DNA from: Chryseobacterium sp. S0630 | Lineage (GTDB): Bacteria > Bacteroidota > Bacteroidia > Flavobacteriales > Weeksellaceae | Assembly: GCF_024158915.1 (NCBI RefSeq) | Contig: NZ_JAMZGF010000025.1 | Coordinates: 1-64,000, forward strand | Direction: 5' to 3' | Length of the DNA: 64,000 nucleotides | In this document: positions 1 to 64,000 of the stretch, piece by piece | Layout of the letters: each line of letters begins with the position of its first letter | Position numbering within the stretch: position 1 is the first letter of the stretch | Notes under the pieces: generated by a model | What the model was told of the DNA's origin: nothing | Databases searched by the model: none | What the model saw: the letters and a program-made list of their open reading frames with translations, nothing else | Made by a program: the position numbers and the translations under genes

Positions 1-235
1 TTGGAAAACGAAAAGACGCAAGGTTATTTTTAATTATAACTTTTTAAGGCGCAAAGATTTTATCTACGATAAAATTGGATACGGTATATTCTAAACAAAA
101 AAATATCTCAATTCTCTTGCTGAAATCCTTCGATTTTCTTGCGTCTTAAAATATAAAAATTGTATAAAAACCTTTGCGTCTTTGCGTTTACCCAACAACA
201 CACCTAAATAAAATATTTTAAGGTATAATATCCTT
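1..235. repeat. Dispersed GACGCAAGG / CCTTTGCGTC palindromic repeat
   Basis: This AT-rich, non-coding stretch begins with AAAGACGCAAGG and ends with CCTTTGCGTCTTTGCG, so its ends are roughly inverted copies of each other. The inner block at 51-77 recurs almost exactly at 58948-58974. Related short copies lie at about 657-735, 61755-61800 and 63880-64000. It looks like a flavobacterial intergenic repeat family and sits directly upstream of the GxxExxY gene. Its function is unknown. Confidence 0.6.
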
Positions 236-277
236 TCATTAACAATTCATATATTTAAACTTAACAAAACACCACAA

Positions 278-655
278 ATGACAGAAAATGAAATTTCAAA
301 AATTGTTTTTGAAGCAGGCTTAAAGATTCATAAAAAGCTTGGAGCAGGACTTTTTGAACATGTATATGAAGAATGTATGTTCTATGAATTAACAAAGTCA
401 GGATTTCTTGTAGAAAAACAAAAATTACTTCCTATTATTTATGAAGATTTGAGAATAGAAAACGCTTTCAGACTTGATATGATAATTGAAAACAAAGTGA
501 TTCTGGAAATAAAAGCAGTTGACTACATAAATCCTACTCATAAAGCTCAATTACTAACCTATTTAAAAATGTCAAATTGCAAATTGGGTATGCTGCTCAA
601 CTTTCAATCTGATGTCTTCAAAAACGGAGTAACAAGAATTGTAAACAATTTGTAG
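278..655 (+). CDS. GxxExxY family protein (PD-(D/E)XK nuclease-like fold)
   Basis: This 125-residue protein carries the family motif G-L-F-E-H-V-Y near residue 24. A later run containing RLDMIIENK and ILEIKAVD supplies the spaced D, E and K of a PD-(D/E)XK-type core. Family members are small, widespread in Bacteroidota and of unproven function; nuclease activity is inferred only from the fold. The gene stands alone, with GACGCAAGG-type repeats on both sides (1-235 and 657-735). This suggests it travels with, or is carried by, the repeat. The ATG follows an A-rich leader, the length is normal for the family and no truncation is seen. Confidence 0.8.
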   Translation: MTENEISKIVFEAGLKIHKKLGAGLFEHVYEECMFYELTKSGFLVEKQKLLPIIYEDLRIENAFRLDMIIENKVILEIKAVDYINPTHKAQLLTYLKMSNCKLGMLLNFQSDVFKNGVTRIVNNL

Positions 656-656
656 A

Positions 657-735
657 ATAAAAGTTAGGCAAAGACAAATTCCTTGCACCTTAAAACATTA
701 TTTTTGTAAAACAATTTTGCGCCTTCGCGTATAAC
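657..735. repeat. Degenerate copy of the GACGCAAGG-type repeat
   Basis: Non-coding sequence between the GxxExxY gene and the ABC ATPase. It contains GCAAAGACAAATTCCTTGCACC and a closing TTTTGCGCCTTCGCG in the same order as the outer parts of the repeat at 1-235. It completes a repeat bracket around the GxxExxY gene. The match is by eye and degenerate. Confidence 0.4.
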
Positions 736-745
736 CAATAAAAAC

Positions 746-1669
746 ATGCACCTACAGATCAAACAGGCTAATATCGGCTACAATACAACATTAATCTCCA
801 ATGCTAATGCAGATTTAAAGCTTGGCGATGTATGCCTCCTGATTGGTAATAACGGTGTAGGGAAAACAACATTGATCAAATCTATTCTGCATCAAATGCC
901 TTTACTGCATGGAGAGATTGCTATTAACGGAAAAAATGTGAAAAATCTTTCCGTAAAAGAAATTGCGGAAAATATTGCTATTGTCTTTTCAAAGTCGGTT
1001 ATTCCACAGCATTATACGGTTGAAGATCTTATTTCTCTGGGAAAATACATCTACTACCCTTTTTATTTTGAACTAAAAAAAGAAGACCGTGAAGAAGTGG
1101 CTCATATTATTGAAGAACTGGACCTGAATCAGTACAGATATACTCTTTTGAAAAACCTGTCAGATGGAAATCTTCAGAAGGCATTTATCGGGCGTGCTAT
1201 TACTCAAAATTCATCTATCATTATTCTGGATGAACCGACTACCCATCTGGATGAAAAAAACAAAATTATTATTCTAAAAACCCTAAGAAAGCTGGCCAAG
1301 GAACAAAACAAACTTATCCTGTTTTCGTCCCACGACTGGAGACTCGCCAAAGAGTTTGCAGACAAAATATGGTATATAAAGGAAAATCACCTGTATTCAG
1401 GGATTGTGGAGGATATTTTGCTTCAGCACGATGAACTTACTAATGCTTCGTTATTTCAAATCAACGAGACCTTTATTCCACCTTTTATCTCGGCACCGCA
1501 ATTTCACAAGGAAATGCTGTATTCTTTACTTCAAAAAAACTTCCAAAAAGACCTGTCTGAGCTAAATTTTGAATTTCAGAACAGTTTTTGGGTAATTAAT
1601 AAAGATTCCCACACTTACCAATGTGAATCTTTTGAAGAAATCGTTAATTTGATTCAAAACATTCATTAA
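746..1669 (+). CDS. ABC transporter ATP-binding protein, iron-siderophore/heme type
   Basis: This 307-residue ATPase resembles the FecE/FhuC/HmuV class that powers import of iron complexes or cobalamin. The Walker A motif GNNGVGKTT is at residues 34-42 and Walker B IIILDEP at about 158-164, followed by the D-loop and a switch His in SSHDW. The signature motif reads LSDGN (138-142) instead of LSGGQ. About 80 residues after the nucleotide-binding core form an extension of unknown role. No permease or binding protein lies beside it in the window, so it either serves permeases encoded elsewhere or acts alone. The substrate cannot be read from the sequence. Confidence 0.85.
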   Translation: MHLQIKQANIGYNTTLISNANADLKLGDVCLLIGNNGVGKTTLIKSILHQMPLLHGEIAINGKNVKNLSVKEIAENIAIVFSKSVIPQHYTVEDLISLGKYIYYPFYFELKKEDREEVAHIIEELDLNQYRYTLLKNLSDGNLQKAFIGRAITQNSSIIILDEPTTHLDEKNKIIILKTLRKLAKEQNKLILFSSHDWRLAKEFADKIWYIKENHLYSGIVEDILLQHDELTNASLFQINETFIPPFISAPQFHKEMLYSLLQKNFQKDLSELNFEFQNSFWVINKDSHTYQCESFEEIVNLIQNIH

Positions 1670-1695
1670 TACTGAATTTTCTTTAATTTATTCAC

Positions 1696-1715
1696 ATATT
1701 ATGCATGCATAGTAT
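1696..1715. promoter_or_regulatory. Second, imperfect copy of the marR palindrome
   Basis: A 20-bp inverted repeat centred on TGCATGCA, with one mismatched pair, shares the core ATTATGCATGCATA with the perfect palindrome at 1772-1805. The two centres are 83 bp apart, close to eight helical turns. This suggests a second binding site for the same dimeric regulator, probably MarR. Inference from symmetry and position only. Confidence 0.55.
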
Positions 1716-1771
1716 TATGCAAGTCATACAATTTAATCCGTTTATTTACAGCCTATTAACAAAATTTAACG

Positions 1772-1805
1772 TTAATAAATATTATGCATGCATAATATTT
1801 ATTAA
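1772..1805. promoter_or_regulatory. 34-bp perfect palindrome, probable MarR operator
   Basis: Every base from 1772 to 1805 pairs with its mirror position around the centre between 1788 and 1789; the core is ATTATGCATGCATAAT. The right arm overlaps a Bacteroidota -7 element (TAAATTTG, 1803-1810) in front of marR. A bound dimer would therefore block the promoter. MarR proteins typically repress their own genes through such palindromes. The symmetry is seen directly; that MarR is the ligand is inferred. Confidence 0.75.
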
Positions 1806-1810
1806 ATTTG
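1803..1810 (+). promoter_or_regulatory. Probable -7 promoter element of the marR-fad operon
   Basis: TAAATTTG matches the Bacteroidota -7 consensus TAnnTTTG and lies 22 bp before the ATG at 1832. No clear -33 TTTG is visible because the palindrome occupies that space. Its position argues against the in-frame TTG at 1808 as the start of marR, since that codon lies inside the element. Confidence 0.5.
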
Positions 1811-1831
1811 GGTAAAACCATTGGCGCAAAA

Positions 1832-2287
1832 ATGATGGATAATAATAAGGAAAAAATAGAAAACGTAGATTTAATTTTAAAACAGACCTGGTTGGCTGTT
1901 TCTAAAATGTACACAGAACTGGCTCAGGAACATGATTCCACTGCAGTACAGGCACTCACTCTTCTTAAAATAGATCCCAAAGAAGGAACCAGAAGTACGA
2001 ATCTTGGTCCGAAGATGGCTATTGAACCCACTTCATTAACAAGAATCATCAAACTTCTTGAAGATAACGGATACATCTATAAAGAAAAGACCACCACTGA
2101 TAAAAGAGAGGTGATCATTAAACTTACAGACAAAGGATTAAATTCCAGAAACATGTCTAAGGAAGTCGTTGTCAACTTCAACAAGAAGGTGATGGAGAAA
2201 ATAGCTCCGGAGAAACTGGATGCTTTTAAAGACGTGATGACTGAGATCATGAAAATCGCAAACGAATTATTGAATAACAGAAAATAA
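1832..2287 (+). CDS. MarR family transcriptional regulator
   Basis: This is a 151-residue winged-helix regulator when the ATG at 1832 is used. The in-frame TTG at 1808 would add eight residues but falls inside the likely promoter. A helix-turn-helix region (EGTRSTNLGPKMAIEPTSLT, about residues 55-75) is followed by the wing with DKREVIIKLTDKG, a typical MarR signature. It is the first gene of the beta-oxidation cluster, 53 bp ahead of fadN. It probably senses an acyl-CoA or fatty acid and releases the palindrome at 1772-1805. The ligand is inferred from the neighbours; the family assignment is secure. Confidence 0.9.
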   Translation: MMDNNKEKIENVDLILKQTWLAVSKMYTELAQEHDSTAVQALTLLKIDPKEGTRSTNLGPKMAIEPTSLTRIIKLLEDNGYIYKEKTTTDKREVIIKLTDKGLNSRNMSKEVVVNFNKKVMEKIAPEKLDAFKDVMTEIMKIANELLNNRK

Positions 2288-2340
2288 ATTATGATGCAAC
2301 CTTAGGGCTCATATAATCTTATACAAATAAAAATTTACAT

Positions 2341-4734
2341 ATGAAAAGAAGAATCAAACATGTAACGGTTCTTGGTTCAGGAATTATGGGAAGCGGAATC
2401 GCTGCTCACTTCGCCAATATCGGCGTTGAAGTATCACTTTTGGATATTGTTCCTTTTGAACTTACTGAAGCTGAACAAAAAAAAGGTTTGACCAAAGATG
2501 ACAAGGTAGTAAGAAACAGAATTGCTTCCGAAAACTTTGAAAAACTTAAAAAAGCAAGTCCTGCACTTCTTTATTCACCAAAGTTTGCAGACAGAATCAA
2601 AATCGGAAATTTCGATGACGATTTGCCGAAAATAAAAAACACTGACTGGATCATTGAAGTAGTAGTAGAAAGACTTGATATCAAGAAGTCTGTATACGAA
2701 AAAATTGAACAGTTCAGAAAACCGGGAACATTGATTTCTTCTAATACATCCGGTATTCCTATTCATTTCCTTACAGAAGGAAGAAGCGAGGATTTCAAAA
2801 AATACTTCGCGGGAACACACTTCTTTAACCCTGTAAGATATCTTCCTCTATTAGAGATTATCCCAACTAACGATACAGATCCTGAGATCATCGATTTCTA
2901 TATGAATTATGGGGCAAAATTCTTGGGTAAAACAACCGTTTTAGCTAAAGATACCCCAGCTTTCATCGCCAACAGAATCGGTGTATTCTCTATGATGGAT
3001 CTTCTTCACAATGTACAGAAATTAGGACTTACCGTTTCTGATGTTGATAAATTAACCGGTCCTGTCATCGGGCGTCCAAAATCGGCTACGTTCAGAACAG
3101 CTGACGTTGTAGGTCTTGATACTCTGGTAATGGTAGCCAACGGAGTTCGTCAAAGCGGTGCAGAAGCGAATGACTTCAATGATGTATTTGCTCTTCCTCC
3201 TTATATCCAGAAAATGATGGATAATAAATGGTTAGGTTCAAAAACAGAACAAGGTTTCTATAAAAAAGTGAAAAACGCAGAAGGAAAATCTGAAATTCAC
3301 GGATTAAACCTTGATACTTTAGAGTATGAACTTCAAGGAAAATCATCATTCCCTACTTTAGAATTAACAAAAGCTATTGATAAACCGATTGACAGATTCA
3401 AAGTATTAATCGGTGGTAAAGATAAAGCTGGTGAATTGTACAGAAAGTCTTTAGGAGCATTATTCGCTTATGTTTCTCACAAAGTTCCTGAAATCTCTGA
3501 CGAAGTTTATAAAATAGATGACGCTATGAGAGCTGGTTTCGGATGGGAAAACGGACCATTTGAAATCTGGGATGCTGTAGGTGTTCAGAAAGGTATTGAA
3601 CTGGCAAAAGATGCCGGATACGAGGTTTCTGATTGGGTAAAAAATGTGGAAACGTTCTATAAAGTTAACGACGAAGGACAAAGCATTTACGTTGATAAAA
3701 ACTCAGGAGAATACAACAAAATTCCTGGCCAGGATGCATTCATCATCTTAGATAATATCAGAAAAAATAAAACACTTTGGAGCAATTCAGGTGCTGCGAT
3801 TGAAGATTTAGGAGATGGTATCATCAACTTCGAGATCCGTTCAAAAATGAACTCTCTTGGAGGCGAAGTTCTTGACGGATTAAACAGAGCCATTGATTTA
3901 GCTGAAAAAGAATATGACGGATTAGTGGTTGGAAACCAGGGAGCTAATTTCTCTGTAGGAGCTAACCTTGCCATGATCCTTATGATGGCTATTGAGCAGG
4001 ATTGGGATGATTTGAACATGGCAATTGCTTACTTCCAGAAATCAATGATGAGAGTACGCTACTCTTCTATTCCTGTAGTAGTTGCTCCTCACGGAATGAC
4101 TTTAGGTGGAGGATGCGAAATGACCATGCATGCAGACCGAGTGGTTGCAGCGGCAGAAACGTATATCGGACTTGTAGAAACCGGAGTTGGAGTAATTCCT
4201 GGTGGTGGTGGTACTAAAGAGCTTACTTTAAGAACTTCCAGAGAATTCCACAACGATGATGTTAAAAATAACAGACTTCGTGATGCTTTCATGAACATCG
4301 CCATGGGTAAAGTAGCTACTTCTGCTTATGAAGCTTACGATATGGGAATCCTTGAAAAAGGGAAAGACATCGTTTCTGTAAGCAAAAACAGACAGATTGC
4401 TGAAGCTAAAAAAGTAGCGAAACTATTAGCAGAACAAGGATATACTCAGCCTATCGAGCAAAAAGTAAAAGTTCTTGGTAAAGATGCATTAGGAATGTTC
4501 TACGTAGGAACAGACCAGATGTTAACCGGAAACTTCATTTCAGCACACGATAAGAAAATTGCTGATAAACTGGCCAACGTAATGGTAGGTGGAAACTTAT
4601 CTGAACCAACAGTGGTAACAGAACAGTATCTATTGAACCTTGAAAGAGAAACGTTCCTTCAGCTTTGTGGAGAAAGAAAAACTTTAGAGAGAATTCAGTA
4701 CATGTTGCAAAATGGGAAACCTTTGAGAAACTAA
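2341..4734 (+). CDS. fadN: 3-hydroxyacyl-CoA dehydrogenase / enoyl-CoA hydratase, FadN type
   Basis: This 797-residue bifunctional beta-oxidation enzyme hydrates enoyl-CoA and oxidises 3-hydroxyacyl-CoA with NAD. The dehydrogenase comes first: the dinucleotide motif GSGIMGSG is at residues 12-19 and the substrate-handling region extends to about 420. The hydratase/crotonase domain follows at about 480-700, with the oxyanion segment GGGCEMTMHADR and the VGVIPGGGGT loop. This order is the reverse of E. coli FadB and matches Bacillus FadN. The downstream genes repeat the Bacillus order fadN-fadA-fadE. A RAYT element is inserted between this gene and fadA. Confidence 0.93.
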   Translation: MKRRIKHVTVLGSGIMGSGIAAHFANIGVEVSLLDIVPFELTEAEQKKGLTKDDKVVRNRIASENFEKLKKASPALLYSPKFADRIKIGNFDDDLPKIKNTDWIIEVVVERLDIKKSVYEKIEQFRKPGTLISSNTSGIPIHFLTEGRSEDFKKYFAGTHFFNPVRYLPLLEIIPTNDTDPEIIDFYMNYGAKFLGKTTVLAKDTPAFIANRIGVFSMMDLLHNVQKLGLTVSDVDKLTGPVIGRPKSATFRTADVVGLDTLVMVANGVRQSGAEANDFNDVFALPPYIQKMMDNKWLGSKTEQGFYKKVKNAEGKSEIHGLNLDTLEYELQGKSSFPTLELTKAIDKPIDRFKVLIGGKDKAGELYRKSLGALFAYVSHKVPEISDEVYKIDDAMRAGFGWENGPFEIWDAVGVQKGIELAKDAGYEVSDWVKNVETFYKVNDEGQSIYVDKNSGEYNKIPGQDAFIILDNIRKNKTLWSNSGAAIEDLGDGIINFEIRSKMNSLGGEVLDGLNRAIDLAEKEYDGLVVGNQGANFSVGANLAMILMMAIEQDWDDLNMAIAYFQKSMMRVRYSSIPVVVAPHGMTLGGGCEMTMHADRVVAAAETYIGLVETGVGVIPGGGGTKELTLRTSREFHNDDVKNNRLRDAFMNIAMGKVATSAYEAYDMGILEKGKDIVSVSKNRQIAEAKKVAKLLAEQGYTQPIEQKVKVLGKDALGMFYVGTDQMLTGNFISAHDKKIADKLANVMVGGNLSEPTVVTEQYLLNLERETFLQLCGERKTLERIQYMLQNGKPLRN

Positions 4735-4739
4735 CGGAA

Positions 4740-4812
4740 GCTCCGTAGGAGCGACCTGTTAATAGCATGAATAATTTAAAATTGGAAAGCCTCGTAGAGG
4801 CGACCTGTTAAT
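4740..4812 (+). repeat. Two REP-like hairpins upstream of the RAYT gene
   Basis: Two short stem-loops occur in the same orientation. GCTCCGTAGGAGC (4740-4752) and GCCTCGTAGAGGC (4789-4801) are each followed by the identical tail GACCTGTTAAT. The second tail ends three bases before the RAYT start codon. Inverted counterparts lie after the gene at 5275-5348. This is the arrangement expected for REPs recognised by a neighbouring Y1 transposase. Confidence 0.8.
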
Positions 4813-4814
4813 GT

Positions 4815-5279
4815 ATGGCAAATACCTACACTAAGATTTATATTCAAATTGTTTTCGCTGTAAAAGGAAGACAAAATCTGATTTCAAAAGAAAACAGAGA
4901 AGAATTACATCAGTTTATAACAGGTATTATTTCCAATAGAAACCAAAAATTATTCGCAGTTTTTGCAATGCCTGACCATGTACATATTCTTGTAAGTATG
5001 AATCCAACACTTGCGGTTTCAGACTTAGTAAGAGATATTAAAGCGGGTTCTTCAAAATTCATCAATGAAAAAGGATGGGTAAATGGAAAATTCAATTGGC
5101 AGGAAGGATACGGAGCTTTTTCTTATTCTAAAAGCAGTGTTGATTCTGTTGTAAAATATATTTTAAATCAGGAAGAACATCATAAAAAGAAAACTTTTAG
5201 AGAAGAATACCTGGATTTTATGTCAAAATTTGAGATAGAATATGATCCAAAATATTTATTCGAATGGATTAATGATTAA
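4815..5279 (+). CDS. REP-associated tyrosine transposase (RAYT, IS200/IS605-like Y1)
   Basis: This 154-residue single-domain Y1 transposase has the HUH metal-binding pair in MPDHVHILV (His55 and His57). The catalytic-tyrosine region is SVVKYILNQEEHH, with Tyr115 the likely nucleophile. RAYTs act on REP hairpins and are usually single-copy domesticated relatives of IS200. It lies inside the fad operon on the same strand as its neighbours, with two REP hairpins before and two after it. Its stop codon sits inside the tail of the first downstream REP. The reading frame is intact, so it is probably functional. No tnpB or IS-like ends were seen. Confidence 0.9.
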   Translation: MANTYTKIYIQIVFAVKGRQNLISKENREELHQFITGIISNRNQKLFAVFAMPDHVHILVSMNPTLAVSDLVRDIKAGSSKFINEKGWVNGKFNWQEGYGAFSYSKSSVDSVVKYILNQEEHHKKKTFREEYLDFMSKFEIEYDPKYLFEWIND

Positions 5280-5348
5280 CAGATCGCTCCTACGGAGCTC
5301 CTCAAAAAGCAAAAACAAAAATCTATGAACAGTTTACCTCTACGAGGC
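5275..5348 (-). repeat. Two inverted REP-like hairpins downstream of the RAYT gene
   Basis: GCTCCTACGGAGC (5286-5298) is preceded by ATTAACAGATC, and CCTCTACGAGGC (5337-5348) is preceded by GAACAGTTTA. Read on the minus strand they are the same two hairpin types as at 4740-4812, with the same kind of tail. The whole unit from 4740 to 5348 is therefore hairpin A, hairpin B, RAYT, inverted A, inverted B. Confidence 0.75.
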
Positions 5349-5384
5349 AAAAAATTCTTAAAACAATTTAATTAAACAAAAAAA

Positions 5385-6563
5385 ATGAAAACAGCATACA
5401 TAGTAAAAGGTTTCAGAACTGCCGTTGGAAAAGCTCCAAAAGGAAGTTTAAGATTTACAAGACCTGATGTAATGGCGGCTACCGTTATTGAAAAATTAAT
5501 GGCTGAGCTACCACAATTAGATAAAAACAGAATTGATGACCTTATCGTAGGAAATGCAATGCCGGAAGCTGAACAAGGGCTGAACGTTGCACGTCTGATC
5601 TCTTTGATGGGGTTAAATACCGATAAAGTTCCGGGAGTAACCGTGAACAGATACTGTGCATCAGGAAGTGAGGCAATTGCTATTGCTTCTGCAAAAATCC
5701 AGGCTGGTATGGCAGATTGTATTATCGCTGGAGGTACAGAATCTATGTCATACATTCCAATGGGAGGTTATAAGCCGGTTCCAGAAACGGATATCGCAAA
5801 AACAAACCCTGATTACTACTGGGGAATGGGCTACACAGCAGAAGAAGTTGCTAAACAATATAATATTACGAGAGAAGAACAGGACCAGTTTGCTTTTGAA
5901 TCTCACATGAAGGCTTTAAAAGCTAATCAGGAAGGAAAATTTGCCAACCAGATTGTTTCGATTCCTGTAGAATATAATTTCCTTGACGAAAATCAGAAGC
6001 TTCAGTCTAAAAAGTTTGATTTCTCAGTAGACGAAGGGCCTAGAGCTGATACTTCATTAGCTGGATTAGCCAAACTAAGACCTGTATTTGCCAACGGAGG
6101 AAGCGTAACTGCCGGAAACTCTTCTCAGATGAGTGACGGAGCGGCTTTCGTAATGGTAATGAGTGAGGAAATGGTAAAAGAATTAGGACTGGAGCCTGAA
6201 GCTAGATTAGTGGCTTATGCTGCAGCCGGATTAGAACCAAGAATCATGGGAATGGGGCCTATTTATGCTATTCCAAAAGCATTGAAACAGGCTGGTTTAG
6301 AATTAAAAGACATCGATTTGATCGAGCTTAACGAAGCTTTCGCCTCTCAATCTGTTGCTATTAAAAAAGAATTAGGTTTAAATCCTGATATTTTAAACGT
6401 CAACGGAGGAGCTATCGCCCTTGGACACCCGCTTGGATGTACAGGAACAAAACTAACGGTACAACTTCTTGATGAAATGAGAAGACGCGGTAATAAATAC
6501 GGAATGGTTTCTATGTGCGTGGGAACAGGACAAGGAGCAGCTTCTATTTTTGAACTGCTTTAG
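5385..6563 (+). CDS. fadA: Acetyl-CoA C-acyltransferase (3-ketoacyl-CoA thiolase)
   Basis: This 392-residue thiolase performs the last step of beta-oxidation, cleaving 3-ketoacyl-CoA with CoA. All active-site landmarks are present: the nucleophile Cys91 in NRYCASGSEA, the NEAFA segment, His348 in GGAIALGHPLG and Cys378 in CVGTGQGA. The length is standard for the family. It follows fadN after the RAYT/REP insertion and comes before a four-helix-bundle insertion and fadE. The ATG at 5385 follows an A-rich leader typical of the phylum. Cytoplasmic, and presumably cotranscribed with fadN if the REP hairpins do not stop transcription. Confidence 0.94.
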   Translation: MKTAYIVKGFRTAVGKAPKGSLRFTRPDVMAATVIEKLMAELPQLDKNRIDDLIVGNAMPEAEQGLNVARLISLMGLNTDKVPGVTVNRYCASGSEAIAIASAKIQAGMADCIIAGGTESMSYIPMGGYKPVPETDIAKTNPDYYWGMGYTAEEVAKQYNITREEQDQFAFESHMKALKANQEGKFANQIVSIPVEYNFLDENQKLQSKKFDFSVDEGPRADTSLAGLAKLRPVFANGGSVTAGNSSQMSDGAAFVMVMSEEMVKELGLEPEARLVAYAAAGLEPRIMGMGPIYAIPKALKQAGLELKDIDLIELNEAFASQSVAIKKELGLNPDILNVNGGAIALGHPLGCTGTKLTVQLLDEMRRRGNKYGMVSMCVGTGQGAASIFELL

Positions 6564-6600
6564 ATAGACAAATAGATGATAGACGGATAGATAATAGAAG
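6561..6600 (+). repeat. GATAGA-type repeat, left side of the four-helix-bundle insertion
   Basis: Immediately after the fadA stop codon is a run of GATAGA-like units containing ATAGACGGATAGAT at 6579-6592. Its exact reverse complement is at 7077-7090. The pair forms a 14-bp inverted repeat enclosing the small gene at 6620-6988. Confidence 0.65.
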
Positions 6601-6619
6601 GTAAAAATATAAGGAATGC

Positions 6620-6988
6620 ATGAATGATTTTAAAAGGCACAATTTTAAGAAGCTTAAAATTTGGCAAATGGGTATGGAATTATCAAAGTTGACTTTAGAT
6701 ATTACAGATACTTTTCCAACTTATGAAAAATATGGGTTGAAAAGTCAAATGGACAGATGTTCAATTTCAATTCCATCAAACATAGCCGAAGGTTCAAGCA
6801 GAACAAATAAGTCTTTTAGTCATTTTTTAGATATTTCTTTAGGTTCTTCCTTTGAATTGCAAACACAGATATTATTGGCAAATCATAGAAAATATTTATC
6901 TGATGAAAAAACCGAAATCTTTGAAATTAAGATTGAAGAATTTCAAAAAGCGACAATGGTATTTCAGAATACTTTAAATAGAGATTAA
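6620..6988 (+). CDS. Four helix bundle protein (23S rRNA intervening-sequence protein family)
   Basis: This 122-residue, mostly helical protein carries the family hallmarks: FKKLKIWQ near the start, then FPTYEKYGLKSQMDRCSISIPSNIAEG, and a second half with SFELQTQI. The family was first described as ORFs inside intervening sequences of bacterial 23S rRNA genes. Many members, as here, lie instead in intergenic repeats of Bacteroidota, and their biochemical role is unknown. This gene sits between fadA and fadE and is enclosed by a 14-bp inverted repeat and GATAGA tandem units. That looks like a mobile or formerly mobile cassette. The frame is complete. Confidence 0.85.
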   Translation: MNDFKRHNFKKLKIWQMGMELSKLTLDITDTFPTYEKYGLKSQMDRCSISIPSNIAEGSSRTNKSFSHFLDISLGSSFELQTQILLANHRKYLSDEKTEIFEIKIEEFQKATMVFQNTLNRD

Positions 6989-6989
6989 T

Positions 6990-7105
6990 AAAAAAGACAG
7001 AGAGATAATAGACAAAAAGATAATAGACAGAGAGATAATAGACAGATAGAAAATAGACCACGCTAAATCATCTATCATCTATCCGTCTATTATCTCAATA
7101 TCTCA
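6990..7105 (+). repeat. GATAATAGACA tandem repeat and right inverted repeat
   Basis: Three or four near-identical units of about 18-19 bp, each containing GATAATAGACA, run from about 6995 to 7060. They are followed by ATCTATCCGTCTAT (7077-7090), the reverse complement of the copy at 6579-6592. The block separates the four-helix-bundle gene from fadE and is the right edge of the inserted cassette. Confidence 0.65.
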
Positions 7106-7131
7106 AAAAAATTTAAAAAACAAAATAATAT

Positions 7132-8907
7132 ATGGCTACATTAAAAGGCGGGGAATTCCTGATCAAACAAATTCCTGCAAACGAAATTTTCAGTATTGAA
7201 GAACTGAATGAAGAACAAAAGATGCTTCGTGATTCTGCGAAGGAATTTATAGATAGAGAAGTAGTTCCTCAAAGAGAACGTTTTGAGAAGAAAGATTATG
7301 CATTTACTGAGGAGACAATGCGTAAACTGGGCGAAATGGGAATGTTGGGAATCGCTGTTCCTGAAGAATACGGAGGTCTTGGAATGGGCTTTGTGACTAC
7401 AATGCTTGCTTGTGATTATCTATCAGGAACTACAGGTTCATTAGCTACAGCGTATGGAGCACACACCGGAATTGGAACGTTGCCAATCGTTCTTTACGGA
7501 ACTGAAGAACAAAAGAAAAAATACCTTCCGGATTTAGCAACGGGAACAAAATTCGGAGCTTACTGTTTGACAGAGCCAGATGCCGGTTCTGATGCCAATT
7601 CAGGAAAAACAAAAGCAAAACTTTCCGAAGACGGAAAACATTATATCATCAACGGACAGAAAATGTGGATCTCTAATGCAGGATTTGCAGATACATTTAC
7701 ACTATTCGCTAAAATTGATGATGATAAAAATATCACAGGATTTGTAATCAACAGATCTGAACTTGAAAACCCTGGAAGCTTAACTTTCGGAGAGGAAGAG
7801 CACAAATTAGGTATCCGTGCTTCTTCTACCCGTCAGGTTTTCTTCAATGATATGAAGATCCCTGTGGAAAATCTTTTAGGAGAGAGAAACAATGGTTTCA
7901 AAATCGCTTTGAATGCATTGAACGTAGGCCGTATCAAATTGGCTGCAGCATGTCTTGATGCACAGAGAAGAATCTTAAACCACTCTATCCAATATTCTAA
8001 CGAAAGAAAACAGTTTGGTGTTTCTATCGCTACTTTCGGAGCGATCAGAAAGAAAATTGCTGAAATGGCAACCGGAGTTTTCGTAAGTGAAGCAGGTTCT
8101 TACAGAGCAGCTAAAAACGTTCAGGATAAAATTGACGAATTGGTAGCAGGTGGATTAAGCCATCAGGAAGCCGAACTGAAAGGTGTGGAAGAATTTGCAG
8201 TAGAATGTTCAATCCTTAAAGTATTCGTTTCTGATCTTGCTCAACACACAGCAGACGAAGGAATCCAGGTATACGGAGGGATGGGATTCTCTGAAGATAC
8301 TCCTATGGAAGCTGCATGGAGAGATTCAAGAATTTCAAGAATCTATGAGGGAACCAACGAAATCAACAGATTGCTTGCAGTAGGAATGCTTATTAAGAGA
8401 GCAATGAAAGGTGAATTAGATCTTTTATCTCCTGCTATGGCAATCAGCAAAGAATTGATGGGTATTCCTTCATTTGAAGTTCCTGACTATTCAGAATTCA
8501 TGAGCGAAGAAAAAGCAATTATCGCCAACCTTAAGAAAGTATTCTTAATGGTTTCCGGTGCTGCCCTTCAGAAATATATGATGGATATTGAAAAACAACA
8601 GCATTTATTATTGAATGCTTCTGAAATCCTTAACCAGATTTATATGGCAGAATCTGCAGTATTAAGAGCAGAGAAACACTTCTCTCCTGAATCTGTAGAA
8701 GCAGCTATGGCTCAATTAAACCTTTACAAAGCGGTTGAGAAAATCATCACTGCCGCTAAAGAAGGAATCGTTTCTTTCGCTGAAGGAGATGAGCAGAGAA
8801 TGATGCTTTCAGGATTAAGAAGATTCACTAAATATACCAACCATCCGAATGTAGTAGCGCTTACTGAAAAAGTAGCAGCACACTATATCGAGAAAGGAGC
8901 TTATTAG
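7132..8907 (+). CDS. fadE: Acyl-CoA dehydrogenase, long FadE type
   Basis: This 591-residue flavoenzyme introduces the 2,3 double bond into acyl-CoA, the first step of beta-oxidation. Visible landmarks are YCLTEPDAGSDANSGKT for flavin and substrate contact, QKMWISNAGFAD, RKQFGVSI, the flavin-binding QVYGGMGF and the C-terminal YEGTNEINR segment at about 405-415. About 170 residues beyond the usual core form the extra helical domain seen in Bacillus FadE-like enzymes. It closes the marR-fadN-fadA-fadE cluster and is followed by a terminator. The electron acceptor (ETF) is not encoded here. Confidence 0.93.
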   Translation: MATLKGGEFLIKQIPANEIFSIEELNEEQKMLRDSAKEFIDREVVPQRERFEKKDYAFTEETMRKLGEMGMLGIAVPEEYGGLGMGFVTTMLACDYLSGTTGSLATAYGAHTGIGTLPIVLYGTEEQKKKYLPDLATGTKFGAYCLTEPDAGSDANSGKTKAKLSEDGKHYIINGQKMWISNAGFADTFTLFAKIDDDKNITGFVINRSELENPGSLTFGEEEHKLGIRASSTRQVFFNDMKIPVENLLGERNNGFKIALNALNVGRIKLAAACLDAQRRILNHSIQYSNERKQFGVSIATFGAIRKKIAEMATGVFVSEAGSYRAAKNVQDKIDELVAGGLSHQEAELKGVEEFAVECSILKVFVSDLAQHTADEGIQVYGGMGFSEDTPMEAAWRDSRISRIYEGTNEINRLLAVGMLIKRAMKGELDLLSPAMAISKELMGIPSFEVPDYSEFMSEEKAIIANLKKVFLMVSGAALQKYMMDIEKQQHLLLNASEILNQIYMAESAVLRAEKHFSPESVEAAMAQLNLYKAVEKIITAAKEGIVSFAEGDEQRMMLSGLRRFTKYTNHPNVVALTEKVAAHYIEKGAY

Positions 8908-8931
8908 TCTTTAATAACATAAATTTGATTC

Positions 8932-8960
8932 AGCGTCTCAATTTTTGAGGCGCTTTTTTT
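8932..8960 (+). terminator. Rho-independent terminator of the fad operon
   Basis: GCGTCTCA (8933-8940) pairs with TGAGGCGC (8946-8953), with one G-T wobble, around a short T-rich loop. A run of seven T follows. It lies 25 bp after the fadE stop codon. Confidence 0.85.
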
Positions 8961-9051
8961 ATATGTGCTGATAATAACAACCACCGAATTTACTGGCATT
9001 CAGTGTTTTTATTCAAAAAAAATCATTATTTTTATTTTAAAAAAATAACAC

Positions 9052-9366
9052 ATGAAAATTTTATTATTTCCAATACTCCTTATTTCCGTTACTTTTTCAG
9101 CACAAAAAAAAGACAATTTACTTCCTGTTCCCAAGATGGATACCACAAAAATGGTTACTAAAGGGAAATTCCCGGGATATTTTGCTCTGAAACCAGATCA
9201 ACCTCAAAAAGAACTTTACAAAATATTAACGGTTAAGCCCAATGATACCACTCTATATCTGGCTTTAAAAGAACCTTCAAAGGATTATTCACAATATAAA
9301 ATTTTAAATACGATTACTCCTGATAAGCTTCAGACCAATCGGAAAAAAATACTATCATCCAAATAA
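9052..9366 (+). CDS. Hypothetical secreted protein
   Basis: This 104-residue protein is not recognised. The N-terminus (MKILLFPILLISVTFSAQ) is a clear signal peptide with cleavage expected after SAQ, a common cleavage motif in flavobacteria, so it is probably periplasmic. The mature part is short, polar and lysine-rich and shows no catalytic motif, repeat or membrane segment. It starts about 90 bp after the fad terminator and is followed 28 bp later by a YegP-like gene on the same strand. The two may be cotranscribed, but no functional link can be read from the sequence. Confidence 0.65.
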   Translation: MKILLFPILLISVTFSAQKKDNLLPVPKMDTTKMVTKGKFPGYFALKPDQPQKELYKILTVKPNDTTLYLALKEPSKDYSQYKILNTITPDKLQTNRKKILSSK

Positions 9367-9394
9367 ATACAACACAAACTCAAAAACTATTACC

Positions 9395-9730
9395 ATGGGA
9401 AAATTTATCATCTCTAAAAAAACAAACGGAGACTTTCAGTTCAACCTCAAAGCGGGAAACGGACAGGTTATTTTGACCAGTCAGGGATACAGCACCAAAC
9501 CATCCTGCGAAAGCGGAATCGGATCTGTAAAGACCAATGCACAGGAAGATGCAAAATTTGAAAGAAATACGGCCAATGACGGCAGATGCTATTTTAATCT
9601 AAAGGCAGGAAACGGACAAATCATAGGAACCAGCCAGATGTATGAATCTGACAATGGCATGGAAAACGGAATAGAATCCGTAAAAAACAATGCTCCACAT
9701 GCTCATATAGAGGATGAAACAAACTTTTAA
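9395..9730 (+). CDS. YegP family protein (two DUF1508 repeats)
   Basis: This 111-residue protein is built from two copies of the YegP/DUF1508 unit. The first contains FQFNLKAGNGQVILTSQGY and GIGSVKTNA. The second contains CYFNLKAGNGQIIGTSQMY and GIESVKNNA. Each is about 45 residues, and the family is known to carry tandem units. It has no signal peptide or known enzymatic activity; the role in stress or development sometimes suggested for relatives is unproven. A strong terminator follows 22 bp after the stop codon. Confidence 0.88.
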   Translation: MGKFIISKKTNGDFQFNLKAGNGQVILTSQGYSTKPSCESGIGSVKTNAQEDAKFERNTANDGRCYFNLKAGNGQIIGTSQMYESDNGMENGIESVKNNAPHAHIEDETNF

Positions 9731-9752
9731 AATCATATAAAATATTCTTCAT

Positions 9753-9787
9753 AAAATGCCTTATTTTTTTAAGGCATTTTTTATTTT
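9753..9787 (+). terminator. Terminator after the YegP-like gene
   Basis: AAAATGCCTT (9753-9762) pairs perfectly with AAGGCATTTT (9771-9780), followed by further T-rich sequence. An ATG at 9756 lies inside this stem and is in frame with the next gene, but for that reason is not a credible start. Confidence 0.85.
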
Positions 9788-9809
9788 TGTACTCTATTTT
9801 TCATTAGAA

Positions 9810-10256
9810 ATGACAAAAGAAGAATTACTTAATAAAGCAATCAAAATCGCCGATAAGGCTCATAAAGGACAAACCGATAAATACCATGCTCCATACATTG
9901 CCCATGTAATGCGTGTAATGAATTATGGTAAAACACTGGACGAAAAGATTGTAGGGGTTCTGCACGATGTTGTGGAGGATCACCCACTGGAATTCAGCCT
10001 GGATTATTTAAGATCGGAAGGATTCCCTGAATATATTATTTTTGCCATCAGCTGCCTTACAAAGCTTGATCCGGAAGAAGACTATGATGAATTCATCAAA
10101 AGAACAGAACGCTCTCTCCTTTCTGTTGCAGTGAAGCTGAATGATCTTCGTGATAATATGGACCTCAGAAGAGTAAACAGAGAGCTTACTCCTAAGGATA
10201 TTAAAAGATTCAATAAATATCTGAAAGCCTATCGTTATCTGATAGAGAAATATTAA
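9810..10256 (+). CDS. HD domain phosphohydrolase, small RelA/SpoT-HD-like
   Basis: This 148-residue protein begins at the ATG at 9810; the upstream in-frame ATG is inside a terminator. It has the HD-domain metal ligands in order: AHKGQTDKYHAPYIAHVMRVM (first His pair), GVLHDVVEDHP (HD motif) and VKLNDLRDNMD (last Asp). This is the pattern of stand-alone HD proteins related to the hydrolase half of SpoT and to MESH1-type enzymes. No synthetase domain is present. A (p)ppGpp or nucleotide hydrolase role is plausible but unproven. Its stop codon overlaps the convergent stop of the DUF2490 gene. Confidence 0.82.
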   Translation: MTKEELLNKAIKIADKAHKGQTDKYHAPYIAHVMRVMNYGKTLDEKIVGVLHDVVEDHPLEFSLDYLRSEGFPEYIIFAISCLTKLDPEEDYDEFIKRTERSLLSVAVKLNDLRDNMDLRRVNRELTPKDIKRFNKYLKAYRYLIEKY

Positions 10257-10969
10257 TCCGCACCCGGGAAATCGTAAGTTTTCGTGTGATGATCTGTTCC
10301 ATCGATATTGATGTTTAACGCAAGGTAAACGAAATGTAAATTTTTGTTTCCTTTTGCTTCAAATTCACGCTGCCACAGATATCCGCTCACAATACCGAAA
10401 TAATCATCAATCTGATAGCCGAAACCGCCATAGACTCTGTTTCTGGCGAAAGTAGGCTTCATCGGAGAGACAAAGAACACCTCGTCATAAGCATTGGCGA
10501 AAACAGTTCCTTTCTTAATGGTTTTTGCATTTAAAGGGACACTTACGTTCAGACGGTATCTGTAACGCATTCTCTGGGAAGTCTGATCTGTTTTTGGCTC
10601 ATAGAACCAGCTCTTTTCAGCACGGAAACGGTTTTCAAACTTTACGATACCTTTCTTGATATCGATAACGTCCTGAAGCCATACCCTGAACTCTTCTCTG
10701 CTCAGACTATGTTCTTTATAGTTAACATATCTTCCAAGCCCCACGAAAGGTTTGTGGTTTTTGGTAAGATTATACCCTAATCCTCCTTTTATTTCATAAT
10801 AATCGGGGTAGGTATAATCTTCGTTACCACGCATCTGCCCTTCAGCATAAAGGAAAAATTTCGGATGAAACTTATAGGTCAGAGTCACTGCATTGAAGCT
10901 GGAAATGTGTTCCTGTGCTTTAAAAAAAGATATTCCAAGTAATAAACCTAAGCCTATAAGACGTTTCAT
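10253..10969 (-). CDS. DUF2490 domain-containing outer-membrane-like protein
   Basis: This protein has 238 residues from the ATG at 10969; an upstream in-frame ATG at 11002 would place residues before the signal peptide. MKRLIGLGLLLGISFFKAQ is a good signal peptide. The mature part is a series of alternating aromatic beta-strand segments such as GLGRYVNYKEH and FENRFRAEKSWFY, ending with a strand, as in DUF2490 beta-barrel-like proteins of Bacteroidota. The function is unknown. It follows the TonB-dependent receptor gene on the same strand after about 70 bp, so both may be expressed together at the outer membrane. Confidence 0.8.
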   Translation of the reverse strand: MKRLIGLGLLLGISFFKAQEHISSFNAVTLTYKFHPKFFLYAEGQMRGNEDYTYPDYYEIKGGLGYNLTKNHKPFVGLGRYVNYKEHSLSREEFRVWLQDVIDIKKGIVKFENRFRAEKSWFYEPKTDQTSQRMRYRYRLNVSVPLNAKTIKKGTVFANAYDEVFFVSPMKPTFARNRVYGGFGYQIDDYFGIVSGYLWQREFEAKGNKNLHFVYLALNINIDGTDHHTKTYDFPGAD

Positions 10970-11041
10970 AAAAAATTTTTGCAAATGTATATTTTTTAAC
11001 AATTTGTTAATATTAACTTTTATTCATGTTCAAATTAACAA

Positions 11042-12853
11042 TTAATTAATATTGATTGTATAAGAAAAACCAATATGGAACCATCTTTGCGGCATTCCCA
11101 CTCCAAATGCTTCGGTATATTTTGTGTTGGTCAAATTGTTAATCAACACATATACTGAGTAATCTTTTTTAGCAAAGCTCAGCTTCTCATCTACAAGGTT
11201 ATACGTTCCCAGATTTACTCTTTCATTGTAGCGGTAAACAAGCTCATTGGTAAAGTTTTTCAGGAATTTCACCTCTAACTTGGAAACAAACTGATGTTTC
11301 AGATTGTCCAGAATATATCTTGAAACCACACCAGCTTTTTCCTCATATTTGCTGTCAATATATGTGTAGCCAACTGTATATTTTAACCATTCTGTCGGTC
11401 TATGACTCCACTCTGCTTCAATTCCTTTGGTTTTGATATCTCCTACATTCTGAGCATACCATACTTTATCACTCAGGTCTTTTTTTATCCAGTCAATAGA
11501 GTTGCTGGAATTTCTTAAAAACCCGCTGATTTTTGCCAAAATTCTGTTATTCTGATATTGATATCCTACTTCTGATGACAGAGCATTTTCAGGCTGTAAA
11601 TCAGGATTTCCCTGTTCCGTTTTACTTACATAATAAAGCTCGGTAAAAGTGGGTACACGGTGTACTTTTGCGATGTTTCCGTAGATTTTAGAATTAGCAT
11701 TAAAGTTATAGCCTACATCAAGCCCCGGATAGAAGAAATTTCCTTCCTTAGAATAATTAGCCCATGAAATTCCCGGACTGATGTTTAATTTCTTATCCAG
11801 TAATGAAAAATGATGTTCAAAGAAAACCTGAGACACAAAACGGTTTCGGTCACCCAAATTACTGCTTACTAAAAATTCTTTTCTCAGTTCAACCCCAATT
11901 CCGGTTGTTCCCAATCCCCACTGATAGCTGGAATTCACTTCTCCACCCACATTATTTCCGATGTGCATATTTCGGTAAAAATCCGGATTCCATCGGTCAT
12001 AAAGGTACATATCCTGTCCTCTTCTCCAGTATACATTAGAGCTAAGCTTTAGCTTTCCAAAAGTCTGCTGATGAGCCACACTTACAATAGAAGCCTGTGT
12101 TTCCTCATACTGCTTTGTAGCAGCGCTGGAAGCATAAAAGCCATTGGCCCCGAATTTCTTTTCTGAAAACCCGGCCTGTACTCTCACATCTCCGTTTTTA
12201 ATATTCAGCTTTCCCTGATAAAATACATTTCTGATTTCATAATCTGTATTGAACATATACCCTTCTGAAGAAGCAGAATTCGCCTGAAGGGAGTTCGTGA
12301 ACTTTTCATTTCCAATCTGAGCGTTAAATCCAAGACCATAAGAACCATAATCACCTCCTTCCGCACTGATTTTCACTTTCTTCCCTGGAGTAGTTTTGGT
12401 AACAATATTGATAACACCGGCATAAGCATTCTGTCCGAAACGTCTTGCTGCAGGGCCTTTTATAATTTCAATCTTTTCTACTTCATCCAGATCTACCGGA
12501 ATATTCATATTGTTGTGTCCGGTCTGGGAATCATTCATCCTGATTCCGTTCAGAAGCAGCAAAACCTGCTCAAAAGAACTTCCACGAAAACCGATATCAC
12601 TCTGCACTGCATTAGCTCCTCTCCTTCTGATATCCATTCCCGGTACCTGTTGAAGGATTTCGTCTATACTTTTAGCCGGAGAATTTACAATGTCTTCTCT
12701 GGTGATAACACTGATGTTTTGATTGGCACTTTTATAAGGTGTAGAGATAAATTTTCCCTGAAATTCGATGCTTTCAATATCTGTTGTCTTTTCCTGTGCA
12801 TTTACCCAAAGTAAAGATCCCAGAAAAAAAGCACTTCCTATCTTTTTGATCAT
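11042..12853 (-). CDS. TonB-dependent outer membrane receptor (BtuB/CirA-like)
   Basis: This protein has 603 residues from the ATG at 12853, where a signal peptide begins (MIKKIGSAFFLGSLLWVNAQ). It has a plug domain with SVITREDIVNSPAKSIDEILQQVPG and VEKIEIIKGPAARRFGQNAYAGVINIVTK. A 22-strand-type barrel follows and ends in an aromatic terminal strand. It lacks the N-terminal extension of SusC proteins and so belongs to the siderophore/vitamin receptor class. The substrate is not evident: there is no adjacent ABC system, and no Fur box or riboswitch was recognised. A clear Bacteroidota promoter lies 24-62 bp upstream. Confidence 0.9.
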   Translation of the reverse strand: MIKKIGSAFFLGSLLWVNAQEKTTDIESIEFQGKFISTPYKSANQNISVITREDIVNSPAKSIDEILQQVPGMDIRRRGANAVQSDIGFRGSSFEQVLLLLNGIRMNDSQTGHNNMNIPVDLDEVEKIEIIKGPAARRFGQNAYAGVINIVTKTTPGKKVKISAEGGDYGSYGLGFNAQIGNEKFTNSLQANSASSEGYMFNTDYEIRNVFYQGKLNIKNGDVRVQAGFSEKKFGANGFYASSAATKQYEETQASIVSVAHQQTFGKLKLSSNVYWRRGQDMYLYDRWNPDFYRNMHIGNNVGGEVNSSYQWGLGTTGIGVELRKEFLVSSNLGDRNRFVSQVFFEHHFSLLDKKLNISPGISWANYSKEGNFFYPGLDVGYNFNANSKIYGNIAKVHRVPTFTELYYVSKTEQGNPDLQPENALSSEVGYQYQNNRILAKISGFLRNSSNSIDWIKKDLSDKVWYAQNVGDIKTKGIEAEWSHRPTEWLKYTVGYTYIDSKYEEKAGVVSRYILDNLKHQFVSKLEVKFLKNFTNELVYRYNERVNLGTYNLVDEKLSFAKKDYSVYVLINNLTNTKYTEAFGVGMPQRWFHIGFSYTININ

Positions 12854-12883
12854 AATCGTTTTCGTAGTTTTTTTAACAGAGTC

Positions 12884-12915
12884 CAAAAGTAAGGGAGTTC
12901 ACCAAGACAGGCAAA
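12884..12915 (-). promoter_or_regulatory. Promoter of the TonB-dependent receptor gene
   Basis: On the minus strand TTTG (complement of 12912-12915) and TACTTTTG (complement of 12884-12891) are separated by 20 bp, a good match to the Bacteroidota -33/-7 promoter TTTG-N19-20-TAnnTTTG. Transcription would begin near 12877, about 24 bases before the start codon. Confidence 0.65.
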
Positions 12916-12927
12916 TGATAGTTGTCA

Positions 12928-12957
12928 TAAAAAAAGATGCAACGTAATGCTGCATCT
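12928..12957 (-). terminator. Minus-strand terminator upstream of the receptor promoter
   Basis: On the minus strand AGATGCA, a nine-base loop and TGCATCT are followed by seven T. The hairpin arms are at 12935-12941 and 12951-12957. No annotated minus-strand gene precedes it. The only candidate transcript it could end is the micro-ORF at 12974-13024 or a small RNA. Confidence 0.6.
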
Positions 12958-12973
12958 GTGTGAGGGAGTAATT

Positions 12974-13024
12974 CTATCTTTTTCTCATTAAATGTATAAC
13001 TAGATCTCTGAATAATTTTCTCAT
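12974..13024 (-). CDS. Candidate micro-ORF, 16-residue basic peptide
   Basis: An ATG on the minus strand at 13024 opens a 16-codon frame encoding MRKLFRDLVIHLMRKR, ending 17 bases before a rho-independent terminator at 12928-12957. The peptide would be strongly basic and amphipathic. It is far too short to judge by coding statistics and no family is recognised. The support is the placement: a discrete frame followed at once by a terminator in a gap with no other minus-strand gene. It could equally be part of a non-coding small RNA. Confidence 0.25.
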   Translation of the reverse strand: MRKLFRDLVIHLMRKR

Positions 13025-13281
13025 TTCTATATTACATATTTACGGCTACAATTTTAAATAATTTTACAACATAAAACAATAGTTAAATAAAAAAACACAA
13101 TATATTTTTAAAAATTATATAAAACACTGTAAAATAAACCGTAAAACAACATTAAGTCCACAAAAAATATTCATTTTTATCATTCATCAACAGATCTATT
13201 TCCTTTTTTGTCTTCTTATTTCATGCAGATAATAACAATTTTTAACAATAAGATAAGCGTAAATTTTTCGCTAAAATTTCG
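13025..13281. other. AT-rich intergenic sequence, no feature recognised
   Basis: Very AT-rich DNA between the micro-ORF candidate and the uvrA promoter. No convincing ORF, tRNA or repeat was seen. The long A/T tracts could act as promoter upstream elements. Confidence 0.5.
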
Positions 13282-13289
13282 TAATTTTG
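13282..13289 (+). promoter_or_regulatory. Probable -7 element of uvrA
   Basis: TAATTTTG matches TAnnTTTG. Only a weak T-rich -33 region is visible. Transcription from here would give uvrA an unusually long leader of nearly 200 bases (13296-13489), which contains several hairpins and a short ORF. Confidence 0.5.
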
Positions 13290-13295
13290 TGGGTC

Positions 13296-13489
13296 TTAAT
13301 TTTACGATGAAATTATTCTTTTTTCAATGGTATTTCTGTCAGCAATCTAAAAAAATATAGCTGCGAATATCAGATGAATCTGGGAATACAGGTAAGAGTT
13401 CAATTGATGACAGCCTAGGAAAATTCCAAGGCAAAACACCATTACTGGCAGCCTTAATGCTGTACAGTCTTTTTATGAATAAACAAAAT
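13296..13489 (+). promoter_or_regulatory. Long structured leader of uvrA
   Basis: The leader opens with a 17-codon ORF (ATG at 13307, TAG at 13358-13360) that is in frame with uvrA. Hairpins visible by eye include CAGATGAATCTGG, GCCTAGGAAAATTCCAAGGC (a near-perfect stem) and CAGCCTTAATGCTG just before the coding region. After the TAG the frame stays open into uvrA. No known riboswitch core was recognised. It may be a regulatory leader, or the remnant of an N-terminal coding extension. Confidence 0.35.
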
Positions 13490-16282
13490 ATGGCTAACAC
13501 AACAGAAATAGACATAAAAAAACAGATTTTCGTTAAGAATGCACATCTTAACAATCTGAAACATATAGACGTCCTGATTCCGAAAAATAAACTTATTGTT
13601 ATTACAGGAGTTTCAGGAAGTGGAAAATCCTCTTTGGCCTTTGATACTATTTATGCAGAAGGACAGAGAAGATATGTAGAAAGTTTAAGTTCTTATGCCC
13701 GTCAGTTTTTGGGAAAATTAGAAAAACCAAAAGTGGATGATATCAAAGGACTTGCGCCTTCTATTGCCATTCAGCAGAAAGTAATTTCTTCCAATCCGCG
13801 TTCTACGGTGGGAACTTCTACGGAGATCTACGATTATATGAAGCTTTTATTTGCAAGGATCGGGAAAACCTTTTCACCGGTTTCCGGAGAAGAAGTGAAA
13901 AAAGATTCGGTGTCTGATGTGGTAGACTTCATTAAAGCTTCTAAAAAGGATACTTCTTTTCTATTGACCGCTCCTTTGGAATATGATGTTGATAATTTTA
14001 AAGAAACCTTAAATATTTTAAAACTGGCAGGTTTCACAAGGCTTGAAATCAATGGAAATGTTGCCGGAATTGAAGACCTGGAAAGCTTTGGATTCGCTCC
14101 TGAGAAAGGAATGACCATCAATCTTGTAATCGACCGTTTCTCGTACGAAGAAGACGAAAGTTTTTTACAGAGACTTGCGGACTCTATTCAAATGGCATTC
14201 TATGAAGGACGCGGCTATTGTTCACTAAAGAACACAGAAACGGAAAAAGTAAAGGAATTCTCTAATAAATTTGAGCTGGACGGCATGGAGTTCCTTGAAC
14301 CCAATGTTCATTTTTTCAGTTTTAATAACCCATACGGAGCATGTCCGGCATGTGAAGGATACGGAAAAGTAATCGGAATTGATGAGGATCTTGTAGTTCC
14401 TAACAAAACATTATCCATCTACGAAGATGCTGTTGTCTGCTGGAGAGGAGAAACGATGAGCGAATGGAAAAAAGATTTCATCAAAAAAGCAGGTGACTTC
14501 CCTATCCACAAACCTTACCATCAATTAACAAAAGAACAGAAAAACTTCCTTTGGAAAGGTGACGGAAAGAGTAATTTCCCATGCATCAATAATTTCTTCA
14601 AAATGCTTGAAGAAAATCTATACAAAATCCAGTACAGAGTAATGCTTTCCCGTTACAGAGGAAAAACCCTTTGTCCTACGTGTGAAGGCTTGAGACTTCG
14701 TGAAGAAACGAGCTGGGTAAAAGTAGACGGACACAATATTCAATCAATGATTGAACTGCCTTTGGATGAGCTGGCTCCGGTCATTAATGGATTAAAGCTT
14801 TCAGATCACGACAAAGAAGTAGCTAAAAGACTGATCTACGAAATCACCACCCGTCTTGAGTTTTTATTAAAGGTAGGTTTAGGCTATTTAACATTAAACA
14901 GAACGTCCAATACCCTTTCAGGAGGAGAAAGTCAGAGAATTAACCTGGCAACCAGTTTAGGAAGTTCTTTGGTAGGTTCTATTTATATTCTGGATGAGCC
15001 TTCTATCGGACTTCATTCTAAAGACACCGAAAACCTGATCGAAGTATTGAAAAACCTTCGTGATCTTGGAAATACCGTCATTGTAGTAGAACATGACGAG
15101 GATGTGATGAGAGCTGCAGACTATATTATTGATATCGGTCCGGAAGCAGGTTATCTTGGTGGTGAACTGGTATTTGCCGGGGATTATAAAGACCTGAAAA
15201 AAGCCAATACTCTTACTTCAGAATATCTTACCGGAAGGCTTGAAATTGAAGTTCCGAAGAAAAGAAGAAAAGGAAAAGAATGGATTCATATTAAAGGAGC
15301 CCGCCAGAATAACCTTAAAAATATAGATGTAGATGTTCCTTTGGAAAGTCTGGTCGTGATTTCCGGAGTTTCAGGAAGCGGAAAGTCTACTTTGATGAAA
15401 GAGATCCTTACCAATGACATCCAGATCCAGCTTGGAATGGGTGGTAAAAAAGGAGATTATGATTCTGTAGAATTCCCTAAGAAACTGATCAAAAATATTG
15501 AATTGATTGACCAAAACCCAATTGGAAAATCATCCCGTTCAAACCCTGTAACGTACTTAAAAGCTTACGATGATATCCGTGATCTTTTTGCCAAGCAGAA
15601 AGTGGCCAAAATGATGGGCTATAAACCTAAACATTTCTCTTTCAACGTGGATGGCGGAAGATGTGATGAATGTAAAGGAGAAGGGGTGATCAATGTTTCC
15701 ATGCAGTTTATGGCAGACATTGAGCTTGAATGTGAGGTTTGTAAAGGAACACGATTCAAGAATGAGATTCTTGAAGTAAGATTTGATGAGAAAAACATCT
15801 CTGATATCCTTCATATGACAGTAGATGAAGCATTGGCGTTCTTTAAAGATAATAATGAAGAAAAGATTGTAACGAAGCTGAGACCTTTGCAGGAAGTAGG
15901 TTTAGGTTACCTCCAGCTGGGACAAAGCTCTTCTACCCTTTCCGGTGGTGAGGCACAGCGTGTAAAACTGGCTTCATTCCTTGTAAAAGGCGTAACCACG
16001 GATAAAACATTATTCATCTTTGATGAACCTTCCACAGGGCTTCACTTCCATGATATTCAGAAATTACTGAAATCATTGCAGGCATTGATTGATCTGGGAC
16101 ATTCGGTGATTGTTATTGAACACCAGCCTGATATTATCAAATGTGCCGATTATATTATCGATATCGGTCCGGAAGCCGGAAAACATGGTGGCGAAGTTGT
16201 ATTTGCAGGAACACCTGAAGATCTGACTAAAAATAAAAAGTCCTATACGGCAAAATACATCAAAGAAAAATTGGAACAATAA
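13490..16282 (+). CDS. uvrA: Excinuclease ABC subunit A
   Basis: This is the DNA-damage recognition ATPase of nucleotide excision repair, 930 residues from the ATG at 13490. In-frame ATGs at 13475 and 13457 are possible but add non-conserved residues. It has two ABC modules: Walker [10 protein letters not shown] at residues 40-48, a second GVSGSGKST near 635, and signatures LSGGESQRI and LSGGEAQRV. Zinc-binding cysteine pairs appear in [23 protein letters not shown] and CEVCKGTR. The length is normal. uvrB is not in the window. A strong terminator follows immediately. Confidence 0.97.
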
Positions 16283-16285
16283 ATA

Positions 16286-16316
16286 CAATCGGCTGTTTTA
16301 AAACAGCCGATTTTTA
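16286..16316 (+). terminator. Terminator of uvrA
   Basis: AATCGGCTGTTTT pairs perfectly with AAAACAGCCGATT (16288-16313) and is followed by TTT. It lies six bases after the stop codon. Confidence 0.9.
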
Positions 16317-16417
16317 TGGAGGTTTAGAAGAGTCTGAGAGTCATATAAATGTCTTGAATCAACCTTAGATCTGACACTTTATATAAAAAAACATTCTTGC
16401 TCGATAAAATTTAAATA

Positions 16418-16579
16418 GAATTAACAGGTCGCTCCTCCGGAGCTCTAATTTAAAAACAAATACGTTCTATTAACAGTCAGCTCCCATAGGAGCTAAATTT
16501 GATCCCGTCGGGATCTACTGTTAGTAGAAAAAATGAAATCCCCATAAATTAGAGCTCCGGAGGAGCGACCTGTTAATTC
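16418..16579. repeat. Orphan REP cluster (35-bp inverted repeat with two inner hairpins)
   Basis: A 35-bp segment at 16418-16452 is repeated exactly in inverted orientation at 16545-16579. Each copy contains the hairpin GCTCCTCCGGAGC with the tail GACCTGTTAAT, as in the REPs around the RAYT gene at 4.8 kb. Two further stems lie between them, AGCTCCCATAGGAGCT (16479-16494) and GATCCCGTCGGGATC (16501-16515). There is no ORF inside. It is probably a non-autonomous element mobilised in trans by the RAYT. The rest of the gap (16316-16687) holds nothing else recognised. Confidence 0.75.
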
Positions 16580-16687
16580 ATAGCGTAAATATTAGTATTT
16601 TTATATTATTAATCTGTAACGATTAGTTAGGACTAGTCAATTATTTATCTTTATTCAACTTATTAACCCATTACAAAATTATTTTTT

Positions 16688-17455
16688 ATGCCTTGGAATC
16701 CCGAATTATACGATCAATACAAAGATGTACGTTACAAACCCTTTTATGATTTAGCAGCATTAATTAAGCCCGAAAATAATATAAAAGCCATTGATTTAGG
16801 TTGTGGAACCGGAGAACAAACCTCTATTCTTACGGAAAAACTCACAGGTTCTACATTCTTAGGAATAGATTCATCAGCAGAAATGCTTGAAAAATCTAAG
16901 AAATTTGAAAATAATAATCTTCATTTTAAGCTTCAGACTATTGAAGAGGTAGCACAATCTGACCAGAAATGGGATCTTGTCTTCAGTAATGCCGCTTTAC
17001 AGTGGGCTGATGATCATGAAACTTTATTTCCTAAAATCATTGGACTGCTTTCGCAAAATGGACAATTAGCCATACAAATGCCCGTTCAGAAAGAAAATAT
17101 TCTGAACCAGATTCTAGCGGAAATGGCAGATGAGGAGCCTTATTCATCCCAATTAAATCATTTTAACCGTGATTCTCCGGTGCTTTCAATGGATGATTAT
17201 GCCCAGATATTATTTGATAACGGAATTCAGGATATTGAAATATTTCAGAAGGTCTATCCTATCATTGCAGATGATCACGAAGCCTTATATGAGTTTATTT
17301 CAGGAACTGCATTATTGCCTTATTTAGAGCGTCTTGAAGGAGAACAGAAAAAAAAATTCATCTCTGAATTTAAATCGCGTATTGCAAAAAGGTTTACAAA
17401 ATATCCTGCTATCTATGCATTTAAACGCATTTTGATGTATGGCCGCAAAAAATAG
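16688..17455 (+). CDS. SAM-dependent methyltransferase, trans-aconitate methyltransferase-like
   Basis: This 255-residue class I methyltransferase has motif I AIDLGCGTGEQT (about residues 38-49), the acidic SAM-ribose contact GIDSSAEML and the post-motif WDLVFSNAALQWADDHE. The ALQW segment and overall length match the Tam (trans-aconitate 2-methyltransferase) family, but related proteins methylate other small acids, so the substrate is uncertain. It stands alone between the orphan REP cluster and a palindromic element. Cytoplasmic, with no signal peptide. Confidence 0.82.
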   Translation: MPWNPELYDQYKDVRYKPFYDLAALIKPENNIKAIDLGCGTGEQTSILTEKLTGSTFLGIDSSAEMLEKSKKFENNNLHFKLQTIEEVAQSDQKWDLVFSNAALQWADDHETLFPKIIGLLSQNGQLAIQMPVQKENILNQILAEMADEEPYSSQLNHFNRDSPVLSMDDYAQILFDNGIQDIEIFQKVYPIIADDHEALYEFISGTALLPYLERLEGEQKKKFISEFKSRIAKRFTKYPAIYAFKRILMYGRKK

Positions 17456-17480
17456 AAAATCTTAATACTCAATTAAAAAA

Positions 17481-17583
17481 CTGCCACAATTGTCATTCTG
17501 ACGAAGGAATAATCCCATTAATAACCAATGATATGAGATTCTTCATTACACTCGTTTCATTCAGAATGACAAAATTGTAGCAG
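17481..17583. repeat. Palindromic TGTCATTCTGA element (MITE-like)
   Basis: The left end CTGCCACAATTGTCATTCTGA and the right end TCAGAATGACAAAATTGTAGCAG are near-perfect inverted copies enclosing about 60 bp. Relatives occur at 22038-22195 and inside the tandem repeat at 35926-36460. It lies between convergent genes and could also form a bidirectional terminator. Confidence 0.7.
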
Positions 17584-17602
17584 CTTCTTCTTTATAGGTT
17601 CT

Positions 17603-18244
17603 TTACTCTTTCAGATTATACAGGAACGGACTTTCCCTGATATACTCTGAGTCTTCAATCTGAGACACCAAAAACTCAGCCAGATCAGCAGCACTGATTC
17701 CTTCTCCTTTACAGTCTGTAAGGTTTGCTTCCGTTAGAAAATTGTCCTGTGTAAGATGAATCAGAGGTAGTCTTACCAATGTCCAATCCAGGTTGCTATC
17801 CAGAAGAACTTCATATTCTTTCTGTTTATCTGCTGTAGTCTCAGGATAGTTCTGGTACATCCAGTCTGTCGCCATTTTTACGTTTTCATTTTTATGATCG
17901 AACGGTGTATTTACACTTAGACCAGTGGTTACAATATACCGCCTTATTCCATGATGATTCATTGCAGAGATGATATTTTTTGCAGCATCACTGAATATAG
18001 CCTTCTCTCCTTTTGGCTGTCCTAAAGTACTTATGACAAGATCAGTTCCTTCAATCAAAGTATGAATAGCTACTTCATCCCTTGCATCTCCTTTTACCAC
18101 TTCAATTAATGGATTTTGGAGAGTAAAATTCTCGGGATATCTTAATAAAAGTTTAAGAGAATATCCTTTTTCAAGAAGGTTTTGTACCAGATATTGTCCG
18201 GATTTTCCGGTTCCGCCAATGATGGCAATTTTATAGGTTTTCAT
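17603..18244 (-). CDS. NAD(P)H-binding oxidoreductase (atypical SDR)
   Basis: This 213-residue protein has the Rossmann motif IAIIGGTGKSGQYLV at residues 7-21, the typical TGxxGxxG-like pattern of NAD(P)H-binding (NmrA-like) atypical SDRs. The second strand leads into LLLRYPENF, a pattern fitting NADP, and the later segment DLVISTLGQPKGEK is usual for the family. The substrate is unknown; relatives include flavin/biliverdin reductase-like proteins and redox sensors. It is a single gene, transcribed away from the epoxide hydrolase gene. Confidence 0.82.
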   Translation of the reverse strand: MKTYKIAIIGGTGKSGQYLVQNLLEKGYSLKLLLRYPENFTLQNPLIEVVKGDARDEVAIHTLIEGTDLVISTLGQPKGEKAIFSDAAKNIISAMNHHGIRRYIVTTGLSVNTPFDHKNENVKMATDWMYQNYPETTADKQKEYEVLLDSNLDWTLVRLPLIHLTQDNFLTEANLTDCKGEGISAADLAEFLVSQIEDSEYIRESPFLYNLKE

Positions 18245-18583
18245 AATGATTTTTTTTAATATTAAATATCAATAATCAACAGCTGATTCATCGCTAATGA
18301 CCATTAATATTACAAAAGACGAATTGTCTTTACTTTAGATAAGATATAACAGATGTATTGGGTTCAGAAAATTGAACCTAAGATGTTCAGGTCAAAACCT
18401 GACTCACAGTAATATGTATTACGAGATTTTAATGAATTAAAGTTACCTATTTTCCTTATTAAAAAAATTTAAAATTTATGATTTTGACAACATTTATTAA
18501 AAGAGAAAGTTTTTAACTTTGATAACAAGCTTACTATCAATATATTCCACTAAATCCACTTTACACCAATAAAATATAATAAT
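18245..18583. other. Divergent intergenic region with two small hairpins
   Basis: No ORF is supported. Two adjacent stems are visible, GGTTCA/TGAACC (18361-18378) and TCAGGT/ACCTGA (18387-18402). Their role is unclear; they could be operator half-sites for either divergent gene. The rest is AT-rich. Confidence 0.35.
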
Positions 18584-19693
18584 ATGGAACCCTTTACAGT
18601 AAACATTCCCGAATCAGTGATAACCGATCTTAAAAACCGTTTACAAAATACCCGCTGGCCGGGAGAACCCGAAGGCTCAGGATGGAACTACGGAACCAGC
18701 GAAGCTTACCTGAAAGAACTTACCCACTATTGGATCAACACCTATAACTGGAGAATGCACGAACAGCAATTGAATCAACATCCTCAGTATATCGCCCTGA
18801 TAGACGGAATTCTTATCCATTTTCAATATATAAGAGGAAAAGGTCCCAACCCTAAGCCATTAATCCTGACCCATGGCTGGCCGGACAGCTATTACCGTTT
18901 TCATAAAATTATTCCGTTACTTACAGAAGGTGAAAAGAGCTTTGATCTTGTTATTCCTTCCATTCCGGGATTTGGCTTTTCTGATAAAACAGCAGTCAGC
19001 AGCGAAAAAGTGGCAGATCTTTGGAAAAAACTGATGACTGAAGTACTTGGCTATGAAAAATTCTGTGCTGCCGGAGGAGATATAGGAATGGGCGTCGTAA
19101 AAGCATTGACTTCAAAATATCCTGAAGTACTGGAAGCTGTTCACCTTACCGACGTAGGCTATCCTACCGGTCAGGAAGATTTCACTACAATGAGTAAAGA
19201 AGAACAGGAATTCGCACAGTTTGTCCAGCAATGGTGGTACAGCGAAGGCGCTTACGCAATGGTACAGTCTACCAAGCCACAATCGCTGGCCTATGGTCTC
19301 AATGACTCTCCTGTAGGGCTGGCTGCCTGGATCATTAGCTTTACCAATGCAGGAGCTTCTCCGGAACTGATTGAAGCAGCATTCGGAGGGAAAGATGAAA
19401 TGCTTACTAATATTATGATCTATTGGGTAACACAAACTATAGGATCTTCCGCCAGAATGTACAAGGAAGATGCAGCGGCTTTATGGAGCGGTACGCAAGT
19501 ACATCAAAAAAGCAATGTTCCTGCAGGAGTACTTGTATTTCCCCGTGAGGCCCAGTTTCCGAAAGAATGGGCAGAACGTTTTATAAATGTAACCAGCTTT
19601 AAAAAGATGAATGAAGGAGGACACTTTGCTGCATTGGAATTGCCTTATCTATTTGCAGATGAGTTAAGATCATTCTTTTATTCTGTCAGATAA
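18584..19693 (+). CDS. Epoxide hydrolase, alpha/beta hydrolase with EHN domain
   Basis: This 369-residue protein begins with the N-terminal epoxide hydrolase domain, FTVNIPESVITDLKNRL to about residue 105. An alpha/beta hydrolase core follows. The oxyanion motif is HGWPDSY, the nucleophile Asp is in GGDIGMGV and the catalytic His is in GGHFAALELP. Relatives hydrate epoxides, including juvenile hormone and xenobiotics. There is no signal peptide, so it is cytoplasmic, and no neighbouring gene suggests a pathway. Confidence 0.88.
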   Translation: MEPFTVNIPESVITDLKNRLQNTRWPGEPEGSGWNYGTSEAYLKELTHYWINTYNWRMHEQQLNQHPQYIALIDGILIHFQYIRGKGPNPKPLILTHGWPDSYYRFHKIIPLLTEGEKSFDLVIPSIPGFGFSDKTAVSSEKVADLWKKLMTEVLGYEKFCAAGGDIGMGVVKALTSKYPEVLEAVHLTDVGYPTGQEDFTTMSKEEQEFAQFVQQWWYSEGAYAMVQSTKPQSLAYGLNDSPVGLAAWIISFTNAGASPELIEAAFGGKDEMLTNIMIYWVTQTIGSSARMYKEDAAALWSGTQVHQKSNVPAGVLVFPREAQFPKEWAERFINVTSFKKMNEGGHFAALELPYLFADELRSFFYSVR

Positions 19694-19839
19694 ACGATTC
19701 ATGAAGTACGATCGATCCTGCCTTTTAGCAGCTTCCTCTTGATGATAAACTGTTAATCCTTCTAAACCATTACTAAAATTTGTTAACAAAGCATGATTTT
19801 TTTGGCGAGTTCTTTTATTTTAGCTGAAATTAATAACTT

Positions 19840-21270
19840 ATGAAAAAATTGACCTACACCATTGTAGCAGCATTTTTATTCTGTTCAGTGGAAGCTCAAA
19901 TACAAAATGCCGGTTTTGAAAACATGACCGATAGATTACCTAACCATTGGAATATAAAAAAAACAGATTCATACGAGGGTAAAATAGATTACACCCAATA
20001 TTTCGGAGGAAAAGCCTCTATGCAAATCGCAGGAAAATCTGATAATTACAAAGATTTTCAATCTTTTTCTCAAAAAGTTCCTCTTAATATTGAGCAATTA
20101 CAGAAAATAGAAATCAGTGCTTATATAAAATCCAAGAACACCAAGGGGAAAATCCTTCTATGGACTCAGGTGAAGGACGAAAGTGGAAAAATGATTGACT
20201 TTGGAAATTCAGACTCACAGCAAAAGGTTATAGCTGTCAATAAAGACTGGACGAGATATTCTTTGATTTTCACTGTTGATAAAAATGTAAAAAGTCTTCT
20301 TCTTGGAGGAGTATTCTCAGGAAGCGGAACTGTTTGGTTCGATCATTTTGAGCTGAAAACAATTTCATTATCAGATGAAGAACCTTCAAAAGTATCTTCA
20401 AAATACATTCGGGATTTTAAAAATATTGTAAAAAAGAATTCAATTTTTTCAGATCAACTAGATTGGAAAAATATTGATAGCAATCTTGAACATCTTTCAA
20501 AAGGAATGAAAACTATTGATGATACCGATCCTGCATTGGGTTATATTATACAAAATCTAAGACAGGCTGGTGATAATCATTCATTTATTTCCGGAAAAGA
20601 GCGTTCTGAAAAGCAAAAGAAAAGCAATACCAATGAAGCAAAACCCGATTCCAGACTGATAGATCAGCATATTGGCTATATTTCAGTTCCCGGTTTTGGT
20701 TCCTTAAACACAGAAGTTGGAAATGATTTCGCCTTACAGATCCACAATATGATTAAAAAACTGGACTCTGAAAATACGATTAAAGGCTGGATTGTAGATC
20801 TGAGAGGCAATACGGGAGGAAATATGTACCCTATGATTTCAGGTCTCGGAAGCCTGATTGGAGAAGGAACATTGGGATATTTTGTTTACAAAGACAAAAA
20901 ATCTCCATGGGTTTATAAGAACAGAAAGTTTGGTGATAACAAAATTACAGAACCTTATGACCTTAAAAGCGGGCAGTCTAAAATTGCAGTTCTGATAGGC
21001 CCGAGCACGGCCAGCTCCGGAGAAGCTACAACGATTGCATTTATTGGAAAAAGCAATGTAAAACTCTTTGGAAAACCATCGGCAGGTTATACTTCAGCCA
21101 ACAGTGTTTATCCGCTAAGTGACGGTAAAAGCTTTGCGCTGGCTTCTTCTTATGAAATGGACCGAAACGGGAAAGTGTATTACGGAAAAATTGATCCGGA
21201 CGTTCCAGTAGAATCTAAAGAGGGTCAGGATATGGATATTGAGACCGCAAAAAACTGGATTTTAAATTAG
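19840..21270 (+). CDS. S41 family peptidase with N-terminal jelly-roll domain
   Basis: This 476-residue secreted protease has the signal peptide MKKLTYTIVAAFLFCSVEAQ. Residues of about 22-170 form a beta-sandwich resembling carbohydrate-binding modules, with the WFDHFEL end typical of that fold. The tail-specific protease domain contains GYISVPGFGS, GWIVDLRGNTGGNM and the nucleophile region GPSTASSGEATT (Ser392 or Ser393). No PDZ domain is visible, unlike CtpA. It probably cleaves proteins or peptides in the periplasm or at the surface; the target is unknown. It is a single gene followed by an inverted pair of DnaA-box-like sequences. Confidence 0.87.
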   Translation: MKKLTYTIVAAFLFCSVEAQIQNAGFENMTDRLPNHWNIKKTDSYEGKIDYTQYFGGKASMQIAGKSDNYKDFQSFSQKVPLNIEQLQKIEISAYIKSKNTKGKILLWTQVKDESGKMIDFGNSDSQQKVIAVNKDWTRYSLIFTVDKNVKSLLLGGVFSGSGTVWFDHFELKTISLSDEEPSKVSSKYIRDFKNIVKKNSIFSDQLDWKNIDSNLEHLSKGMKTIDDTDPALGYIIQNLRQAGDNHSFISGKERSEKQKKSNTNEAKPDSRLIDQHIGYISVPGFGSLNTEVGNDFALQIHNMIKKLDSENTIKGWIVDLRGNTGGNMYPMISGLGSLIGEGTLGYFVYKDKKSPWVYKNRKFGDNKITEPYDLKSGQSKIAVLIGPSTASSGEATTIAFIGKSNVKLFGKPSAGYTSANSVYPLSDGKSFALASSYEMDRNGKVYYGKIDPDVPVESKEGQDMDIETAKNWILN

Positions 21271-21278
21271 TTCCAGAC

Positions 21279-21302
21279 TTATCCACAAAAAAATGTGGAT
21301 AA
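21279..21302. other. Inverted pair of DnaA-box-like sequences
   Basis: TTATCCACA (21279-21287) and its exact reverse complement TGTGGATAA (21294-21302) are separated by six A. Each is identical to the E. coli consensus DnaA box. No cluster of further boxes is visible nearby, so this is not convincing as an origin. The pair would also form a hairpin just after the S41 gene, without a good T tract. Confidence 0.45.
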
Positions 21303-21349
21303 CTTGTGAATTTTAACATTAAATTCATATTTCGTATTAAAATTATTAC

Positions 21350-21357
21350 TACATTTA
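21350..21357 (+). promoter_or_regulatory. Possible -7 element before the 21.4-kb micro-ORF
   Basis: TACATTTA differs from TAnnTTTG at one position. A TTTCG lies about 20 bp upstream as a possible -33 element. It would start a transcript near 21364, ending at the terminator at 21442-21470. Confidence 0.35.
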
Positions 21358-21376
21358 CTATGTAATAAACATCGAA

Positions 21377-21442
21377 GTGGAAACTTTATTTGCTTTTCTT
21401 ACTACTCTTGAAATTGCAATTAAATTTGAAATAAAAATTTAA
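21377..21442 (+). CDS. Candidate micro-ORF, 21-residue peptide
   Basis: A GTG-started 21-codon frame encodes a hydrophobic, amphipathic peptide beginning METLFAFLTTLEIAIK. Its stop codon overlaps the first base of a strong terminator stem, and a promoter-like TACATTTA lies 20-27 bases upstream. Promoter, micro-ORF and terminator form a compact unit of about 110 bp with no other gene in it. No family is recognised, and a small RNA without translation is also possible. Confidence 0.35.
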   Translation: METLFAFLTTLEIAIKFEIKI

Positions 21443-21470
21443 GCACAGCATTGTCGGCTGTGCTTTTTAT
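21442..21470 (+). terminator. Terminator of the micro-ORF unit
   Basis: AGCACAGC (21442-21449) pairs perfectly with GCTGTGCT (21457-21464), followed by TTTT and more T-rich sequence. It is far from the S41 stop codon (about 170 bp), which favours a separate small transcript. From here to 21745 no further feature was recognised. Confidence 0.8.
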
Positions 21471-21745
21471 TGTTGTCTAATTAAAAAAATGAGATGTATT
21501 TATCTACTGGATCTACCCCTAAAGGGTAGATTCTTTTATCCATATATCCCTTCAAATAAGGTTTTTAGAGTTTTTTAATCCCTGAACACCTATTCATTCT
21601 AAGCTGTATCAATGAGCCGGGCAGAAAGCCCTTCATCAATGCAAAATTCATTTTAATCAGATTGTTCTTTATGATGTTGTAATCTCCTCTGTTTTTTCCC
21701 CTGTACGGTATAACATTTGTATTTTACAATTTAATTATCAACATT

Positions 21746-22033
21746 ATGGACGAAACGAAAATAGAATCTTTAGACCTGATTAATGATAAGTATTTAATAG
21801 ATGAATATTTTAAACTTAAAGTGAATAAGGAATTAAATATTGACATTGATCTTAGCTCTGAATATATCACTGCACATAATATAGTTTCAAAAAAATTAAT
21901 TCTTGTGCAGACATTTTCTCATGTCATTATGGAAAATCCCCAGCTCTATCTTTTATTACGTTCTTTACTTCATAACATCAACAGTTATCACATAACGAAA
22001 AGTCAAATGATTTCTGCTCTGAACAATAAATAA
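21746..22033 (+). CDS. Hypothetical protein
   Basis: This 95-residue, acidic, mostly helical protein is not recognised. There is no signal peptide or membrane segment; it contains many Leu, Ile and Asn residues and no cysteine or catalytic-looking motif. The ATG at 21746 follows an AT-rich leader and the frame has no in-frame competitor. It ends just before the palindromic element at 22038 and converges with the signalling operon. Its small size and isolation give no clue to its role, but the length and leader make it a plausible gene. Confidence 0.55.
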   Translation: MDETKIESLDLINDKYLIDEYFKLKVNKELNIDIDLSSEYITAHNIVSKKLILVQTFSHVIMENPQLYLLLRSLLHNINSYHITKSQMISALNNK

Positions 22034-22037
22034 AAAA

Positions 22038-22195
22038 GAGACTATCTCAAAAGTGTCATTCTGACAAAGGAAGAATCTCATTCATAATTGATAATATAAG
22101 ATTCTTCACTACATTTCTGAACTACGTTCGCAGACTTTCAGTCTGTGTTCAGAATGACAGCGTCAAATTGTTTGACTTTCGAGACAGCCTATTTT
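22038..22195. repeat. Palindromic TGTCATTCTGA element, larger copy
   Basis: It starts with GAGACTATCTCAAAAGTGTCATTCTGA-like sequence (written here as two parts, GAGACTATCTC and GTGTCATTCTGA). It ends with the rough inverse, TCAGAATGACA and TTTCGAGACAGCC. Inside is a small hairpin CAGACTTTCAGTCTG (22131-22145). It belongs to the same family as 17481-17583 and separates convergent genes. Confidence 0.65.
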
Positions 22196-22215
22196 ACTTT
22201 GAAAAGTCAAAAGAT

Positions 22216-22587
22216 TTACACCTGTTCTTTTATATGTTTTGCCACCATTTCTTCAAGATCATCCAGATTAAAAGGTTTTGAAACATAATCATCTGCCTGT
22301 GCTTCGGAAGCTAAGGCAGCAATATCATTGTTTGCCGTAACATAAATGACAGGAATGTGATTAAATTCTTCGCTGTTTTTCAAAAGTTTTGTAGCTTCCA
22401 CTCCTCCAATTTTCGGAATCCAGTTATCCATCAGAATAACATCGGGATGATATTCAGCCACTTTCTCCAGAATATCATGTGAAGTTTCTGAGATTCTGAC
22501 CTCGTAGCCATTCTCTTCAAATATGATGGTAATCACTTCCAAAATAGCAGCGTCATCATCAAAAATTAAAATTTTCTTTTTGTTCAT
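22216..22587 (-). CDS. Single-domain response regulator
   Basis: This 123-residue CheY-like receiver has no output domain. It has the acidic pocket FDDDA (residues 9-13), the phospho-acceptor Asp54 in VILMDNWIP, the conserved Thr in IYVTAN and Lys in VSKPF. It is the last gene of the six-gene minus-strand signalling run, 18 bp after cheB. It probably receives phosphate from the hybrid kinases of the same run; its target is unknown. Confidence 0.9.
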   Translation of the reverse strand: MNKKKILIFDDDAAILEVITIIFEENGYEVRISETSHDILEKVAEYHPDVILMDNWIPKIGGVEATKLLKNSEEFNHIPVIYVTANNDIAALASEAQADDYVSKPFNLDDLEEMVAKHIKEQV

Positions 22588-22605
22588 ATTATTTAGGTTA
22601 TTCTA

Positions 22606-23175
22606 TTACAACTGATTGATATAATCTGCCAGATTATCCGGTTTGATAATTTGGTCATAATCTATCTCTTCTACGGCATGTTTGGGCATATATTCCACTT
22701 CTGCCGTTTCAGGATCCTGAATCCATACCTGTCCGTTATTTTTTTTAATATAAGACAGCCCTTCTACTCCATCAGCATTGGCTCCGGAGAGAAGAATTCC
22801 AATCATATTCTCTCCATAAATTTCTGCTGCAGACCTGAAGGTGACATCTATTGAAGGACGAGAGTAATTCATTTTTTCTGAGCTGTCCAGTGACATATTT
22901 TTCTTATTTTCAAACAGCAAATGATAATCTGCCGGAACAATATAAATGGCATTATTGTCCATTTCAGTTTTATCTTCTACTTCTATCACCGGTATCTTCG
23001 TAAATTGCTGCAATAAGGTTCTCAGAATGTCTCCTGATTGGGCTTTACGGTGAACCACCACTACAATTGGGATTTTTAGAATATCATTCAGGTTTTTGAT
23101 CATTTCAATAATGACCTGTAAACTGCCTGCTGATCCTCCTATAACAATTAATTCAATGTTTTTCTGTGATTCCAT
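22606..23175 (-). CDS. CheB-type methylesterase domain protein, no receiver
   Basis: This 189-residue protein contains only the catalytic domain of CheB. The nucleophile Ser is in IGGSAGSL, the active-site His in VVVHRKAQSGD and the Asp in LSGANADGVEGL. Classical CheB has an N-terminal receiver, which is absent here, although two free receivers are encoded in the same run. CheB removes methyl groups from, or deamidates, glutamates of chemoreceptors, but no receptor is encoded nearby. The substrate may be a helical segment of one of the kinases. It lies 11 bp after cheR. Confidence 0.9.
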   Translation of the reverse strand: MESQKNIELIVIGGSAGSLQVIIEMIKNLNDILKIPIVVVVHRKAQSGDILRTLLQQFTKIPVIEVEDKTEMDNNAIYIVPADYHLLFENKKNMSLDSSEKMNYSRPSIDVTFRSAAEIYGENMIGILLSGANADGVEGLSYIKKNNGQVWIQDPETAEVEYMPKHAVEEIDYDQIIKPDNLADYINQL

Positions 23176-23186
23176 AGCATTGGTTA

Positions 23187-24017
23187 TTAATGATGATCAA
23201 GCTTTTTCCAGATTTTCTGGTCTTCAATCTGATGATAATTCTTTTCAATAGTGGAAAACCTGAGTGTCTCTTTTGCTCCCAAAGCCAGAAAACCTAAATT
23301 TTCCAGACTATTATCAAAAAGTTTGAATACCCTTTCCTGCAGTTCTCTATCAAAATAAATCAGAACATTCCTGCATATAATCAGCTGAAAGCTATTGAAA
23401 GAACTGTCTGAAACCAGATTGTGGGTAGATAAAATAAGTTTTTCCTGTAAGCTTTCATCAAACTTTACACTATCATAATTGGCCGTATAGTAATCTGAAA
23501 AATCACGTTTCCCTCCTGAAAGCATATAGTTTTCAGAATATAATTTCATTTGGTATAACGGGAAAACACCGGCTCTGGCTGTCTCAAGAACTGCGGGATT
23601 TAAATCTGTACCATAAATCAGGGATTTATCATACAGCCCTGCTTCTTTCAATAAAATAGCGATAGAATAAGCTTCTTCTCCCGTAGAACAACCAGCAATC
23701 CAGATCCTGATCAGGGGATAAGTGCCTAATTGCGGCAGAACTTTCTCCCGTAATGCTTTGAAAAAAGAAGGATCACGAAACATTTCTGTGACGTTTACCG
23801 TAACTTCTTCCACAAAGCGCTTTAGATATTCTGCATCATTCATGAGGGTATACCTGAGTTCTGCGAAGCTGGTAAACCTGTCCAAAAGGCATATCCTGTT
23901 TACTCTTCTTTTAAACGAAGCCCTGCTATAACCGGAAAAGTCATAGCCATACATTTCATAGACATCGTTGATCAGATATTCTATTTCTTCATCTTTTACG
24001 ATACTTGGTTCCAGCAT
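23187..24017 (-). CDS. CheR-type protein glutamate methyltransferase
   Basis: This 276-residue protein has the N-terminal helical CheR domain (to about residue 70) with SRASFKRRVNR, then the SAM-binding methyltransferase domain. Landmarks are VTEMFRDPSFF, IWIAGCSTGEEAYSIA for SAM, and LIICRNVLIYFD. It pairs with the CheB-like gene to form a reversible methylation module. There is no TPR tail and no pentapeptide-binding clue. Its start codon lies directly next to the stop codon of the receiver gene, indicating tight translational coupling. Confidence 0.92.
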   Translation of the reverse strand: MLEPSIVKDEEIEYLINDVYEMYGYDFSGYSRASFKRRVNRICLLDRFTSFAELRYTLMNDAEYLKRFVEEVTVNVTEMFRDPSFFKALREKVLPQLGTYPLIRIWIAGCSTGEEAYSIAILLKEAGLYDKSLIYGTDLNPAVLETARAGVFPLYQMKLYSENYMLSGGKRDFSDYYTANYDSVKFDESLQEKLILSTHNLVSDSSFNSFQLIICRNVLIYFDRELQERVFKLFDNSLENLGFLALGAKETLRFSTIEKNYHQIEDQKIWKKLDHH

Positions 24018-24383
24018 CTATGAAAGTTTTTCTATTGCCATTAGTAAAAGGTCTACATCAATGGGCTTTGAAACATAATCATTAGCGCCTACCTCAATGC
24101 ATTTCTGACGGTCTTCAGGCATAGCCTGTGCGGTTACAGCAATAACTGGAATATCTTTGATTTCAGGCGTGTTTCTTATGATTCTTACTGCTTCATAGCC
24201 GTCTATTCCAGGCATCATCATATCCATAAGTACCATTGAAAAATCAGGGTCAGCTTTTAGCATATCCAGAGCTTCCTGAGCCATTGTACAGGTTTCTACT
24301 GCATATCCACGGGCCTTAAGGGTGAGTTTCAATGCGAATATATTGCGTGGATCATCATCCACAATTAAAATTTTCTTTTTCAT
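24018..24383 (-). CDS. Single-domain response regulator
   Basis: This 121-residue receiver has IVDDDPRN, phospho-acceptor Asp54 in VLMDMMMPG, Thr in IAVTAQ and Lys in VSKPID. It closely resembles the third receiver of the hybrid kinase encoded just upstream, sharing VDDD-RNIF, MDMMMP-DGYE and KCI-GA-DY-SKP-D. It could therefore be a duplicated, detached copy of that domain. It lies between the hybrid kinase and cheR in a gapless run and may connect the kinase to CheR/CheB. Confidence 0.9.
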   Translation of the reverse strand: MKKKILIVDDDPRNIFALKLTLKARGYAVETCTMAQEALDMLKADPDFSMVLMDMMMPGIDGYEAVRIIRNTPEIKDIPVIAVTAQAMPEDRQKCIEVGANDYVSKPIDVDLLLMAIEKLS

Positions 24384-24398
24384 CAGAATTTTATCTGT

Positions 24399-27300
24399 TT
24401 AACTTTCATATAACCAAACGCGAAGCAGCGACAACAGCTGATCAATATCTACAGGTTTTGAGATATAATCCGATGCTCCTGCCGTAATGCATTTCTCACG
24501 GTCTCCAATCATTGATTTTGCAGTTACCGCTATAATAGGCAGCCTTTTAAATGCCGGCATTTTTCTGATCTGCTTTATGGTTTCATAGCCATCCATTTCC
24601 GGCATCATCATATCCATTAAGATCACGTCTATATCAGGATTGTGTTGAATTTGTTCCAGGGCATGCTTTCCGTCCATGGCTACGATAACCTCCACTTTAT
24701 ATTTTTCCAGAGCTTTGGTTAAAGAAAAAATATTGCGTACATCATCATCGGTAATCAGGACTTTTTTGCCACTCAGAACCTCCGTTAGAGATCCCAGCAT
24801 TCTGCCTGCAGTACTTTCTGCGGAATTGTTTTTTTCTTCCACCAGATGCAGGAACAATCCTACTTCATCCAAAATTCTTTGGTACGAATGTGCTGTTTTT
24901 ACAACAATTGAATCTGCGTATTGCTTTATTTTAAGTTCTTCTTCTTTAGATAAATGGTGTTCTGTAAAGATGATGATAGGAAGGTTTTCCAGCCCTTCAT
25001 GGCTTTTGATGGATTCTATTACATGATAGTCATTTCCTTTTGCGCTTCCAATATCCAGAATAACGCAGTCTACAAGATCAGAAGTCAGGGCTTTTACGCT
25101 ATCTTCCACGGTATGTTCTACAGATAAAGAAATATTAAAATTGCTCAGAAAATAGGATAATGCACTGGCATGTTTGGCATTTTCTTCTACAATCAGCACT
25201 TTTTGAGATCCTTTTTCTAAAGCTTCTTCAATCTTTCTGAAAACATCAGTCATTTTATCCAGTGCTACCGGCTTGTTAATAAAGTCTACAGCACCTTTCA
25301 TCAGACTTTCTTTTTTAAGATGAAGAACAGACATCATATGCACCGGAATCTGTTTGATATAAGGATCAGATTTCAGTTCATCCATGACCTCCCAGCCATC
25401 TTTTACAGGAAGCTGAACGTCCAGTAAAATGGCATGCGGATGGTACTTCTGAGCCGCTGAAAGAGCATAATCTCCTCTTACCACAACCACACCTTTATAG
25501 CTCTGCATGTGGGCATATTTCAATAAAGCTTTTGCAAAATTGATATCATCTTCAATGATCAGAATTACTTTATCTCCTTCCTGAATATTTTCCCGGTCGT
25601 CTGTTACATCTTCAGGAATTTCAAGGGTATTTACGGGAATTACTTTAGTTTCTCCTTCGTCAAGAATATTCTGAATTTCTTCCACATCTTCACGAATCAC
25701 CTCTACAAGATCCTGATCTGTCTCAGAATGGATAATCTCTGTCGCCGCATGTACAGGAATGATAAAACTGAATTCACTTCCTTTGTCTATCTCACTTTTC
25801 AGAACCAGTTCACCTCCAAGAAGCCTTGCAATTTCACGGCTTATGGACAGACCTAAACCTGTTCCTCCGAACTTTCTTTTGGTAGATCCGTCAGCCTGCT
25901 GGAATGCTTCAAAGATAATTTTCTGCTTATCCTCGGCTATTCCAACGCCTGTATCTTTCACTGAAAATATGATAAAATCAGGTTTTTCAGAATGTTTTTT
26001 GATGTGTAAACCGATGCTTCCTTTTGTGGTAAATTTTAGCGCATTTGATAATAAATTTCTCAATACCTGATCAATTCTTAGGCGGTCACTTTCGATTACT
26101 TTCTGCACATTTGCATCAATTTCGATATTAAACGGAAGCGCCTTCTCCTGAAATACCGGATTGAAAAGACTCTTCAGGTCTTTTACCACTTCTTCAAGGT
26201 TTACATCCTGATATTCAAGAGTCATTTTACCGGATTCTATTTTGGCAAGATCCAGAATTTCATCAATAAGGGTTAATAAGCTTGTGCCCGAACTATGAAT
26301 TACTTTGGCAGATTCCATCTGATCTTCGTTAAGATTTTCATCAGGATTTTCCGTCATTAATCGGGATAAAAGAAGAATTGAATTCAGCGGAGTACGCAGT
26401 TCGTGAGACATATTGGCTAAAAACTCAGATTTGTATTTGGTGCTTAATGCAAGCTCTTCTACTTTTTTCTGAATTTCATTATTACGTTCAGCAATCAAAT
26501 GATTTTTTTCTTCCAGCAATCGGGAACGCTCTTCCAGTTCTGCATTAGCCTGCATAAGCTCTTCCTGCTGCACTTTAAGCTCTTCTTCAGATGCCTGAAG
26601 CTTCTGGGTTTGTGCTTCCAGTTCAGTATTCAGATTTTCAAGCTCAGAGTGCTGAACCTGCAGTTCTTCAGACTGTGCCTGAGTTTCTTCCAATAATTGC
26701 TGCTCTTTTTCTCTGCTTTTTGCAGCACTCAGGGCGATTCCTATATTGGTACAGCATTCTTCAAAATAGTGTATTCTGTCTTCCTCAAAATTAGACGTGG
26801 AACCAAGCTCCAACACTCCTATTATATGGCCGTCTGCAAAAAGCGGAAGCAATATAATTCCGTAAATTTTAATCGTACTGCTGGCAAAAGTGACTACAAA
26901 GTCTTCTTCATGAAGGTTATTATAAACCTGTGTCTTAGCATTAACAAAAGCCTGTCCCACCATTCCTTCTCCGGGTTCAAAAGCTTTTTTCATATTGGAT
27001 TCCAGCCCGAATGCTTTATTAAGTTTTAAAATGCCTTCATCATATAAATACAGGGAACCATTAATACATTTTCCGTATTCAATCAACTGCATTAAAGATT
27101 TATTGGAAACTTCCTGTACAGTCTTATTCCCTACCAGGGATTCATTCAGTAGCGCAAGCCCTTTCTGACGCCAGTCGCTCTTATTAATGGTATCAAAAGA
27201 GATTTTGAGAGATTCCGTCATATGATTAAGAGACTCTACCAAATCTCCAAGATCATCCTGAGCATTATCCACTGCTTTTTCACTGTAATCCCCGTTCGCT

Positions 27301-28007
27301 ACTCTGTTGGCAATCTTTTGAATAGCACTTACACGGCGTGTCATTTCTTCATCTTTTGTCTTAAGCATTTTCTCAAGCTTATCTCTGCGGATAAGATCTG
27401 CACGCATTTTTATATAGAAAAACACCGTGACAACCACTGCGGCAATAGCGGAAAAAAGGATAAAAAGAACAGTTGTACCGGACGAACGGTTGAGATCAGT
27501 ATTTTTAATTTCAACCTGGCTTTCTTCATATTGTACAAAATCATTGACAATTTTCCGGCACTGATCCATATAGGTTTTACCCTCAGTAATCTCCTGTTGT
27601 GTCATGATAATGCCTCTTCGTCTGTTCTCAACCAAATGTTTCAGGTTCTGCATTACCTGATCAACTGCTGTTTTTAAACCTGCAAGTCTTTGGATTTGAT
27701 TCTGATCATTGATATCCAAAGATTCAGCGCGTACCAAAGCTTTAGGGTATTCTCTTAATCCCCGTTTATAAGGTTCTAGAAAATCTTCCCTTCCGGTAAG
27801 CTGATACCCTCTGTTTCCTGTTTCTGCATCCAGTAAAGCAACCAGCACGTCTTTCACAGCTGTTACAGATCGTCTGCTTTTGGAAAGACTTTCACGATGG
27901 TTCATTTGATTTTGGATACTCCAATAAGAGGCCAGAGAGCTGGTAATTAAAATCAAAAGTGAAAGACCTACTCCAAACTGAAGATTTCTTATTATTTTTT
28001 TCGGCAT
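24399..28007 (-). CDS. CHASE3-HAMP-GAF hybrid histidine kinase with three receivers
   Basis: This 1202-residue membrane kinase has transmembrane segments at about 11-30 and 178-200 that frame a CHASE3 sensor (LLDAETGNRGYQLTGREDFL). A HAMP-like region follows, then GAF at about 290-430 and a long coiled coil at 430-525. The HisKA domain carries the phospho-acceptor His535 in NMSHELRTP, and HATPase follows to about 770. Three receivers come last, at about 815-930, 945-1060 and 1085-1200. The middle receiver has the weakened acidic pocket VEEN but keeps an Asp in VILDIG. There is no HPt or DNA-binding domain, so output must pass to another protein, plausibly the free receivers or CheB/CheR encoded next. 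Confidence 0.9.
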   Translation of the reverse strand: MPKKIIRNLQFGVGLSLLILITSSLASYWSIQNQMNHRESLSKSRRSVTAVKDVLVALLDAETGNRGYQLTGREDFLEPYKRGLREYPKALVRAESLDINDQNQIQRLAGLKTAVDQVMQNLKHLVENRRRGIIMTQQEITEGKTYMDQCRKIVNDFVQYEESQVEIKNTDLNRSSGTTVLFILFSAIAAVVVTVFFYIKMRADLIRRDKLEKMLKTKDEEMTRRVSAIQKIANRVANGDYSEKAVDNAQDDLGDLVESLNHMTESLKISFDTINKSDWRQKGLALLNESLVGNKTVQEVSNKSLMQLIEYGKCINGSLYLYDEGILKLNKAFGLESNMKKAFEPGEGMVGQAFVNAKTQVYNNLHEEDFVVTFASSTIKIYGIILLPLFADGHIIGVLELGSTSNFEEDRIHYFEECCTNIGIALSAAKSREKEQQLLEETQAQSEELQVQHSELENLNTELEAQTQKLQASEEELKVQQEELMQANAELEERSRLLEEKNHLIAERNNEIQKKVEELALSTKYKSEFLANMSHELRTPLNSILLLSRLMTENPDENLNEDQMESAKVIHSSGTSLLTLIDEILDLAKIESGKMTLEYQDVNLEEVVKDLKSLFNPVFQEKALPFNIEIDANVQKVIESDRLRIDQVLRNLLSNALKFTTKGSIGLHIKKHSEKPDFIIFSVKDTGVGIAEDKQKIIFEAFQQADGSTKRKFGGTGLGLSISREIARLLGGELVLKSEIDKGSEFSFIIPVHAATEIIHSETDQDLVEVIREDVEEIQNILDEGETKVIPVNTLEIPEDVTDDRENIQEGDKVILIIEDDINFAKALLKYAHMQSYKGVVVVRGDYALSAAQKYHPHAILLDVQLPVKDGWEVMDELKSDPYIKQIPVHMMSVLHLKKESLMKGAVDFINKPVALDKMTDVFRKIEEALEKGSQKVLIVEENAKHASALSYFLSNFNISLSVEHTVEDSVKALTSDLVDCVILDIGSAKGNDYHVIESIKSHEGLENLPIIIFTEHHLSKEEELKIKQYADSIVVKTAHSYQRILDEVGLFLHLVEEKNNSAESTAGRMLGSLTEVLSGKKVLITDDDVRNIFSLTKALEKYKVEVIVAMDGKHALEQIQHNPDIDVILMDMMMPEMDGYETIKQIRKMPAFKRLPIIAVTAKSMIGDREKCITAGASDYISKPVDIDQLLSLLRVWLYES

Positions 28008-28012
28008 TAAAA

Positions 28013-29488
28013 TTAGTTTAGTGGTAATGTGAAATAAAAAGTAGAGCCTTCATCTACTATACTGGAAACCCCAACGTGTCCATGGTGCTGTTTGATGATC
28101 TCGGAGCAGATAAACAATCCGATTCCCATTCCCTGGAACTGCAGTGAAGATTCTTCTACACGGTAGAATTTTTTGAATACAGCATCCTGTTTAAAATCCG
28201 GGATACCAATTCCAAAGTCGGTTACGTTCACTCTTACTTCTTCAGCTTCTTCATCTACAAAAGTGGTAACAATAACCTGATTATTATCTGGTGAATATTT
28301 TATGGCATTGGTCAGAAAGTTGATGAGAACCTGCTCTATACGGATTTCGTCTAAAGGAATTAAAATATCCGGTTTTGTTCCGTGACGCTCAATTTTCACT
28401 TCACGCTGATCATGAGTTTGTATGATTGTTTCAATCGCATTACTGATCAAATTTTCCAGATTCACCGGCTTTTTATTAATTTTTAGCTTGCCATTTTCTA
28501 TTTTAGAAACATCCAGCAGATCAGTGATCAATGTATTCAGTTTTTCAATCTGTCCCTGAACTTTCGTTACAAATCCTGCTTCAGAGCTTTCTTTGTCGAG
28601 TTTCAATTTTCTTTCTAATAACTGAACATAGGCTTTAATACTCGTTAAAGGAGTCTTCAGCTCATGGCTTGCAATGCTTAAAAATTCATCTTTTTCTTTT
28701 TCAACTTTCTTCTGATCATCAATATCGGTAAAAGTTCCCACCCAGTTTTTAATACGGCCTTCATCATATACCGGCGTTACTCTAAGCAAATGATAACGGT
28801 AATTACCTGAAACCACATTTTTAATTCTAACTTCCAGTTCAAGAGCTTTTCCTTTTTTTCTGCATCTCTCAAACTCCTCTGTGATATCAGGGTCGTCGGG
28901 ATATATTTCAGGAAAATTCTGCTCTGAAGTTGAATATTCATACCATTTACCATTCACGAAATCCACCGTTCCTGATTCATTAAGGGTAAATGCAATTTGT
29001 GGAAGTGACTCCAGCATTAAGTGAAAATGGTCAATCTGAGACTTCATTGTCACTTGTGATTCACGTCTTCCTTTAACTTCCAGCTCAAGATTCTGCTGGG
29101 TCTTCTTCATCGCTATATTCTGCTCCTGAAGATTATAGAATGTTTTTACTTTCAGTAAAAGAATTTCAGGATCTACAGGTTTGGTGACATAGTCTTTAGC
29201 ACCAGAAGCATAGCCTTTCGTTATAAATTTCTTGTCTGTATTAACAGCAGATAAAAATATAATGGGAACTTCTTTTGTTTTACTGTAATCTGCCAGTGTT
29301 TCTGCTACTTCAAAGCCATCCATTTCAGGCATCTGAACATCCAGAATAATGAGGGCATAGTCATTCTTAAGGGCTTTACCCAGTGCCTCTTCACCGGAAT
29401 TGGCTGTTTCCACCTGAAAATCCTTGGACTCTAGTAATTTTTGCAGTGAATAAAGATTACTTTGATTGTCATCAACAATTAAAATCAT
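28013..29488 (-). CDS. REC-PAS sensor histidine kinase
   Basis: This protein has 491 residues from the ATG at 29488; a second ATG five codons upstream is less likely. It has an N-terminal receiver with LIVDDNQSN and phospho-acceptor Asp in LIILDVQMPEMDG, a PAS domain at about 150-255, HisKA with His in SIASHELKTPLTS, and HATPase with DFGIGIP and the GMGIGLFIC glycine box. It has no membrane segment, so it is cytoplasmic. It is the first gene of the run, five bases before the large hybrid kinase. Its receiver suggests it acts downstream of another kinase. Confidence 0.9.
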   Translation of the reverse strand: MILIVDDNQSNLYSLQKLLESKDFQVETANSGEEALGKALKNDYALIILDVQMPEMDGFEVAETLADYSKTKEVPIIFLSAVNTDKKFITKGYASGAKDYVTKPVDPEILLLKVKTFYNLQEQNIAMKKTQQNLELEVKGRRESQVTMKSQIDHFHLMLESLPQIAFTLNESGTVDFVNGKWYEYSTSEQNFPEIYPDDPDITEEFERCRKKGKALELEVRIKNVVSGNYRYHLLRVTPVYDEGRIKNWVGTFTDIDDQKKVEKEKDEFLSIASHELKTPLTSIKAYVQLLERKLKLDKESSEAGFVTKVQGQIEKLNTLITDLLDVSKIENGKLKINKKPVNLENLISNAIETIIQTHDQREVKIERHGTKPDILIPLDEIRIEQVLINFLTNAIKYSPDNNQVIVTTFVDEEAEEVRVNVTDFGIGIPDFKQDAVFKKFYRVEESSLQFQGMGIGLFICSEIIKQHHGHVGVSSIVDEGSTFYFTLPLN

Positions 29489-29528
29489 AGAAGTTAAAAT
29501 CAATAATTAGTTACAGATATTTAAACCT

Positions 29529-29536
29529 CAAAAATA
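29529..29536 (-). promoter_or_regulatory. Possible -7 element of the six-gene signalling operon
   Basis: TATTTTTG on the minus strand fits TAnnTTTG and lies 40 bp before the start of the REC-PAS kinase. No well-spaced -33 TTTG is obvious, so support is modest. Confidence 0.35.
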
Positions 29537-29786
29537 CTTACAATATTTCAAAACATAGCAATTTTTAAAGTATTATGAATAACTAATTCATACCACATTT
29601 TATGCTTTAAATAGGAATAAAATGAGGATTAAGGAAGCTCATCCCTTTCTATCATTTCAGAGAAAGCCGGATTATAAAAGTCCTAAAACCTACTTGAGCA
29701 TTTGTTGTTAAAGTTTCCCTCATGAATCAACATCCTGATCATTACGCTACTCCGGCGAATAATTTGTAATTTTATGATCTTAGCAA

Positions 29787-29858
29787 GGCCTCATAGTTCA
29801 ATGGATAGAATAGAAGTTTCCTAAACTTTAGATCCAGGTTCGATTCCTGGTGAGGCCA
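29787..29858 (+). tRNA. tRNA-Arg (anticodon CCU)
   Basis: A complete cloverleaf is visible. The acceptor stem GGCCTCA pairs with TGAGGCC, the anticodon loop TTCCTAA gives anticodon CCU, and the T arm contains CCAGG-TTCGATT-CCTGG. The 3' CCA is not encoded, as is common in this phylum. An IS3-type transposase remnant begins within a few bases of the 3' end. Confidence 0.93.
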
Positions 29859-29863
29859 CAAAA

Positions 29864-30016
29864 CTTGTAGACGAATCCATCAAAATTTATAATGATATAA
29901 GACCGCATTTTTCAAATCATTATTTAACTCCAAATCAAATGCACAATCAATCAGAAATCAGGATGAAAACCTATAAAAGTAAAAACCAAAGCAAAAAGAA
30001 GTTTGCTCTGGTTTAA
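29864..30016 (+). pseudogene. IS3-family transposase (OrfB) C-terminal remnant
   Basis: An open frame without a start codon encodes about 50 residues with IYNDIRPHFSNHYLTPNQMH, the well-known C-terminal end of IS3-family (IS150-like) integrase-type transposases (YNxxRPHxxLxxxTP). Everything upstream of this segment is missing: the tRNA-Arg gene begins the adjoining DNA. The sequence after the stop codon ends in TTCAGGACTAGTCA (to about 30064), which may be the original right end of the insertion element. It is a non-functional relic. Confidence 0.75.
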
Positions 30017-30147
30017 TTATTTATTTTTGTCCTTTAATCTGTATCGGATTTTCAGGACTAGTCATTGTTTAAAATCTTTTTTGTAAAAGTAATTCCAAGT
30101 AAAAAGTAACTTAGTAGAAGAAATCAAGCACCATTTTTTCATAAATT

Positions 30148-33111
30148 CTAAACACTAATATATTTTTTGAGCACTTCCAGAAGATCTGCTTTTCTTACAG
30201 GTTTGGGAAGGAAATCATTCATTCCGGCTTCAAGGCATTTTTCTTTTTCACCCAGCACATTTCCGGCTGTAACGCCTATGATAGGTACATGTTCATACCC
30301 CGGCAGCATTCTAATATTTTGTGTTGCCTCAATACCACTCATTATCGGCATCTGTACATCCATCAGGATAATGGAAAACTGCTTTTTCTTGCATTCCTCC
30401 ACAGCCTGCAGCCCATTGACCGCTTCCGTTAGATGTATACCGGGAGCAAGAGACTTCATCATTCTATTATTCAGGACCATATTCACAACGTTATCATCCA
30501 CCAAAAGCACTTCTAATTCCGGGGCAATTAAATGCGAAACTTTTTCAGACTGATCCTTATTAATTTCTACGGTATAACTTCGATCTACTTTTTTTAAGGT
30601 TTTGTATAGTTCATGTGATTTGATAGGCTTCAACAGTAAATGTGCATTTTGTATTTTCCTAACCGAAGCAAATATGCCCAGTTCTTCAGAAGAAGAAGAA
30701 AGTATTATAAATGGAGAAGTCTCATTTCGCTGATTGAACAATCCTGTCATTTTATCTATCGTTTCCAATCCGGACATAAGAGGCATATGATAATCCATCA
30801 GGATCACATCGAACCGTTCACCTTTCAACAAGATATCTAATGCTTCCATCCCATTAGAAGCCAGGGTGGATTTGATATTCTTATAGCTAAGCATGTGTTC
30901 AAGAATGATCCTGTTGGTTTCATTATCATCAACCACCAGGGCTGTTTTAATAGTTATTTCCTCCTCTTCTCTCAATTGAGAGATCTCGTAAGGAATCTCA
31001 ATGTCGAAGAAAAATACAGAACCACTTTCCTTTGCACTGCTCAGCGACAAATGGCTTCCCATATATCCCAGGATATTGTTCGAAATAGTAAGCCCTAGAC
31101 CTGTACCACCATATTGTTTACTGATGGAACTGTTTTCCTGAGTAAAGGCATCAAAAATGTATTTCTGTTTTTCAACAGGGATACCGATCCCAGTATCTCT
31201 AACCGAGAAACGCAAAGCAATAGTACTATCATCCATGCGTAATTTCTCTACTTTTAGCTCGATCTCTCCCTTTTCTGTAAATTTCACAGCATTCCCAAGA
31301 AGATTGATCAAGATCTGTTTTAACCTTGCCTCATCCATAAAAAGTATTTTTGGAAGACCCGGTTCAATATTGAGAAGAAGTTCGATGTTTTTTTTCTGGG
31401 ATTGATAAATAATAACATTGATAACCTGGCTCAACATATCATAAACATCACATTTTTCAATCAAAAGCTCCATTTTTCCGGATTCTATTTTAGAAAAATC
31501 CAATATATCATTGATAATGCTAAGCAGGTTTTCCCCTGACTCATTGATATAATTCAGATATTGCATCTGTGTTTCATTCAGTGGTGTCGTGAGGAGAAGG
31601 TCTGAAAAACCAATAACTCCGTTTAAAGGAGTCCTGATCTCATGACTCATATTGGCAAGAAATTCGGATTTTGCTTTGCTGGCTATATCTGCTGTTTCCT
31701 TGGCATTTTTCAGTTCTTCATTTATCTTTGCAGCATTTGTAATATTCTGTATGGAAATAATTACCCCTCCTACTTCATCTTTTGTAAGATACCAAGGTCC
31801 GACTTTAAGGTCGTAATGCTGAATTTCTTCTTTTCCTTCTACCTTTAGCGTATAATCACTGTTAATATAGGTTTTTCCCAACAGCGCATTGTCATAAATC
31901 TCTTTTCTTTCTTTGGGAATATCAGGTGATATCGTGAAAAGATTATTACCGATAAGATCTACATTATTCATACTAAATTCCTCTTTCCATCTGTTGCTTA
32001 CAGCAACATAGTTAAGGTCTTTATCAAACATAGCCAAAGGAACAGGAACATCAGTGGCAAAAGACTGCATTATAGCTTCCTTCCGGGTAACCTCCAGAAA
32101 CATCTTTTTGAAGGCATCAATGTCCTGAATGATTCCGAAAACCCTTTTGCAGCTATCACCTTCAAATTCGGGAATCCCTTTTACTCTTACCCAGATCGTA
32201 ACTCCATCATTACGCAAAAGCTGAAGCTCCTCATCAAAAGTAATTCCTTGTTGTATTGCCCTGTTAAAAAGGTATTTTATTCTCTCCTTGCTTTTTCCTT
32301 TGTAAAATTCAAAGGCAGTTTCAAAAGTAGGCTGGAGACCATCTTGCAGTTTGTGAATTTCTCTTGTACTTTGAGACCAGAAGAGCTTTCCGGTCTTCAT
32401 ATTGGCTTCCCAACCTCCCACTTGGGCTACTAAGCTTGTTTCCTCAAGCATTTCCTTAGTGTTAAACAGATCTTTTTCTAACTTCCCGCGTCGGATAAGG
32501 TCAGATTTTAGTTGTATATAAACAAAAATAGTTACCCCAATGGCTGCCATGGCAGAAAAGACGATGAACAAAACAGTCAACTCGGAAGACTTGTTCAGTT
32601 CTTCATTTTTTATGGCAAGTTGAACTTCCTCCTTTTTTACAAATTTCTGAGCGAGCATGCGGCATCTGTCCATAGCTTCCTTGTTTTGTACAAGTTCTTC
32701 AGGACTCATTAATATCCCTTTTTTACGATTCTCAATAAGCAACACATATTCTTTCATCATTATTTCTGAAGTATGCAGCAATTCATTTAGGATATTAATC
32801 TGATCTTTATCTCTAAGATGAAGTCTACCTTTGTTAGAAACAAGCAAAGGATATTCACTCCTGCTTTTATTGAAAGGTTCAAGAAAATCTTCTCTTCCGG
32901 TAAGCTGATATCCCCGATTTCCTGTTTCAGCATTTAAAAGAGTATTTAAGATATCTTTTGCTAAGCTTATAGATTCCTTATTTTTTAATAATTCTTTCCT
33001 ATTCTCCATCTGCTTATGGATGCTTATATAAGATGCTACAGAACTAGTAATCAGAAGTATCAAAGAAATCACTACTCCAATTTGAAGATTTCTTATAATT
33101 TTTTTTGGCAT
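30148..33111 (-). CDS. CHASE3-PAS hybrid histidine kinase with two receivers
   Basis: This 987-residue membrane kinase shares its whole N-terminal sensor with the kinase at 24399-28007 (MPKKIIRNLQ start, LLNAETGNRGYQLTGREDFLEPF, second transmembrane segment near 180-200). After the sensor it differs. It has two PAS domains at about 225-340 and 345-460, HisKA with His in NMSHEIRTPLNG, HATPase to about 700, and two receivers with VVDDNETN/ILMDYHMP and LVDDNVVN/ILMDVQMP. There is no HPt domain. It appears to be a paralogue of the first kinase with a changed core. It stands alone; the gap after it holds the tRNA and IS remnant. Confidence 0.9.
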   Translation of the reverse strand: MPKKIIRNLQIGVVISLILLITSSVASYISIHKQMENRKELLKNKESISLAKDILNTLLNAETGNRGYQLTGREDFLEPFNKSRSEYPLLVSNKGRLHLRDKDQINILNELLHTSEIMMKEYVLLIENRKKGILMSPEELVQNKEAMDRCRMLAQKFVKKEEVQLAIKNEELNKSSELTVLFIVFSAMAAIGVTIFVYIQLKSDLIRRGKLEKDLFNTKEMLEETSLVAQVGGWEANMKTGKLFWSQSTREIHKLQDGLQPTFETAFEFYKGKSKERIKYLFNRAIQQGITFDEELQLLRNDGVTIWVRVKGIPEFEGDSCKRVFGIIQDIDAFKKMFLEVTRKEAIMQSFATDVPVPLAMFDKDLNYVAVSNRWKEEFSMNNVDLIGNNLFTISPDIPKERKEIYDNALLGKTYINSDYTLKVEGKEEIQHYDLKVGPWYLTKDEVGGVIISIQNITNAAKINEELKNAKETADIASKAKSEFLANMSHEIRTPLNGVIGFSDLLLTTPLNETQMQYLNYINESGENLLSIINDILDFSKIESGKMELLIEKCDVYDMLSQVINVIIYQSQKKNIELLLNIEPGLPKILFMDEARLKQILINLLGNAVKFTEKGEIELKVEKLRMDDSTIALRFSVRDTGIGIPVEKQKYIFDAFTQENSSISKQYGGTGLGLTISNNILGYMGSHLSLSSAKESGSVFFFDIEIPYEISQLREEEEITIKTALVVDDNETNRIILEHMLSYKNIKSTLASNGMEALDILLKGERFDVILMDYHMPLMSGLETIDKMTGLFNQRNETSPFIILSSSSEELGIFASVRKIQNAHLLLKPIKSHELYKTLKKVDRSYTVEINKDQSEKVSHLIAPELEVLLVDDNVVNMVLNNRMMKSLAPGIHLTEAVNGLQAVEECKKKQFSIILMDVQMPIMSGIEATQNIRMLPGYEHVPIIGVTAGNVLGEKEKCLEAGMNDFLPKPVRKADLLEVLKKYISV

Positions 33112-33609
33112 TAAATAGTATTTTTGTAATAAAATACTAAAATTAGATCATTTTATAATATTAACAAATTAATTTAGAAATTTGTCAGCAGATATTGGAA
33201 TATGAGTACAATCTAGGTCGTTTAAATATAGAGTTACCTAATTTGGATGTTTATTTTAAATCATCCGTTGGGGCTACCTGTATCCTGTAAATCAGTATTT
33301 CTAATTTTATATTGAAATTTTTCCACAAAAAAACCTCCCGAATCAACGAAAGGTTATACTGTAATTTGTCAGAAATATGAAATTTTCAATGCTCAAATAT
33401 AATTAACTGCCTACTCCCTCGAATATGATCTGAATCATACTGTCCCCAAAACCGTTTCACATATAATTTAATATAATGATTTACAGCCAGACCACCAGGG
33501 AATTTCCCCTCTGATTTACTGACATATATTAGTTTAATATCAATTAAATCACTCGTTATTCAAGATCAATTTTCGTACATTTAAAGTATAAGTTTAAAAA
33601 TATTAATTT
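33112..33609. other. Divergent intergenic region; possible promoter of the dehydrogenase
   Basis: No ORF or RNA gene is supported in these 498 bp between the hybrid kinase (minus) and the dehydrogenase (plus). TACATTTA at 33576-33583 is a near match to the -7 motif and lies 27 bp before the dehydrogenase start. The remainder is AT-rich with no repeat recognised. Confidence 0.4.
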
Positions 33610-34635
33610 ATGAAAGCAGTACGTTTTTTCGGGCACAAAGATGTCCGTATTGTAAATGATATGGAAAAACCAACTCCCAAAGGAGATGAAGTTCTATTGA
33701 AAATTGGAGGTGCTGGTGTATGCCACTCTGATCTTCATATTATTGACGAGGGAACTGTAGGAGGTTCAGTATTCACATTAGGCCATGAAAATGCAGGTTG
33801 GATCGAAGAAATAGGACCTGATGTGAAAGGCTATAAAAAAGGAGATGCCGTTCTGGTGTATGGGCCATGGGGATGTGGCCATTGTAAACCCTGTCAGCAA
33901 TCCAAAGAAAATTATTGTGACCATCAGTCAGAAATGGCTTATGGAGGTGGTTTGGGACTGGACGGCGGGATGGCAGATTACATGCTTGTTCCTTCTTCAA
34001 GATTATTAGTTCCTATTTATGATCTGGATCCTGTGATTGCCGCTCCGCTTACTGATGCAGCTTTGACTCCTTATTCCGCAATTAAAAGATCATTGTCTAA
34101 ACTAACACCCGATGAATATGTTGTAGTGATTGGCGTGGGAGGCCTTGGACACGTTGCTCTGCAGATCCTTAGAGAAGTGAGCGGCAGTACGATTATTGCG
34201 TGTGATGTAACGGACGAAAAACTGGCCTTCGCTAAAGAACTGGGCGCAACATTCACTGTGAATTCCAAAGATGCAGATGCAGCGGAACAGATTCAGAAAA
34301 TTACAGGGATCAAAAAAGCAAAAGTGGTTATTGATTTTGTAGGGGCAACATCAACCATTGAACTTGGAACTAAAATTGTGAGTCTGGATGGTGATCTTAC
34401 CATTGTCGGATTGGGAGGCGGTCATTATCAATACAGCATGTCTGGACTTCCATTTGGGGTAAGTATGACAAATCCTTACTGGGGATCAAGAGTTGAACTT
34501 ATGGAAGTGGTAGGATTGGCAAGACAGAAAAAAATTCATATTGAAATTGAAAAATATAATCTGGATGAGGCCAATGAAGTTTATGATCGAATGAGAAACG
34601 GAAAGATCAAAGGCAGAGCTGTTTTGATCCCATAA
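33610..34635 (+). CDS. Zinc-dependent NAD(P) alcohol dehydrogenase (MDR family)
   Basis: This 341-residue medium-chain dehydrogenase has catalytic zinc ligands in GVCHSDLH and GHENAGW. The structural zinc cysteines are in CGHCKPCQQSKENYC and the coenzyme motif is GVGGLGHVALQ. The complete ligand set implies an active zinc enzyme oxidising alcohols or reducing aldehydes. The close spacing of neighbours does not tie it firmly to the pectin locus, although it precedes the LacI-type regulator on the same strand after 229 bp and a terminator. The substrate is unknown. Confidence 0.9.
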   Translation: MKAVRFFGHKDVRIVNDMEKPTPKGDEVLLKIGGAGVCHSDLHIIDEGTVGGSVFTLGHENAGWIEEIGPDVKGYKKGDAVLVYGPWGCGHCKPCQQSKENYCDHQSEMAYGGGLGLDGGMADYMLVPSSRLLVPIYDLDPVIAAPLTDAALTPYSAIKRSLSKLTPDEYVVVIGVGGLGHVALQILREVSGSTIIACDVTDEKLAFAKELGATFTVNSKDADAAEQIQKITGIKKAKVVIDFVGATSTIELGTKIVSLDGDLTIVGLGGGHYQYSMSGLPFGVSMTNPYWGSRVELMEVVGLARQKKIHIEIEKYNLDEANEVYDRMRNGKIKGRAVLIP

Positions 34636-34658
34636 TAAAATGAAAATAGAATATACAG

Positions 34659-34687
34659 CCGGAAGTAGTTTTTCTTTCGGTTTTTTG
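34659..34687 (+). terminator. Terminator after the alcohol dehydrogenase
   Basis: CCGGAAG (34659-34665) pairs with CTTTCGG (34674-34680), with one G-T wobble, followed by six T. It separates the dehydrogenase from the LacI-type gene transcriptionally. Confidence 0.7.
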
Positions 34688-34864
34688 TTATCTATCCCTC
34701 ATAAAATCAACTGTTTAAACTTGATAAAAATATAATATTCCCGAAATCTGCAGGAAACCCACTTAAAATGTATCTTTTTCCTTTCAAATAGCCATAATTT
34801 GATTAAATTTACGTCAATAACGTCTGCTGTTCAGACCTCATAAAAACGCTCAGAAAAAATCAGT

Positions 34865-35893
34865 ATGAATAAGAAAAGTGCCACGATCTATGATATTTCC
34901 AATAAGCTCAACGTAAGTGTGGCAACTGTTTCAAGAGCATTGAATGACCACCCGCGAATAAGCGAGGCTACCAAAGAGCTGGTTCGTAAAACGGCCAAGG
35001 AAATGAACTACAAGCAAAATAACCTTGCCAAAGCTTTAAAAAGTGGTGAAACCAAAAACGTAGGGATCATTGTTCCATATATCAATACCAATTTCTTTTC
35101 ATCGGTGATCAGAGGAATTGAGGAAGAACTTTCTCCACTAGGCTATCATGTCATTATCTGCCAGAGCCACGAAGATGTCAATATTGAAAAAAGACAGCTG
35201 AACACGTTGCTGAATGCACAGGTAGATGGTATTTTTATGTCAGTTTCTAAAACGACAACGGATATCAGTCATATTCAAAGCATTATAGATACGTCCAATA
35301 CTCCGGTTATCTTTTTTGACCGTAAAAAAGATATTGCAGGGATCAGCACAGTGACTATTGATGATTATCGTGGCGGTTACATGGCTACAGAACATCTTAT
35401 TAAAGAAGGTTATAAGAATATCTGCCATTTTGCAGGAGATCTTAACCTTGAAATTTATCAAAACCGTCTTAACGGATATAAACAGGCTTTAGCAGATCAT
35501 CACCTTCCTGTAAAAGAGGATAATATTATTTTTACAGGCAGTTCTATTGAAGAAGGTACAGAAGCCATCAAAAAACTTTGGAGCAAAAAATCTGTTCCCG
35601 ATGCTATATTTTCGTCCAGCGATTTTGCCGCATTAGGTGCCTGCCAGGAGTTGAAGAAACGAAACATCAAAATTCCTCAGGAAGTTGCTATCATCGGATT
35701 TTCCAATGAGCCTTTTACCCAATTTATGGAACTTCCGATCAGTTCTGTTGACCAGACGCCTGTATTGATGGGAAAAATGGCGGGACAGGTATTTTTAGAA
35801 AGCGTCAAAGAAAATGGTTCCGGGGTTTCTATTGAGAAAAAGGTAGTGCTTACACCACAGCTTTATATCAGGAAGTCGTCTAAGAGAAAATAG
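34865..35893 (+). CDS. LacI family transcriptional regulator, probable pectin/galacturonate regulator
   Basis: This 342-residue protein has the N-terminal LacI helix-turn-helix ATIYDISNKLNVSVATVSRALNDHPRIS and the hinge NLAKALKSGETK. The periplasmic-binding-like sensor starts at NVGIIVP and ends near residue 335. It lies at the 3' end of the minus-strand galacturonate operon and is the only DNA-binding regulator near the pectin locus. No AraC or hybrid two-component PUL regulator is present. It is therefore the best candidate to bind the AATCGATT palindromes at 46544 and 47231. The ligand, perhaps a galacturonate or KDG derivative, is inferred. Confidence 0.9.
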   Translation: MNKKSATIYDISNKLNVSVATVSRALNDHPRISEATKELVRKTAKEMNYKQNNLAKALKSGETKNVGIIVPYINTNFFSSVIRGIEEELSPLGYHVIICQSHEDVNIEKRQLNTLLNAQVDGIFMSVSKTTTDISHIQSIIDTSNTPVIFFDRKKDIAGISTVTIDDYRGGYMATEHLIKEGYKNICHFAGDLNLEIYQNRLNGYKQALADHHLPVKEDNIIFTGSSIEEGTEAIKKLWSKKSVPDAIFSSSDFAALGACQELKKRNIKIPQEVAIIGFSNEPFTQFMELPISSVDQTPVLMGKMAGQVFLESVKENGSGVSIEKKVVLTPQLYIRKSSKRK

Positions 35894-35925
35894 TTTTTCC
35901 CTTGAGATTAATACATTACGCAAAT

Positions 35926-36460
35926 CATCAACAGCCTGTTTGTCATTCTGACGAAGGAAGAATCTAAATTACATTCTATTTATAAGTTTTGGCTAAAGCC
36001 AATGATCGTATCTCTTTTCATTAAACGGGCTTCCTTCGACTACGCTCAGGATAGTAACCCATTTCTATTGATTTAAAGTTACTGTGTCAACTATTGTACT
36101 CCGTTAAGATATGCCACACCAGCCATCAACAGCCTGTTTGTCATTCTGACGAAGGAAGAATCTAAATTACATTCTATTTGTAGGTTTTGGCTAAAGCCAA
36201 TGATCGTATCTCTTTTCATTAAACGGGCTTCCTTCGACTACGCTCAGGATAGTAACCCATTTCTATTGATTTAAAGTTACTGTGTCAACTATTGTACTCC
36301 GTTAAGATATGCCACACCAGCCATCAACAGCCTGTTTGTCATTCTGACGAAGGAAGAATCTAAATTACATTCTATTTGTAGGTTTTGGCCAATAATGATG
36401 TTTTTTTTAATGGGCTTCCTTTGGCTACGCTCAGGATAACAGCCCATTCCTATTGATGTA
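35926..36460. repeat. 198-bp tandem repeat, two full copies and one diverged partial copy
   Basis: The unit starting CATCAACAGCCTGTTTGTCA begins at 35926, 36124 and 36322, exactly 198 bp apart. The first two copies are nearly identical; the third departs after about 75 bp and carries a shortened middle. Each unit contains the TGTCATTCTGACGAAGGAAGAATCT sequence (seen here as TGTCATTCTGACGAAGG plus AAGAATCT) of the palindromic family at 17481 and 22038, and CTTCGACTACGCTCAGGA. No ORF lies in it. It separates the convergent LacI gene and galacturonate operon. Confidence 0.85.
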
Positions 36461-36488
36461 AATGTTTGTAATTCTAATATTATTATCT

Positions 36489-36527
36489 AAAAGAAAATGC
36501 CTCCTACCATGTAGAAAGCATTTTCAA
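36489..36527 (-). terminator. Terminator of the galacturonate operon
   Basis: On the minus strand GAAAATGC (complement of 36518-36525) pairs with GCATTTTC (complement of 36493-36500), with an inner CTAC/GTAG stem. A TTTT run follows. It lies 34 bp after the uxaA stop codon. Confidence 0.75.
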
Positions 36528-36560
36528 TCCTAATTAATATTTATAATTAAAAAAACATAT

Positions 36561-38174
36561 TTACAAACTAACCCCTCTTCTCCAGGGAATAAAGTCGTTT
36601 TGATTTAAAATGGCAGCCTTTGTTTTTACTTCTCCACTGGCTACTTTGATGATATATTCCAGCAGCTCTTCTGCTTTTTCGTCAATTGTTTTTTCACCTG
36701 TAATCACATCTCCGGTGTTGAAGTCGATAATATCAGGCATTCTCTCAGAAAGTGAAGTATTGGAAGATATTTTCACTACGGGAACAACAGGATTTCCGGT
36801 GGGAGTTCCAAGACCTGTTGTAAATAATACAATATTGGAGCCTGAGCCTACCAGAGCTGTTGTACATTCTACGTCGTTTCCGGGTGTACACAATAAATTC
36901 AATCCCGGTTTCTTAATATATTCCGTAAAATCAAGAACATCATTGATAGGTGATGAACCTCCTTTTTTAGCCGCTCCTGCAGATTTCATGGCATCAGTGA
37001 TCAATCCGTCTTTAATATTCCCCGGTGACGGATTCATATCAAAACCAGATCCTGCAGCAACGACTGATTCTTCAAAGTCTTTCATCAACTGTAAAAATCT
37101 TTCTGCATCTTTTTCATTCACACAACGGTTCACCAGCTCCTGCTCTACTCCGCACAATTCCGGAAATTCTGAAAGAATAGTTGCACCGCCAATTCCGGCC
37201 ATTAAATCTGACAGCTGCCCTAAAACCGGATTGGCAGAAATTCCTGAAAAACCGTCTGAACCACCACATTCCAAGCCTAATACCAGTTTTGAAATAGATG
37301 CTGGTTTTCTTTGAATCTCATTAGCTTTCTTAATCGCTTCGTAAGAATCTTTGATAATTCCGCTCAGCATTTCATCTACTGTTCCGGATTTTTGCTGTTC
37401 GTAAACAATAATTGGTTTTTTATTCCCAGGACTGATCTTTTCCAAAGCATCTTTGAAAATCTGTACCTGAAGATTCTGACATCCCAGACTCAAAACAGTG
37501 GCTCCGGCTACATTCGGGTTATTGACATATCCCGCCAATAAACGTCCCAAAGCTTCTGCATCCTGACGAATTCCGCCACAGCCGCCCTGATGGGTGATGA
37601 ATTTAACTTCAATATTTTTTAAAACACGTTCATTCTGATCTTCCTCAGCAATGGTTTCCGTATCTGAATTATTAACCAGAGATCTCAGCAAAAGCTGGTG
37701 TTTTGATACTTTTTCGAATAAGAGTTCTTTTTCAAAAACATCTTTTAAAATCTCCACATTTCTGTTTTCACAAAAAACCAAAGGAAAAAACAGCCATACA
37801 TTTTCTGTTCCTACCTGTCCGTCTTCTCTGTGATATCCCATGAATGTTCTGTCTTTCCACTCTTCTACATTAGGAGCTGTCCAGGCAGTTGTTTCTGTTT
37901 TACCTTCTACTTCTGCGCTCTGATGTTTTACGTTTTCAGTGGTGATAACTTCACCTTTCTGAATCGTTTGGCTGGCTTTTCCCACCAAAACACCGTACAT
38001 GATAATGGCATCACCTTCCGAAAGATCTTCCGTGACAAACTTATGCTTGGCCTTTGTATCTTTTATGATTTCATAGGTAAGATCATCCAAAGTAACCGTT
38101 TCGCCCTGATGAAGATCAACCAGAGCTACGGCAACATTATCTTTGGGATTTACCTTCAATACTTTCTTCTGCAT
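36561..38174 (-). CDS. uxaA: Altronate dehydratase
   Basis: This 537-residue enzyme dehydrates D-altronate to 2-keto-3-deoxygluconate (KDG). The N-terminal SAF domain (to about residue 95) is followed by the large catalytic UxaA domain. Landmarks are MGYHREDGQVGTENVW, FITHQGGCGGIRQDAEAL and LGLECGGSDGFSGISANP, with conserved cysteines for the iron centre. It is somewhat longer than the E. coli protein, in line with Bacteroidota versions. It is the last gene of the galacturonate arm, five bases after uxaB, and is followed by a terminator. Confidence 0.95.
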   Translation of the reverse strand: MQKKVLKVNPKDNVAVALVDLHQGETVTLDDLTYEIIKDTKAKHKFVTEDLSEGDAIIMYGVLVGKASQTIQKGEVITTENVKHQSAEVEGKTETTAWTAPNVEEWKDRTFMGYHREDGQVGTENVWLFFPLVFCENRNVEILKDVFEKELLFEKVSKHQLLLRSLVNNSDTETIAEEDQNERVLKNIEVKFITHQGGCGGIRQDAEALGRLLAGYVNNPNVAGATVLSLGCQNLQVQIFKDALEKISPGNKKPIIVYEQQKSGTVDEMLSGIIKDSYEAIKKANEIQRKPASISKLVLGLECGGSDGFSGISANPVLGQLSDLMAGIGGATILSEFPELCGVEQELVNRCVNEKDAERFLQLMKDFEESVVAAGSGFDMNPSPGNIKDGLITDAMKSAGAAKKGGSSPINDVLDFTEYIKKPGLNLLCTPGNDVECTTALVGSGSNIVLFTTGLGTPTGNPVVPVVKISSNTSLSERMPDIIDFNTGDVITGEKTIDEKAEELLEYIIKVASGEVKTKAAILNQNDFIPWRRGVSL

Positions 38175-38179
38175 GATTT

Positions 38180-39643
38180 CTAAGAATAGAATTGAACAAA
38201 ATGGTGATACGCTGCTTCTACATTGTGATGATCAATTTCCCACAAAGCTTTTGCTACAGCGTCTTTCAAGCCTTCAATTTCTGTGAGATCTGTATCCCAG
38301 AAAGAAATTTCACTTAATACAAGTTCTGCTACTTTTTCATACTCATTGTTTAACCAGATTTCTTTGAATCGGTCAACAATCGTCTGCTCATCATTTAACG
38401 GAAGGGTTTTATCCTGAAAATTCCCATGATAGAATCTGATAAGAGCTGCTAAAGAGAAAGTTAAATTAAGCGGTAATTTTTGGTTAGTTTCCACATATTT
38501 CAATAAACTCGGCAGTACTCTTACTTTAAATTTAGACACAAAATATAAAGCGATACTTGCCAGATGATGTTTAATAAAAGGATTTCTAAATCTGTCGAAA
38601 ACTTCTTCTGCAAAATCTCTCAACTCATTTTCATCCAATCCTAAAGTTGGGTTGACTTCATTGAAAATGGTGTCTTTTAAAAACTTCCCGATGAACGGAT
38701 TATCAATGGATTCTTTTACCGTTTCTTTTCCTGATAAAATGGCTGGAGCCAGCATCAAAGTATGTCCACCATTCAGAATTCTTACTTTTCTGAGACGGTA
38801 CGGCTGAATATCATCTACCACCAGAATCTGCTCATTAATCTGGTCAAAAGGAATTCTTTCTTTTAAATTCTTAACATCCTGAATGACAAACAGTAAAAAT
38901 ACTTCAGAAACAACCATCATCCGATCTTCATAATCCAACTGCTCTTCATAGGTTTCTGCATCGTCTTTTGGATAACCGGGAACAATCCTGTCTACCAATG
39001 TATTATGAAAACAGTTAAATTGTTCAATCCATCGCACAAAACCTTCTTCTAAATTCCAGAGTTCAGCATATTGAAGGATGATATTTTTTAAAGCCAAAGC
39101 ATTATCTTCAATCAGTTCACAAGGAATGATTCTCACTCCTTTTTCCGGTGAACCATTGAAATATTTAAATCTTTCATACATTAAAACCGTCAGTTTTGCA
39201 GGAAAGTTTTTGTGTGGTCCTGCCTGATAGTCTTCGGTTTCATCATATGCAATCCCGGTTTCTGTGGTATTTGAAAAGATAAATTCAAGCTCTTCTTCCT
39301 TTGCTAAAGCGAGAAATTCGCCATATTGTGTATAAGGATTGATGGACTTCTGAATGGAAGAAATCACCTGTTTTTCATCAATAATTTCACCTTTTTTTAT
39401 TCCTCTCGTAAAAAGGGTGTACAGATTATCCTGCTCTTCAAGCTTGTGAACAGAACCTCCCGGTGTAGGCTGAACATTTACAATTCCTGCGTTGAAATCT
39501 GTCTTTTTATTTAACTGATCTATAATATAATCTGTAAATCCTCTCATGAAATTCCCACCTCCAAACTGTATTATTTTAATAGGAAGCTTTTCCTGAGAAC
39601 CATAGAATTCACGATTGAGTTTTTGTTTTATCTGATTTTCCAT
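38180..39643 (-). CDS. uxaB: Tagaturonate reductase (altronate oxidoreductase)
   Basis: This 487-residue enzyme starts at the ATG at 39643; the upstream in-frame extension runs through a repeat and is not credible. It reduces D-tagaturonate to D-altronate with NADH. The N-terminal Rossmann segment IKIIQFGGGNFMRGF is followed by the mannitol-dehydrogenase-type C-terminal domain with RIVPGYPKDDA and RKVRILNGGHTL, which contains the conserved catalytic region. The length matches E. coli UxaB. It directly precedes uxaA; a small GACGCAAAG-like repeat separates it from the transporter gene. Confidence 0.94.
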   Translation of the reverse strand: MENQIKQKLNREFYGSQEKLPIKIIQFGGGNFMRGFTDYIIDQLNKKTDFNAGIVNVQPTPGGSVHKLEEQDNLYTLFTRGIKKGEIIDEKQVISSIQKSINPYTQYGEFLALAKEEELEFIFSNTTETGIAYDETEDYQAGPHKNFPAKLTVLMYERFKYFNGSPEKGVRIIPCELIEDNALALKNIILQYAELWNLEEGFVRWIEQFNCFHNTLVDRIVPGYPKDDAETYEEQLDYEDRMMVVSEVFLLFVIQDVKNLKERIPFDQINEQILVVDDIQPYRLRKVRILNGGHTLMLAPAILSGKETVKESIDNPFIGKFLKDTIFNEVNPTLGLDENELRDFAEEVFDRFRNPFIKHHLASIALYFVSKFKVRVLPSLLKYVETNQKLPLNLTFSLAALIRFYHGNFQDKTLPLNDEQTIVDRFKEIWLNNEYEKVAELVLSEISFWDTDLTEIEGLKDAVAKALWEIDHHNVEAAYHHFVQFYS

Positions 39644-39659
39644 TTTTTCTAATCTTACT

Positions 39660-39745
39660 ATATTTTTGAGTTGTAACGCAATGTCTGCAAAGACCTGTAA
39701 AATTGCGCTTACTTTCGTTCGCAAAGACGTTTACTCAGCAAAGAA
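39660..39745. repeat. Small degenerate GCAAAGAC-type repeat
   Basis: Between uxaB and the transporter gene, TTGTAACGCAATGTCTGCAAAGAC and TTCGTTCGCAAAGACG resemble parts of the dispersed GACGCAAGG family. It is short and degenerate, seen by eye only. Confidence 0.35.
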
Positions 39746-39767
39746 GCTTTTTGCCTTTTGTTCATCT

Positions 39768-41294
39768 TTATTTTATCACTTTATATTTCGGAACCAGTGT
39801 TTTCATCACACTCCATGCAATAAGGTAAGCGACTGCACACACAGAGAAAATGATCATGTATCCTTTATCAATTCCATCAGAAATAATAGCGCCCGATTTT
39901 TCCAGATCGTGAAGAAAATTCTCCGGTAAACGTTCATTGATGTATTGTGGATATTTCTCAAGCAAAGGCATTCCGTCAATAGTAGTCCAGGTTTTATGAG
40001 CATGATCGAATAACACTCCTGATGATTTATTGATTAAAAAAGAACCGATTCCGCCTGCCATTCCGCCAATTCCTGTAATAGTCGCAATCGCTTTTTTGGG
40101 AAACATATCGCCTACTGTGGAGAATATATTCGCTGACCAAGCCTGATGAGCTGCTCCCGCTACTCCAATGATTAATACCGGAATCCAATATGAAACAGAG
40201 CCTAAAGGTTGTGCTAAAAGAGCCAACAAAGGGAAAAAAGCAAAGATCAACATCGCTTTCATCCTTCCGGAATATGCATCCATTCCTTTCTTCTCCACGA
40301 AATACTTCGGAAGCCATCCTCCAATAATGGAAAATAATGTAATCATATAGAGAACAAATAACGGTAAGGCACTTTGTGTAGAATCCATTTTATAAACAGA
40401 ACTCAGATAAGCGGGTGTCCAGAACAGGAAAAACCACCAGATTCCGTCTGTCATAAACTTTCCGAAAGCAAAAGCCCAGGTCTGTCTGTAACTGAAACAT
40501 TCTTTGAAGGAAAATTTCTTTTCTGATCCTGCTGAACCTTCTCCAACCCAATCATCCTGATCCTGCTGAATATAAGTAAGCTCATGTTCATTGACTTTAT
40601 GATGTTCGTGAGGTTTTTTATAATAAAATACCCAAAGCCCCATCCACACAAAACCTAAAGCACCAATAATGATAAATGCCCATTCCCAACCCATCGATTT
40701 TGCAATAAAAGGAATGGTAACCGGTGCAGCCAAAGCTCCTACTGTTGCTCCGGCATTAAAAATACTTGTAGCCAGTGCTCTGTCTTTCTTTGGAAAATAT
40801 TCTGCAGTAGTCTTTATCGCTGCTGGAAAATTTCCTGCTTCCCCGACCGCCAAAACAAAACGGGCGAAAATAAACAAGGTAACACTTGTACTGATAATAG
40901 CGCCCACATTATCTACTCTTCCGATAATCTCTTTAGATTCCTGAAAACCTACCAGCCAGTTTCCCGTAAGAACTCCTGAAGTGGCAATTCCACAAAAAGC
41001 ATGAATAACAGCTCCTATAGACCAGATTCCTATAGCCCAGAGAAAACCTTTTTTGGTATCCATCCAGTCTACAAACTTTCCGGCAAAAAGCATACTTACA
41101 GCATAGAAAATAGAAAATAATGCCGTGATATTTCCATAGTCATTATTATTCCAGTGAAACTCCGGAGCGATGAAATCTTTCCAGGTAAGTGACAGCACCT
41201 GCCGATCCATATAATTGATGGTCGTTGCAATAAAAAGAAGCACGCAGATCGTCCATCTGAACTGAGTCGGTTTCGGGGATATTTCTTTATTCAT
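39768..41294 (-). CDS. MFS hexuronate transporter (ExuT-like)
   Basis: This 508-residue major facilitator protein has about twelve hydrophobic segments. The first contains INYMDRQVLSLT, a motif typical of the anion:cation symporter (ExuT/GudP) subfamily, and the 2-3 loop contains GKFVDWMDTKKGF. A larger than usual hydrophilic stretch lies near residues 130-155 and a central loop at about 245-275. It sits inside the galacturonate operon and very likely imports galacturonate or unsaturated galacturonate released by the periplasmic enzymes. Inner membrane. Confidence 0.88.
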   Translation of the reverse strand: MNKEISPKPTQFRWTICVLLFIATTINYMDRQVLSLTWKDFIAPEFHWNNNDYGNITALFSIFYAVSMLFAGKFVDWMDTKKGFLWAIGIWSIGAVIHAFCGIATSGVLTGNWLVGFQESKEIIGRVDNVGAIISTSVTLFIFARFVLAVGEAGNFPAAIKTTAEYFPKKDRALATSIFNAGATVGALAAPVTIPFIAKSMGWEWAFIIIGALGFVWMGLWVFYYKKPHEHHKVNEHELTYIQQDQDDWVGEGSAGSEKKFSFKECFSYRQTWAFAFGKFMTDGIWWFFLFWTPAYLSSVYKMDSTQSALPLFVLYMITLFSIIGGWLPKYFVEKKGMDAYSGRMKAMLIFAFFPLLALLAQPLGSVSYWIPVLIIGVAGAAHQAWSANIFSTVGDMFPKKAIATITGIGGMAGGIGSFLINKSSGVLFDHAHKTWTTIDGMPLLEKYPQYINERLPENFLHDLEKSGAIISDGIDKGYMIIFSVCAVAYLIAWSVMKTLVPKYKVIK

Positions 41295-41510
41295 ATCAAT
41301 CGTTAATAGTATTGATTTTTATTGATTTTAACAACAAAATGGGACAAAAAACTCCTTATCCATACTAATTTAGCACGGAAATAATTGATTTTTTAAACCA
41401 TTTGAATTTAATTAGGGATTGATATTAATTAGATTGAATGTTTTATCTTATTTGACCTCTAATTAACCTGTCTGATTTCCCTTTATGGTTTTATTAAAGT
41501 GATAAAAAAA

Positions 41511-42179
41511 TTATCTTAGTTCTTTAATGATCTGTATAGAATGAGCTACAGCTTCTGTGATTTTTACATAGTCGTATTCCCCGGTTTCATTTTTCACAAA
41601 CAGCTGCGAACCTAGTCCTACGCAGTAAGCCCCTGCAGAAATCCATTCACTGATGTTTTCTTTTGTTGGAATGACTCCGCCTGTAGGCATTATGTTTGAC
41701 CATGGCATCGGGCCTTTCACAGCTTTGATAAATTCCGGACCGCCTACTTGCGTTGCCGGAAAGATCTTCACAATTTCTGCTCCTAATTCTTCAGCATAAG
41801 AAATTTCAGAAACAGAGCCACAGCCGGGCATCCACGCAACTTTTCTTCGGTTGCAGACCTTGGCCACTTCAGGATTTAAAACAGGAGCTACAATAAAGTT
41901 CGCCCCATTCTGAATATATAAAGAAGCAGTTGCCGGATCAAGGATGGATCCAATTCCCAGGATCATTTCAGGGATTTCATTGGCAACGTATTTCACCAGT
42001 TCAGCAAAAACCTCGTGAGCAAAATCACCTCTGTTGGTAAATTCAAAAACACGGGCACCACCATCGAAACAAGCTTTTACAATTTTCTTGCAAACATCAA
42101 TATCTGCATAATAAAATACAGGCACAATCCCTGTTTGCTTTGCCATTAAGGCTACTTCTATCCTATTAAATCTTGCCAT
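41511..42179 (-). CDS. eda: KDPG / 4-hydroxy-2-oxoglutarate aldolase
   Basis: This 222-residue class I aldolase splits 2-keto-3-deoxy-6-phosphogluconate into pyruvate and glyceraldehyde-3-phosphate. Visible family features are the FEFTNRGD segment with the conserved Glu-like position, FIVAPVLNPEVAKVC, and IKFFPA-like IVKIFPATQVGGPEFIKAVKGP (named by its parts KIFPATQVGG and EFIKAVKGP) with the phosphate-binding PTGGV. The usual Schiff-base Lys segment is present in that same region. It begins two bases after kdgK, so translation is probably coupled. The length matches bacterial Eda. Confidence 0.92.
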   Translation of the reverse strand: MARFNRIEVALMAKQTGIVPVFYYADIDVCKKIVKACFDGGARVFEFTNRGDFAHEVFAELVKYVANEIPEMILGIGSILDPATASLYIQNGANFIVAPVLNPEVAKVCNRRKVAWMPGCGSVSEISYAEELGAEIVKIFPATQVGGPEFIKAVKGPMPWSNIMPTGGVIPTKENISEWISAGAYCVGLGSQLFVKNETGEYDYVKITEAVAHSIQIIKELR

Positions 42180-42181
42180 AA

Positions 42182-43189
42182 TTATCTTTTTATTCTTCCT
42201 CCTGAATTTCCTTTCATTACTTCCAGAATATCCTCTACACTTGCATAGTTGATATCTCCGGGAATGGTATGTTTGATTGCACAGGCTGCATTGGCAAAAC
42301 TCAGCGCTTTTTTAGGATCAAAATGCTTTAAACCATAGATCAACCCTGCAGCAAAAGCATCTCCCGTTCCTATTCTGTCAACAACAGGATTAATTTCCAG
42401 AAGTTCCGTTTCAAAATAGGCTTCATCTACCCAAGCTCTTCCCTGTGTTTGCTGCGTACTTGCTGTAACCCCAATTCTTATTTTATCAAAAATCCTTTGA
42501 ACAGAAGGAATTTGTTGTTTTAATTCTTTACAGGCTTCAATGAAACCTTCTTTATCGGAAGAAAACTGAGTTCCGAGAATTTCATTGATTTCGTTTACTC
42601 CTCCGATAAAAATGGTGGAATAAGAAACCAGTTCTTTCAGTACTTCATGCCCTTTTTTTCCATATTTCCAGAGATTGGAACGGTAAGCAGGATCTGTGGA
42701 AATCTCAATTCCTTTATTCTGTGCAGTTTTCAGACCTTCTTTCAATGCTTCATAAGCAGATTCTGAAATACCAGGACTGATGCCTGTCCAGTGAAAATAT
42801 TCACAATCTTCAAGCGCCTTTTCCCAGTTGATATGTTCAGGGTTGATATTGGCAAAAGAACCGTTCAGTCTGTTGTAAGCAATTCTGCTGGCACGGACAG
42901 ATGAACCAACTTCAAGAAAATACAGTCCTAAAGGATGCTCATTTTTATGAATGAAATTGGTATCAATTCCAAAACTTTGGATGAAAGAAACAGCAGATTC
43001 TCCTACAAAATCATCTGAAACACAGCTGATGTGTTTTACTTCACAACCCATTGTTGCCAATGAAGAAGCAACGTTTAGTTCTGTTCCTCCAAAAAAGAAT
43101 TCCATTTCGTGGCTTTGCTTCATCATTCTGTTTCCGGGTGGGGAAAGCCTCATGATCACTTCACCGAATGTGACTATTTTGTTACTCAT
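42182..43189 (-). CDS. kdgK: 2-keto-3-deoxygluconate kinase (PfkB family)
   Basis: This 335-residue ribokinase-family enzyme phosphorylates KDG to KDPG. The N-terminal GEVIMRLSPPGNRM and FGGTELNVASSLATMG match sugar kinases, and the catalytic-base motif is DRIGTGDAFAAGLIYG near residue 290. Position immediately before eda and after the KDG-producing genes supports the substrate. It opens a kdgK-eda pair, about 256 bp from uxaC across a repeat-containing gap, which may hold an internal promoter. Confidence 0.92.
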   Translation of the reverse strand: MSNKIVTFGEVIMRLSPPGNRMMKQSHEMEFFFGGTELNVASSLATMGCEVKHISCVSDDFVGESAVSFIQSFGIDTNFIHKNEHPLGLYFLEVGSSVRASRIAYNRLNGSFANINPEHINWEKALEDCEYFHWTGISPGISESAYEALKEGLKTAQNKGIEISTDPAYRSNLWKYGKKGHEVLKELVSYSTIFIGGVNEINEILGTQFSSDKEGFIEACKELKQQIPSVQRIFDKIRIGVTASTQQTQGRAWVDEAYFETELLEINPVVDRIGTGDAFAAGLIYGLKHFDPKKALSFANAACAIKHTIPGDINYASVEDILEVMKGNSGGRIKR

Positions 43190-43204
43190 AATTTTAATTA
43201 GCTT

Positions 43205-43440
43205 TTTTTAACCACAAAAGACACAAGCGTTTTATTCACACTTTATTAATTTTGAAGTTGAATACATTGAAAATAAAAGATCATATCATTTAAAAATCTT
43301 TGATTTTCTTCTTAACAATTCTTCACCTTTTAAATTCTCTTAATGGTTAAAAATATTTTTTCACGCAGATTTAGCGGATTACGCGGATCATTTTAAATCA
43401 ACAAAATTTGCTCAATCTGCGAAAGGATATTATTTCTTCT
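43205..43440. repeat. Repeat remnants between uxaC and kdgK
   Basis: The gap contains CGCAGATTTAGCGGATTACGCGGAT-like sequence (parts CGCAGATTTAGCGG and ATTACGCGGAT, about 43364-43390), closed by CAATCTGCG. It is related to the CGCAGATTATGC repeat at 58790 and 59110. No ORF is supported. Confidence 0.45.
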
Positions 43441-43445
43441 GAAAA

Positions 43446-44843
43446 CTAAAAATCAAAATAATTTTTTGCGTTATGGTAGCAGATATCTGAAATGGTTTTC
43501 CCGATCAGTTCTATATCATTCGGCAGTTCGCCGTTTTTCATTTCTTCCCCGAAAAGATTACACAACACTCTTCTGAAATACTCATGTCTCGGGTAAGAAA
43601 GGAAACTTCTGGAATCCGTCAGCATTCCCACAAAACAGCTTATTAATCCCATATTGGAAAGGGCATTCATCTGTTTGATCATTCCGTCTTTCTGATCAAG
43701 AAACCACCATCCGGAGCCAAACTGTACTTTACCTTTGATGCTTCCATCATTGAAATTCCCGATCATTGTTGCGAAAATTTCGTTATCCGCAGGATTTAAA
43801 TTGTAAAGAATGGTTTTTGTAAGTTTATCTTTTCCGTCTAAAGTGTTCAAAAATCTGGAAAGCGTTTCTGCCTGTACAAAGTCTCCAATAGAATCCCAGC
43901 CGGTATCCGGTCCTAAAATTCTGTGCATTCTTTCATTATTATTTCTCAAAGCTCCTAAATGGAACTGCTGAACCCATCCGTATTGATGATAAGCTTCCCC
44001 TAAGAATAATAAAATGGCTGTTTTGAATTGATTCACCTGCTTTTCAGCAATCACTTTTCCGGCTAATTTATCATTGAAAATAGCATTCACTTCCGCTTCT
44101 GTAGCTTCTTCAAAAGAAATATTATTTAAGCCGTGATCACACAGTCTGCATCCATTTTCGTGGAAATATTCGATCCTTTTAAGCAAAGCATCACATAAAG
44201 TCTGGTAAGAATTAATTTCAATCCCTGCTGATGTTCCCAGTTTTGCAATGTAATCTGCGAAGTTGTGGTTTTCAATCAGAATCGCCTTATCCGGACGGAA
44301 TGCAGTGCTTACTTTGATACTGAAATCACTTTTCGCCAGATCCTGATGGTAATTCAAGGTGTCTGTAGGGTCTTCTGTAGTACATAGAGATTCCACATTC
44401 ATCATTTTCAAAAGACCTCTGGTAGATTTTTCAGGGGTTTGAAGCTGAGTGGTGATGTTTTCATAGATTTCCGATGCATTGTCTCCATTCAACAGTTCAT
44501 CAATTCCGAAATATCTTTTCAATTCCAGATGAGTCCAGTGATACAAAGGGTTTCTCAAAGTATACGGAACTGTTTTTGCCCATGCTTCGAATTTTTCTTT
44601 GTCTGAAGCATCTCCCGTGATGAATTTTTCATTGACTCCCATCGTTCTCATAGCTCTCCATTTGTAGTGGTCACCAGCAATCCAGACTTTGGAAATATTG
44701 TCAAAAACAGTGTCTTCTGCAATATCTTTAGGAATCAAATGATTATGATAATCGATGATCGGCTGTTTTTCTGCGAATCTGAAGTAAAGTTCTTCAGCGT
44801 ATTTATTTTGTAATAAGAATTGGTCTGTTATAAAAGGTTTCAT
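43446..44843 (-). CDS. uxaC: Glucuronate/galacturonate isomerase
   Basis: This 465-residue amidohydrolase-like isomerase converts D-galacturonate to D-tagaturonate (and glucuronate to fructuronate). It has the metal-binding start IIDYHNHLIPKDIA, KVWIAGDHYKWRAMR and the terminal FFRRVLCNLFGEEMKNGELP segment typical of UxaC. Its length is close to the E. coli enzyme. It lies 18 bp after kduD and is the first step of the saturated galacturonate route that continues with uxaB and uxaA downstream. Confidence 0.95.
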   Translation of the reverse strand: MKPFITDQFLLQNKYAEELYFRFAEKQPIIDYHNHLIPKDIAEDTVFDNISKVWIAGDHYKWRAMRTMGVNEKFITGDASDKEKFEAWAKTVPYTLRNPLYHWTHLELKRYFGIDELLNGDNASEIYENITTQLQTPEKSTRGLLKMMNVESLCTTEDPTDTLNYHQDLAKSDFSIKVSTAFRPDKAILIENHNFADYIAKLGTSAGIEINSYQTLCDALLKRIEYFHENGCRLCDHGLNNISFEEATEAEVNAIFNDKLAGKVIAEKQVNQFKTAILLFLGEAYHQYGWVQQFHLGALRNNNERMHRILGPDTGWDSIGDFVQAETLSRFLNTLDGKDKLTKTILYNLNPADNEIFATMIGNFNDGSIKGKVQFGSGWWFLDQKDGMIKQMNALSNMGLISCFVGMLTDSRSFLSYPRHEYFRRVLCNLFGEEMKNGELPNDIELIGKTISDICYHNAKNYFDF

Positions 44844-44861
44844 TTTTTGTCTAATCTGTTG

Positions 44862-45644
44862 TTATTCATTAGCAGGTTTTCCAATAGTCGCCAGGATTCC
44901 TCCATCTACGTAAATAATCTGTCCGTTGATGAATCTGCTTGCATCAGAAGCAAGGAAAATAGCGGTTCCTGCAAGGTCTTCCGGGTTTCCCCATCTCCCT
45001 TCCGGCGTTCTGCTGATGATAAAATCATTGAAAGGATTTCCATCCACACGGATGGGTTCTGTCTGGGAGGTTGCAAAATATCCGGGACCGATTCCGTTCA
45101 CCTGAATATTGTGTTTTGCCCATTCTGTTGCCAGATTTTTGGTAAGCATTTTAAGGCCGCCTTTTGCTGAAGCATAGGCTACTACATTGTCACGTCCCAG
45201 CTCACTCATCATCGAGCAGATGTTGATAATTTTCCCCGATTTCCTTTTAATCATATATTTCCCGATTAATTTCGACATGATAAAAGGTCCGGTAAGATCT
45301 ACATCAATTACTTTTCTAAAGTCATCCACTTCCATATCAATAGCCGGAATACGTTTGATGATTCCCGCATTATTGACAAGGATGTCTATTTTTCCATGAG
45401 TGGCTTCCATTAAAGCTACTTTTTGGGCAGCTTCCAGCTCATCCGTCACATCAAAAATATAGCCTGTTGCTTTATACCCTTTTTCATGGTAATAATTCAA
45501 CGCTTCTTCCAGCTTTGATGGCGTTGTACTGGTAATGGCCAGCTCAGCACCAGCTGCAGCAAGTCCTTCTGCCATTGCCATTCCTAATCCGTGAGTACCT
45601 CCGGTAACCACAGCTACCTTACCGGATAAATCAAATAAATTCAT
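44862..45644 (-). CDS. kduD: 2-deoxy-D-gluconate 3-dehydrogenase type SDR
   Basis: This 260-residue classical short-chain dehydrogenase has cofactor motif TGGTHGLGMAMAEGL, then NNAGI, the catalytic Ser in NICSMMSELG and the pair YASAK. In pectin pathways KduD reduces 2,5-diketo-3-deoxygluconate to KDG. Adjacency to kduI (eight bases apart) makes this the likely role here, though gluconate 5-dehydrogenases look very similar. No membrane or signal segment, so cytoplasmic. Confidence 0.92.
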   Translation of the reverse strand: MNLFDLSGKVAVVTGGTHGLGMAMAEGLAAAGAELAITSTTPSKLEEALNYYHEKGYKATGYIFDVTDELEAAQKVALMEATHGKIDILVNNAGIIKRIPAIDMEVDDFRKVIDVDLTGPFIMSKLIGKYMIKRKSGKIINICSMMSELGRDNVVAYASAKGGLKMLTKNLATEWAKHNIQVNGIGPGYFATSQTEPIRVDGNPFNDFIISRTPEGRWGNPEDLAGTAIFLASDASRFINGQIIYVDGGILATIGKPANE

Positions 45645-45652
45645 TGGAAAAA

Positions 45653-46489
45653 TTACTTTAGTTCGTTTGTTTTAATACCGTCCATATCACCATAGTCCAT
45701 ATTTTCTCCGGCCATACCCCAGATAAAAGTATAATTGGCAGTTCCTACGCCAGAGTGGATGGACCATTCCGGAGACAACACTGCCTGCCTGTTCTTCATA
45801 AACAGGTGACGGGTTTCATGGGGCTGGCCCATAAAATGACTTACTGTCTGCCCTTCTTCCAGATCAAAATAGAAATAGGCTTCCATTCTTCTGGTGTGGG
45901 TATGCGCAGGCATTGTGTTCCAGACATTTCCGGGATGCAGCTCAGTCATACCCATTTGGAGCTGGCAGGTTTCTACCACAGAATTAACAATCAGTTTGTT
46001 GATAGTACGTTTATTCGCATATTTCTCGTCGCCCAGTTCCACAATTTCAGCTTCGTTTTTGGTGATTTTCTTTGTGGGACATGCATGATGCGCCGGAGCT
46101 GAATTGATGTAGAAATAAGGCTGTTCTTTACCTGTCTTTTCAAAGATCACTTCCTGAGATCCTTTTCCGATGTATAAAGCTTCTTTATTTCCAAGCTCAT
46201 ATACATTTCCGTCAACAGTTACTTTTCCTGCTCCTCCTACATTGATGATTCCCAGCTCTCTTCTGTCAAGAAAATTTTCAGCTTTCAGATCATCAGTGGG
46301 CTCCAGTTTCAACGCTTTGGAGGAAGGCATTACTCCTCCTACAATAAGCCTGTCATACATAGAATACACCAGTTTTATCTTATCCTCATTGAATAAATCA
46401 TCGATTAGAAACTCCCTCCTGAGATCTTCTGTGGTATATTTTTTCACATCTTCAGGATGATGGGCGTAACGAAATTCTGATTGTGCCAT
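45653..46489 (-). CDS. kduI: 5-dehydro-4-deoxy-D-glucuronate isomerase
   Basis: This 278-residue cupin-type isomerase, exactly the length of the E. coli protein, converts the ring-opened form of unsaturated galacturonate (DKI) to diketodeoxygluconate. The zinc-binding motif PAHTHTRRMEAYFYF and the earlier GGVMPSS and ELGIINVGG segments are characteristic. It is the first gene of the minus-strand arm and starts 55 bp from an AATCGATT palindrome that overlaps the predicted transcription start, so repression by the LacI-type protein is likely. Confidence 0.96.
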   Translation of the reverse strand: MAQSEFRYAHHPEDVKKYTTEDLRREFLIDDLFNEDKIKLVYSMYDRLIVGGVMPSSKALKLEPTDDLKAENFLDRRELGIINVGGAGKVTVDGNVYELGNKEALYIGKGSQEVIFEKTGKEQPYFYINSAPAHHACPTKKITKNEAEIVELGDEKYANKRTINKLIVNSVVETCQLQMGMTELHPGNVWNTMPAHTHTRRMEAYFYFDLEEGQTVSHFMGQPHETRHLFMKNRQAVLSPEWSIHSGVGTANYTFIWGMAGENMDYGDMDGIKTNELK

Positions 46490-46543
46490 ACTACTATTTT
46501 TACTTTTTCTTTTTTACGGTTTTCGCAAACCTGTTAAACTCAA

Positions 46544-46557
46544 TGTAATCGATTGCA
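46544..46557. promoter_or_regulatory. LacI-type operator at the kduI promoter
   Basis: TGTAATCGATTGCA is a 14-bp palindrome with one mismatched pair, and a central CG as in LacI/GalR operators. On the minus strand the -7-like element TAATTTTA is the complement of 46558-46565, so transcription should start inside the palindrome. The same core recurs at 47231-47242 in front of susC. Confidence 0.7.
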
Positions 46558-46565
46558 TAAAATTA

Positions 46566-47170
46566 CACTAAAATTGCAGAAATACTTGTGGGGTTAAATA
46601 TATAATTATTCTTTAAGTAGTTAACAAAAAATTAATTTTATTTTAAAATAAGCTGATTATCAAATAAATAAAATTAAAAATAGATTTAAAAAGAGTTGGA
46701 AAAGAGAAAAAAAATATAGAATAAATTTCCCAAAATAAGAAACTAACCGGACTTAAAATATAAAATCATGCCAAAATAACACAGAAAACAAGCAATGAAA
46801 TATTGATTAAAATATCATCAAATTAATACACATATGATATATACTCGTAAATATTAATAAAAAGTACAAAATACAGAAGTACTGATAATTTCAAAAAGAT
46901 GACAAAAATCAGAAAATGATTAAAATTTTTCTTCCCAGGCATCAATTTCGGGATTTTTTATATCCGAAAACAGACATAGTTTTAATCAAAATTTAAGTTT
47001 TATAAACATTAAACACTTCCTTAACACATTTTTATTGTTAAGATTTAGAACAAAATGAAAACAATTATATACAATTGATTAACAATAAATTAAATTCATA
47101 AAACAAACATTTGTAAGGCTAAACACATTGTATTAAACACATAAATTAATGAAAAAATAACATTTTTTTC
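46566..47170. other. Long AT-rich spacer between the two pectin arms
   Basis: About 600 bp of very AT-rich DNA with no supported ORF, RNA or repeat. Long A tracts suggest intrinsically curved DNA. It separates the divergent promoters of the kduI and susC arms and could hold additional activator sites that are not recognisable by eye. Confidence 0.5.
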
Positions 47171-47200
47171 TTTGCGTATTGAAAAATAATATTAGTTTAG
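47171..47200 (+). promoter_or_regulatory. Probable promoter of the susC arm
   Basis: TTTG (47171-47174) and TAGTTTAG (47193-47200) are 18 bp apart, approximating the Bacteroidota -33/-7 promoter, with one mismatch in the -7 element. Transcription would begin near 47207, giving a leader of about 160 bases that contains the operator at 47231. Confidence 0.45.
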
Positions 47201-47230
47201 GAGCCAGATTAATTTATTATAAATAATTAC

Positions 47231-47242
47231 GCAATCGATTGC
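47231..47242. promoter_or_regulatory. LacI-type operator before susC
   Basis: GCAATCGATTGC is a perfect 12-bp palindrome with the same core as the copy at 46544-46557. It lies about 25 bases downstream of the predicted susC transcription start, a position where a bound repressor would block elongation. A half-site-like CGATTG recurs at about 47326. Confidence 0.75.
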
Positions 47243-47366
47243 ACAAAAGCGTAAGAAAATGATTAAAGTACATAATGGCCACTAAAATCTGCAGAATACT
47301 TAAAAATCCTAATCAAAAACGATTGAAAAAACTTTCAACCAAGAATTAAAACTATAAGGATACATA

Positions 47367-50300
47367 ATGGATAAAAGAGTACAATCAATAAAGTGGTTAT
47401 ATTTAACTGTTTTTCTGCTTCCTGTCCTTTCCATGGCTCAGGAAAAAGAAACGAAAAAAGATAAAGAAACCAAACTGGATGATGTGGTTTTGGTAGGCTA
47501 TACAAAAGTTTCCAAAAAAGACGTTACCAACGCTGTTTCTTCTGTGAAAGGCGAAGCTCTTAAAGATATGCCTTCTACCAATGCTGCTGAAGCTATCCAG
47601 GGAAGACTGGCCGGTGTACAGGTTTCTCTGAGTGAAGGATCTCCCGGAGCAGATGTGGACATTGTAATCCGCGGTGGAAACTCCATTACCCAAAGCAATG
47701 CCCCACTCTATATTGTAGATGGTGTGCAGATGGATAATGCCCTGACCATCTTATCTCCCAAAGAAATAGAATCAATTGAAGTATTAAAAGATGCCTCTTC
47801 CACTTCTATTTTCGGATCAAGAGGAGCTAACGGTGTAGTTCTGATCACTACAAAAGGCGGCCGCAAAAAAGGAAAAACAACAATTAACTATAATGGTTTT
47901 GTAGGGGTAAGAAGCATTCAGAATAAGATCAGTGTACTTGATCCTTACCAGTATGTTCTTTATCAGTATGAACAATATTATAAGAATGGAGATGCAAAAG
48001 ATATTGAAACTTTTAACACACGCTACGGAACTTTTGATCAGCTTGACAAATATAAGTCTGTAAAAAATGTAAACTGGCAGGATAAGCTTTTCGGAAGAGA
48101 AGCATTCAATTTTACGCACAATGTATCTTTATCCGGAGGATCTGAAAACTCTGCATTTTCATTGACACTTAATAATGTGGAGGAAGACGGAGTGATGATT
48201 GGATCCGGATTCAAACGTAATATGGCCAACTTCAGATATGATTATGATATTTCAAAAAAGCTGAGTATTGGTCTGAACGCCCGCTACAGCCGTCAGATGA
48301 TCTACGGAGCGGGAACTTCTGCCTCAGGTTCACAAACCACCAACCGGTTGAGAAATGCCATCAGATATCAGCCTTTTGAAGGTGGTTCTACGGTAGATGT
48401 TGATGATTTTGATCCTTTATTTGCAGATCAGACGAATCTTGTCAATCCTGTTTTACTGGCCAATGATGAAGTAAAGGAAAGCGGAAGAAATGACTTATTA
48501 CTGAACGGAACAATTGAATATAAGATCAGTAAAGATTTTACGTTCCGAAGTGTGATCGGTTATGTACAGAGAGATCAGATCGTCAATCAGTTTTCAGGTC
48601 CGGTTACCAGCCTTGCCAGACAGAACAATGATCAGCCAGTGGTGTTTATGAGTAATTCTCAAACCAGAAGAATTACCAATACCAACACATTGAATTATAG
48701 AAGAACATTCGGTAATCATAAGTTTGATCTTTTAGCAGGTCAGGAAACCGTGAGAACCGATGGTGAATCTACCTCCATCAATATCAAATGGTTCCCTAAA
48801 TCTTCTTCGGCACAGGAAGCCTTTGCTAATTCACAGCTGGCATCACCACCTTCAGGAATGGTTCAGGATGCTCCTAAAACGGCAAGAGAGGTAGACCGTT
48901 TAGCATCTTTCTTTGGAAGGGTAAATTATATCTACAACAACAAATATATTGCAACAGTTTCCATGAGAGCCGATGGTTCCAGTGTTTTCAAACCTGGTCC
49001 CAATCAGTGGGGATACTTTCCTGCAGCTTCTTTAGCCTGGAAAATCAAGGAAGAAAATTTCTTGAAGCAGAGCAATTTTGTGAATGAACTGAAACTTCGT
49101 TTAGGATATGGAAAATCAGGAAATAACAGAATCGGAGCTTTTTTATATGATACCTTCTTTACATCATCGTCAGATTACGGCTACGCTTTCGGAACCAGTG
49201 TTACCCCAGGGGCTACCACCGGAAATATTATGGCCAACCCTAATGTAAAATGGGAAACAGCCACTTCATACAATGCCGGAATTGATTTTGGGTTGTTTAA
49301 AGGAAGGCTTTATGGAACTCTGGATGTTTATAAAACAGATACCAAAGACCTTTTATTATTAGCCAAAATACCACAGACTTCCGGATACGAGTATCAATAC
49401 CAAAACTCAGGAAGCAGCGAAAATAAAGGGATAGAACTATCAATGGGAAGTACCATCATCAGCAAAGAAAACTTTTCGTGGAAAATTGATGCCAATATTT
49501 CTTCCAACAGAAATACCATCAAAAGCTTGGGAAGCAATGCCTCTGCCAGTGCCAATTCTTACTACTACCCTTCCGGATGGCAGAATAACCTGTTTGATTT
49601 CCTTGTACAGGTAGGTAAACCGGTAGGTACTTATTGGGGATATGTTACAGCAGGAAGATATGAAGTAAGTGATTTTAATTATGACGCAGCTACCCAACTT
49701 TATACACTAAAGGCAGGAATTGCAAGTTCTGCTGCTGTTGCTAACGGTGCAAAAGCCGTACAACCAGGAGACCTTAAACTTCAGGACCTGAATGGAGACG
49801 GAGTAATTGATAACAAAGATATGACTGATCTTGGGAGTGCACAGCCTAAATTCTACGGAGGTTTTACCCAAACATTCCGCTATAAGAACTGGGATATGAG
49901 TTTGCTTTTCAATTTCTCCATAGGAAATAAAGTGTACAATGCCAACAAATTAGAATACACCACTCAATATCTTTATAAGGATAATAATATGCTTGCTGAA
50001 GTAGCAGACCGCTGGAGATGGTTTGATAATGCCGGAAATAAAGTAACAGATCCTACTGCTCTTGCCGCTCTTAATGCCAATACAACGATGTGGACTCCTC
50101 CCGCAGGAGCTTATTTCCTTCATTCTTATGCTATTGAAGACGGTTCTTTCTTGAGACTGAATAACCTTACCATTGGATATAGTCTTCCAAAAGGATCTCT
50201 TGATGCTATTGGAGTGAAAAACCTGAGGCTGTATGCTACCGTTAATAATTTATTTACGATTACGGGTTATTCAGGATTTGATCCGGAAGCCAATACAAGA

Positions 50301-50384
50301 AGAAATCCATTAACTCCGGGAGTAGATTATTCTGCTTATCCAAGAAGCCGATTTATTTTATCAGGAGTAGATATTACTTTCTAA
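47367..50384 (+). CDS. susC: SusC/RagA family TonB-linked outer membrane transporter
   Basis: This 1005-residue outer-membrane transporter has a signal peptide (to MAQ near residue 25). A short region containing the TonB-box-like DDVVLVGYTKVSKKDVT is followed by the plug with IQGRLAGVQVSLSEGSPGADVDIVIRGG (read as parts IQGRLAGVQV and DIVIRGG) and ITQSNAPLYIVDG. A large barrel ends in a terminal aromatic strand. The carboxypeptidase-like N-terminal domain common in SusC proteins is absent. Paired with susD and followed by pectin enzymes, it should import pectic oligosaccharides. First gene of the plus-strand arm. Confidence 0.95.
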   Translation: MDKRVQSIKWLYLTVFLLPVLSMAQEKETKKDKETKLDDVVLVGYTKVSKKDVTNAVSSVKGEALKDMPSTNAAEAIQGRLAGVQVSLSEGSPGADVDIVIRGGNSITQSNAPLYIVDGVQMDNALTILSPKEIESIEVLKDASSTSIFGSRGANGVVLITTKGGRKKGKTTINYNGFVGVRSIQNKISVLDPYQYVLYQYEQYYKNGDAKDIETFNTRYGTFDQLDKYKSVKNVNWQDKLFGREAFNFTHNVSLSGGSENSAFSLTLNNVEEDGVMIGSGFKRNMANFRYDYDISKKLSIGLNARYSRQMIYGAGTSASGSQTTNRLRNAIRYQPFEGGSTVDVDDFDPLFADQTNLVNPVLLANDEVKESGRNDLLLNGTIEYKISKDFTFRSVIGYVQRDQIVNQFSGPVTSLARQNNDQPVVFMSNSQTRRITNTNTLNYRRTFGNHKFDLLAGQETVRTDGESTSINIKWFPKSSSAQEAFANSQLASPPSGMVQDAPKTAREVDRLASFFGRVNYIYNNKYIATVSMRADGSSVFKPGPNQWGYFPAASLAWKIKEENFLKQSNFVNELKLRLGYGKSGNNRIGAFLYDTFFTSSSDYGYAFGTSVTPGATTGNIMANPNVKWETATSYNAGIDFGLFKGRLYGTLDVYKTDTKDLLLLAKIPQTSGYEYQYQNSGSSENKGIELSMGSTIISKENFSWKIDANISSNRNTIKSLGSNASASANSYYYPSGWQNNLFDFLVQVGKPVGTYWGYVTAGRYEVSDFNYDAATQLYTLKAGIASSAAVANGAKAVQPGDLKLQDLNGDGVIDNKDMTDLGSAQPKFYGGFTQTFRYKNWDMSLLFNFSIGNKVYNANKLEYTTQYLYKDNNMLAEVADRWRWFDNAGNKVTDPTALAALNANTTMWTPPAGAYFLHSYAIEDGSFLRLNNLTIGYSLPKGSLDAIGVKNLRLYATVNNLFTITGYSGFDPEANTRRNPLTPGVDYSAYPRSRFILSGVDITF

Positions 50385-50394
50385 AACGAACGCT

Positions 50395-52230
50395 ATGAAC
50401 AAAAATAAATTTTCAAGTTTTTTCTTATCTCTTGCCTGCGTGGTTACTCTTAATTCCTGCAGTGATTATTTAGAGGTAGAAAATCTTTCCAATACTGCTG
50501 AGAAGCAACAATTTGACTCAGCACCAGACACCTTTGCTGCACTTGTAGGGGTTTATAACAGTGCTATGGGTGACAATACGTATGGACAGAGAATGAATCT
50601 CATCCTTTCCCAGTCCGGGGACGATCTCAGAACCTCCGGAGATTATAATGCCAACGACAGAAGAGGAATAAGCTGTTTCGGAGCAGTTCCCACCAATACG
50701 GAATTATTAAGACCTTTCCTGGATACTTACACAGGCATCGAAAGAGCGAATCTTGTAATCAAAAACATTCCTCTTTCTCCAGTTTATCAAACCGGATCTG
50801 CAGCTGATAAAAAACTGATGGACCGCTATCTGGGCGAAGCATTAACACTAAGAGCATTGTTTTATTATGATCTTATTAAAAACTGGGGTGATGTCCCTTT
50901 TCAGGATGTCCCTTCTGCAGATCTGCCATCCGTTTATATTCCGAAAACAGACCGTGATATCATCTATGAAAAACTTCTTGATGATCTGGCAAAAGCATCT
51001 GCTCTGGTGCCATGGAAATCTGAAGGAGGAACTACTGCACAAAGACTTTCCAAAGCAGCAGTAAAAGGATTAAGAGCCAGAATAGCCTTGGCAAGAGCCG
51101 GATATTCTTTGAGAAGAAGTCCGCAACTCATGACGCAAGGAACAAATCCTCAGAAATATTATCAGATTGCGTATGATGAATGCAAAGATATCATCACTTC
51201 CGGGCAGCACAAGCTGAACCCTAGCTATGAAGGGCTTTTCAGATCTTTGCATACCAACACTCCGGATACAACGAGTGAAATTATTTTTGCTGTCGGAGCT
51301 TTTGGCGGAAACTCTAGAACAGATTCAAAAATCGGATATTATAATGGGTTAAGGCATGATGATTCTGACTGGAAATCAGCCGGAGGAATCAGTGCTATTC
51401 CTACCTATTTCTATGAGTTCAGTAAATATGATTTGAGAAGAGATGTTAATATTGCCATTTTCAGGGTGAGCACATCAAAACAGGAGGATCTTCAGACTTC
51501 CATCAACTGGAATGACGGAAAATTCAGAAAGTCGTGGACGAGCATTACGGGAACTTCCCAGAACTTAGGAATCGACTGGCCGTTGCTACGATATGCCGAT
51601 ATTTTATTAATGTTTGCTGAAGCAGACAATGAACTTCACAGTGCTCCTTCTCAGGAAGCCATTGATGCTGTAATGGCTGTAAGACAAAGAGCTTATACAG
51701 GTAATTTGGGTCAGATAGGAACCATTCCTACTTCCAAGAATGACTTCTTTAAATATATTGTTCAGGAAAGATTATTGGAATTCGGAGGTGAAGGATTGAG
51801 AAAATATGATCTGATCCGCTGGAACCTTCTGGAAACAAAGATCAATGAAACCCGACAGAAACTTACAGATTTCATGAACGGCACAGGAGCTTATGCGAAT
51901 GTTCCCGAGTATATTTTTTACAAAAAACCGGCTTCCACTGTTGCCAATTATGTTCCCACAAAAACAGCACAGCAAAACGTTCTGGATATGGACATTTATG
52001 TGAACGGAATCAACAAGGCTGATGTTTTCTACAATCCAAATCAAAGTGTGGCTACTCCTACAGGATACACAAAAGTGAACTGGAGACTGGCTATGACACA
52101 GCCTTACATCAGTGGAGATCCGGTGAAAAGTTATGCGTATTATTTCCAGCCTAACAAAAAGGAACTTCTTCCTATTGCGCTGGATGTGATCAATTCAAAT
52201 TATAACCTTACCCAGGATTACGGATACTAG
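50395..52230 (+). CDS. susD: SusD/RagB family nutrient-binding lipoprotein
   Basis: This 611-residue surface lipoprotein has lipobox LNSC (Cys near residue 22), then the SusD fold rich in TPR-like helices. Conserved segments include LTLRALFYYDLIKNWGDVPF (as ALTLRALFYYDLI), LRYADILLMFAEADNE, and ERLLEFGGEGLRKYDLIRW (as LLEFGGEGLRKYDL). It caps the SusC pore and captures oligosaccharide. It begins 10 bp after susC, so the pair is cotranscribed. Substrate preference for pectic oligosaccharides is inferred from the downstream enzymes. Confidence 0.95.
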   Translation: MNKNKFSSFFLSLACVVTLNSCSDYLEVENLSNTAEKQQFDSAPDTFAALVGVYNSAMGDNTYGQRMNLILSQSGDDLRTSGDYNANDRRGISCFGAVPTNTELLRPFLDTYTGIERANLVIKNIPLSPVYQTGSAADKKLMDRYLGEALTLRALFYYDLIKNWGDVPFQDVPSADLPSVYIPKTDRDIIYEKLLDDLAKASALVPWKSEGGTTAQRLSKAAVKGLRARIALARAGYSLRRSPQLMTQGTNPQKYYQIAYDECKDIITSGQHKLNPSYEGLFRSLHTNTPDTTSEIIFAVGAFGGNSRTDSKIGYYNGLRHDDSDWKSAGGISAIPTYFYEFSKYDLRRDVNIAIFRVSTSKQEDLQTSINWNDGKFRKSWTSITGTSQNLGIDWPLLRYADILLMFAEADNELHSAPSQEAIDAVMAVRQRAYTGNLGQIGTIPTSKNDFFKYIVQERLLEFGGEGLRKYDLIRWNLLETKINETRQKLTDFMNGTGAYANVPEYIFYKKPASTVANYVPTKTAQQNVLDMDIYVNGINKADVFYNPNQSVATPTGYTKVNWRLAMTQPYISGDPVKSYAYYFQPNKKELLPIALDVINSNYNLTQDYGY

Positions 52231-52305
52231 ATAGTTCAACATTCATATCAAAATACAGGCTGTCTTCCACCAAGATCAGTCTGTATTTTACCTCAAAACT
52301 GCTTT

Positions 52306-53328
52306 ATGAAATTTTCCATCTTTTTTAAAAACACGGCTCTGTTTTCTGTTGCTCTGATGGCTTTAGTCAGTCTTCTTTCTTTCAAAATCAAGGATAAAAC
52401 CATCGTGGTTTCGAAAGATGGGAAAGGTAATTTCACAACCGTTCAGCAGGCAATTAACGCTATTGAAAACAATTCTTCAACAAGAACAAAAGTTTTTATT
52501 AAAAACGGAACTTATAAAGAAAAGATTACCATTCAGGAAACAAAAGGAGTCATACTTCTGGTAGGTGAAAATCCAGAAAAAACAATCATTACTTACAATG
52601 ATTATGCCTCAAAAAAGAATGCTGAAGGAAAAGAGATCGGGACGACAGGTTCATCCACAATATTTATTTATTCAAATGATTTTACAGCAAAAAATATTTC
52701 ATTTGAAAACAGTTCCGGAAGAGTCGGACAGGCAGTTGCTGTATTAACTTCCGGTGACAGAATCGCCTTTGAAAACTGCAGATTTTTAGGAAATCAGGAT
52801 ACTTTATATTTAAAAGGAGTTCAGGATCTCGAGGACAAGACAAAACCATCAAGAAACTACTTCAAAAACTGTTATATCGAAGGAACAACGGATTATATTT
52901 TTGGGGCTGGAACAGCTGTTTTTGAAAATTGTATTATTTACTCCAAAGAAACGGCAAGCTATGTTACAGCCGCTTCTACTCCACAGGGAAATGAATTTGG
53001 GTTCGTTTTTATCAATTCAAAGATTATTGGAAATGCAAAAGACCATTCCGTCTATCTGGGAAGACCATGGAGACCTTTTGCAAGAACCGTTTATATCGAC
53101 TGTGAGCTTAACTCAACGATAAAGCCTGAAGGATGGCACAACTGGAACAAAACGGAAGCAGAAAAGACCACATTGTACGCAGAAAGCAACTCAAAAGGAG
53201 CCGGAGCCAATATGACTCAAAGAGTTCCTTGGTCGCATCAATTAAATAAAGAAGAAAGAAAAAAATACACTCCGGAAAATATTCTTAAAGGAAATGATCA
53301 GTGGAATATAAAAAAGAGCTTACAATAA
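52306..53328 (+). CDS. Pectin methylesterase (CE8), first copy
   Basis: This 340-residue right-handed beta-helix esterase removes methyl groups from homogalacturonan, preparing it for lyase and polygalacturonase attack. The catalytic set is visible: GNQDTLY (Asp), DYIFGAGTAVFENC (Asp) and YLGRPWRPFARTVY (Arg). The hydrophobic N-terminus acts as a signal or anchor without an obvious cleavage site. The gene lies 75 bp after susD. A second CE8 with the same motifs but low overall identity ends the arm at 62905-63867. Confidence 0.93.
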   Translation: MKFSIFFKNTALFSVALMALVSLLSFKIKDKTIVVSKDGKGNFTTVQQAINAIENNSSTRTKVFIKNGTYKEKITIQETKGVILLVGENPEKTIITYNDYASKKNAEGKEIGTTGSSTIFIYSNDFTAKNISFENSSGRVGQAVAVLTSGDRIAFENCRFLGNQDTLYLKGVQDLEDKTKPSRNYFKNCYIEGTTDYIFGAGTAVFENCIIYSKETASYVTAASTPQGNEFGFVFINSKIIGNAKDHSVYLGRPWRPFARTVYIDCELNSTIKPEGWHNWNKTEAEKTTLYAESNSKGAGANMTQRVPWSHQLNKEERKKYTPENILKGNDQWNIKKSLQ

Positions 53329-53349
53329 TTCATACAAGCATCTTCAATC

Positions 53350-54765
53350 ATGACAAAAAACTTCATTAAACTATTCACCACGGGACTTTTATGCAGTATT
53401 TCTACGCTGGTTGATGCGCAGGAAATATTGAGCTTTCCCGGAGCTGAAGGTTTTGGAAGATTCACAAAAGGCGGACGTGGCGGAAAGGTCTATTTCGTCA
53501 CCCATCTGAAAGACGATAACTCTGCAGGAAGTTTAAGATTCGCTTTGAATCAAAAAGGTCCGAGATATATTGTATTTAGAACCAGTGGAACTATTTACCT
53601 GCAGTCTCCTTTGAAAATGAAAGAGGGCGATGTCACCATTGCCGGACAAACCGCTCCCGGAGACGGAATTACGATTGCCAATTATGAAACATTTGTAGCT
53701 GCAGATAATGTTATCATCCGTTTCCTAAGATTCAGAATGGGTGATCAGAAAAAATTTGAGGGCGATGCTTTGGGAGCAAGATTTATCAAAAATCTGATGG
53801 TAGATCATTGTTCTATGAGCTGGTCTACAGACGAAACAGTCTCGATTTACGCCAATGAAAAAACAACTCTTCAATGGTGTCTCATTGCTGAAAGTCTCAG
53901 AAATTCTGTTCATCAGAAAGGCGCACATGGCTATGGTGGAATTGCAGGAGGTAAATTCGCATCCTTTCATCATAATATCTACGCGCATCATGACAGCAGA
54001 AATCCAAGATTAGGCGAATATGCAGGAAGTAAATTTGCGCTGACAGACCTTACTGATTTCAGAAATAATCTGATCTACAACTGGGGACACAACAGTATTT
54101 ATGGAGGTGAAGGAATGAACGTGAATATCGTTAATAATTATTACAAACCCGGACCGGCAACACTTACAAGACAAAGAATTGTCGCCATCGATAAAAATGA
54201 AAACCCGAAAACCGAAGTCTATAATATCTGGGGGAAATACTACATCAACGGAAATGTGATGGAAGGAAGTCCGGAAGTTACCAAAGATAACTGGACAGAA
54301 GGTGTTTTTAGTCAGATGAAACCATCCTATAACTTAACAGAAAAGGATAAAAATTCCATTAAAATCAATCAACCTCATAATATTGAGAATAACATTAAAA
54401 CCCATTCTGCAGACGAAGCTTACAGGAAAGTGCTCAAATTCAGCGGAGCAAGCCTGGTAAGAGATGCTGTTGATCTTCATGTTTTAAAAGACATTGAAAC
54501 CGGAAGCTTTACTTACACAGGCTCAAAAGGAAGTAAAAACGGAATCATTGATTCTCAAAATGACACAGGCGGATTTCCTCATTTAAAACAGGTAAAGCCT
54601 CTCCCCGATTCCGACAACGACGGAATGCCGGATGAATGGGAAATCAAACATCATTTGAACCCAAAATCAGCCAATGCCAACGGCAGAGATCTTGATAAAA
54701 ACTATGACAATATAGAAGTGTATATAAATGATATTGTCCGTACAATAACCGATGACCAAAACTAA
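53350..54765 (+). CDS. Pectate lyase-type polysaccharide lyase (PL1-like)
   Basis: This 471-residue secreted beta-helix protein has a signal peptide (to VDAQ near residue 24) and begins its mature part with FPGAEGFGRFTKGGRGGKVYFVT (parts FPGAEGFGRF and GGRGGKVYFVT), typical of PL1 lyases. Parallel-helix turns include VDHCSMSWSTDE and NIYAHHDSRNPRLGE. A C-terminal PDSDNDGMPDEWE segment is a calcium-binding thrombospondin-type-3-like motif. It cleaves polygalacturonate by beta-elimination, producing the unsaturated ends consumed by GH105 and KduI. Confidence 0.9.
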   Translation: MTKNFIKLFTTGLLCSISTLVDAQEILSFPGAEGFGRFTKGGRGGKVYFVTHLKDDNSAGSLRFALNQKGPRYIVFRTSGTIYLQSPLKMKEGDVTIAGQTAPGDGITIANYETFVAADNVIIRFLRFRMGDQKKFEGDALGARFIKNLMVDHCSMSWSTDETVSIYANEKTTLQWCLIAESLRNSVHQKGAHGYGGIAGGKFASFHHNIYAHHDSRNPRLGEYAGSKFALTDLTDFRNNLIYNWGHNSIYGGEGMNVNIVNNYYKPGPATLTRQRIVAIDKNENPKTEVYNIWGKYYINGNVMEGSPEVTKDNWTEGVFSQMKPSYNLTEKDKNSIKINQPHNIENNIKTHSADEAYRKVLKFSGASLVRDAVDLHVLKDIETGSFTYTGSKGSKNGIIDSQNDTGGFPHLKQVKPLPDSDNDGMPDEWEIKHHLNPKSANANGRDLDKNYDNIEVYINDIVRTITDDQN

Positions 54766-54814
54766 TAACCATGAAAACTCATCAACAGAAATCGGTAACC
54801 CAACAGGAAAAAGT

Positions 54815-55810
54815 ATGAAACTCAGTTTATTTAAAATAGTCATAGCAGGCGCTTTTATCAGCACCCATCTTTCAGCGCAGACTTCTGTGATTGAAGCCAT
54901 TAAGAAAAACCCAAAAGCACCATTTTCTTACGCTGAACTTTCTGTAAAAGAAGGCGGAAAATGGGAAGGTAATCAATACATTGGAGGAACTTTCAAAAAC
55001 GTTCAGGAACTCACGCTTCCCGAAGCCCACACAAATCATTCTTCTTATATCAGATACGAAGGAATTGGTCTTGAAAACAATCAGATTGGCTACAGACTTT
55101 ATCTGGACTGGAGAAATGCTACAGATATTTTCGGTAAAAAAGTAACAGGACTCGTATTGCCGGAAGTAGGCCAAGACGGCTTTGAATCTTATCATCACGA
55201 TGCTCCGTGGGGACAGGATATTCTGAAATCCGGACGTACCATAGGAGTTGGTTCTTACGGAAGATATGATGAGCAGAATGATTATGTTGAAACCTTTAAA
55301 ATTGTAAAAAGCACGAATGCAAAAGTAGTGAATGCAAAAGATCAGTCTTATGCCCTTATCACTTACAAAGATTGGAAAACCTGGGGTGATGCTGTAGACC
55401 TGCAATCAAAACTGACCATTTTCCCCAAAGACCGTTTCGTAAAAGTAGATCTCAATCTGAGTAACAGTCTTTCAGGTCTTTGCACCGGAATCGTTGCTTT
55501 CAAAGACATCCCTATGAAACAGGGAATCAGTAAAAATAAAAAATGGGCTTATATTGCCACTTACGGACAACAAACTCTGGCTAAAAAAGAAGACAATCTG
55601 GGAATGGCAGTCTTCTATCCGCTGGAAAGCTTTGATAAATATGTGAAAACAAAATCTACCCATACCATCGTTTTCAAAAAGACGAAAAATGTATCCTATT
55701 ACTTTCTGGGAGCCTGGTCTCAGGAATCCAACGGCTTAACAACCGAAGAATCTTTTTACCAGGATCTGGATCAAAAACTGGATATTCTCGATAAAACTCA
55801 TCAACTTTAA
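54815..55810 (+). CDS. DUF4861 family secreted protein of the pectin locus
   Basis: This protein has 331 residues from the ATG at 54815, which begins a clear signal peptide (MKLSLFKIVIAGAFISTHLSAQ). An in-frame ATG at 54752 would add 21 polar residues and overlap the lyase gene. The conserved DUF4861 block reads GYRLYLDWRNATDIFGKK, followed by GQDGFESYHHDAPWGQDIL. The rest is beta-rich. The family has no biochemically established function that I can name, but it recurs beside GH105 genes in Bacteroidota pectin loci. It is probably a periplasmic enzyme or binding protein acting on pectic oligosaccharides. Confidence 0.85.
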   Translation: MKLSLFKIVIAGAFISTHLSAQTSVIEAIKKNPKAPFSYAELSVKEGGKWEGNQYIGGTFKNVQELTLPEAHTNHSSYIRYEGIGLENNQIGYRLYLDWRNATDIFGKKVTGLVLPEVGQDGFESYHHDAPWGQDILKSGRTIGVGSYGRYDEQNDYVETFKIVKSTNAKVVNAKDQSYALITYKDWKTWGDAVDLQSKLTIFPKDRFVKVDLNLSNSLSGLCTGIVAFKDIPMKQGISKNKKWAYIATYGQQTLAKKEDNLGMAVFYPLESFDKYVKTKSTHTIVFKKTKNVSYYFLGAWSQESNGLTTEESFYQDLDQKLDILDKTHQL

Positions 55811-55821
55811 AGTTTAACATC

Positions 55822-57075
55822 ATGAACTTTATCAATAACACTATTAAAATCTACGCTGTGGCAGCTGCCTGTTCCGGATTATTTTTTTCCTGTGCACAAA
55901 AGCCATTGCAAAACACTTCATCAGAAATACATTCAGAAGCAAATGTCAAAATTTCAGCTAAGCTTCCATGGTCTCAAAGGATGCTCCTTTCTGAAATAAA
56001 AAGATTTCCGCAAGCCTGGATGCTGGATTATAATAAAGCCCCGAAATGGAGCTATCCAACGGCAATTGTCCTGGAAGGCGCAGAAAGATTATACGAAAAA
56101 ACCGGGAACAAAGAATATTATCAGTATATCACAACCTTCGGTGATACCATGGTAAAAGAAGATGGAAGCATTGTTTCTTACGATCTTTCCAAATACAATA
56201 TCGACATGCTGAATTGTGGGAACGTTCTTCTTTACCTGTATCAACAGGAGAAAAAAGATAAATATTTAAAAGCTTTACAAACCCTGCGTTCTCAGATAGA
56301 TGGTCAGCCAAGAACATCAGAAGGTGGATTCTGGCACAAGAAAATTTATCCCAACCAGATGTGGCTGGACGGCTTATACATGGGCGAACCTTTTTATGCG
56401 CACTACACTCACTATTTTTCAAAAGGAGAAGATGCTGAAAAAGCCTACAATGATATCATCAACCAGTTTAACCTGATTCAAAAGCATCTTTTAGACAAAA
56501 AAACAGGGCTACTCTATCACGCATGGGACGAAAGCCGTCAACAACAATGGGCCGACAAAGAAACAGGACTTTCTCCCAATTTCTGGTCCAGAGCAATGGG
56601 CTGGTACGGAATGGCTATGGTAGATGTTTTGGATTATTTACCTCAGAACCATCCCGGAAGAGCAAAATTACTTTCCTATTTAAAATCGTATTGTGATGCC
56701 GTCATCAAAGTACAGGATTCCAAAACAGGACTTTGGTACCAGGTACTGGATAAAGGCGGAGAAAAAGGGAACTACCTGGAAGCTACGGGCTCATCTATGT
56801 TTGTATATACCATGATAAAATCTGTAAACAAAGGATATTTACCCCAATCCTATAAAGGTTACGCAAAAAAGGGATATGAAGGAATTATCAAAAACCTGAT
56901 CACAGTAGATGAAAATGGTGTCGTAAGCTTAAATAAATGCTGTGCAGTAGCCGGACTAGGCGGAACACCCTACAGAAGCGGTTCTTATGAATATTACGTG
57001 AATGAAGAAGTACGCTCCAATGATCCGAAAGGAACAGGTCCTTTTATCCTGGCAAGTTTAGAATTTGAAAAATAA
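55822..57075 (+). CDS. GH105 unsaturated galacturonyl/rhamnogalacturonyl hydrolase
   Basis: This 417-residue enzyme has an (alpha/alpha)6 barrel and removes unsaturated galacturonic acid from the non-reducing ends left by lyases. The N-terminus ends in FFSCAQ, a lipobox, so it is a lipoprotein. Family signatures are NQMWLDGLYMGEPFYA (catalytic Asp in WLDG), LLYHAWDESRQQQWAD, FWSRAMGWYGMAMVD and the end KGTGPFILASLE. It lies 11 bp after the DUF4861 gene. Its product enters the kduI-kduD route. Confidence 0.93.
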   Translation: MNFINNTIKIYAVAAACSGLFFSCAQKPLQNTSSEIHSEANVKISAKLPWSQRMLLSEIKRFPQAWMLDYNKAPKWSYPTAIVLEGAERLYEKTGNKEYYQYITTFGDTMVKEDGSIVSYDLSKYNIDMLNCGNVLLYLYQQEKKDKYLKALQTLRSQIDGQPRTSEGGFWHKKIYPNQMWLDGLYMGEPFYAHYTHYFSKGEDAEKAYNDIINQFNLIQKHLLDKKTGLLYHAWDESRQQQWADKETGLSPNFWSRAMGWYGMAMVDVLDYLPQNHPGRAKLLSYLKSYCDAVIKVQDSKTGLWYQVLDKGGEKGNYLEATGSSMFVYTMIKSVNKGYLPQSYKGYAKKGYEGIIKNLITVDENGVVSLNKCCAVAGLGGTPYRSGSYEYYVNEEVRSNDPKGTGPFILASLEFEK

Positions 57076-57140
57076 AAAAAGATTGAGAAATCCTCATCCT
57101 TGACAAGGATTGGTAAGTCAGGAAAAGTATAATTGATTGT

Positions 57141-58784
57141 ATGAAGACAAAAAATATTGTAAATATCATTGCCATTACAGCATGTTCTGTGGCTTCTACC
57201 TATCTTCAGGCACAGGAAAAGAACTATGTTTCCGAGGTCTGGACGGCCGATCAGGGAAAAAATTATAAAAACCCCATTTTGTATGCCGATTATTCCGATC
57301 CGGACGTTATCCGCGTGGGCAGCGATTACTATATGACAGCATCCAGCTTCAATGAAACACCTGGACTTCCCATCCTTCATTCTAAAGATATGATCAATTG
57401 GAAACTGGTCAATTATGCCATTCAGGATATTCTTCCTCTGGAACATTTCTCTACTCCCAAAAGAGGTGATGGAGTCTGGGCACCAAGCATAAGATTTCAC
57501 AAAGGAGAATTCTACATTTATTGGGGAGATCCTGATTTTGGAATTTATATGGTGAAAACCAAAGATCCATTGGGAACCTGGGAAAAGCCGGTCTTGGTAA
57601 TGGAAGGAAAAGGATTAATAGATTCCTGTCCGTTCTGGGATGAAGACGGAAACGCTTATCTTATTCATGGTTGGGCGGGAAGCCGTGCAGGAGTAAAAAG
57701 TATTTTAACACTCAATAAAATGAATCCAGAAGGAACAAAAGTTCTGGATAAAGGCGTTCATGTATTTGACGGCCATGATGCTCATCCTACCGTTGAAGGT
57801 CCTAAACTATATAAAAGAAATGGCTACTATTATATTTTTGCGCCTGCTGGCGGTGTGGCAACAGGATGGCAGCTGGTATTGAGATCAAAGAATATTTATG
57901 GCCCTTATGAAGAAAAAATAGTATTGGAACAGGGTTCAACAACCATCAACGGACCTCATCAGGGAGCTTGGGTAGATACTCTTTCCGGTGAAGACTGGTT
58001 TTATCATTTTCAGGATGTGGATGCCGGAGGAAGAATCATTCACCTACAGCCGATGAAATGGGAAAAAGACTGGCCGGTAATGGGAATTGATCATAATAAA
58101 AACGGAATTGGCGAACCTGTTTCAACCTATAAAAAGCCTGATATTGGGCAATACTACCCTGCTTCAACGCCTCCTGAAACCGATGAATTTGATGGTGAAA
58201 AACTAGGACTGCAATGGCAATGGAGTGCCAATGAAAATATTGTATGGTCATCCAAACTTCCCGGGCAAAAATTTTTAAGACTTTTCTCTATAAAAATTCC
58301 GGAAGGAGAAAAAAATCTATGGAATACCCCGAATCTTTTAACCCAAAAATTTCCAGCTCCGAATTTTGCAGCCTCCACAAAGGTGAAGCTGACTCCGGAA
58401 GATGCCAAAGAAGGAAAAACTGCCGGATTATTAATCATGGGGTCAGATCATGCATCTTTAGTGATCACGAACAAACCTGACGGTTATTATCTCCAACTCA
58501 GGAAGGCGGAAAAGGCAGACAAAGGCGGGGAAGAAAAAATACTGTTTGAAACCCCGTTAAAAAGTAACGAGGTTTATTTAAAAGTCAATGTAAATGAGCC
58601 CAATGGTTTATGCCAGTTCAGCTACAGTGAAAACGGCAAAAATTTCATCAAAGCCGGTGAGATTTTCCAGGCAAAACCGGGAAAATGGATTGGAGCAAAA
58701 GTAGGTTTGTACAGCGTCAGTACAACAAAAGCTCCACGTGGAGGATATGCAGATTTTGATTGGTTCAGAATTACAAAGAAATAA
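57141..58784 (+). CDS. GH43 family glycosidase with C-terminal beta-sandwich
   Basis: This 547-residue secreted enzyme (signal peptide to LQAQ) has a five-bladed propeller at about 35-345. The catalytic triad is DYSDPDVIRVG (base Asp), DSCPFWDEDGNAYL (modulating Asp) and HPTVEGPKLYK (acid Glu). Residues of about 350-545 form the GH43 C-terminal concanavalin-like domain, beginning TDEFDGEKLGLQWQW. Enzymes of this type act on arabinan, xylan or galactan side chains; in this setting arabinose or galactose removal from rhamnogalacturonan side chains is likely. The substrate is not decidable from sequence alone. Confidence 0.9.
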   Translation: MKTKNIVNIIAITACSVASTYLQAQEKNYVSEVWTADQGKNYKNPILYADYSDPDVIRVGSDYYMTASSFNETPGLPILHSKDMINWKLVNYAIQDILPLEHFSTPKRGDGVWAPSIRFHKGEFYIYWGDPDFGIYMVKTKDPLGTWEKPVLVMEGKGLIDSCPFWDEDGNAYLIHGWAGSRAGVKSILTLNKMNPEGTKVLDKGVHVFDGHDAHPTVEGPKLYKRNGYYYIFAPAGGVATGWQLVLRSKNIYGPYEEKIVLEQGSTTINGPHQGAWVDTLSGEDWFYHFQDVDAGGRIIHLQPMKWEKDWPVMGIDHNKNGIGEPVSTYKKPDIGQYYPASTPPETDEFDGEKLGLQWQWSANENIVWSSKLPGQKFLRLFSIKIPEGEKNLWNTPNLLTQKFPAPNFAASTKVKLTPEDAKEGKTAGLLIMGSDHASLVITNKPDGYYLQLRKAEKADKGGEEKILFETPLKSNEVYLKVNVNEPNGLCQFSYSENGKNFIKAGEIFQAKPGKWIGAKVGLYSVSTTKAPRGGYADFDWFRITKK

Positions 58785-58789
58785 AATGT

Positions 58790-58900
58790 AAAACGCTCGC
58801 AGATTATGCAGATAACGCAGATTTTAATGATAAAATAATACACAATCATCTGCAAAATCAGCACAATCTACGAGAGAGTAAAAAGAAAGTTATGTTGGAA
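58790..58900 (+). repeat. 111-bp direct repeat, left copy
   Basis: This copy starts AAAACGCTCGCAGATTATGC and ends GAAAGTTATGTTGGAA, and matches 59110-59220 with only a few differences. Internally it is a palindrome-like unit (CGCAGATT early, AATCTACGAGAG late) of the same type as the remnant at 43364. It is inserted between the GH43 and CE12 genes. Confidence 0.85.
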
Positions 58901-59109
58901 AACGCTAAGACGTGATGAAATATCAAAATGTAAATAATTATAAGGACGCAAAGATTTTATCTACGATAAAATTGAATACCGCTCAACTTGCCGAAAATCT
59001 TATATTGAGCGAAGTCGAAGTGTTCTTACACATTAAAAACAAAATAAAGAATATAAAACCTTGCACCTTTGCGATTATTCAACAAAAATGTCATACAGAA
59101 AAAATAAAT
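58901..59109. repeat. GACGCAAAG-type repeat between the two direct repeats
   Basis: This 209-bp segment carries GACGCAAAGATTTTATCTAC (from 58946), which recurs at about 49-69 in the first repeat of the window, and ends with CCTTGCACCTTTGCG. It is a second member of the dispersed family. An apparent 108-residue frame across it and the right direct repeat is not credible as a gene. Confidence 0.65.
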
Positions 59110-59220
59110 AAAACGCTCGCAGATTATGCAGATAACGCAGATTTTAATGATAAATTGATACACAATCATCTGCAAAATCAGTTCAATCTGCGAGAGAGTA
59201 AAAAGAAAGTTATGTTGGAA
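59110..59220 (+). repeat. 111-bp direct repeat, right copy
   Basis: Second copy of the unit at 58790-58900, exactly 320 bp downstream, ending 17 bp before the CE12 start codon. The pair brackets the GACGCAAAG element. This suggests either insertion of that element with duplication or recombination between repeats. Confidence 0.85.
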
Positions 59221-59237
59221 ATCCAACAAAAAAAGTA

Positions 59238-60083
59238 ATGAAAAAAAGCATATACAAAACCGTTTCATTTTTATTCAGTGTAATATTGTTATCAGCATGC
59301 CAGTCGCAGGATAGAGCAAAAAAAACGATATCAAAACAGAATAAAAAAGTAACGCATATCTACCTCATTGGAGACTCCACAATGGCTGACTATACCAGAG
59401 ATTATGATCCGGGAAAAGATTATATGAAAGTACGCTATCCTATCACAGGTTGGGGGCAGGTATTTCAGCCTTTCTTTGCAAAAGACAGCATTGAAACTCT
59501 GAAACCTGGTATCAACACAGATTCAGTAGCTGTTATTGACAGAGCTCATGGTGGAAGAAGTACACGAACTTTTTTTCAGGAAGGAAGATGGCGGTATGTG
59601 TATGAACATCTTCAGCCTAATGATTATGTAATTATGCAGTTTGGGCACAATGACGGTTCAGAAAAGCATCCTGAGCGTTATGTGAATATTCAGGGATATA
59701 AAGAATTTTTAAGATTATTTGTTTCCCAGACCAAACAAAAGGGTGGAAATCCGGTTATTGTAACTCCTGCAGCAAGAAATTATCCCTGGAAAGACGGAAA
59801 GCTTGAAAATGTACACGGTGAATACTGGCAGGCTCCTATTGATATCGCTAAAGAAATGAACGTTCCTTATATTGATTTAAACAAACTATCCATGGAGTAT
59901 TTTACTAAAAAAGGACAGGATTTCACCACCAGTCATTATTTTATGAATCTTCCGGAAAATACTTACGAAGCCTATCCTAAAGGGCAGAAAGACAACACCC
60001 ATTTTCAGCCTGAGGGAGCAAAGATAGTCGCTTCACTGGTTTATCAGGAATTTAAAAATATAATTAAAACTCAAAAAAAATAA
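59238..60083 (+). CDS. Rhamnogalacturonan acetylesterase (CE12, SGNH hydrolase)
   Basis: This 281-residue lipoprotein (lipobox LSAC near residue 21) has SGNH-hydrolase blocks in order: YLIGDSTMADY (nucleophile Ser), ITGWGQVFQPFF (Gly), MQFGHNDGSEKHP (Asn) and DNTHFQPEGAKIV (Asp and His). CE12 enzymes remove acetyl groups from rhamnogalacturonan I and other pectins, opening the backbone to hydrolases. The start codon at 59238 lies just after the right direct repeat. One base separates its stop codon from the GH28 gene. Confidence 0.93.
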   Translation: MKKSIYKTVSFLFSVILLSACQSQDRAKKTISKQNKKVTHIYLIGDSTMADYTRDYDPGKDYMKVRYPITGWGQVFQPFFAKDSIETLKPGINTDSVAVIDRAHGGRSTRTFFQEGRWRYVYEHLQPNDYVIMQFGHNDGSEKHPERYVNIQGYKEFLRLFVSQTKQKGGNPVIVTPAARNYPWKDGKLENVHGEYWQAPIDIAKEMNVPYIDLNKLSMEYFTKKGQDFTTSHYFMNLPENTYEAYPKGQKDNTHFQPEGAKIVASLVYQEFKNIIKTQKK

Positions 60084-60084
60084 C

Positions 60085-61752
60085 ATGAAGAAGTCACTTA
60101 CCATTATCAGTTTAGCAGTAGCAATGATGTTTTCCGGGCATGCCTATGCTCAGAATCTGGATATTTATAAAAACATTGAGTTTACAATGCCTCAGGTTGT
60201 AGAAGCATCTTTTCCTGCCAATACCGTATCCATCACGCAATTTGGTGGAATTTCAGGGGGAAATGTAAAAAATACACAGGCATTCAAAAAAGCAATCGAT
60301 GAGCTCAGCAAAAAAGGAGGTGGAAAACTGGTTGTTCCCAGAGGAATGTGGCTTACTGGGCCTATTGAACTGAAAAGCAATATCAATCTTCACGTAGAAG
60401 AAGGTGCTTTCATTATTTTCAGCAAAGATAAAAATGATTATCCCCTGGTAGATGTAAGTTTTGAAGGATTAAATACAACTCGTTGTCAATCACCTATTTC
60501 AGCAAAAAATGCAACCAATATCGCTATCACAGGAAAAGGAGTCATTGATGGAAGCGGAGATGCATGGAGAGCCATCAAAAAAAGTAAAGTGGCAGAGTCT
60601 GAGTGGAAAGAAATCATCAAATCCGGTGGAATATTATCTTCCGACGGCAAAACATGGTACCCTTCAGAAAGCTATAAAAAAGGATTTGAAAGCAGCTCAA
60701 GCTTCAATGTTCCTGATAAAATCTCGAAAGACGAACTGAACACGGTAAAAGACTTTCTGCGTCCGGTAATGGTGAGTCTGGTGGGTTGTGACAAAGTATT
60801 GTTAGATGGTCCTACCTTCCAGAATTCCCCGGCGTGGAATCTTCATCCCTTGATGTGTTCCAACCTGATTTTAAGAAACCTTACCGTAAGAAATCCATGG
60901 TTCTCTCAAAACGGTGACGGTGTAGATCTTGAATCCTGTAAAAATGTACTTATTTATGATAATACATTTGATGTGGGTGATGATGCGATCTGTATTAAAT
61001 CAGGAAAAAATGAAGACGGCAGAAAAAGAGGAATGCCTACCGAAAATGTCCTCATCAAAAACAATATCGTGTACCATGGTCATGGAGGATTTGTTGTAGG
61101 GAGCGAAATGTCCGGCGGTGCAAGAAATATTCATGTTTCTGACTGTACTTTTATCGGAACAGACATCGGACTTCGTTTTAAAACCACCCGTGGAAGAGGC
61201 GGAATTGTTGAAAATATTTACATCAAAAATATTGATATGATTAATATTCCGACACAGACGATTGGTTTTAATATGTTCTACGAAGGTTCTTCCCCGGTTT
61301 TAGAAGATGGACAAAAACAGGAAGGAAACAAAACTCCTGAAAAAGTGTATCCGATAACAGAAGAAACTCCGATTTTCAGAAATATATTCTTTAAAAATAT
61401 TAATGCAGTCAACTCTTACGAAGCTATCACCTTGTTTGGGCTTTCCGAAATGAATCTTAAAAACATTGTGATTGAAGATTCAAAATTCGATACAAAAAAA
61501 GCATTGACTATTGTAGATGCAGATGGAATCCAGTTAAAGAATGTAACCCTGAAATATACTGAAGGAACGGGAGCAACGGTTTATAATAGTAAGAACATTA
61601 ACCTATCTACTGTGAAATTTGAATCACCAATAAAACCTTATATCAAAGTTTTAGGAAACAAAACGGGAGCTGTAGCTGTACCTAAAGATTTACTCTCTGA
61701 TAAAAACACAGTTTCTATAGGAACGGATGTAGCTAAGAACTCAGTAAAATAG
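60085..61752 (+). CDS. GH28 polygalacturonase family glycosidase
   Basis: This 555-residue secreted beta-helix hydrolase has a signal peptide to AYAQ. Family landmarks are FGGISGGNVKNTQAFKKAID at the start, SPAWNLHPL, then NGDGVDLESC, FDVGDDAICIKSGK (two catalytic Asp), YHGHGGFVVGSE (His) and GLRFKTTRGRGG (Arg-Lys). This complete set predicts activity, probably exo- or endo-cleavage of polygalacturonate or rhamnogalacturonan in the periplasm. It follows the CE12 esterase without a gap. Length is typical for the long Bacteroidota GH28 proteins. Confidence 0.94.
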   Translation: MKKSLTIISLAVAMMFSGHAYAQNLDIYKNIEFTMPQVVEASFPANTVSITQFGGISGGNVKNTQAFKKAIDELSKKGGGKLVVPRGMWLTGPIELKSNINLHVEEGAFIIFSKDKNDYPLVDVSFEGLNTTRCQSPISAKNATNIAITGKGVIDGSGDAWRAIKKSKVAESEWKEIIKSGGILSSDGKTWYPSESYKKGFESSSSFNVPDKISKDELNTVKDFLRPVMVSLVGCDKVLLDGPTFQNSPAWNLHPLMCSNLILRNLTVRNPWFSQNGDGVDLESCKNVLIYDNTFDVGDDAICIKSGKNEDGRKRGMPTENVLIKNNIVYHGHGGFVVGSEMSGGARNIHVSDCTFIGTDIGLRFKTTRGRGGIVENIYIKNIDMINIPTQTIGFNMFYEGSSPVLEDGQKQEGNKTPEKVYPITEETPIFRNIFFKNINAVNSYEAITLFGLSEMNLKNIVIEDSKFDTKKALTIVDADGIQLKNVTLKYTEGTGATVYNSKNINLSTVKFESPIKPYIKVLGNKTGAVAVPKDLLSDKNTVSIGTDVAKNSVK

Positions 61753-61754
61753 TT

Positions 61755-61958
61755 GATTATCGTAAAGACGCAAAAGATTAAATGAACAAAACTTTGCGCC
61801 TTTGTGTATTCCAACATTTATAAAATTAAACAATTATTAAACCATTAAGATGAGTTAAATTTTTAAGAATATTAAGTTAGACTTCGCACTACAAATTCCA
61901 CTTAAAAATCAGAAGGATTTTCTTCATTCATCTTAATAGCTTAAGATTCTTAATGGTT
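61755..61958. repeat. Two small palindromic elements after the GH28 gene
   Basis: The first (about 61760-61815) carries GTAAAGACGCAAAAG and CTTTGCGCCTTTGTG, a short member of the GACGCAAGG family. The second (61840-61958) is bounded by the exact 11-bp inverted repeat AACCATTAAGA / TCTTAATGGTT. No ORF lies in either. They separate GH28 from the alpha/beta hydrolase gene and may weaken or stop read-through. Confidence 0.6.
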
Positions 61959-61979
61959 TCAATGTAAAAATCTGACAAA

Positions 61980-62888
61980 ATGATTTTTAACAAAAGACAT
62001 ACTTATATTTCTATTTTCTTCGTAGGGACGATGGCATTCGGGCAGGTAAGCAGACCGAATGCTTCTCCTTACACCAATGAAGGAACTTTTGAAAAATTAA
62101 AGAAAAAATACCCTTTCATTACCCCTATTGATCGTCCGGTTCCTCCAAATATCCGAATCGACAGGAATGTTGAATACAAAAACAGTAACGGATTATCATT
62201 AAAAGCCGATGTATACTACCCTATTGATGATTCAAAAAAGCATGCAGGAATTGCAATGGTTCATGGTGGCGGATGGATTTCCGGAAGCAAGGAAAATGAA
62301 AAATATATGGCTATGGAATTAGCTTCAAAAGGATTTGTAGTGATTGCTGTTGGCTACCGTCTTGCAGATGCTGCAAAATATCCGGCCGGAATTGAAGACA
62401 TAGAAACAGCTATTCAATGGTTGCAGACTCATCACAAAAAATATTCTTTAAACAAAAAGAAAATGGCCGTTTTGGGTGAGTCTGCCGGAGCACAAATGGC
62501 AACTCTGGTAGGAGTACAGAAGAAAAATAATATCAAAGCGATCATCAATATTGACGGAATTGTATCCTTCATTCATCCTGAAGCAGAGGAAAGTACTTAC
62601 GCCTCCTATTGGCTGGATGGAGACAGGAATACCAACCTAAAAAACTGGACAGAAGCTTCACCGCTGGAATATGTGAATGAAAATACTCCGCCTACCCTTT
62701 TTATCAACAGTTCTCAGCCTAGATTTCATGCCGGAAGAGACGATATGATGAAAAAATTAAAGGCTTACAATATCCCTACTGAATTTCATGAAATTAAAGA
62801 TTCTCCGCATTCATTCTGGTCTGCAGAGCCATGGTTTACAGAAACGTTGAACTATACTGTTGATTTTTTAAATAAAGTGTTGAAATAG
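61980..62888 (+). CDS. Secreted alpha/beta hydrolase, probable carbohydrate esterase
   Basis: This 302-residue protein has a signal peptide (to FGQ near residue 22). It has the esterase/lipase-type oxyanion motif MVHGGGWISGS, the nucleophile Ser in LGESAGAQMAT and the catalytic His in IKDSPHSFW. This arrangement resembles Bacteroidota esterases such as BD-FAE-like and acetyl-xylan esterase-like enzymes. Located between GH28 and CE8 in the pectin arm, it most likely removes acetyl or feruloyl groups from pectin, an activity distinct from CE8 and CE12. The exact family and substrate are uncertain. Confidence 0.85.
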   Translation: MIFNKRHTYISIFFVGTMAFGQVSRPNASPYTNEGTFEKLKKKYPFITPIDRPVPPNIRIDRNVEYKNSNGLSLKADVYYPIDDSKKHAGIAMVHGGGWISGSKENEKYMAMELASKGFVVIAVGYRLADAAKYPAGIEDIETAIQWLQTHHKKYSLNKKKMAVLGESAGAQMATLVGVQKKNNIKAIINIDGIVSFIHPEAEESTYASYWLDGDRNTNLKNWTEASPLEYVNENTPPTLFINSSQPRFHAGRDDMMKKLKAYNIPTEFHEIKDSPHSFWSAEPWFTETLNYTVDFLNKVLK

Positions 62889-62904
62889 TTTTTAACCGGA
62901 TCTT

Positions 62905-63867
62905 ATGAAAAAATTATTTGTATTACTATTTCTCGCAGTTGCTCAATCTTTTTGGGCGCAAAGTAAACCTTATATCACTCTTACAGTGGCTCAGGATGGA
63001 AGCGGAGATTTTACCACCATTCAAAGAGCTATCAATTCTGTAAGAGATCTTGGGCCGGCAGAAGCTTTAATCAAAATCAAAACAGGAATCTATCATGAGA
63101 AAGTAATTATTCCCTCTTCAAAGCATAAAATCACGCTGGAAGGGGAAAATAAAAGCAATACGATAATTACCAACAATGATTTCTCAGGAAAAACAGATTC
63201 TTTCAATGAAAAGATGACGACTTTCAACTCCTACACTCTTTTGGTAATGGGCGATGATATCAAAATCAGCAATCTGACCATTCAAAATAGCTCATGCAAC
63301 GAAGGACAGGCAGTTTCGCTTCATGTAGAAGGAGATCGTTTTGTGATTAAGGACTCTGATATCCTTGGCTGTCAGGACACTCTTTACTCCGCTTCCAACC
63401 ATAGCAGACAGTATTTTGAAAACTGTTATATAGAAGGAACTACCGATTTTATTTTCGGACAGGCCACTGCTGTTTTTAAAAACTGTACGATTAAAAGTCT
63501 GGCTGATTCTTACATCACCGCTGCCGCAACGGAAATGGACAGAAAAAATGGATTTGTATTTTTCGATTGCAGGCTTACTGCTAAAGATGAGGTTTCTAAA
63601 GTGTATCTCGGAAGACCGTGGAGACCTTACGCCAAAACAGTTTTTATCAATACGGAAATGGGAAAACACATTCTTCCCGAAGGCTGGAATCCCTGGAAAG
63701 GAGACAAAATGTTTCCTGATAAAGAAAAAACAGCTTATTACGCAGAATCCGGAAGCAAAGGCGAAGGAGGAAATCCTTCAAAACGGGCTAGCTGGTCACA
63801 TCAACTGACCAAAAAAGAAATTAAAAATTACACCTTAGAAAAAATCTTTGACGGCTGGAACCCCTAA
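62905..63867 (+). CDS. Pectin methylesterase (CE8), second copy
   Basis: This 320-residue secreted beta-helix esterase has the signal peptide MKKLFVLLFLAVAQSFWAQ. The catalytic set is GCQDTLYSA (Asp), DFIFGQATAVFKNC (Asp) and YLGRPWRPYAKTVF (Arg). It shares these motifs and the ASWSHQL ending with the first CE8 at 52306, but the helix turns differ strongly. The two may prefer different methylation patterns or locations. It is the last gene of the plus-strand arm, 16 bp after the alpha/beta hydrolase gene; a repeat follows and no clear terminator is visible. Confidence 0.93.
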   Translation: MKKLFVLLFLAVAQSFWAQSKPYITLTVAQDGSGDFTTIQRAINSVRDLGPAEALIKIKTGIYHEKVIIPSSKHKITLEGENKSNTIITNNDFSGKTDSFNEKMTTFNSYTLLVMGDDIKISNLTIQNSSCNEGQAVSLHVEGDRFVIKDSDILGCQDTLYSASNHSRQYFENCYIEGTTDFIFGQATAVFKNCTIKSLADSYITAAATEMDRKNGFVFFDCRLTAKDEVSKVYLGRPWRPYAKTVFINTEMGKHILPEGWNPWKGDKMFPDKEKTAYYAESGSKGEGGNPSKRASWSHQLTKKEIKNYTLEKIFDGWNP

Positions 63868-63879
63868 TTAAATAATTGT

Positions 63880-64000
63880 TGGATAATCGCAAAGACGCAA
63901 GGTTTTGTAAGCATCATACTCTTTTAAGACGCAAGAACATTTCGACTTCGCTCAATGGAAGATTTTCAGCAAAGGATACAATTTACAATTTTATCGGAGA
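63880..64000. repeat. GACGCAAGG-type repeat at the window end, truncated
   Basis: It starts TCGCAAAGACGCAAGG and continues with TTTTAAGACGCAAGAAC and ATTTCGACTTCGCTCAATGG, the same elements seen at 1-235 and 58901-59109. The right half is cut by the window edge. Confidence 0.6.

Follow-up and report, generated by a model that had tools for sequence, protein, structure and literature searches.

Putative shared LacI-type operators in the kduI-susC divergent region of a Chryseobacterium pectin locus

Two near-identical palindromes lie in the divergent region between kduI and susC in Chryseobacterium sp. S0630, and we consider it likely that the LacI/GalR-family protein encoded at 34865 uses both as operators and would thereby repress both arms of the locus until a cytoplasmic uronate intermediate releases it. 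The identity of the sites, their conservation, their rarity and their association with a LacI clade all come from comparison, by which the proposal of the initial annotation, that shared LacI-type operators join intracellular and extracellular pectin genes, appears well supported. Throughout, the window refers to the whole stretch of DNA analyzed (64,000 nucleotides), the coordinates of which are used below.

The divergent region and its two palindromes

The locus consists of a left arm on the minus strand, a right arm on the plus strand, and a regulator gene beyond the far end of the left arm:

34865-35893, plus strand: LacI/GalR-family regulator, 342 aa (PF00356, PF00532, PF13377), the presumed binder of both operators
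36561-38174, minus strand: uxaA, altronate dehydratase family (PF20629, PF04295, PF08666)
38180-39724, minus strand: uxaB, tagaturonate reductase (NF002969 above cut-off)
39768-41294, minus strand: MFS transporter, probable hexuronate uptake (PF07690; TIGR00893 below cut-off)
41511-42179, minus strand: KDPG/KHG aldolase (PF01081; NF005499 above cut-off)
42182-43189, minus strand: PfkB-family sugar kinase, probable 2-keto-3-deoxygluconate kinase (PF00294; KDG-kinase models below cut-off)
43446-44843, minus strand: uxaC, glucuronate isomerase family (PF02614, NF002794)
44862-45644, minus strand: SDR-family dehydrogenase in the kduD position (NF005488, gluconate 5-dehydrogenase, above cut-off; TIGR01832, kduD, below cut-off)
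45653-46489, minus strand: kduI, 5-dehydro-4-deoxy-D-glucuronate isomerase (NF002091 above cut-off)
47367-50384, plus strand: susC, TonB-dependent receptor (PF07715, PF00593)
50395-52230, plus strand: susD (PF07980, PF14322)
52306-63867, plus strand: pectin genes, comprising a pectinesterase, a weakly PelZ-like protein (pectate lyase PelZ match of 124.8 bits, below the cut-off of 840), DUF4861, GH88 and GH43 genes, followed by a GDSL esterase, GH28, an alpha/beta hydrolase and a second pectinesterase

The start codons of kduI (46489, minus strand) and susC (47367, plus strand) bound a divergent gap of 877 bp, which holds the two palindromes and two conserved promoter-like blocks:

46545-46556, no strand assigned: operator 1, GTAATCGATTGC, 55 bp upstream of the kduI start codon
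46560-46573, minus strand: conserved block over the presumed kduI -7 element, GTGTAATTT (conservation of 0.95 in a 14-column window, 21 genomes)
47159-47200, plus strand: conserved block, putative susC promoter, TTTG followed by TAGTTTAG, ending 30 bp before operator 2
47231-47242, no strand assigned: operator 2, GCAATCGATTGC, 124 bp upstream of the susC start codon

The near-identical palindromes about 690 bp apart described by the initial annotation were confirmed, with GTAATCGATTGC and GCAATCGATTGC differing at one of 12 positions and lying 686 bp apart (start to start). LacI-family operators are symmetric with a central CG, and GCAATCGATTGC, a perfect 12-bp palindrome, has this form; site counts also follow the LacI clade, as described below.

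The genome-wide motif search suggested at the outset was carried out on the whole 5.38 Mb assembly (139 contigs, estimated 99.99% complete), where GYAATCGATTRC occurs in two places only, both at the kduI-susC divergon, and the same pattern read backwards has no copies. The looser RYAATCGATTRY added three places genome-wide, all three inside ORFs, and the concern that the motif might be common at unrelated genes is thus not borne out in the Chryseobacterium sp. S0630 genome. Allowing three mismatches in the window returned 22 matches against 26.0 expected from shuffles; this loose search shows no excess, and weight is therefore given to exact sites alone. A matrix scan of the window scored the two sites at 30.4 and 25.7 bits, values inflated by the matrix having been built partly from both operators, with the next best match at 8.2 and the best score in 20 Markov-shuffled windows at 16.2. 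In the same scan, no weaker operator stood out before kdgK, the MFS gene or lacI, and the best extra matches (39024 and 39825) were within the range of the shuffled windows.

Both 12-mers are invariant in all 21 congeners with kduI (own genome counted), at spacings of 663-691 bp, while the spacer between them has a mean pairwise identity of 0.59 (minimum 0.50) across the 21 genomes. When the 21 gaps were aligned, the longest invariant runs were AAAATAATATTAGTTTAG, presumably the susC promoter, and the operators plus their edges, TACGCAATCGATTGCAC and GTAATCGATTGCAT. Conservation across 47159-47200 was 0.97, 0.85 and 1.0 in three adjoining windows. The promoter roles given to this block and to 46560-46573, together with both start sites, are predictions from promoter-like blocks; the Bacteroidota -7 consensus is TAnnTTTG. 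Operator 1 starts just downstream of a -7-like TAATTT (minus strand) and so would cover the kduI start. Further upstream of the kduI promoter, at 46595-46640, we noted AT-rich conserved blocks in which TAAATATA and TTAACAA are invariant in 21 genomes. Repeats flanking the operators (TTACGC...GCGTAA at susC and GTGTAAT...ATTACAC at kduI) were weighed as additional half-sites or RNA hairpins and set aside; the kduI repeat overlaps the presumed promoter and the right arm of the susC repeat drifts.

Under the preferred reading, one LacI-type dimer would occupy each operator when pectin-derived sugar is absent, with operator 1, over the presumed kduI start, blocking the kduI promoter, and operator 2, ~30 bp downstream of the presumed susC start, blocking the susC promoter. 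Pectin breakdown would then raise the level of a uronate intermediate, releasing the LacI-type protein so that both arms are expressed, and no contact between the two operators would be needed. The positions of the sites favor repression as the mode of control. The effector would most likely be 2-keto-3-deoxygluconate, because the left arm's two branches, from galacturonate and from unsaturated uronates, converge on it.

Predicted link of the sites to the LacI-type regulator

The LacI-type gene reported at 34865 is real and spans 34865-35893, where it is preceded by an alcohol dehydrogenase gene and faces uxaA. Its product combines a LacI helix-turn-helix (PF00356, 50.4 bits) with a periplasmic-binding-protein-like core (PF00532, 134.2 bits), both above cut-off. 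None of 19 NCBIfam families of named LacI equivalogs (RbsR, CytR, PurR, CcpA, GntR and others) matched above cut-off, the best being RbsR (NF047341) at 207.8 bits versus a cut-off of 382. The genome encodes two LacI-family genes, this one and another on contig C11.

The initial annotation also held that no hybrid two-component (HTCS), AraC-type or ECF-sigma regulator is present. This stands for the ORFs covered by the Pfam search (37 of the 44 with a length of 150 aa or more), none of which has such a DNA-binding domain, and for a search area bounded by the contig end at 65306. The pectin locus is adjoined by a signaling cluster (22606-33111) with histidine kinases carrying CHASE3, GAF or PAS and receiver domains, along with CheB and CheR genes, in which no DNA-binding output domain was found; since the histidine kinases at 24399-33111 have receiver domains and no HTH output, they are not HTCS regulators.

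A lacI ortholog (at least 84% identity) is present in 21 of 36 genus genomes (own included), and the same 21 have kduI, although in one (G003) the kduI match is split in two pieces. Because the operator pair follows kduI trivially, we counted sites elsewhere in these genomes. Beyond the pair, the 21 ortholog genomes hold 63 sites (mean 3.0) versus six (mean 0.4) in the other 15 (Mann-Whitney p = 4e-4, with genomes treated as independent though related), whereas the backwards-pattern control gave means of 0.71 and 1.27, respectively. A total of 36 of the 63 extra sites are intergenic, 34 of them at most 300 bp upstream of an ORF start, compared to none of the six. The remaining 27 of the 63 lie in ORFs, so the excess is partly shared coding sequence; among them is a recurrent one in a TonB receptor adjoining yceG, which does not count as regulatory. 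The same 12-mer occurs 264-300 bases from the start of a large ORF in seven loci (L113, L118, L124, L125, L126, L045 and L225); in the one copy scanned (L113), the ORF is the TonB receptor next to yceG, and this is probably a coding coincidence.

The association extends across the 148 genomes sampled from the order. Genomes with a LacI of at least 54% identity (n = 20, including our own and four congeners) have a mean of 5.6 sites, or 6.1 in the 15 outside the genus, compared to 0.8 in those with LacI matches of at most 43% only (n = 10) and 0.3 in those with no LacI match at E 1e-60 (n = 118). The exception is G153, with a 73% LacI ortholog and a single site. In family f3, all nine genomes with a LacI of at least 54% identity have a site 124-261 bp upstream of lacI itself, which we regard as the strongest independent sign that the LacI protein would bind this motif. 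Likewise, outside Chryseobacterium a site lies in the 600 bp upstream of 10 of 14 lacI genes whose products share at least 55% identity, including those of Flavobacterium, Moheibacter and Chishuiella; two of these 14 genomes overlap the f3 nine, and one of the four without a site has almost no upstream sequence. Within the genus, unlike in family f3, we found no GYAATCGATTRC indicative of autoregulation in the 600 bp upstream of the 21 congeneric lacI orthologs (for L025 and L027 the upstream sequence covered is shorter than this).

These data also bear on whether another regulator, either the C11 LacI or an unseen one, binds the sites, with the gene at 34865 being a mere neighbor. Such a regulator has a candidate in the second LacI-family gene of the genome. 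Yet three congeners (G006, G017 and G022) with a C11-like LacI (37%) and no 34865 ortholog have zero, one and zero sites, the single one being inside an ORF. Site counts track the clade of at least 54% identity and not remoter LacI genes, and in family f3 the sites lie upstream of that clade's own lacI genes. We regard a different regulator as very unlikely, and the predicted link of the sites to the 34865 protein as well supported by independent comparative evidence.

Looping and the mid-spacer element

It had been proposed that the LacI-type protein bridges the two operators, forming a loop of ~690 bp that couples both arms. Two features of the region agree with this. Spacing is steady (659-691 bp over 22 loci, CV 0.012) despite the divergence of the spacer (mean identity 0.59), although the three other gaps of the same cluster with which spacer length was compared are poor controls with differing content. 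There is also a third conserved element near the spacer midpoint in 20 of 21 congeners:

46900-46911, no strand assigned: third conserved element, TGACAAAAATCA, roughly halfway between the operators, with a TGA-N6-TCA layout

Against looping, the 34865 protein is too short for the LacI tetramerization helix, which lies at residues ~340-357 of LacI and is absent from CcpA. Residue 316 of 342 in the 34865 protein aligns with residue 306 of 360 in LacI, leaving 26 residues versus 54, and the protein matches CcpA nearly to its end; all 21 congeneric orthologs are likewise 342 aa with alike C-termini. The C-terminal tetramerization helix of lac-type looping is thus lacking in this protein. Nor was a clear helical phase seen in the spacings; at 10.5 bp, R was 0.46 for the 21 related genomes and 0.28 for 22 loci (21 named plus our own) but only 0.16 for the 14 distinct spacings, which are scattered around the helix. 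Outside Chryseobacterium, the operator pair was found in one kduI-susC gap only, that of Epilithonimonas (659 bp apart; 1 of 58 kduI loci), which says little, since most of the 58 loci have no match to the window's SusC next to kduI. Given the short protein, and with no clear helical phase in the spacings, looping is left unsupported, and we judge it unlikely.

In 20 of 21 congeners the mid-spacer element reads exactly TGAYAAAAATCA and lies 352-357 bp from operator 1, and the 21st has TGATAAAAGTCA; in a set of named loci that overlaps these congeners, TGAYAAAAATCA lies 341-357 bp from operator 1 in 18 of 21. Genome-wide, its 14 copies (eight in ORFs and six intergenic) versus eight of the backwards control reveal no clear theme and no clear enrichment. 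The TGA-N6-TCA layout of TGACAAAAATCA is that of Crp/Fnr-type sites. A three-part complex for repression, like the gal repressosome of E. coli, could be imagined here, in which non-tetramerizing LacI-type dimers ~685 bp apart are joined by a bending or bridging protein at TGAYAAAAATCA that folds the spacer. If this were true, the pectin importer and the uronate pathway would switch together, but we consider such a complex very unlikely.

Alternatively, a further regulator (e.g., a Crp-like one at the mid-spacer element) could set expression, with the LacI-type protein binding both sites but activating one promoter or only tuning one arm. In favor of this, operator 2, ~30 bp into the presumed susC transcript, is in a weaker position for a repressor, the TGA-N6-TCA element is conserved, and a global sugar regulator of Crp-like type has been predicted in Bacteroides (available text of PMC3878776). 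On the other hand, TGAYAAAAATCA is not clearly enriched over its control, and the element is ~300 bp from the presumed starts, a long distance for a Crp-type activator. Overall, we find this division of labor distinctly unlikely, and repression of both arms by the 34865 protein remains our preferred reading.

Distribution, related systems and significance

The closest named matches to kduI are from Chryseobacterium, at up to 95% identity. Among 80 named kduI loci, GYAATCGATTRC lies in the 300 bp upstream of kduI in 53 and is absent there from 27, with the backwards pattern absent from all 80; the site is present in 21 of 22 loci labeled Chryseobacterium and 32 of 58 others, starting 25-34 bp before the kduI start codon in 20 of these 32. 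In two loci (L193 and L205), a SusC-like gene elsewhere in the locus has a site a few hundred bases away; a third (L201) has a SusC-like gene beside kduI with no exact site. From the distribution of the pair over the 80 loci, the site at kduI seems to be the older of the two and that at susC a lineage feature. Second copies of kduI (75-76% identity) were noted at G014:C28:33376-34209 and G033:C20:29130-29963, with such a relative also in L153, and no exact site was listed on the G014 C28 and G033 C20 contigs or in L153.

A KdgR-type regulon has operators at kduI and KDG-pathway genes, and the presence of a site ahead of kduI in 53 of the 80 loci accords with this; the left arm in Chryseobacterium sp. 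S0630 has a site at its first gene only. The intergenic extra sites of congeners, for which one or two representatives of each neighboring gene were scanned, precede genes for GH28, two pectate lyase types, RhaT, xylose isomerase and xylulokinase. Others have no clear pectin link and lie by a DUF4440 gene, uvrB or PNGase F, PEP carboxylase and a Sde182-like protein. Neither xylose isomerase (TIGR02630) nor Pectate_lyase_4 had a match in the Chryseobacterium sp. S0630 genome, which fits with this genome having two sites only. A site upstream of xylose isomerase and/or xylulokinase was seen in L091 and L097 (scanned) and in L095, L103, L114 and L115 (by ORF length), and pectin and xylose use may be under one common regulator in congeners.

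Two other recurrent site positions were observed. In eight loci (L089, L096, L100, L102, L119, L123, L221 and L228), a site lies 31-105 bp upstream of a 147-aa ORF, the only scanned copy of which (L100) is DUF4440 with a 348-aa GntR-family gene adjoining. In L098 and L117, the site falls 30-39 bases inside the called start of a 392-393 aa ORF, possibly since the start is wrong; the one scanned (L098) is DUF4861, a domain also found in the window's own gene at 54752-55810.

LacI-family control of uronate genes has parallels in other bacteria. In Bacillus subtilis, KdgR and ExuR are LacI-family repressors of 2-keto-3-deoxygluconate and galacturonate genes, in a member of the Firmicutes with no SusCD system. 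Closer to our case, the Bacteroides LacI regulators KdgR (BT0487), UxaR (BT0824), UxuR and UxmR are predicted for uronate catabolism (PMC3878776, PMC4052901) and, as far as the published descriptions available allow, are alike in family, in pathway and in belonging to Bacteroidota. In those same sources, the KdgR regulon is among those with few extracellular or periplasmic genes (Ravcheev 2013, PMC3878776; 2014, PMC4052901), and rhamnogalacturonan loci in Bacteroides are placed under hybrid two-component regulators (PMC3878776), whereas in Chryseobacterium the SusCD pectin operon itself has a LacI-type site. Two Bacteroidia MAGs (L203 and L206) have LacI genes of 38-39% identity beside kduI and share GCAATCGATTGC, which we note as a lead only.

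Joint control of a sugar pathway and a SusCD operon has been predicted for B. thetaiotaomicron ManR and AraR (available text of PMC3878776), which resemble our case as cytoplasmic monosaccharide regulators over both; they differ in belonging to the GntR and NrtR families and in acting on mannosides and arabinan, not pectin. The pectin PUL of Gramella flava, as given in the available part of PMC5306329, contains kduI, kduD, uxaABC, kdgK, eda, susCD and a gene labeled exuR, and is thus similar in joining pectin genes with a hexuronate regulator label, but its susCD was not significantly induced by pectin in that account, the available part of which gives no analysis of operators or a regulon. 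In the portions of the open-access literature available to us, we found no report of a 34865-type regulator and its motif in Chryseobacterium or Flavobacterium, and the accessible text of PMC3870299, PMC12125979 and PMC5698469 holds nothing on such operators in Flavobacteriales.

Taken together, the best reading of the Chryseobacterium case is a KdgR-like LacI repressor, for which uronate control is already predicted in Bacteroides. One switch probably controls the genes for both pectin uptake and pectin-sugar breakdown, an ordinary kind of gene control, and a SusCD importer appears to be placed under an intracellular sugar-acid sensor, in contrast to Bacteroides PULs, which typically rely on hybrid two-component systems. 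With a predicted regulon of two sites in one divergon, this would be a simple system for how one repressor balances import against breakdown, and it offers a combination of operator, regulator and targets that can be tested for pectin use in Chryseobacterium and in other, related Flavobacteriales.
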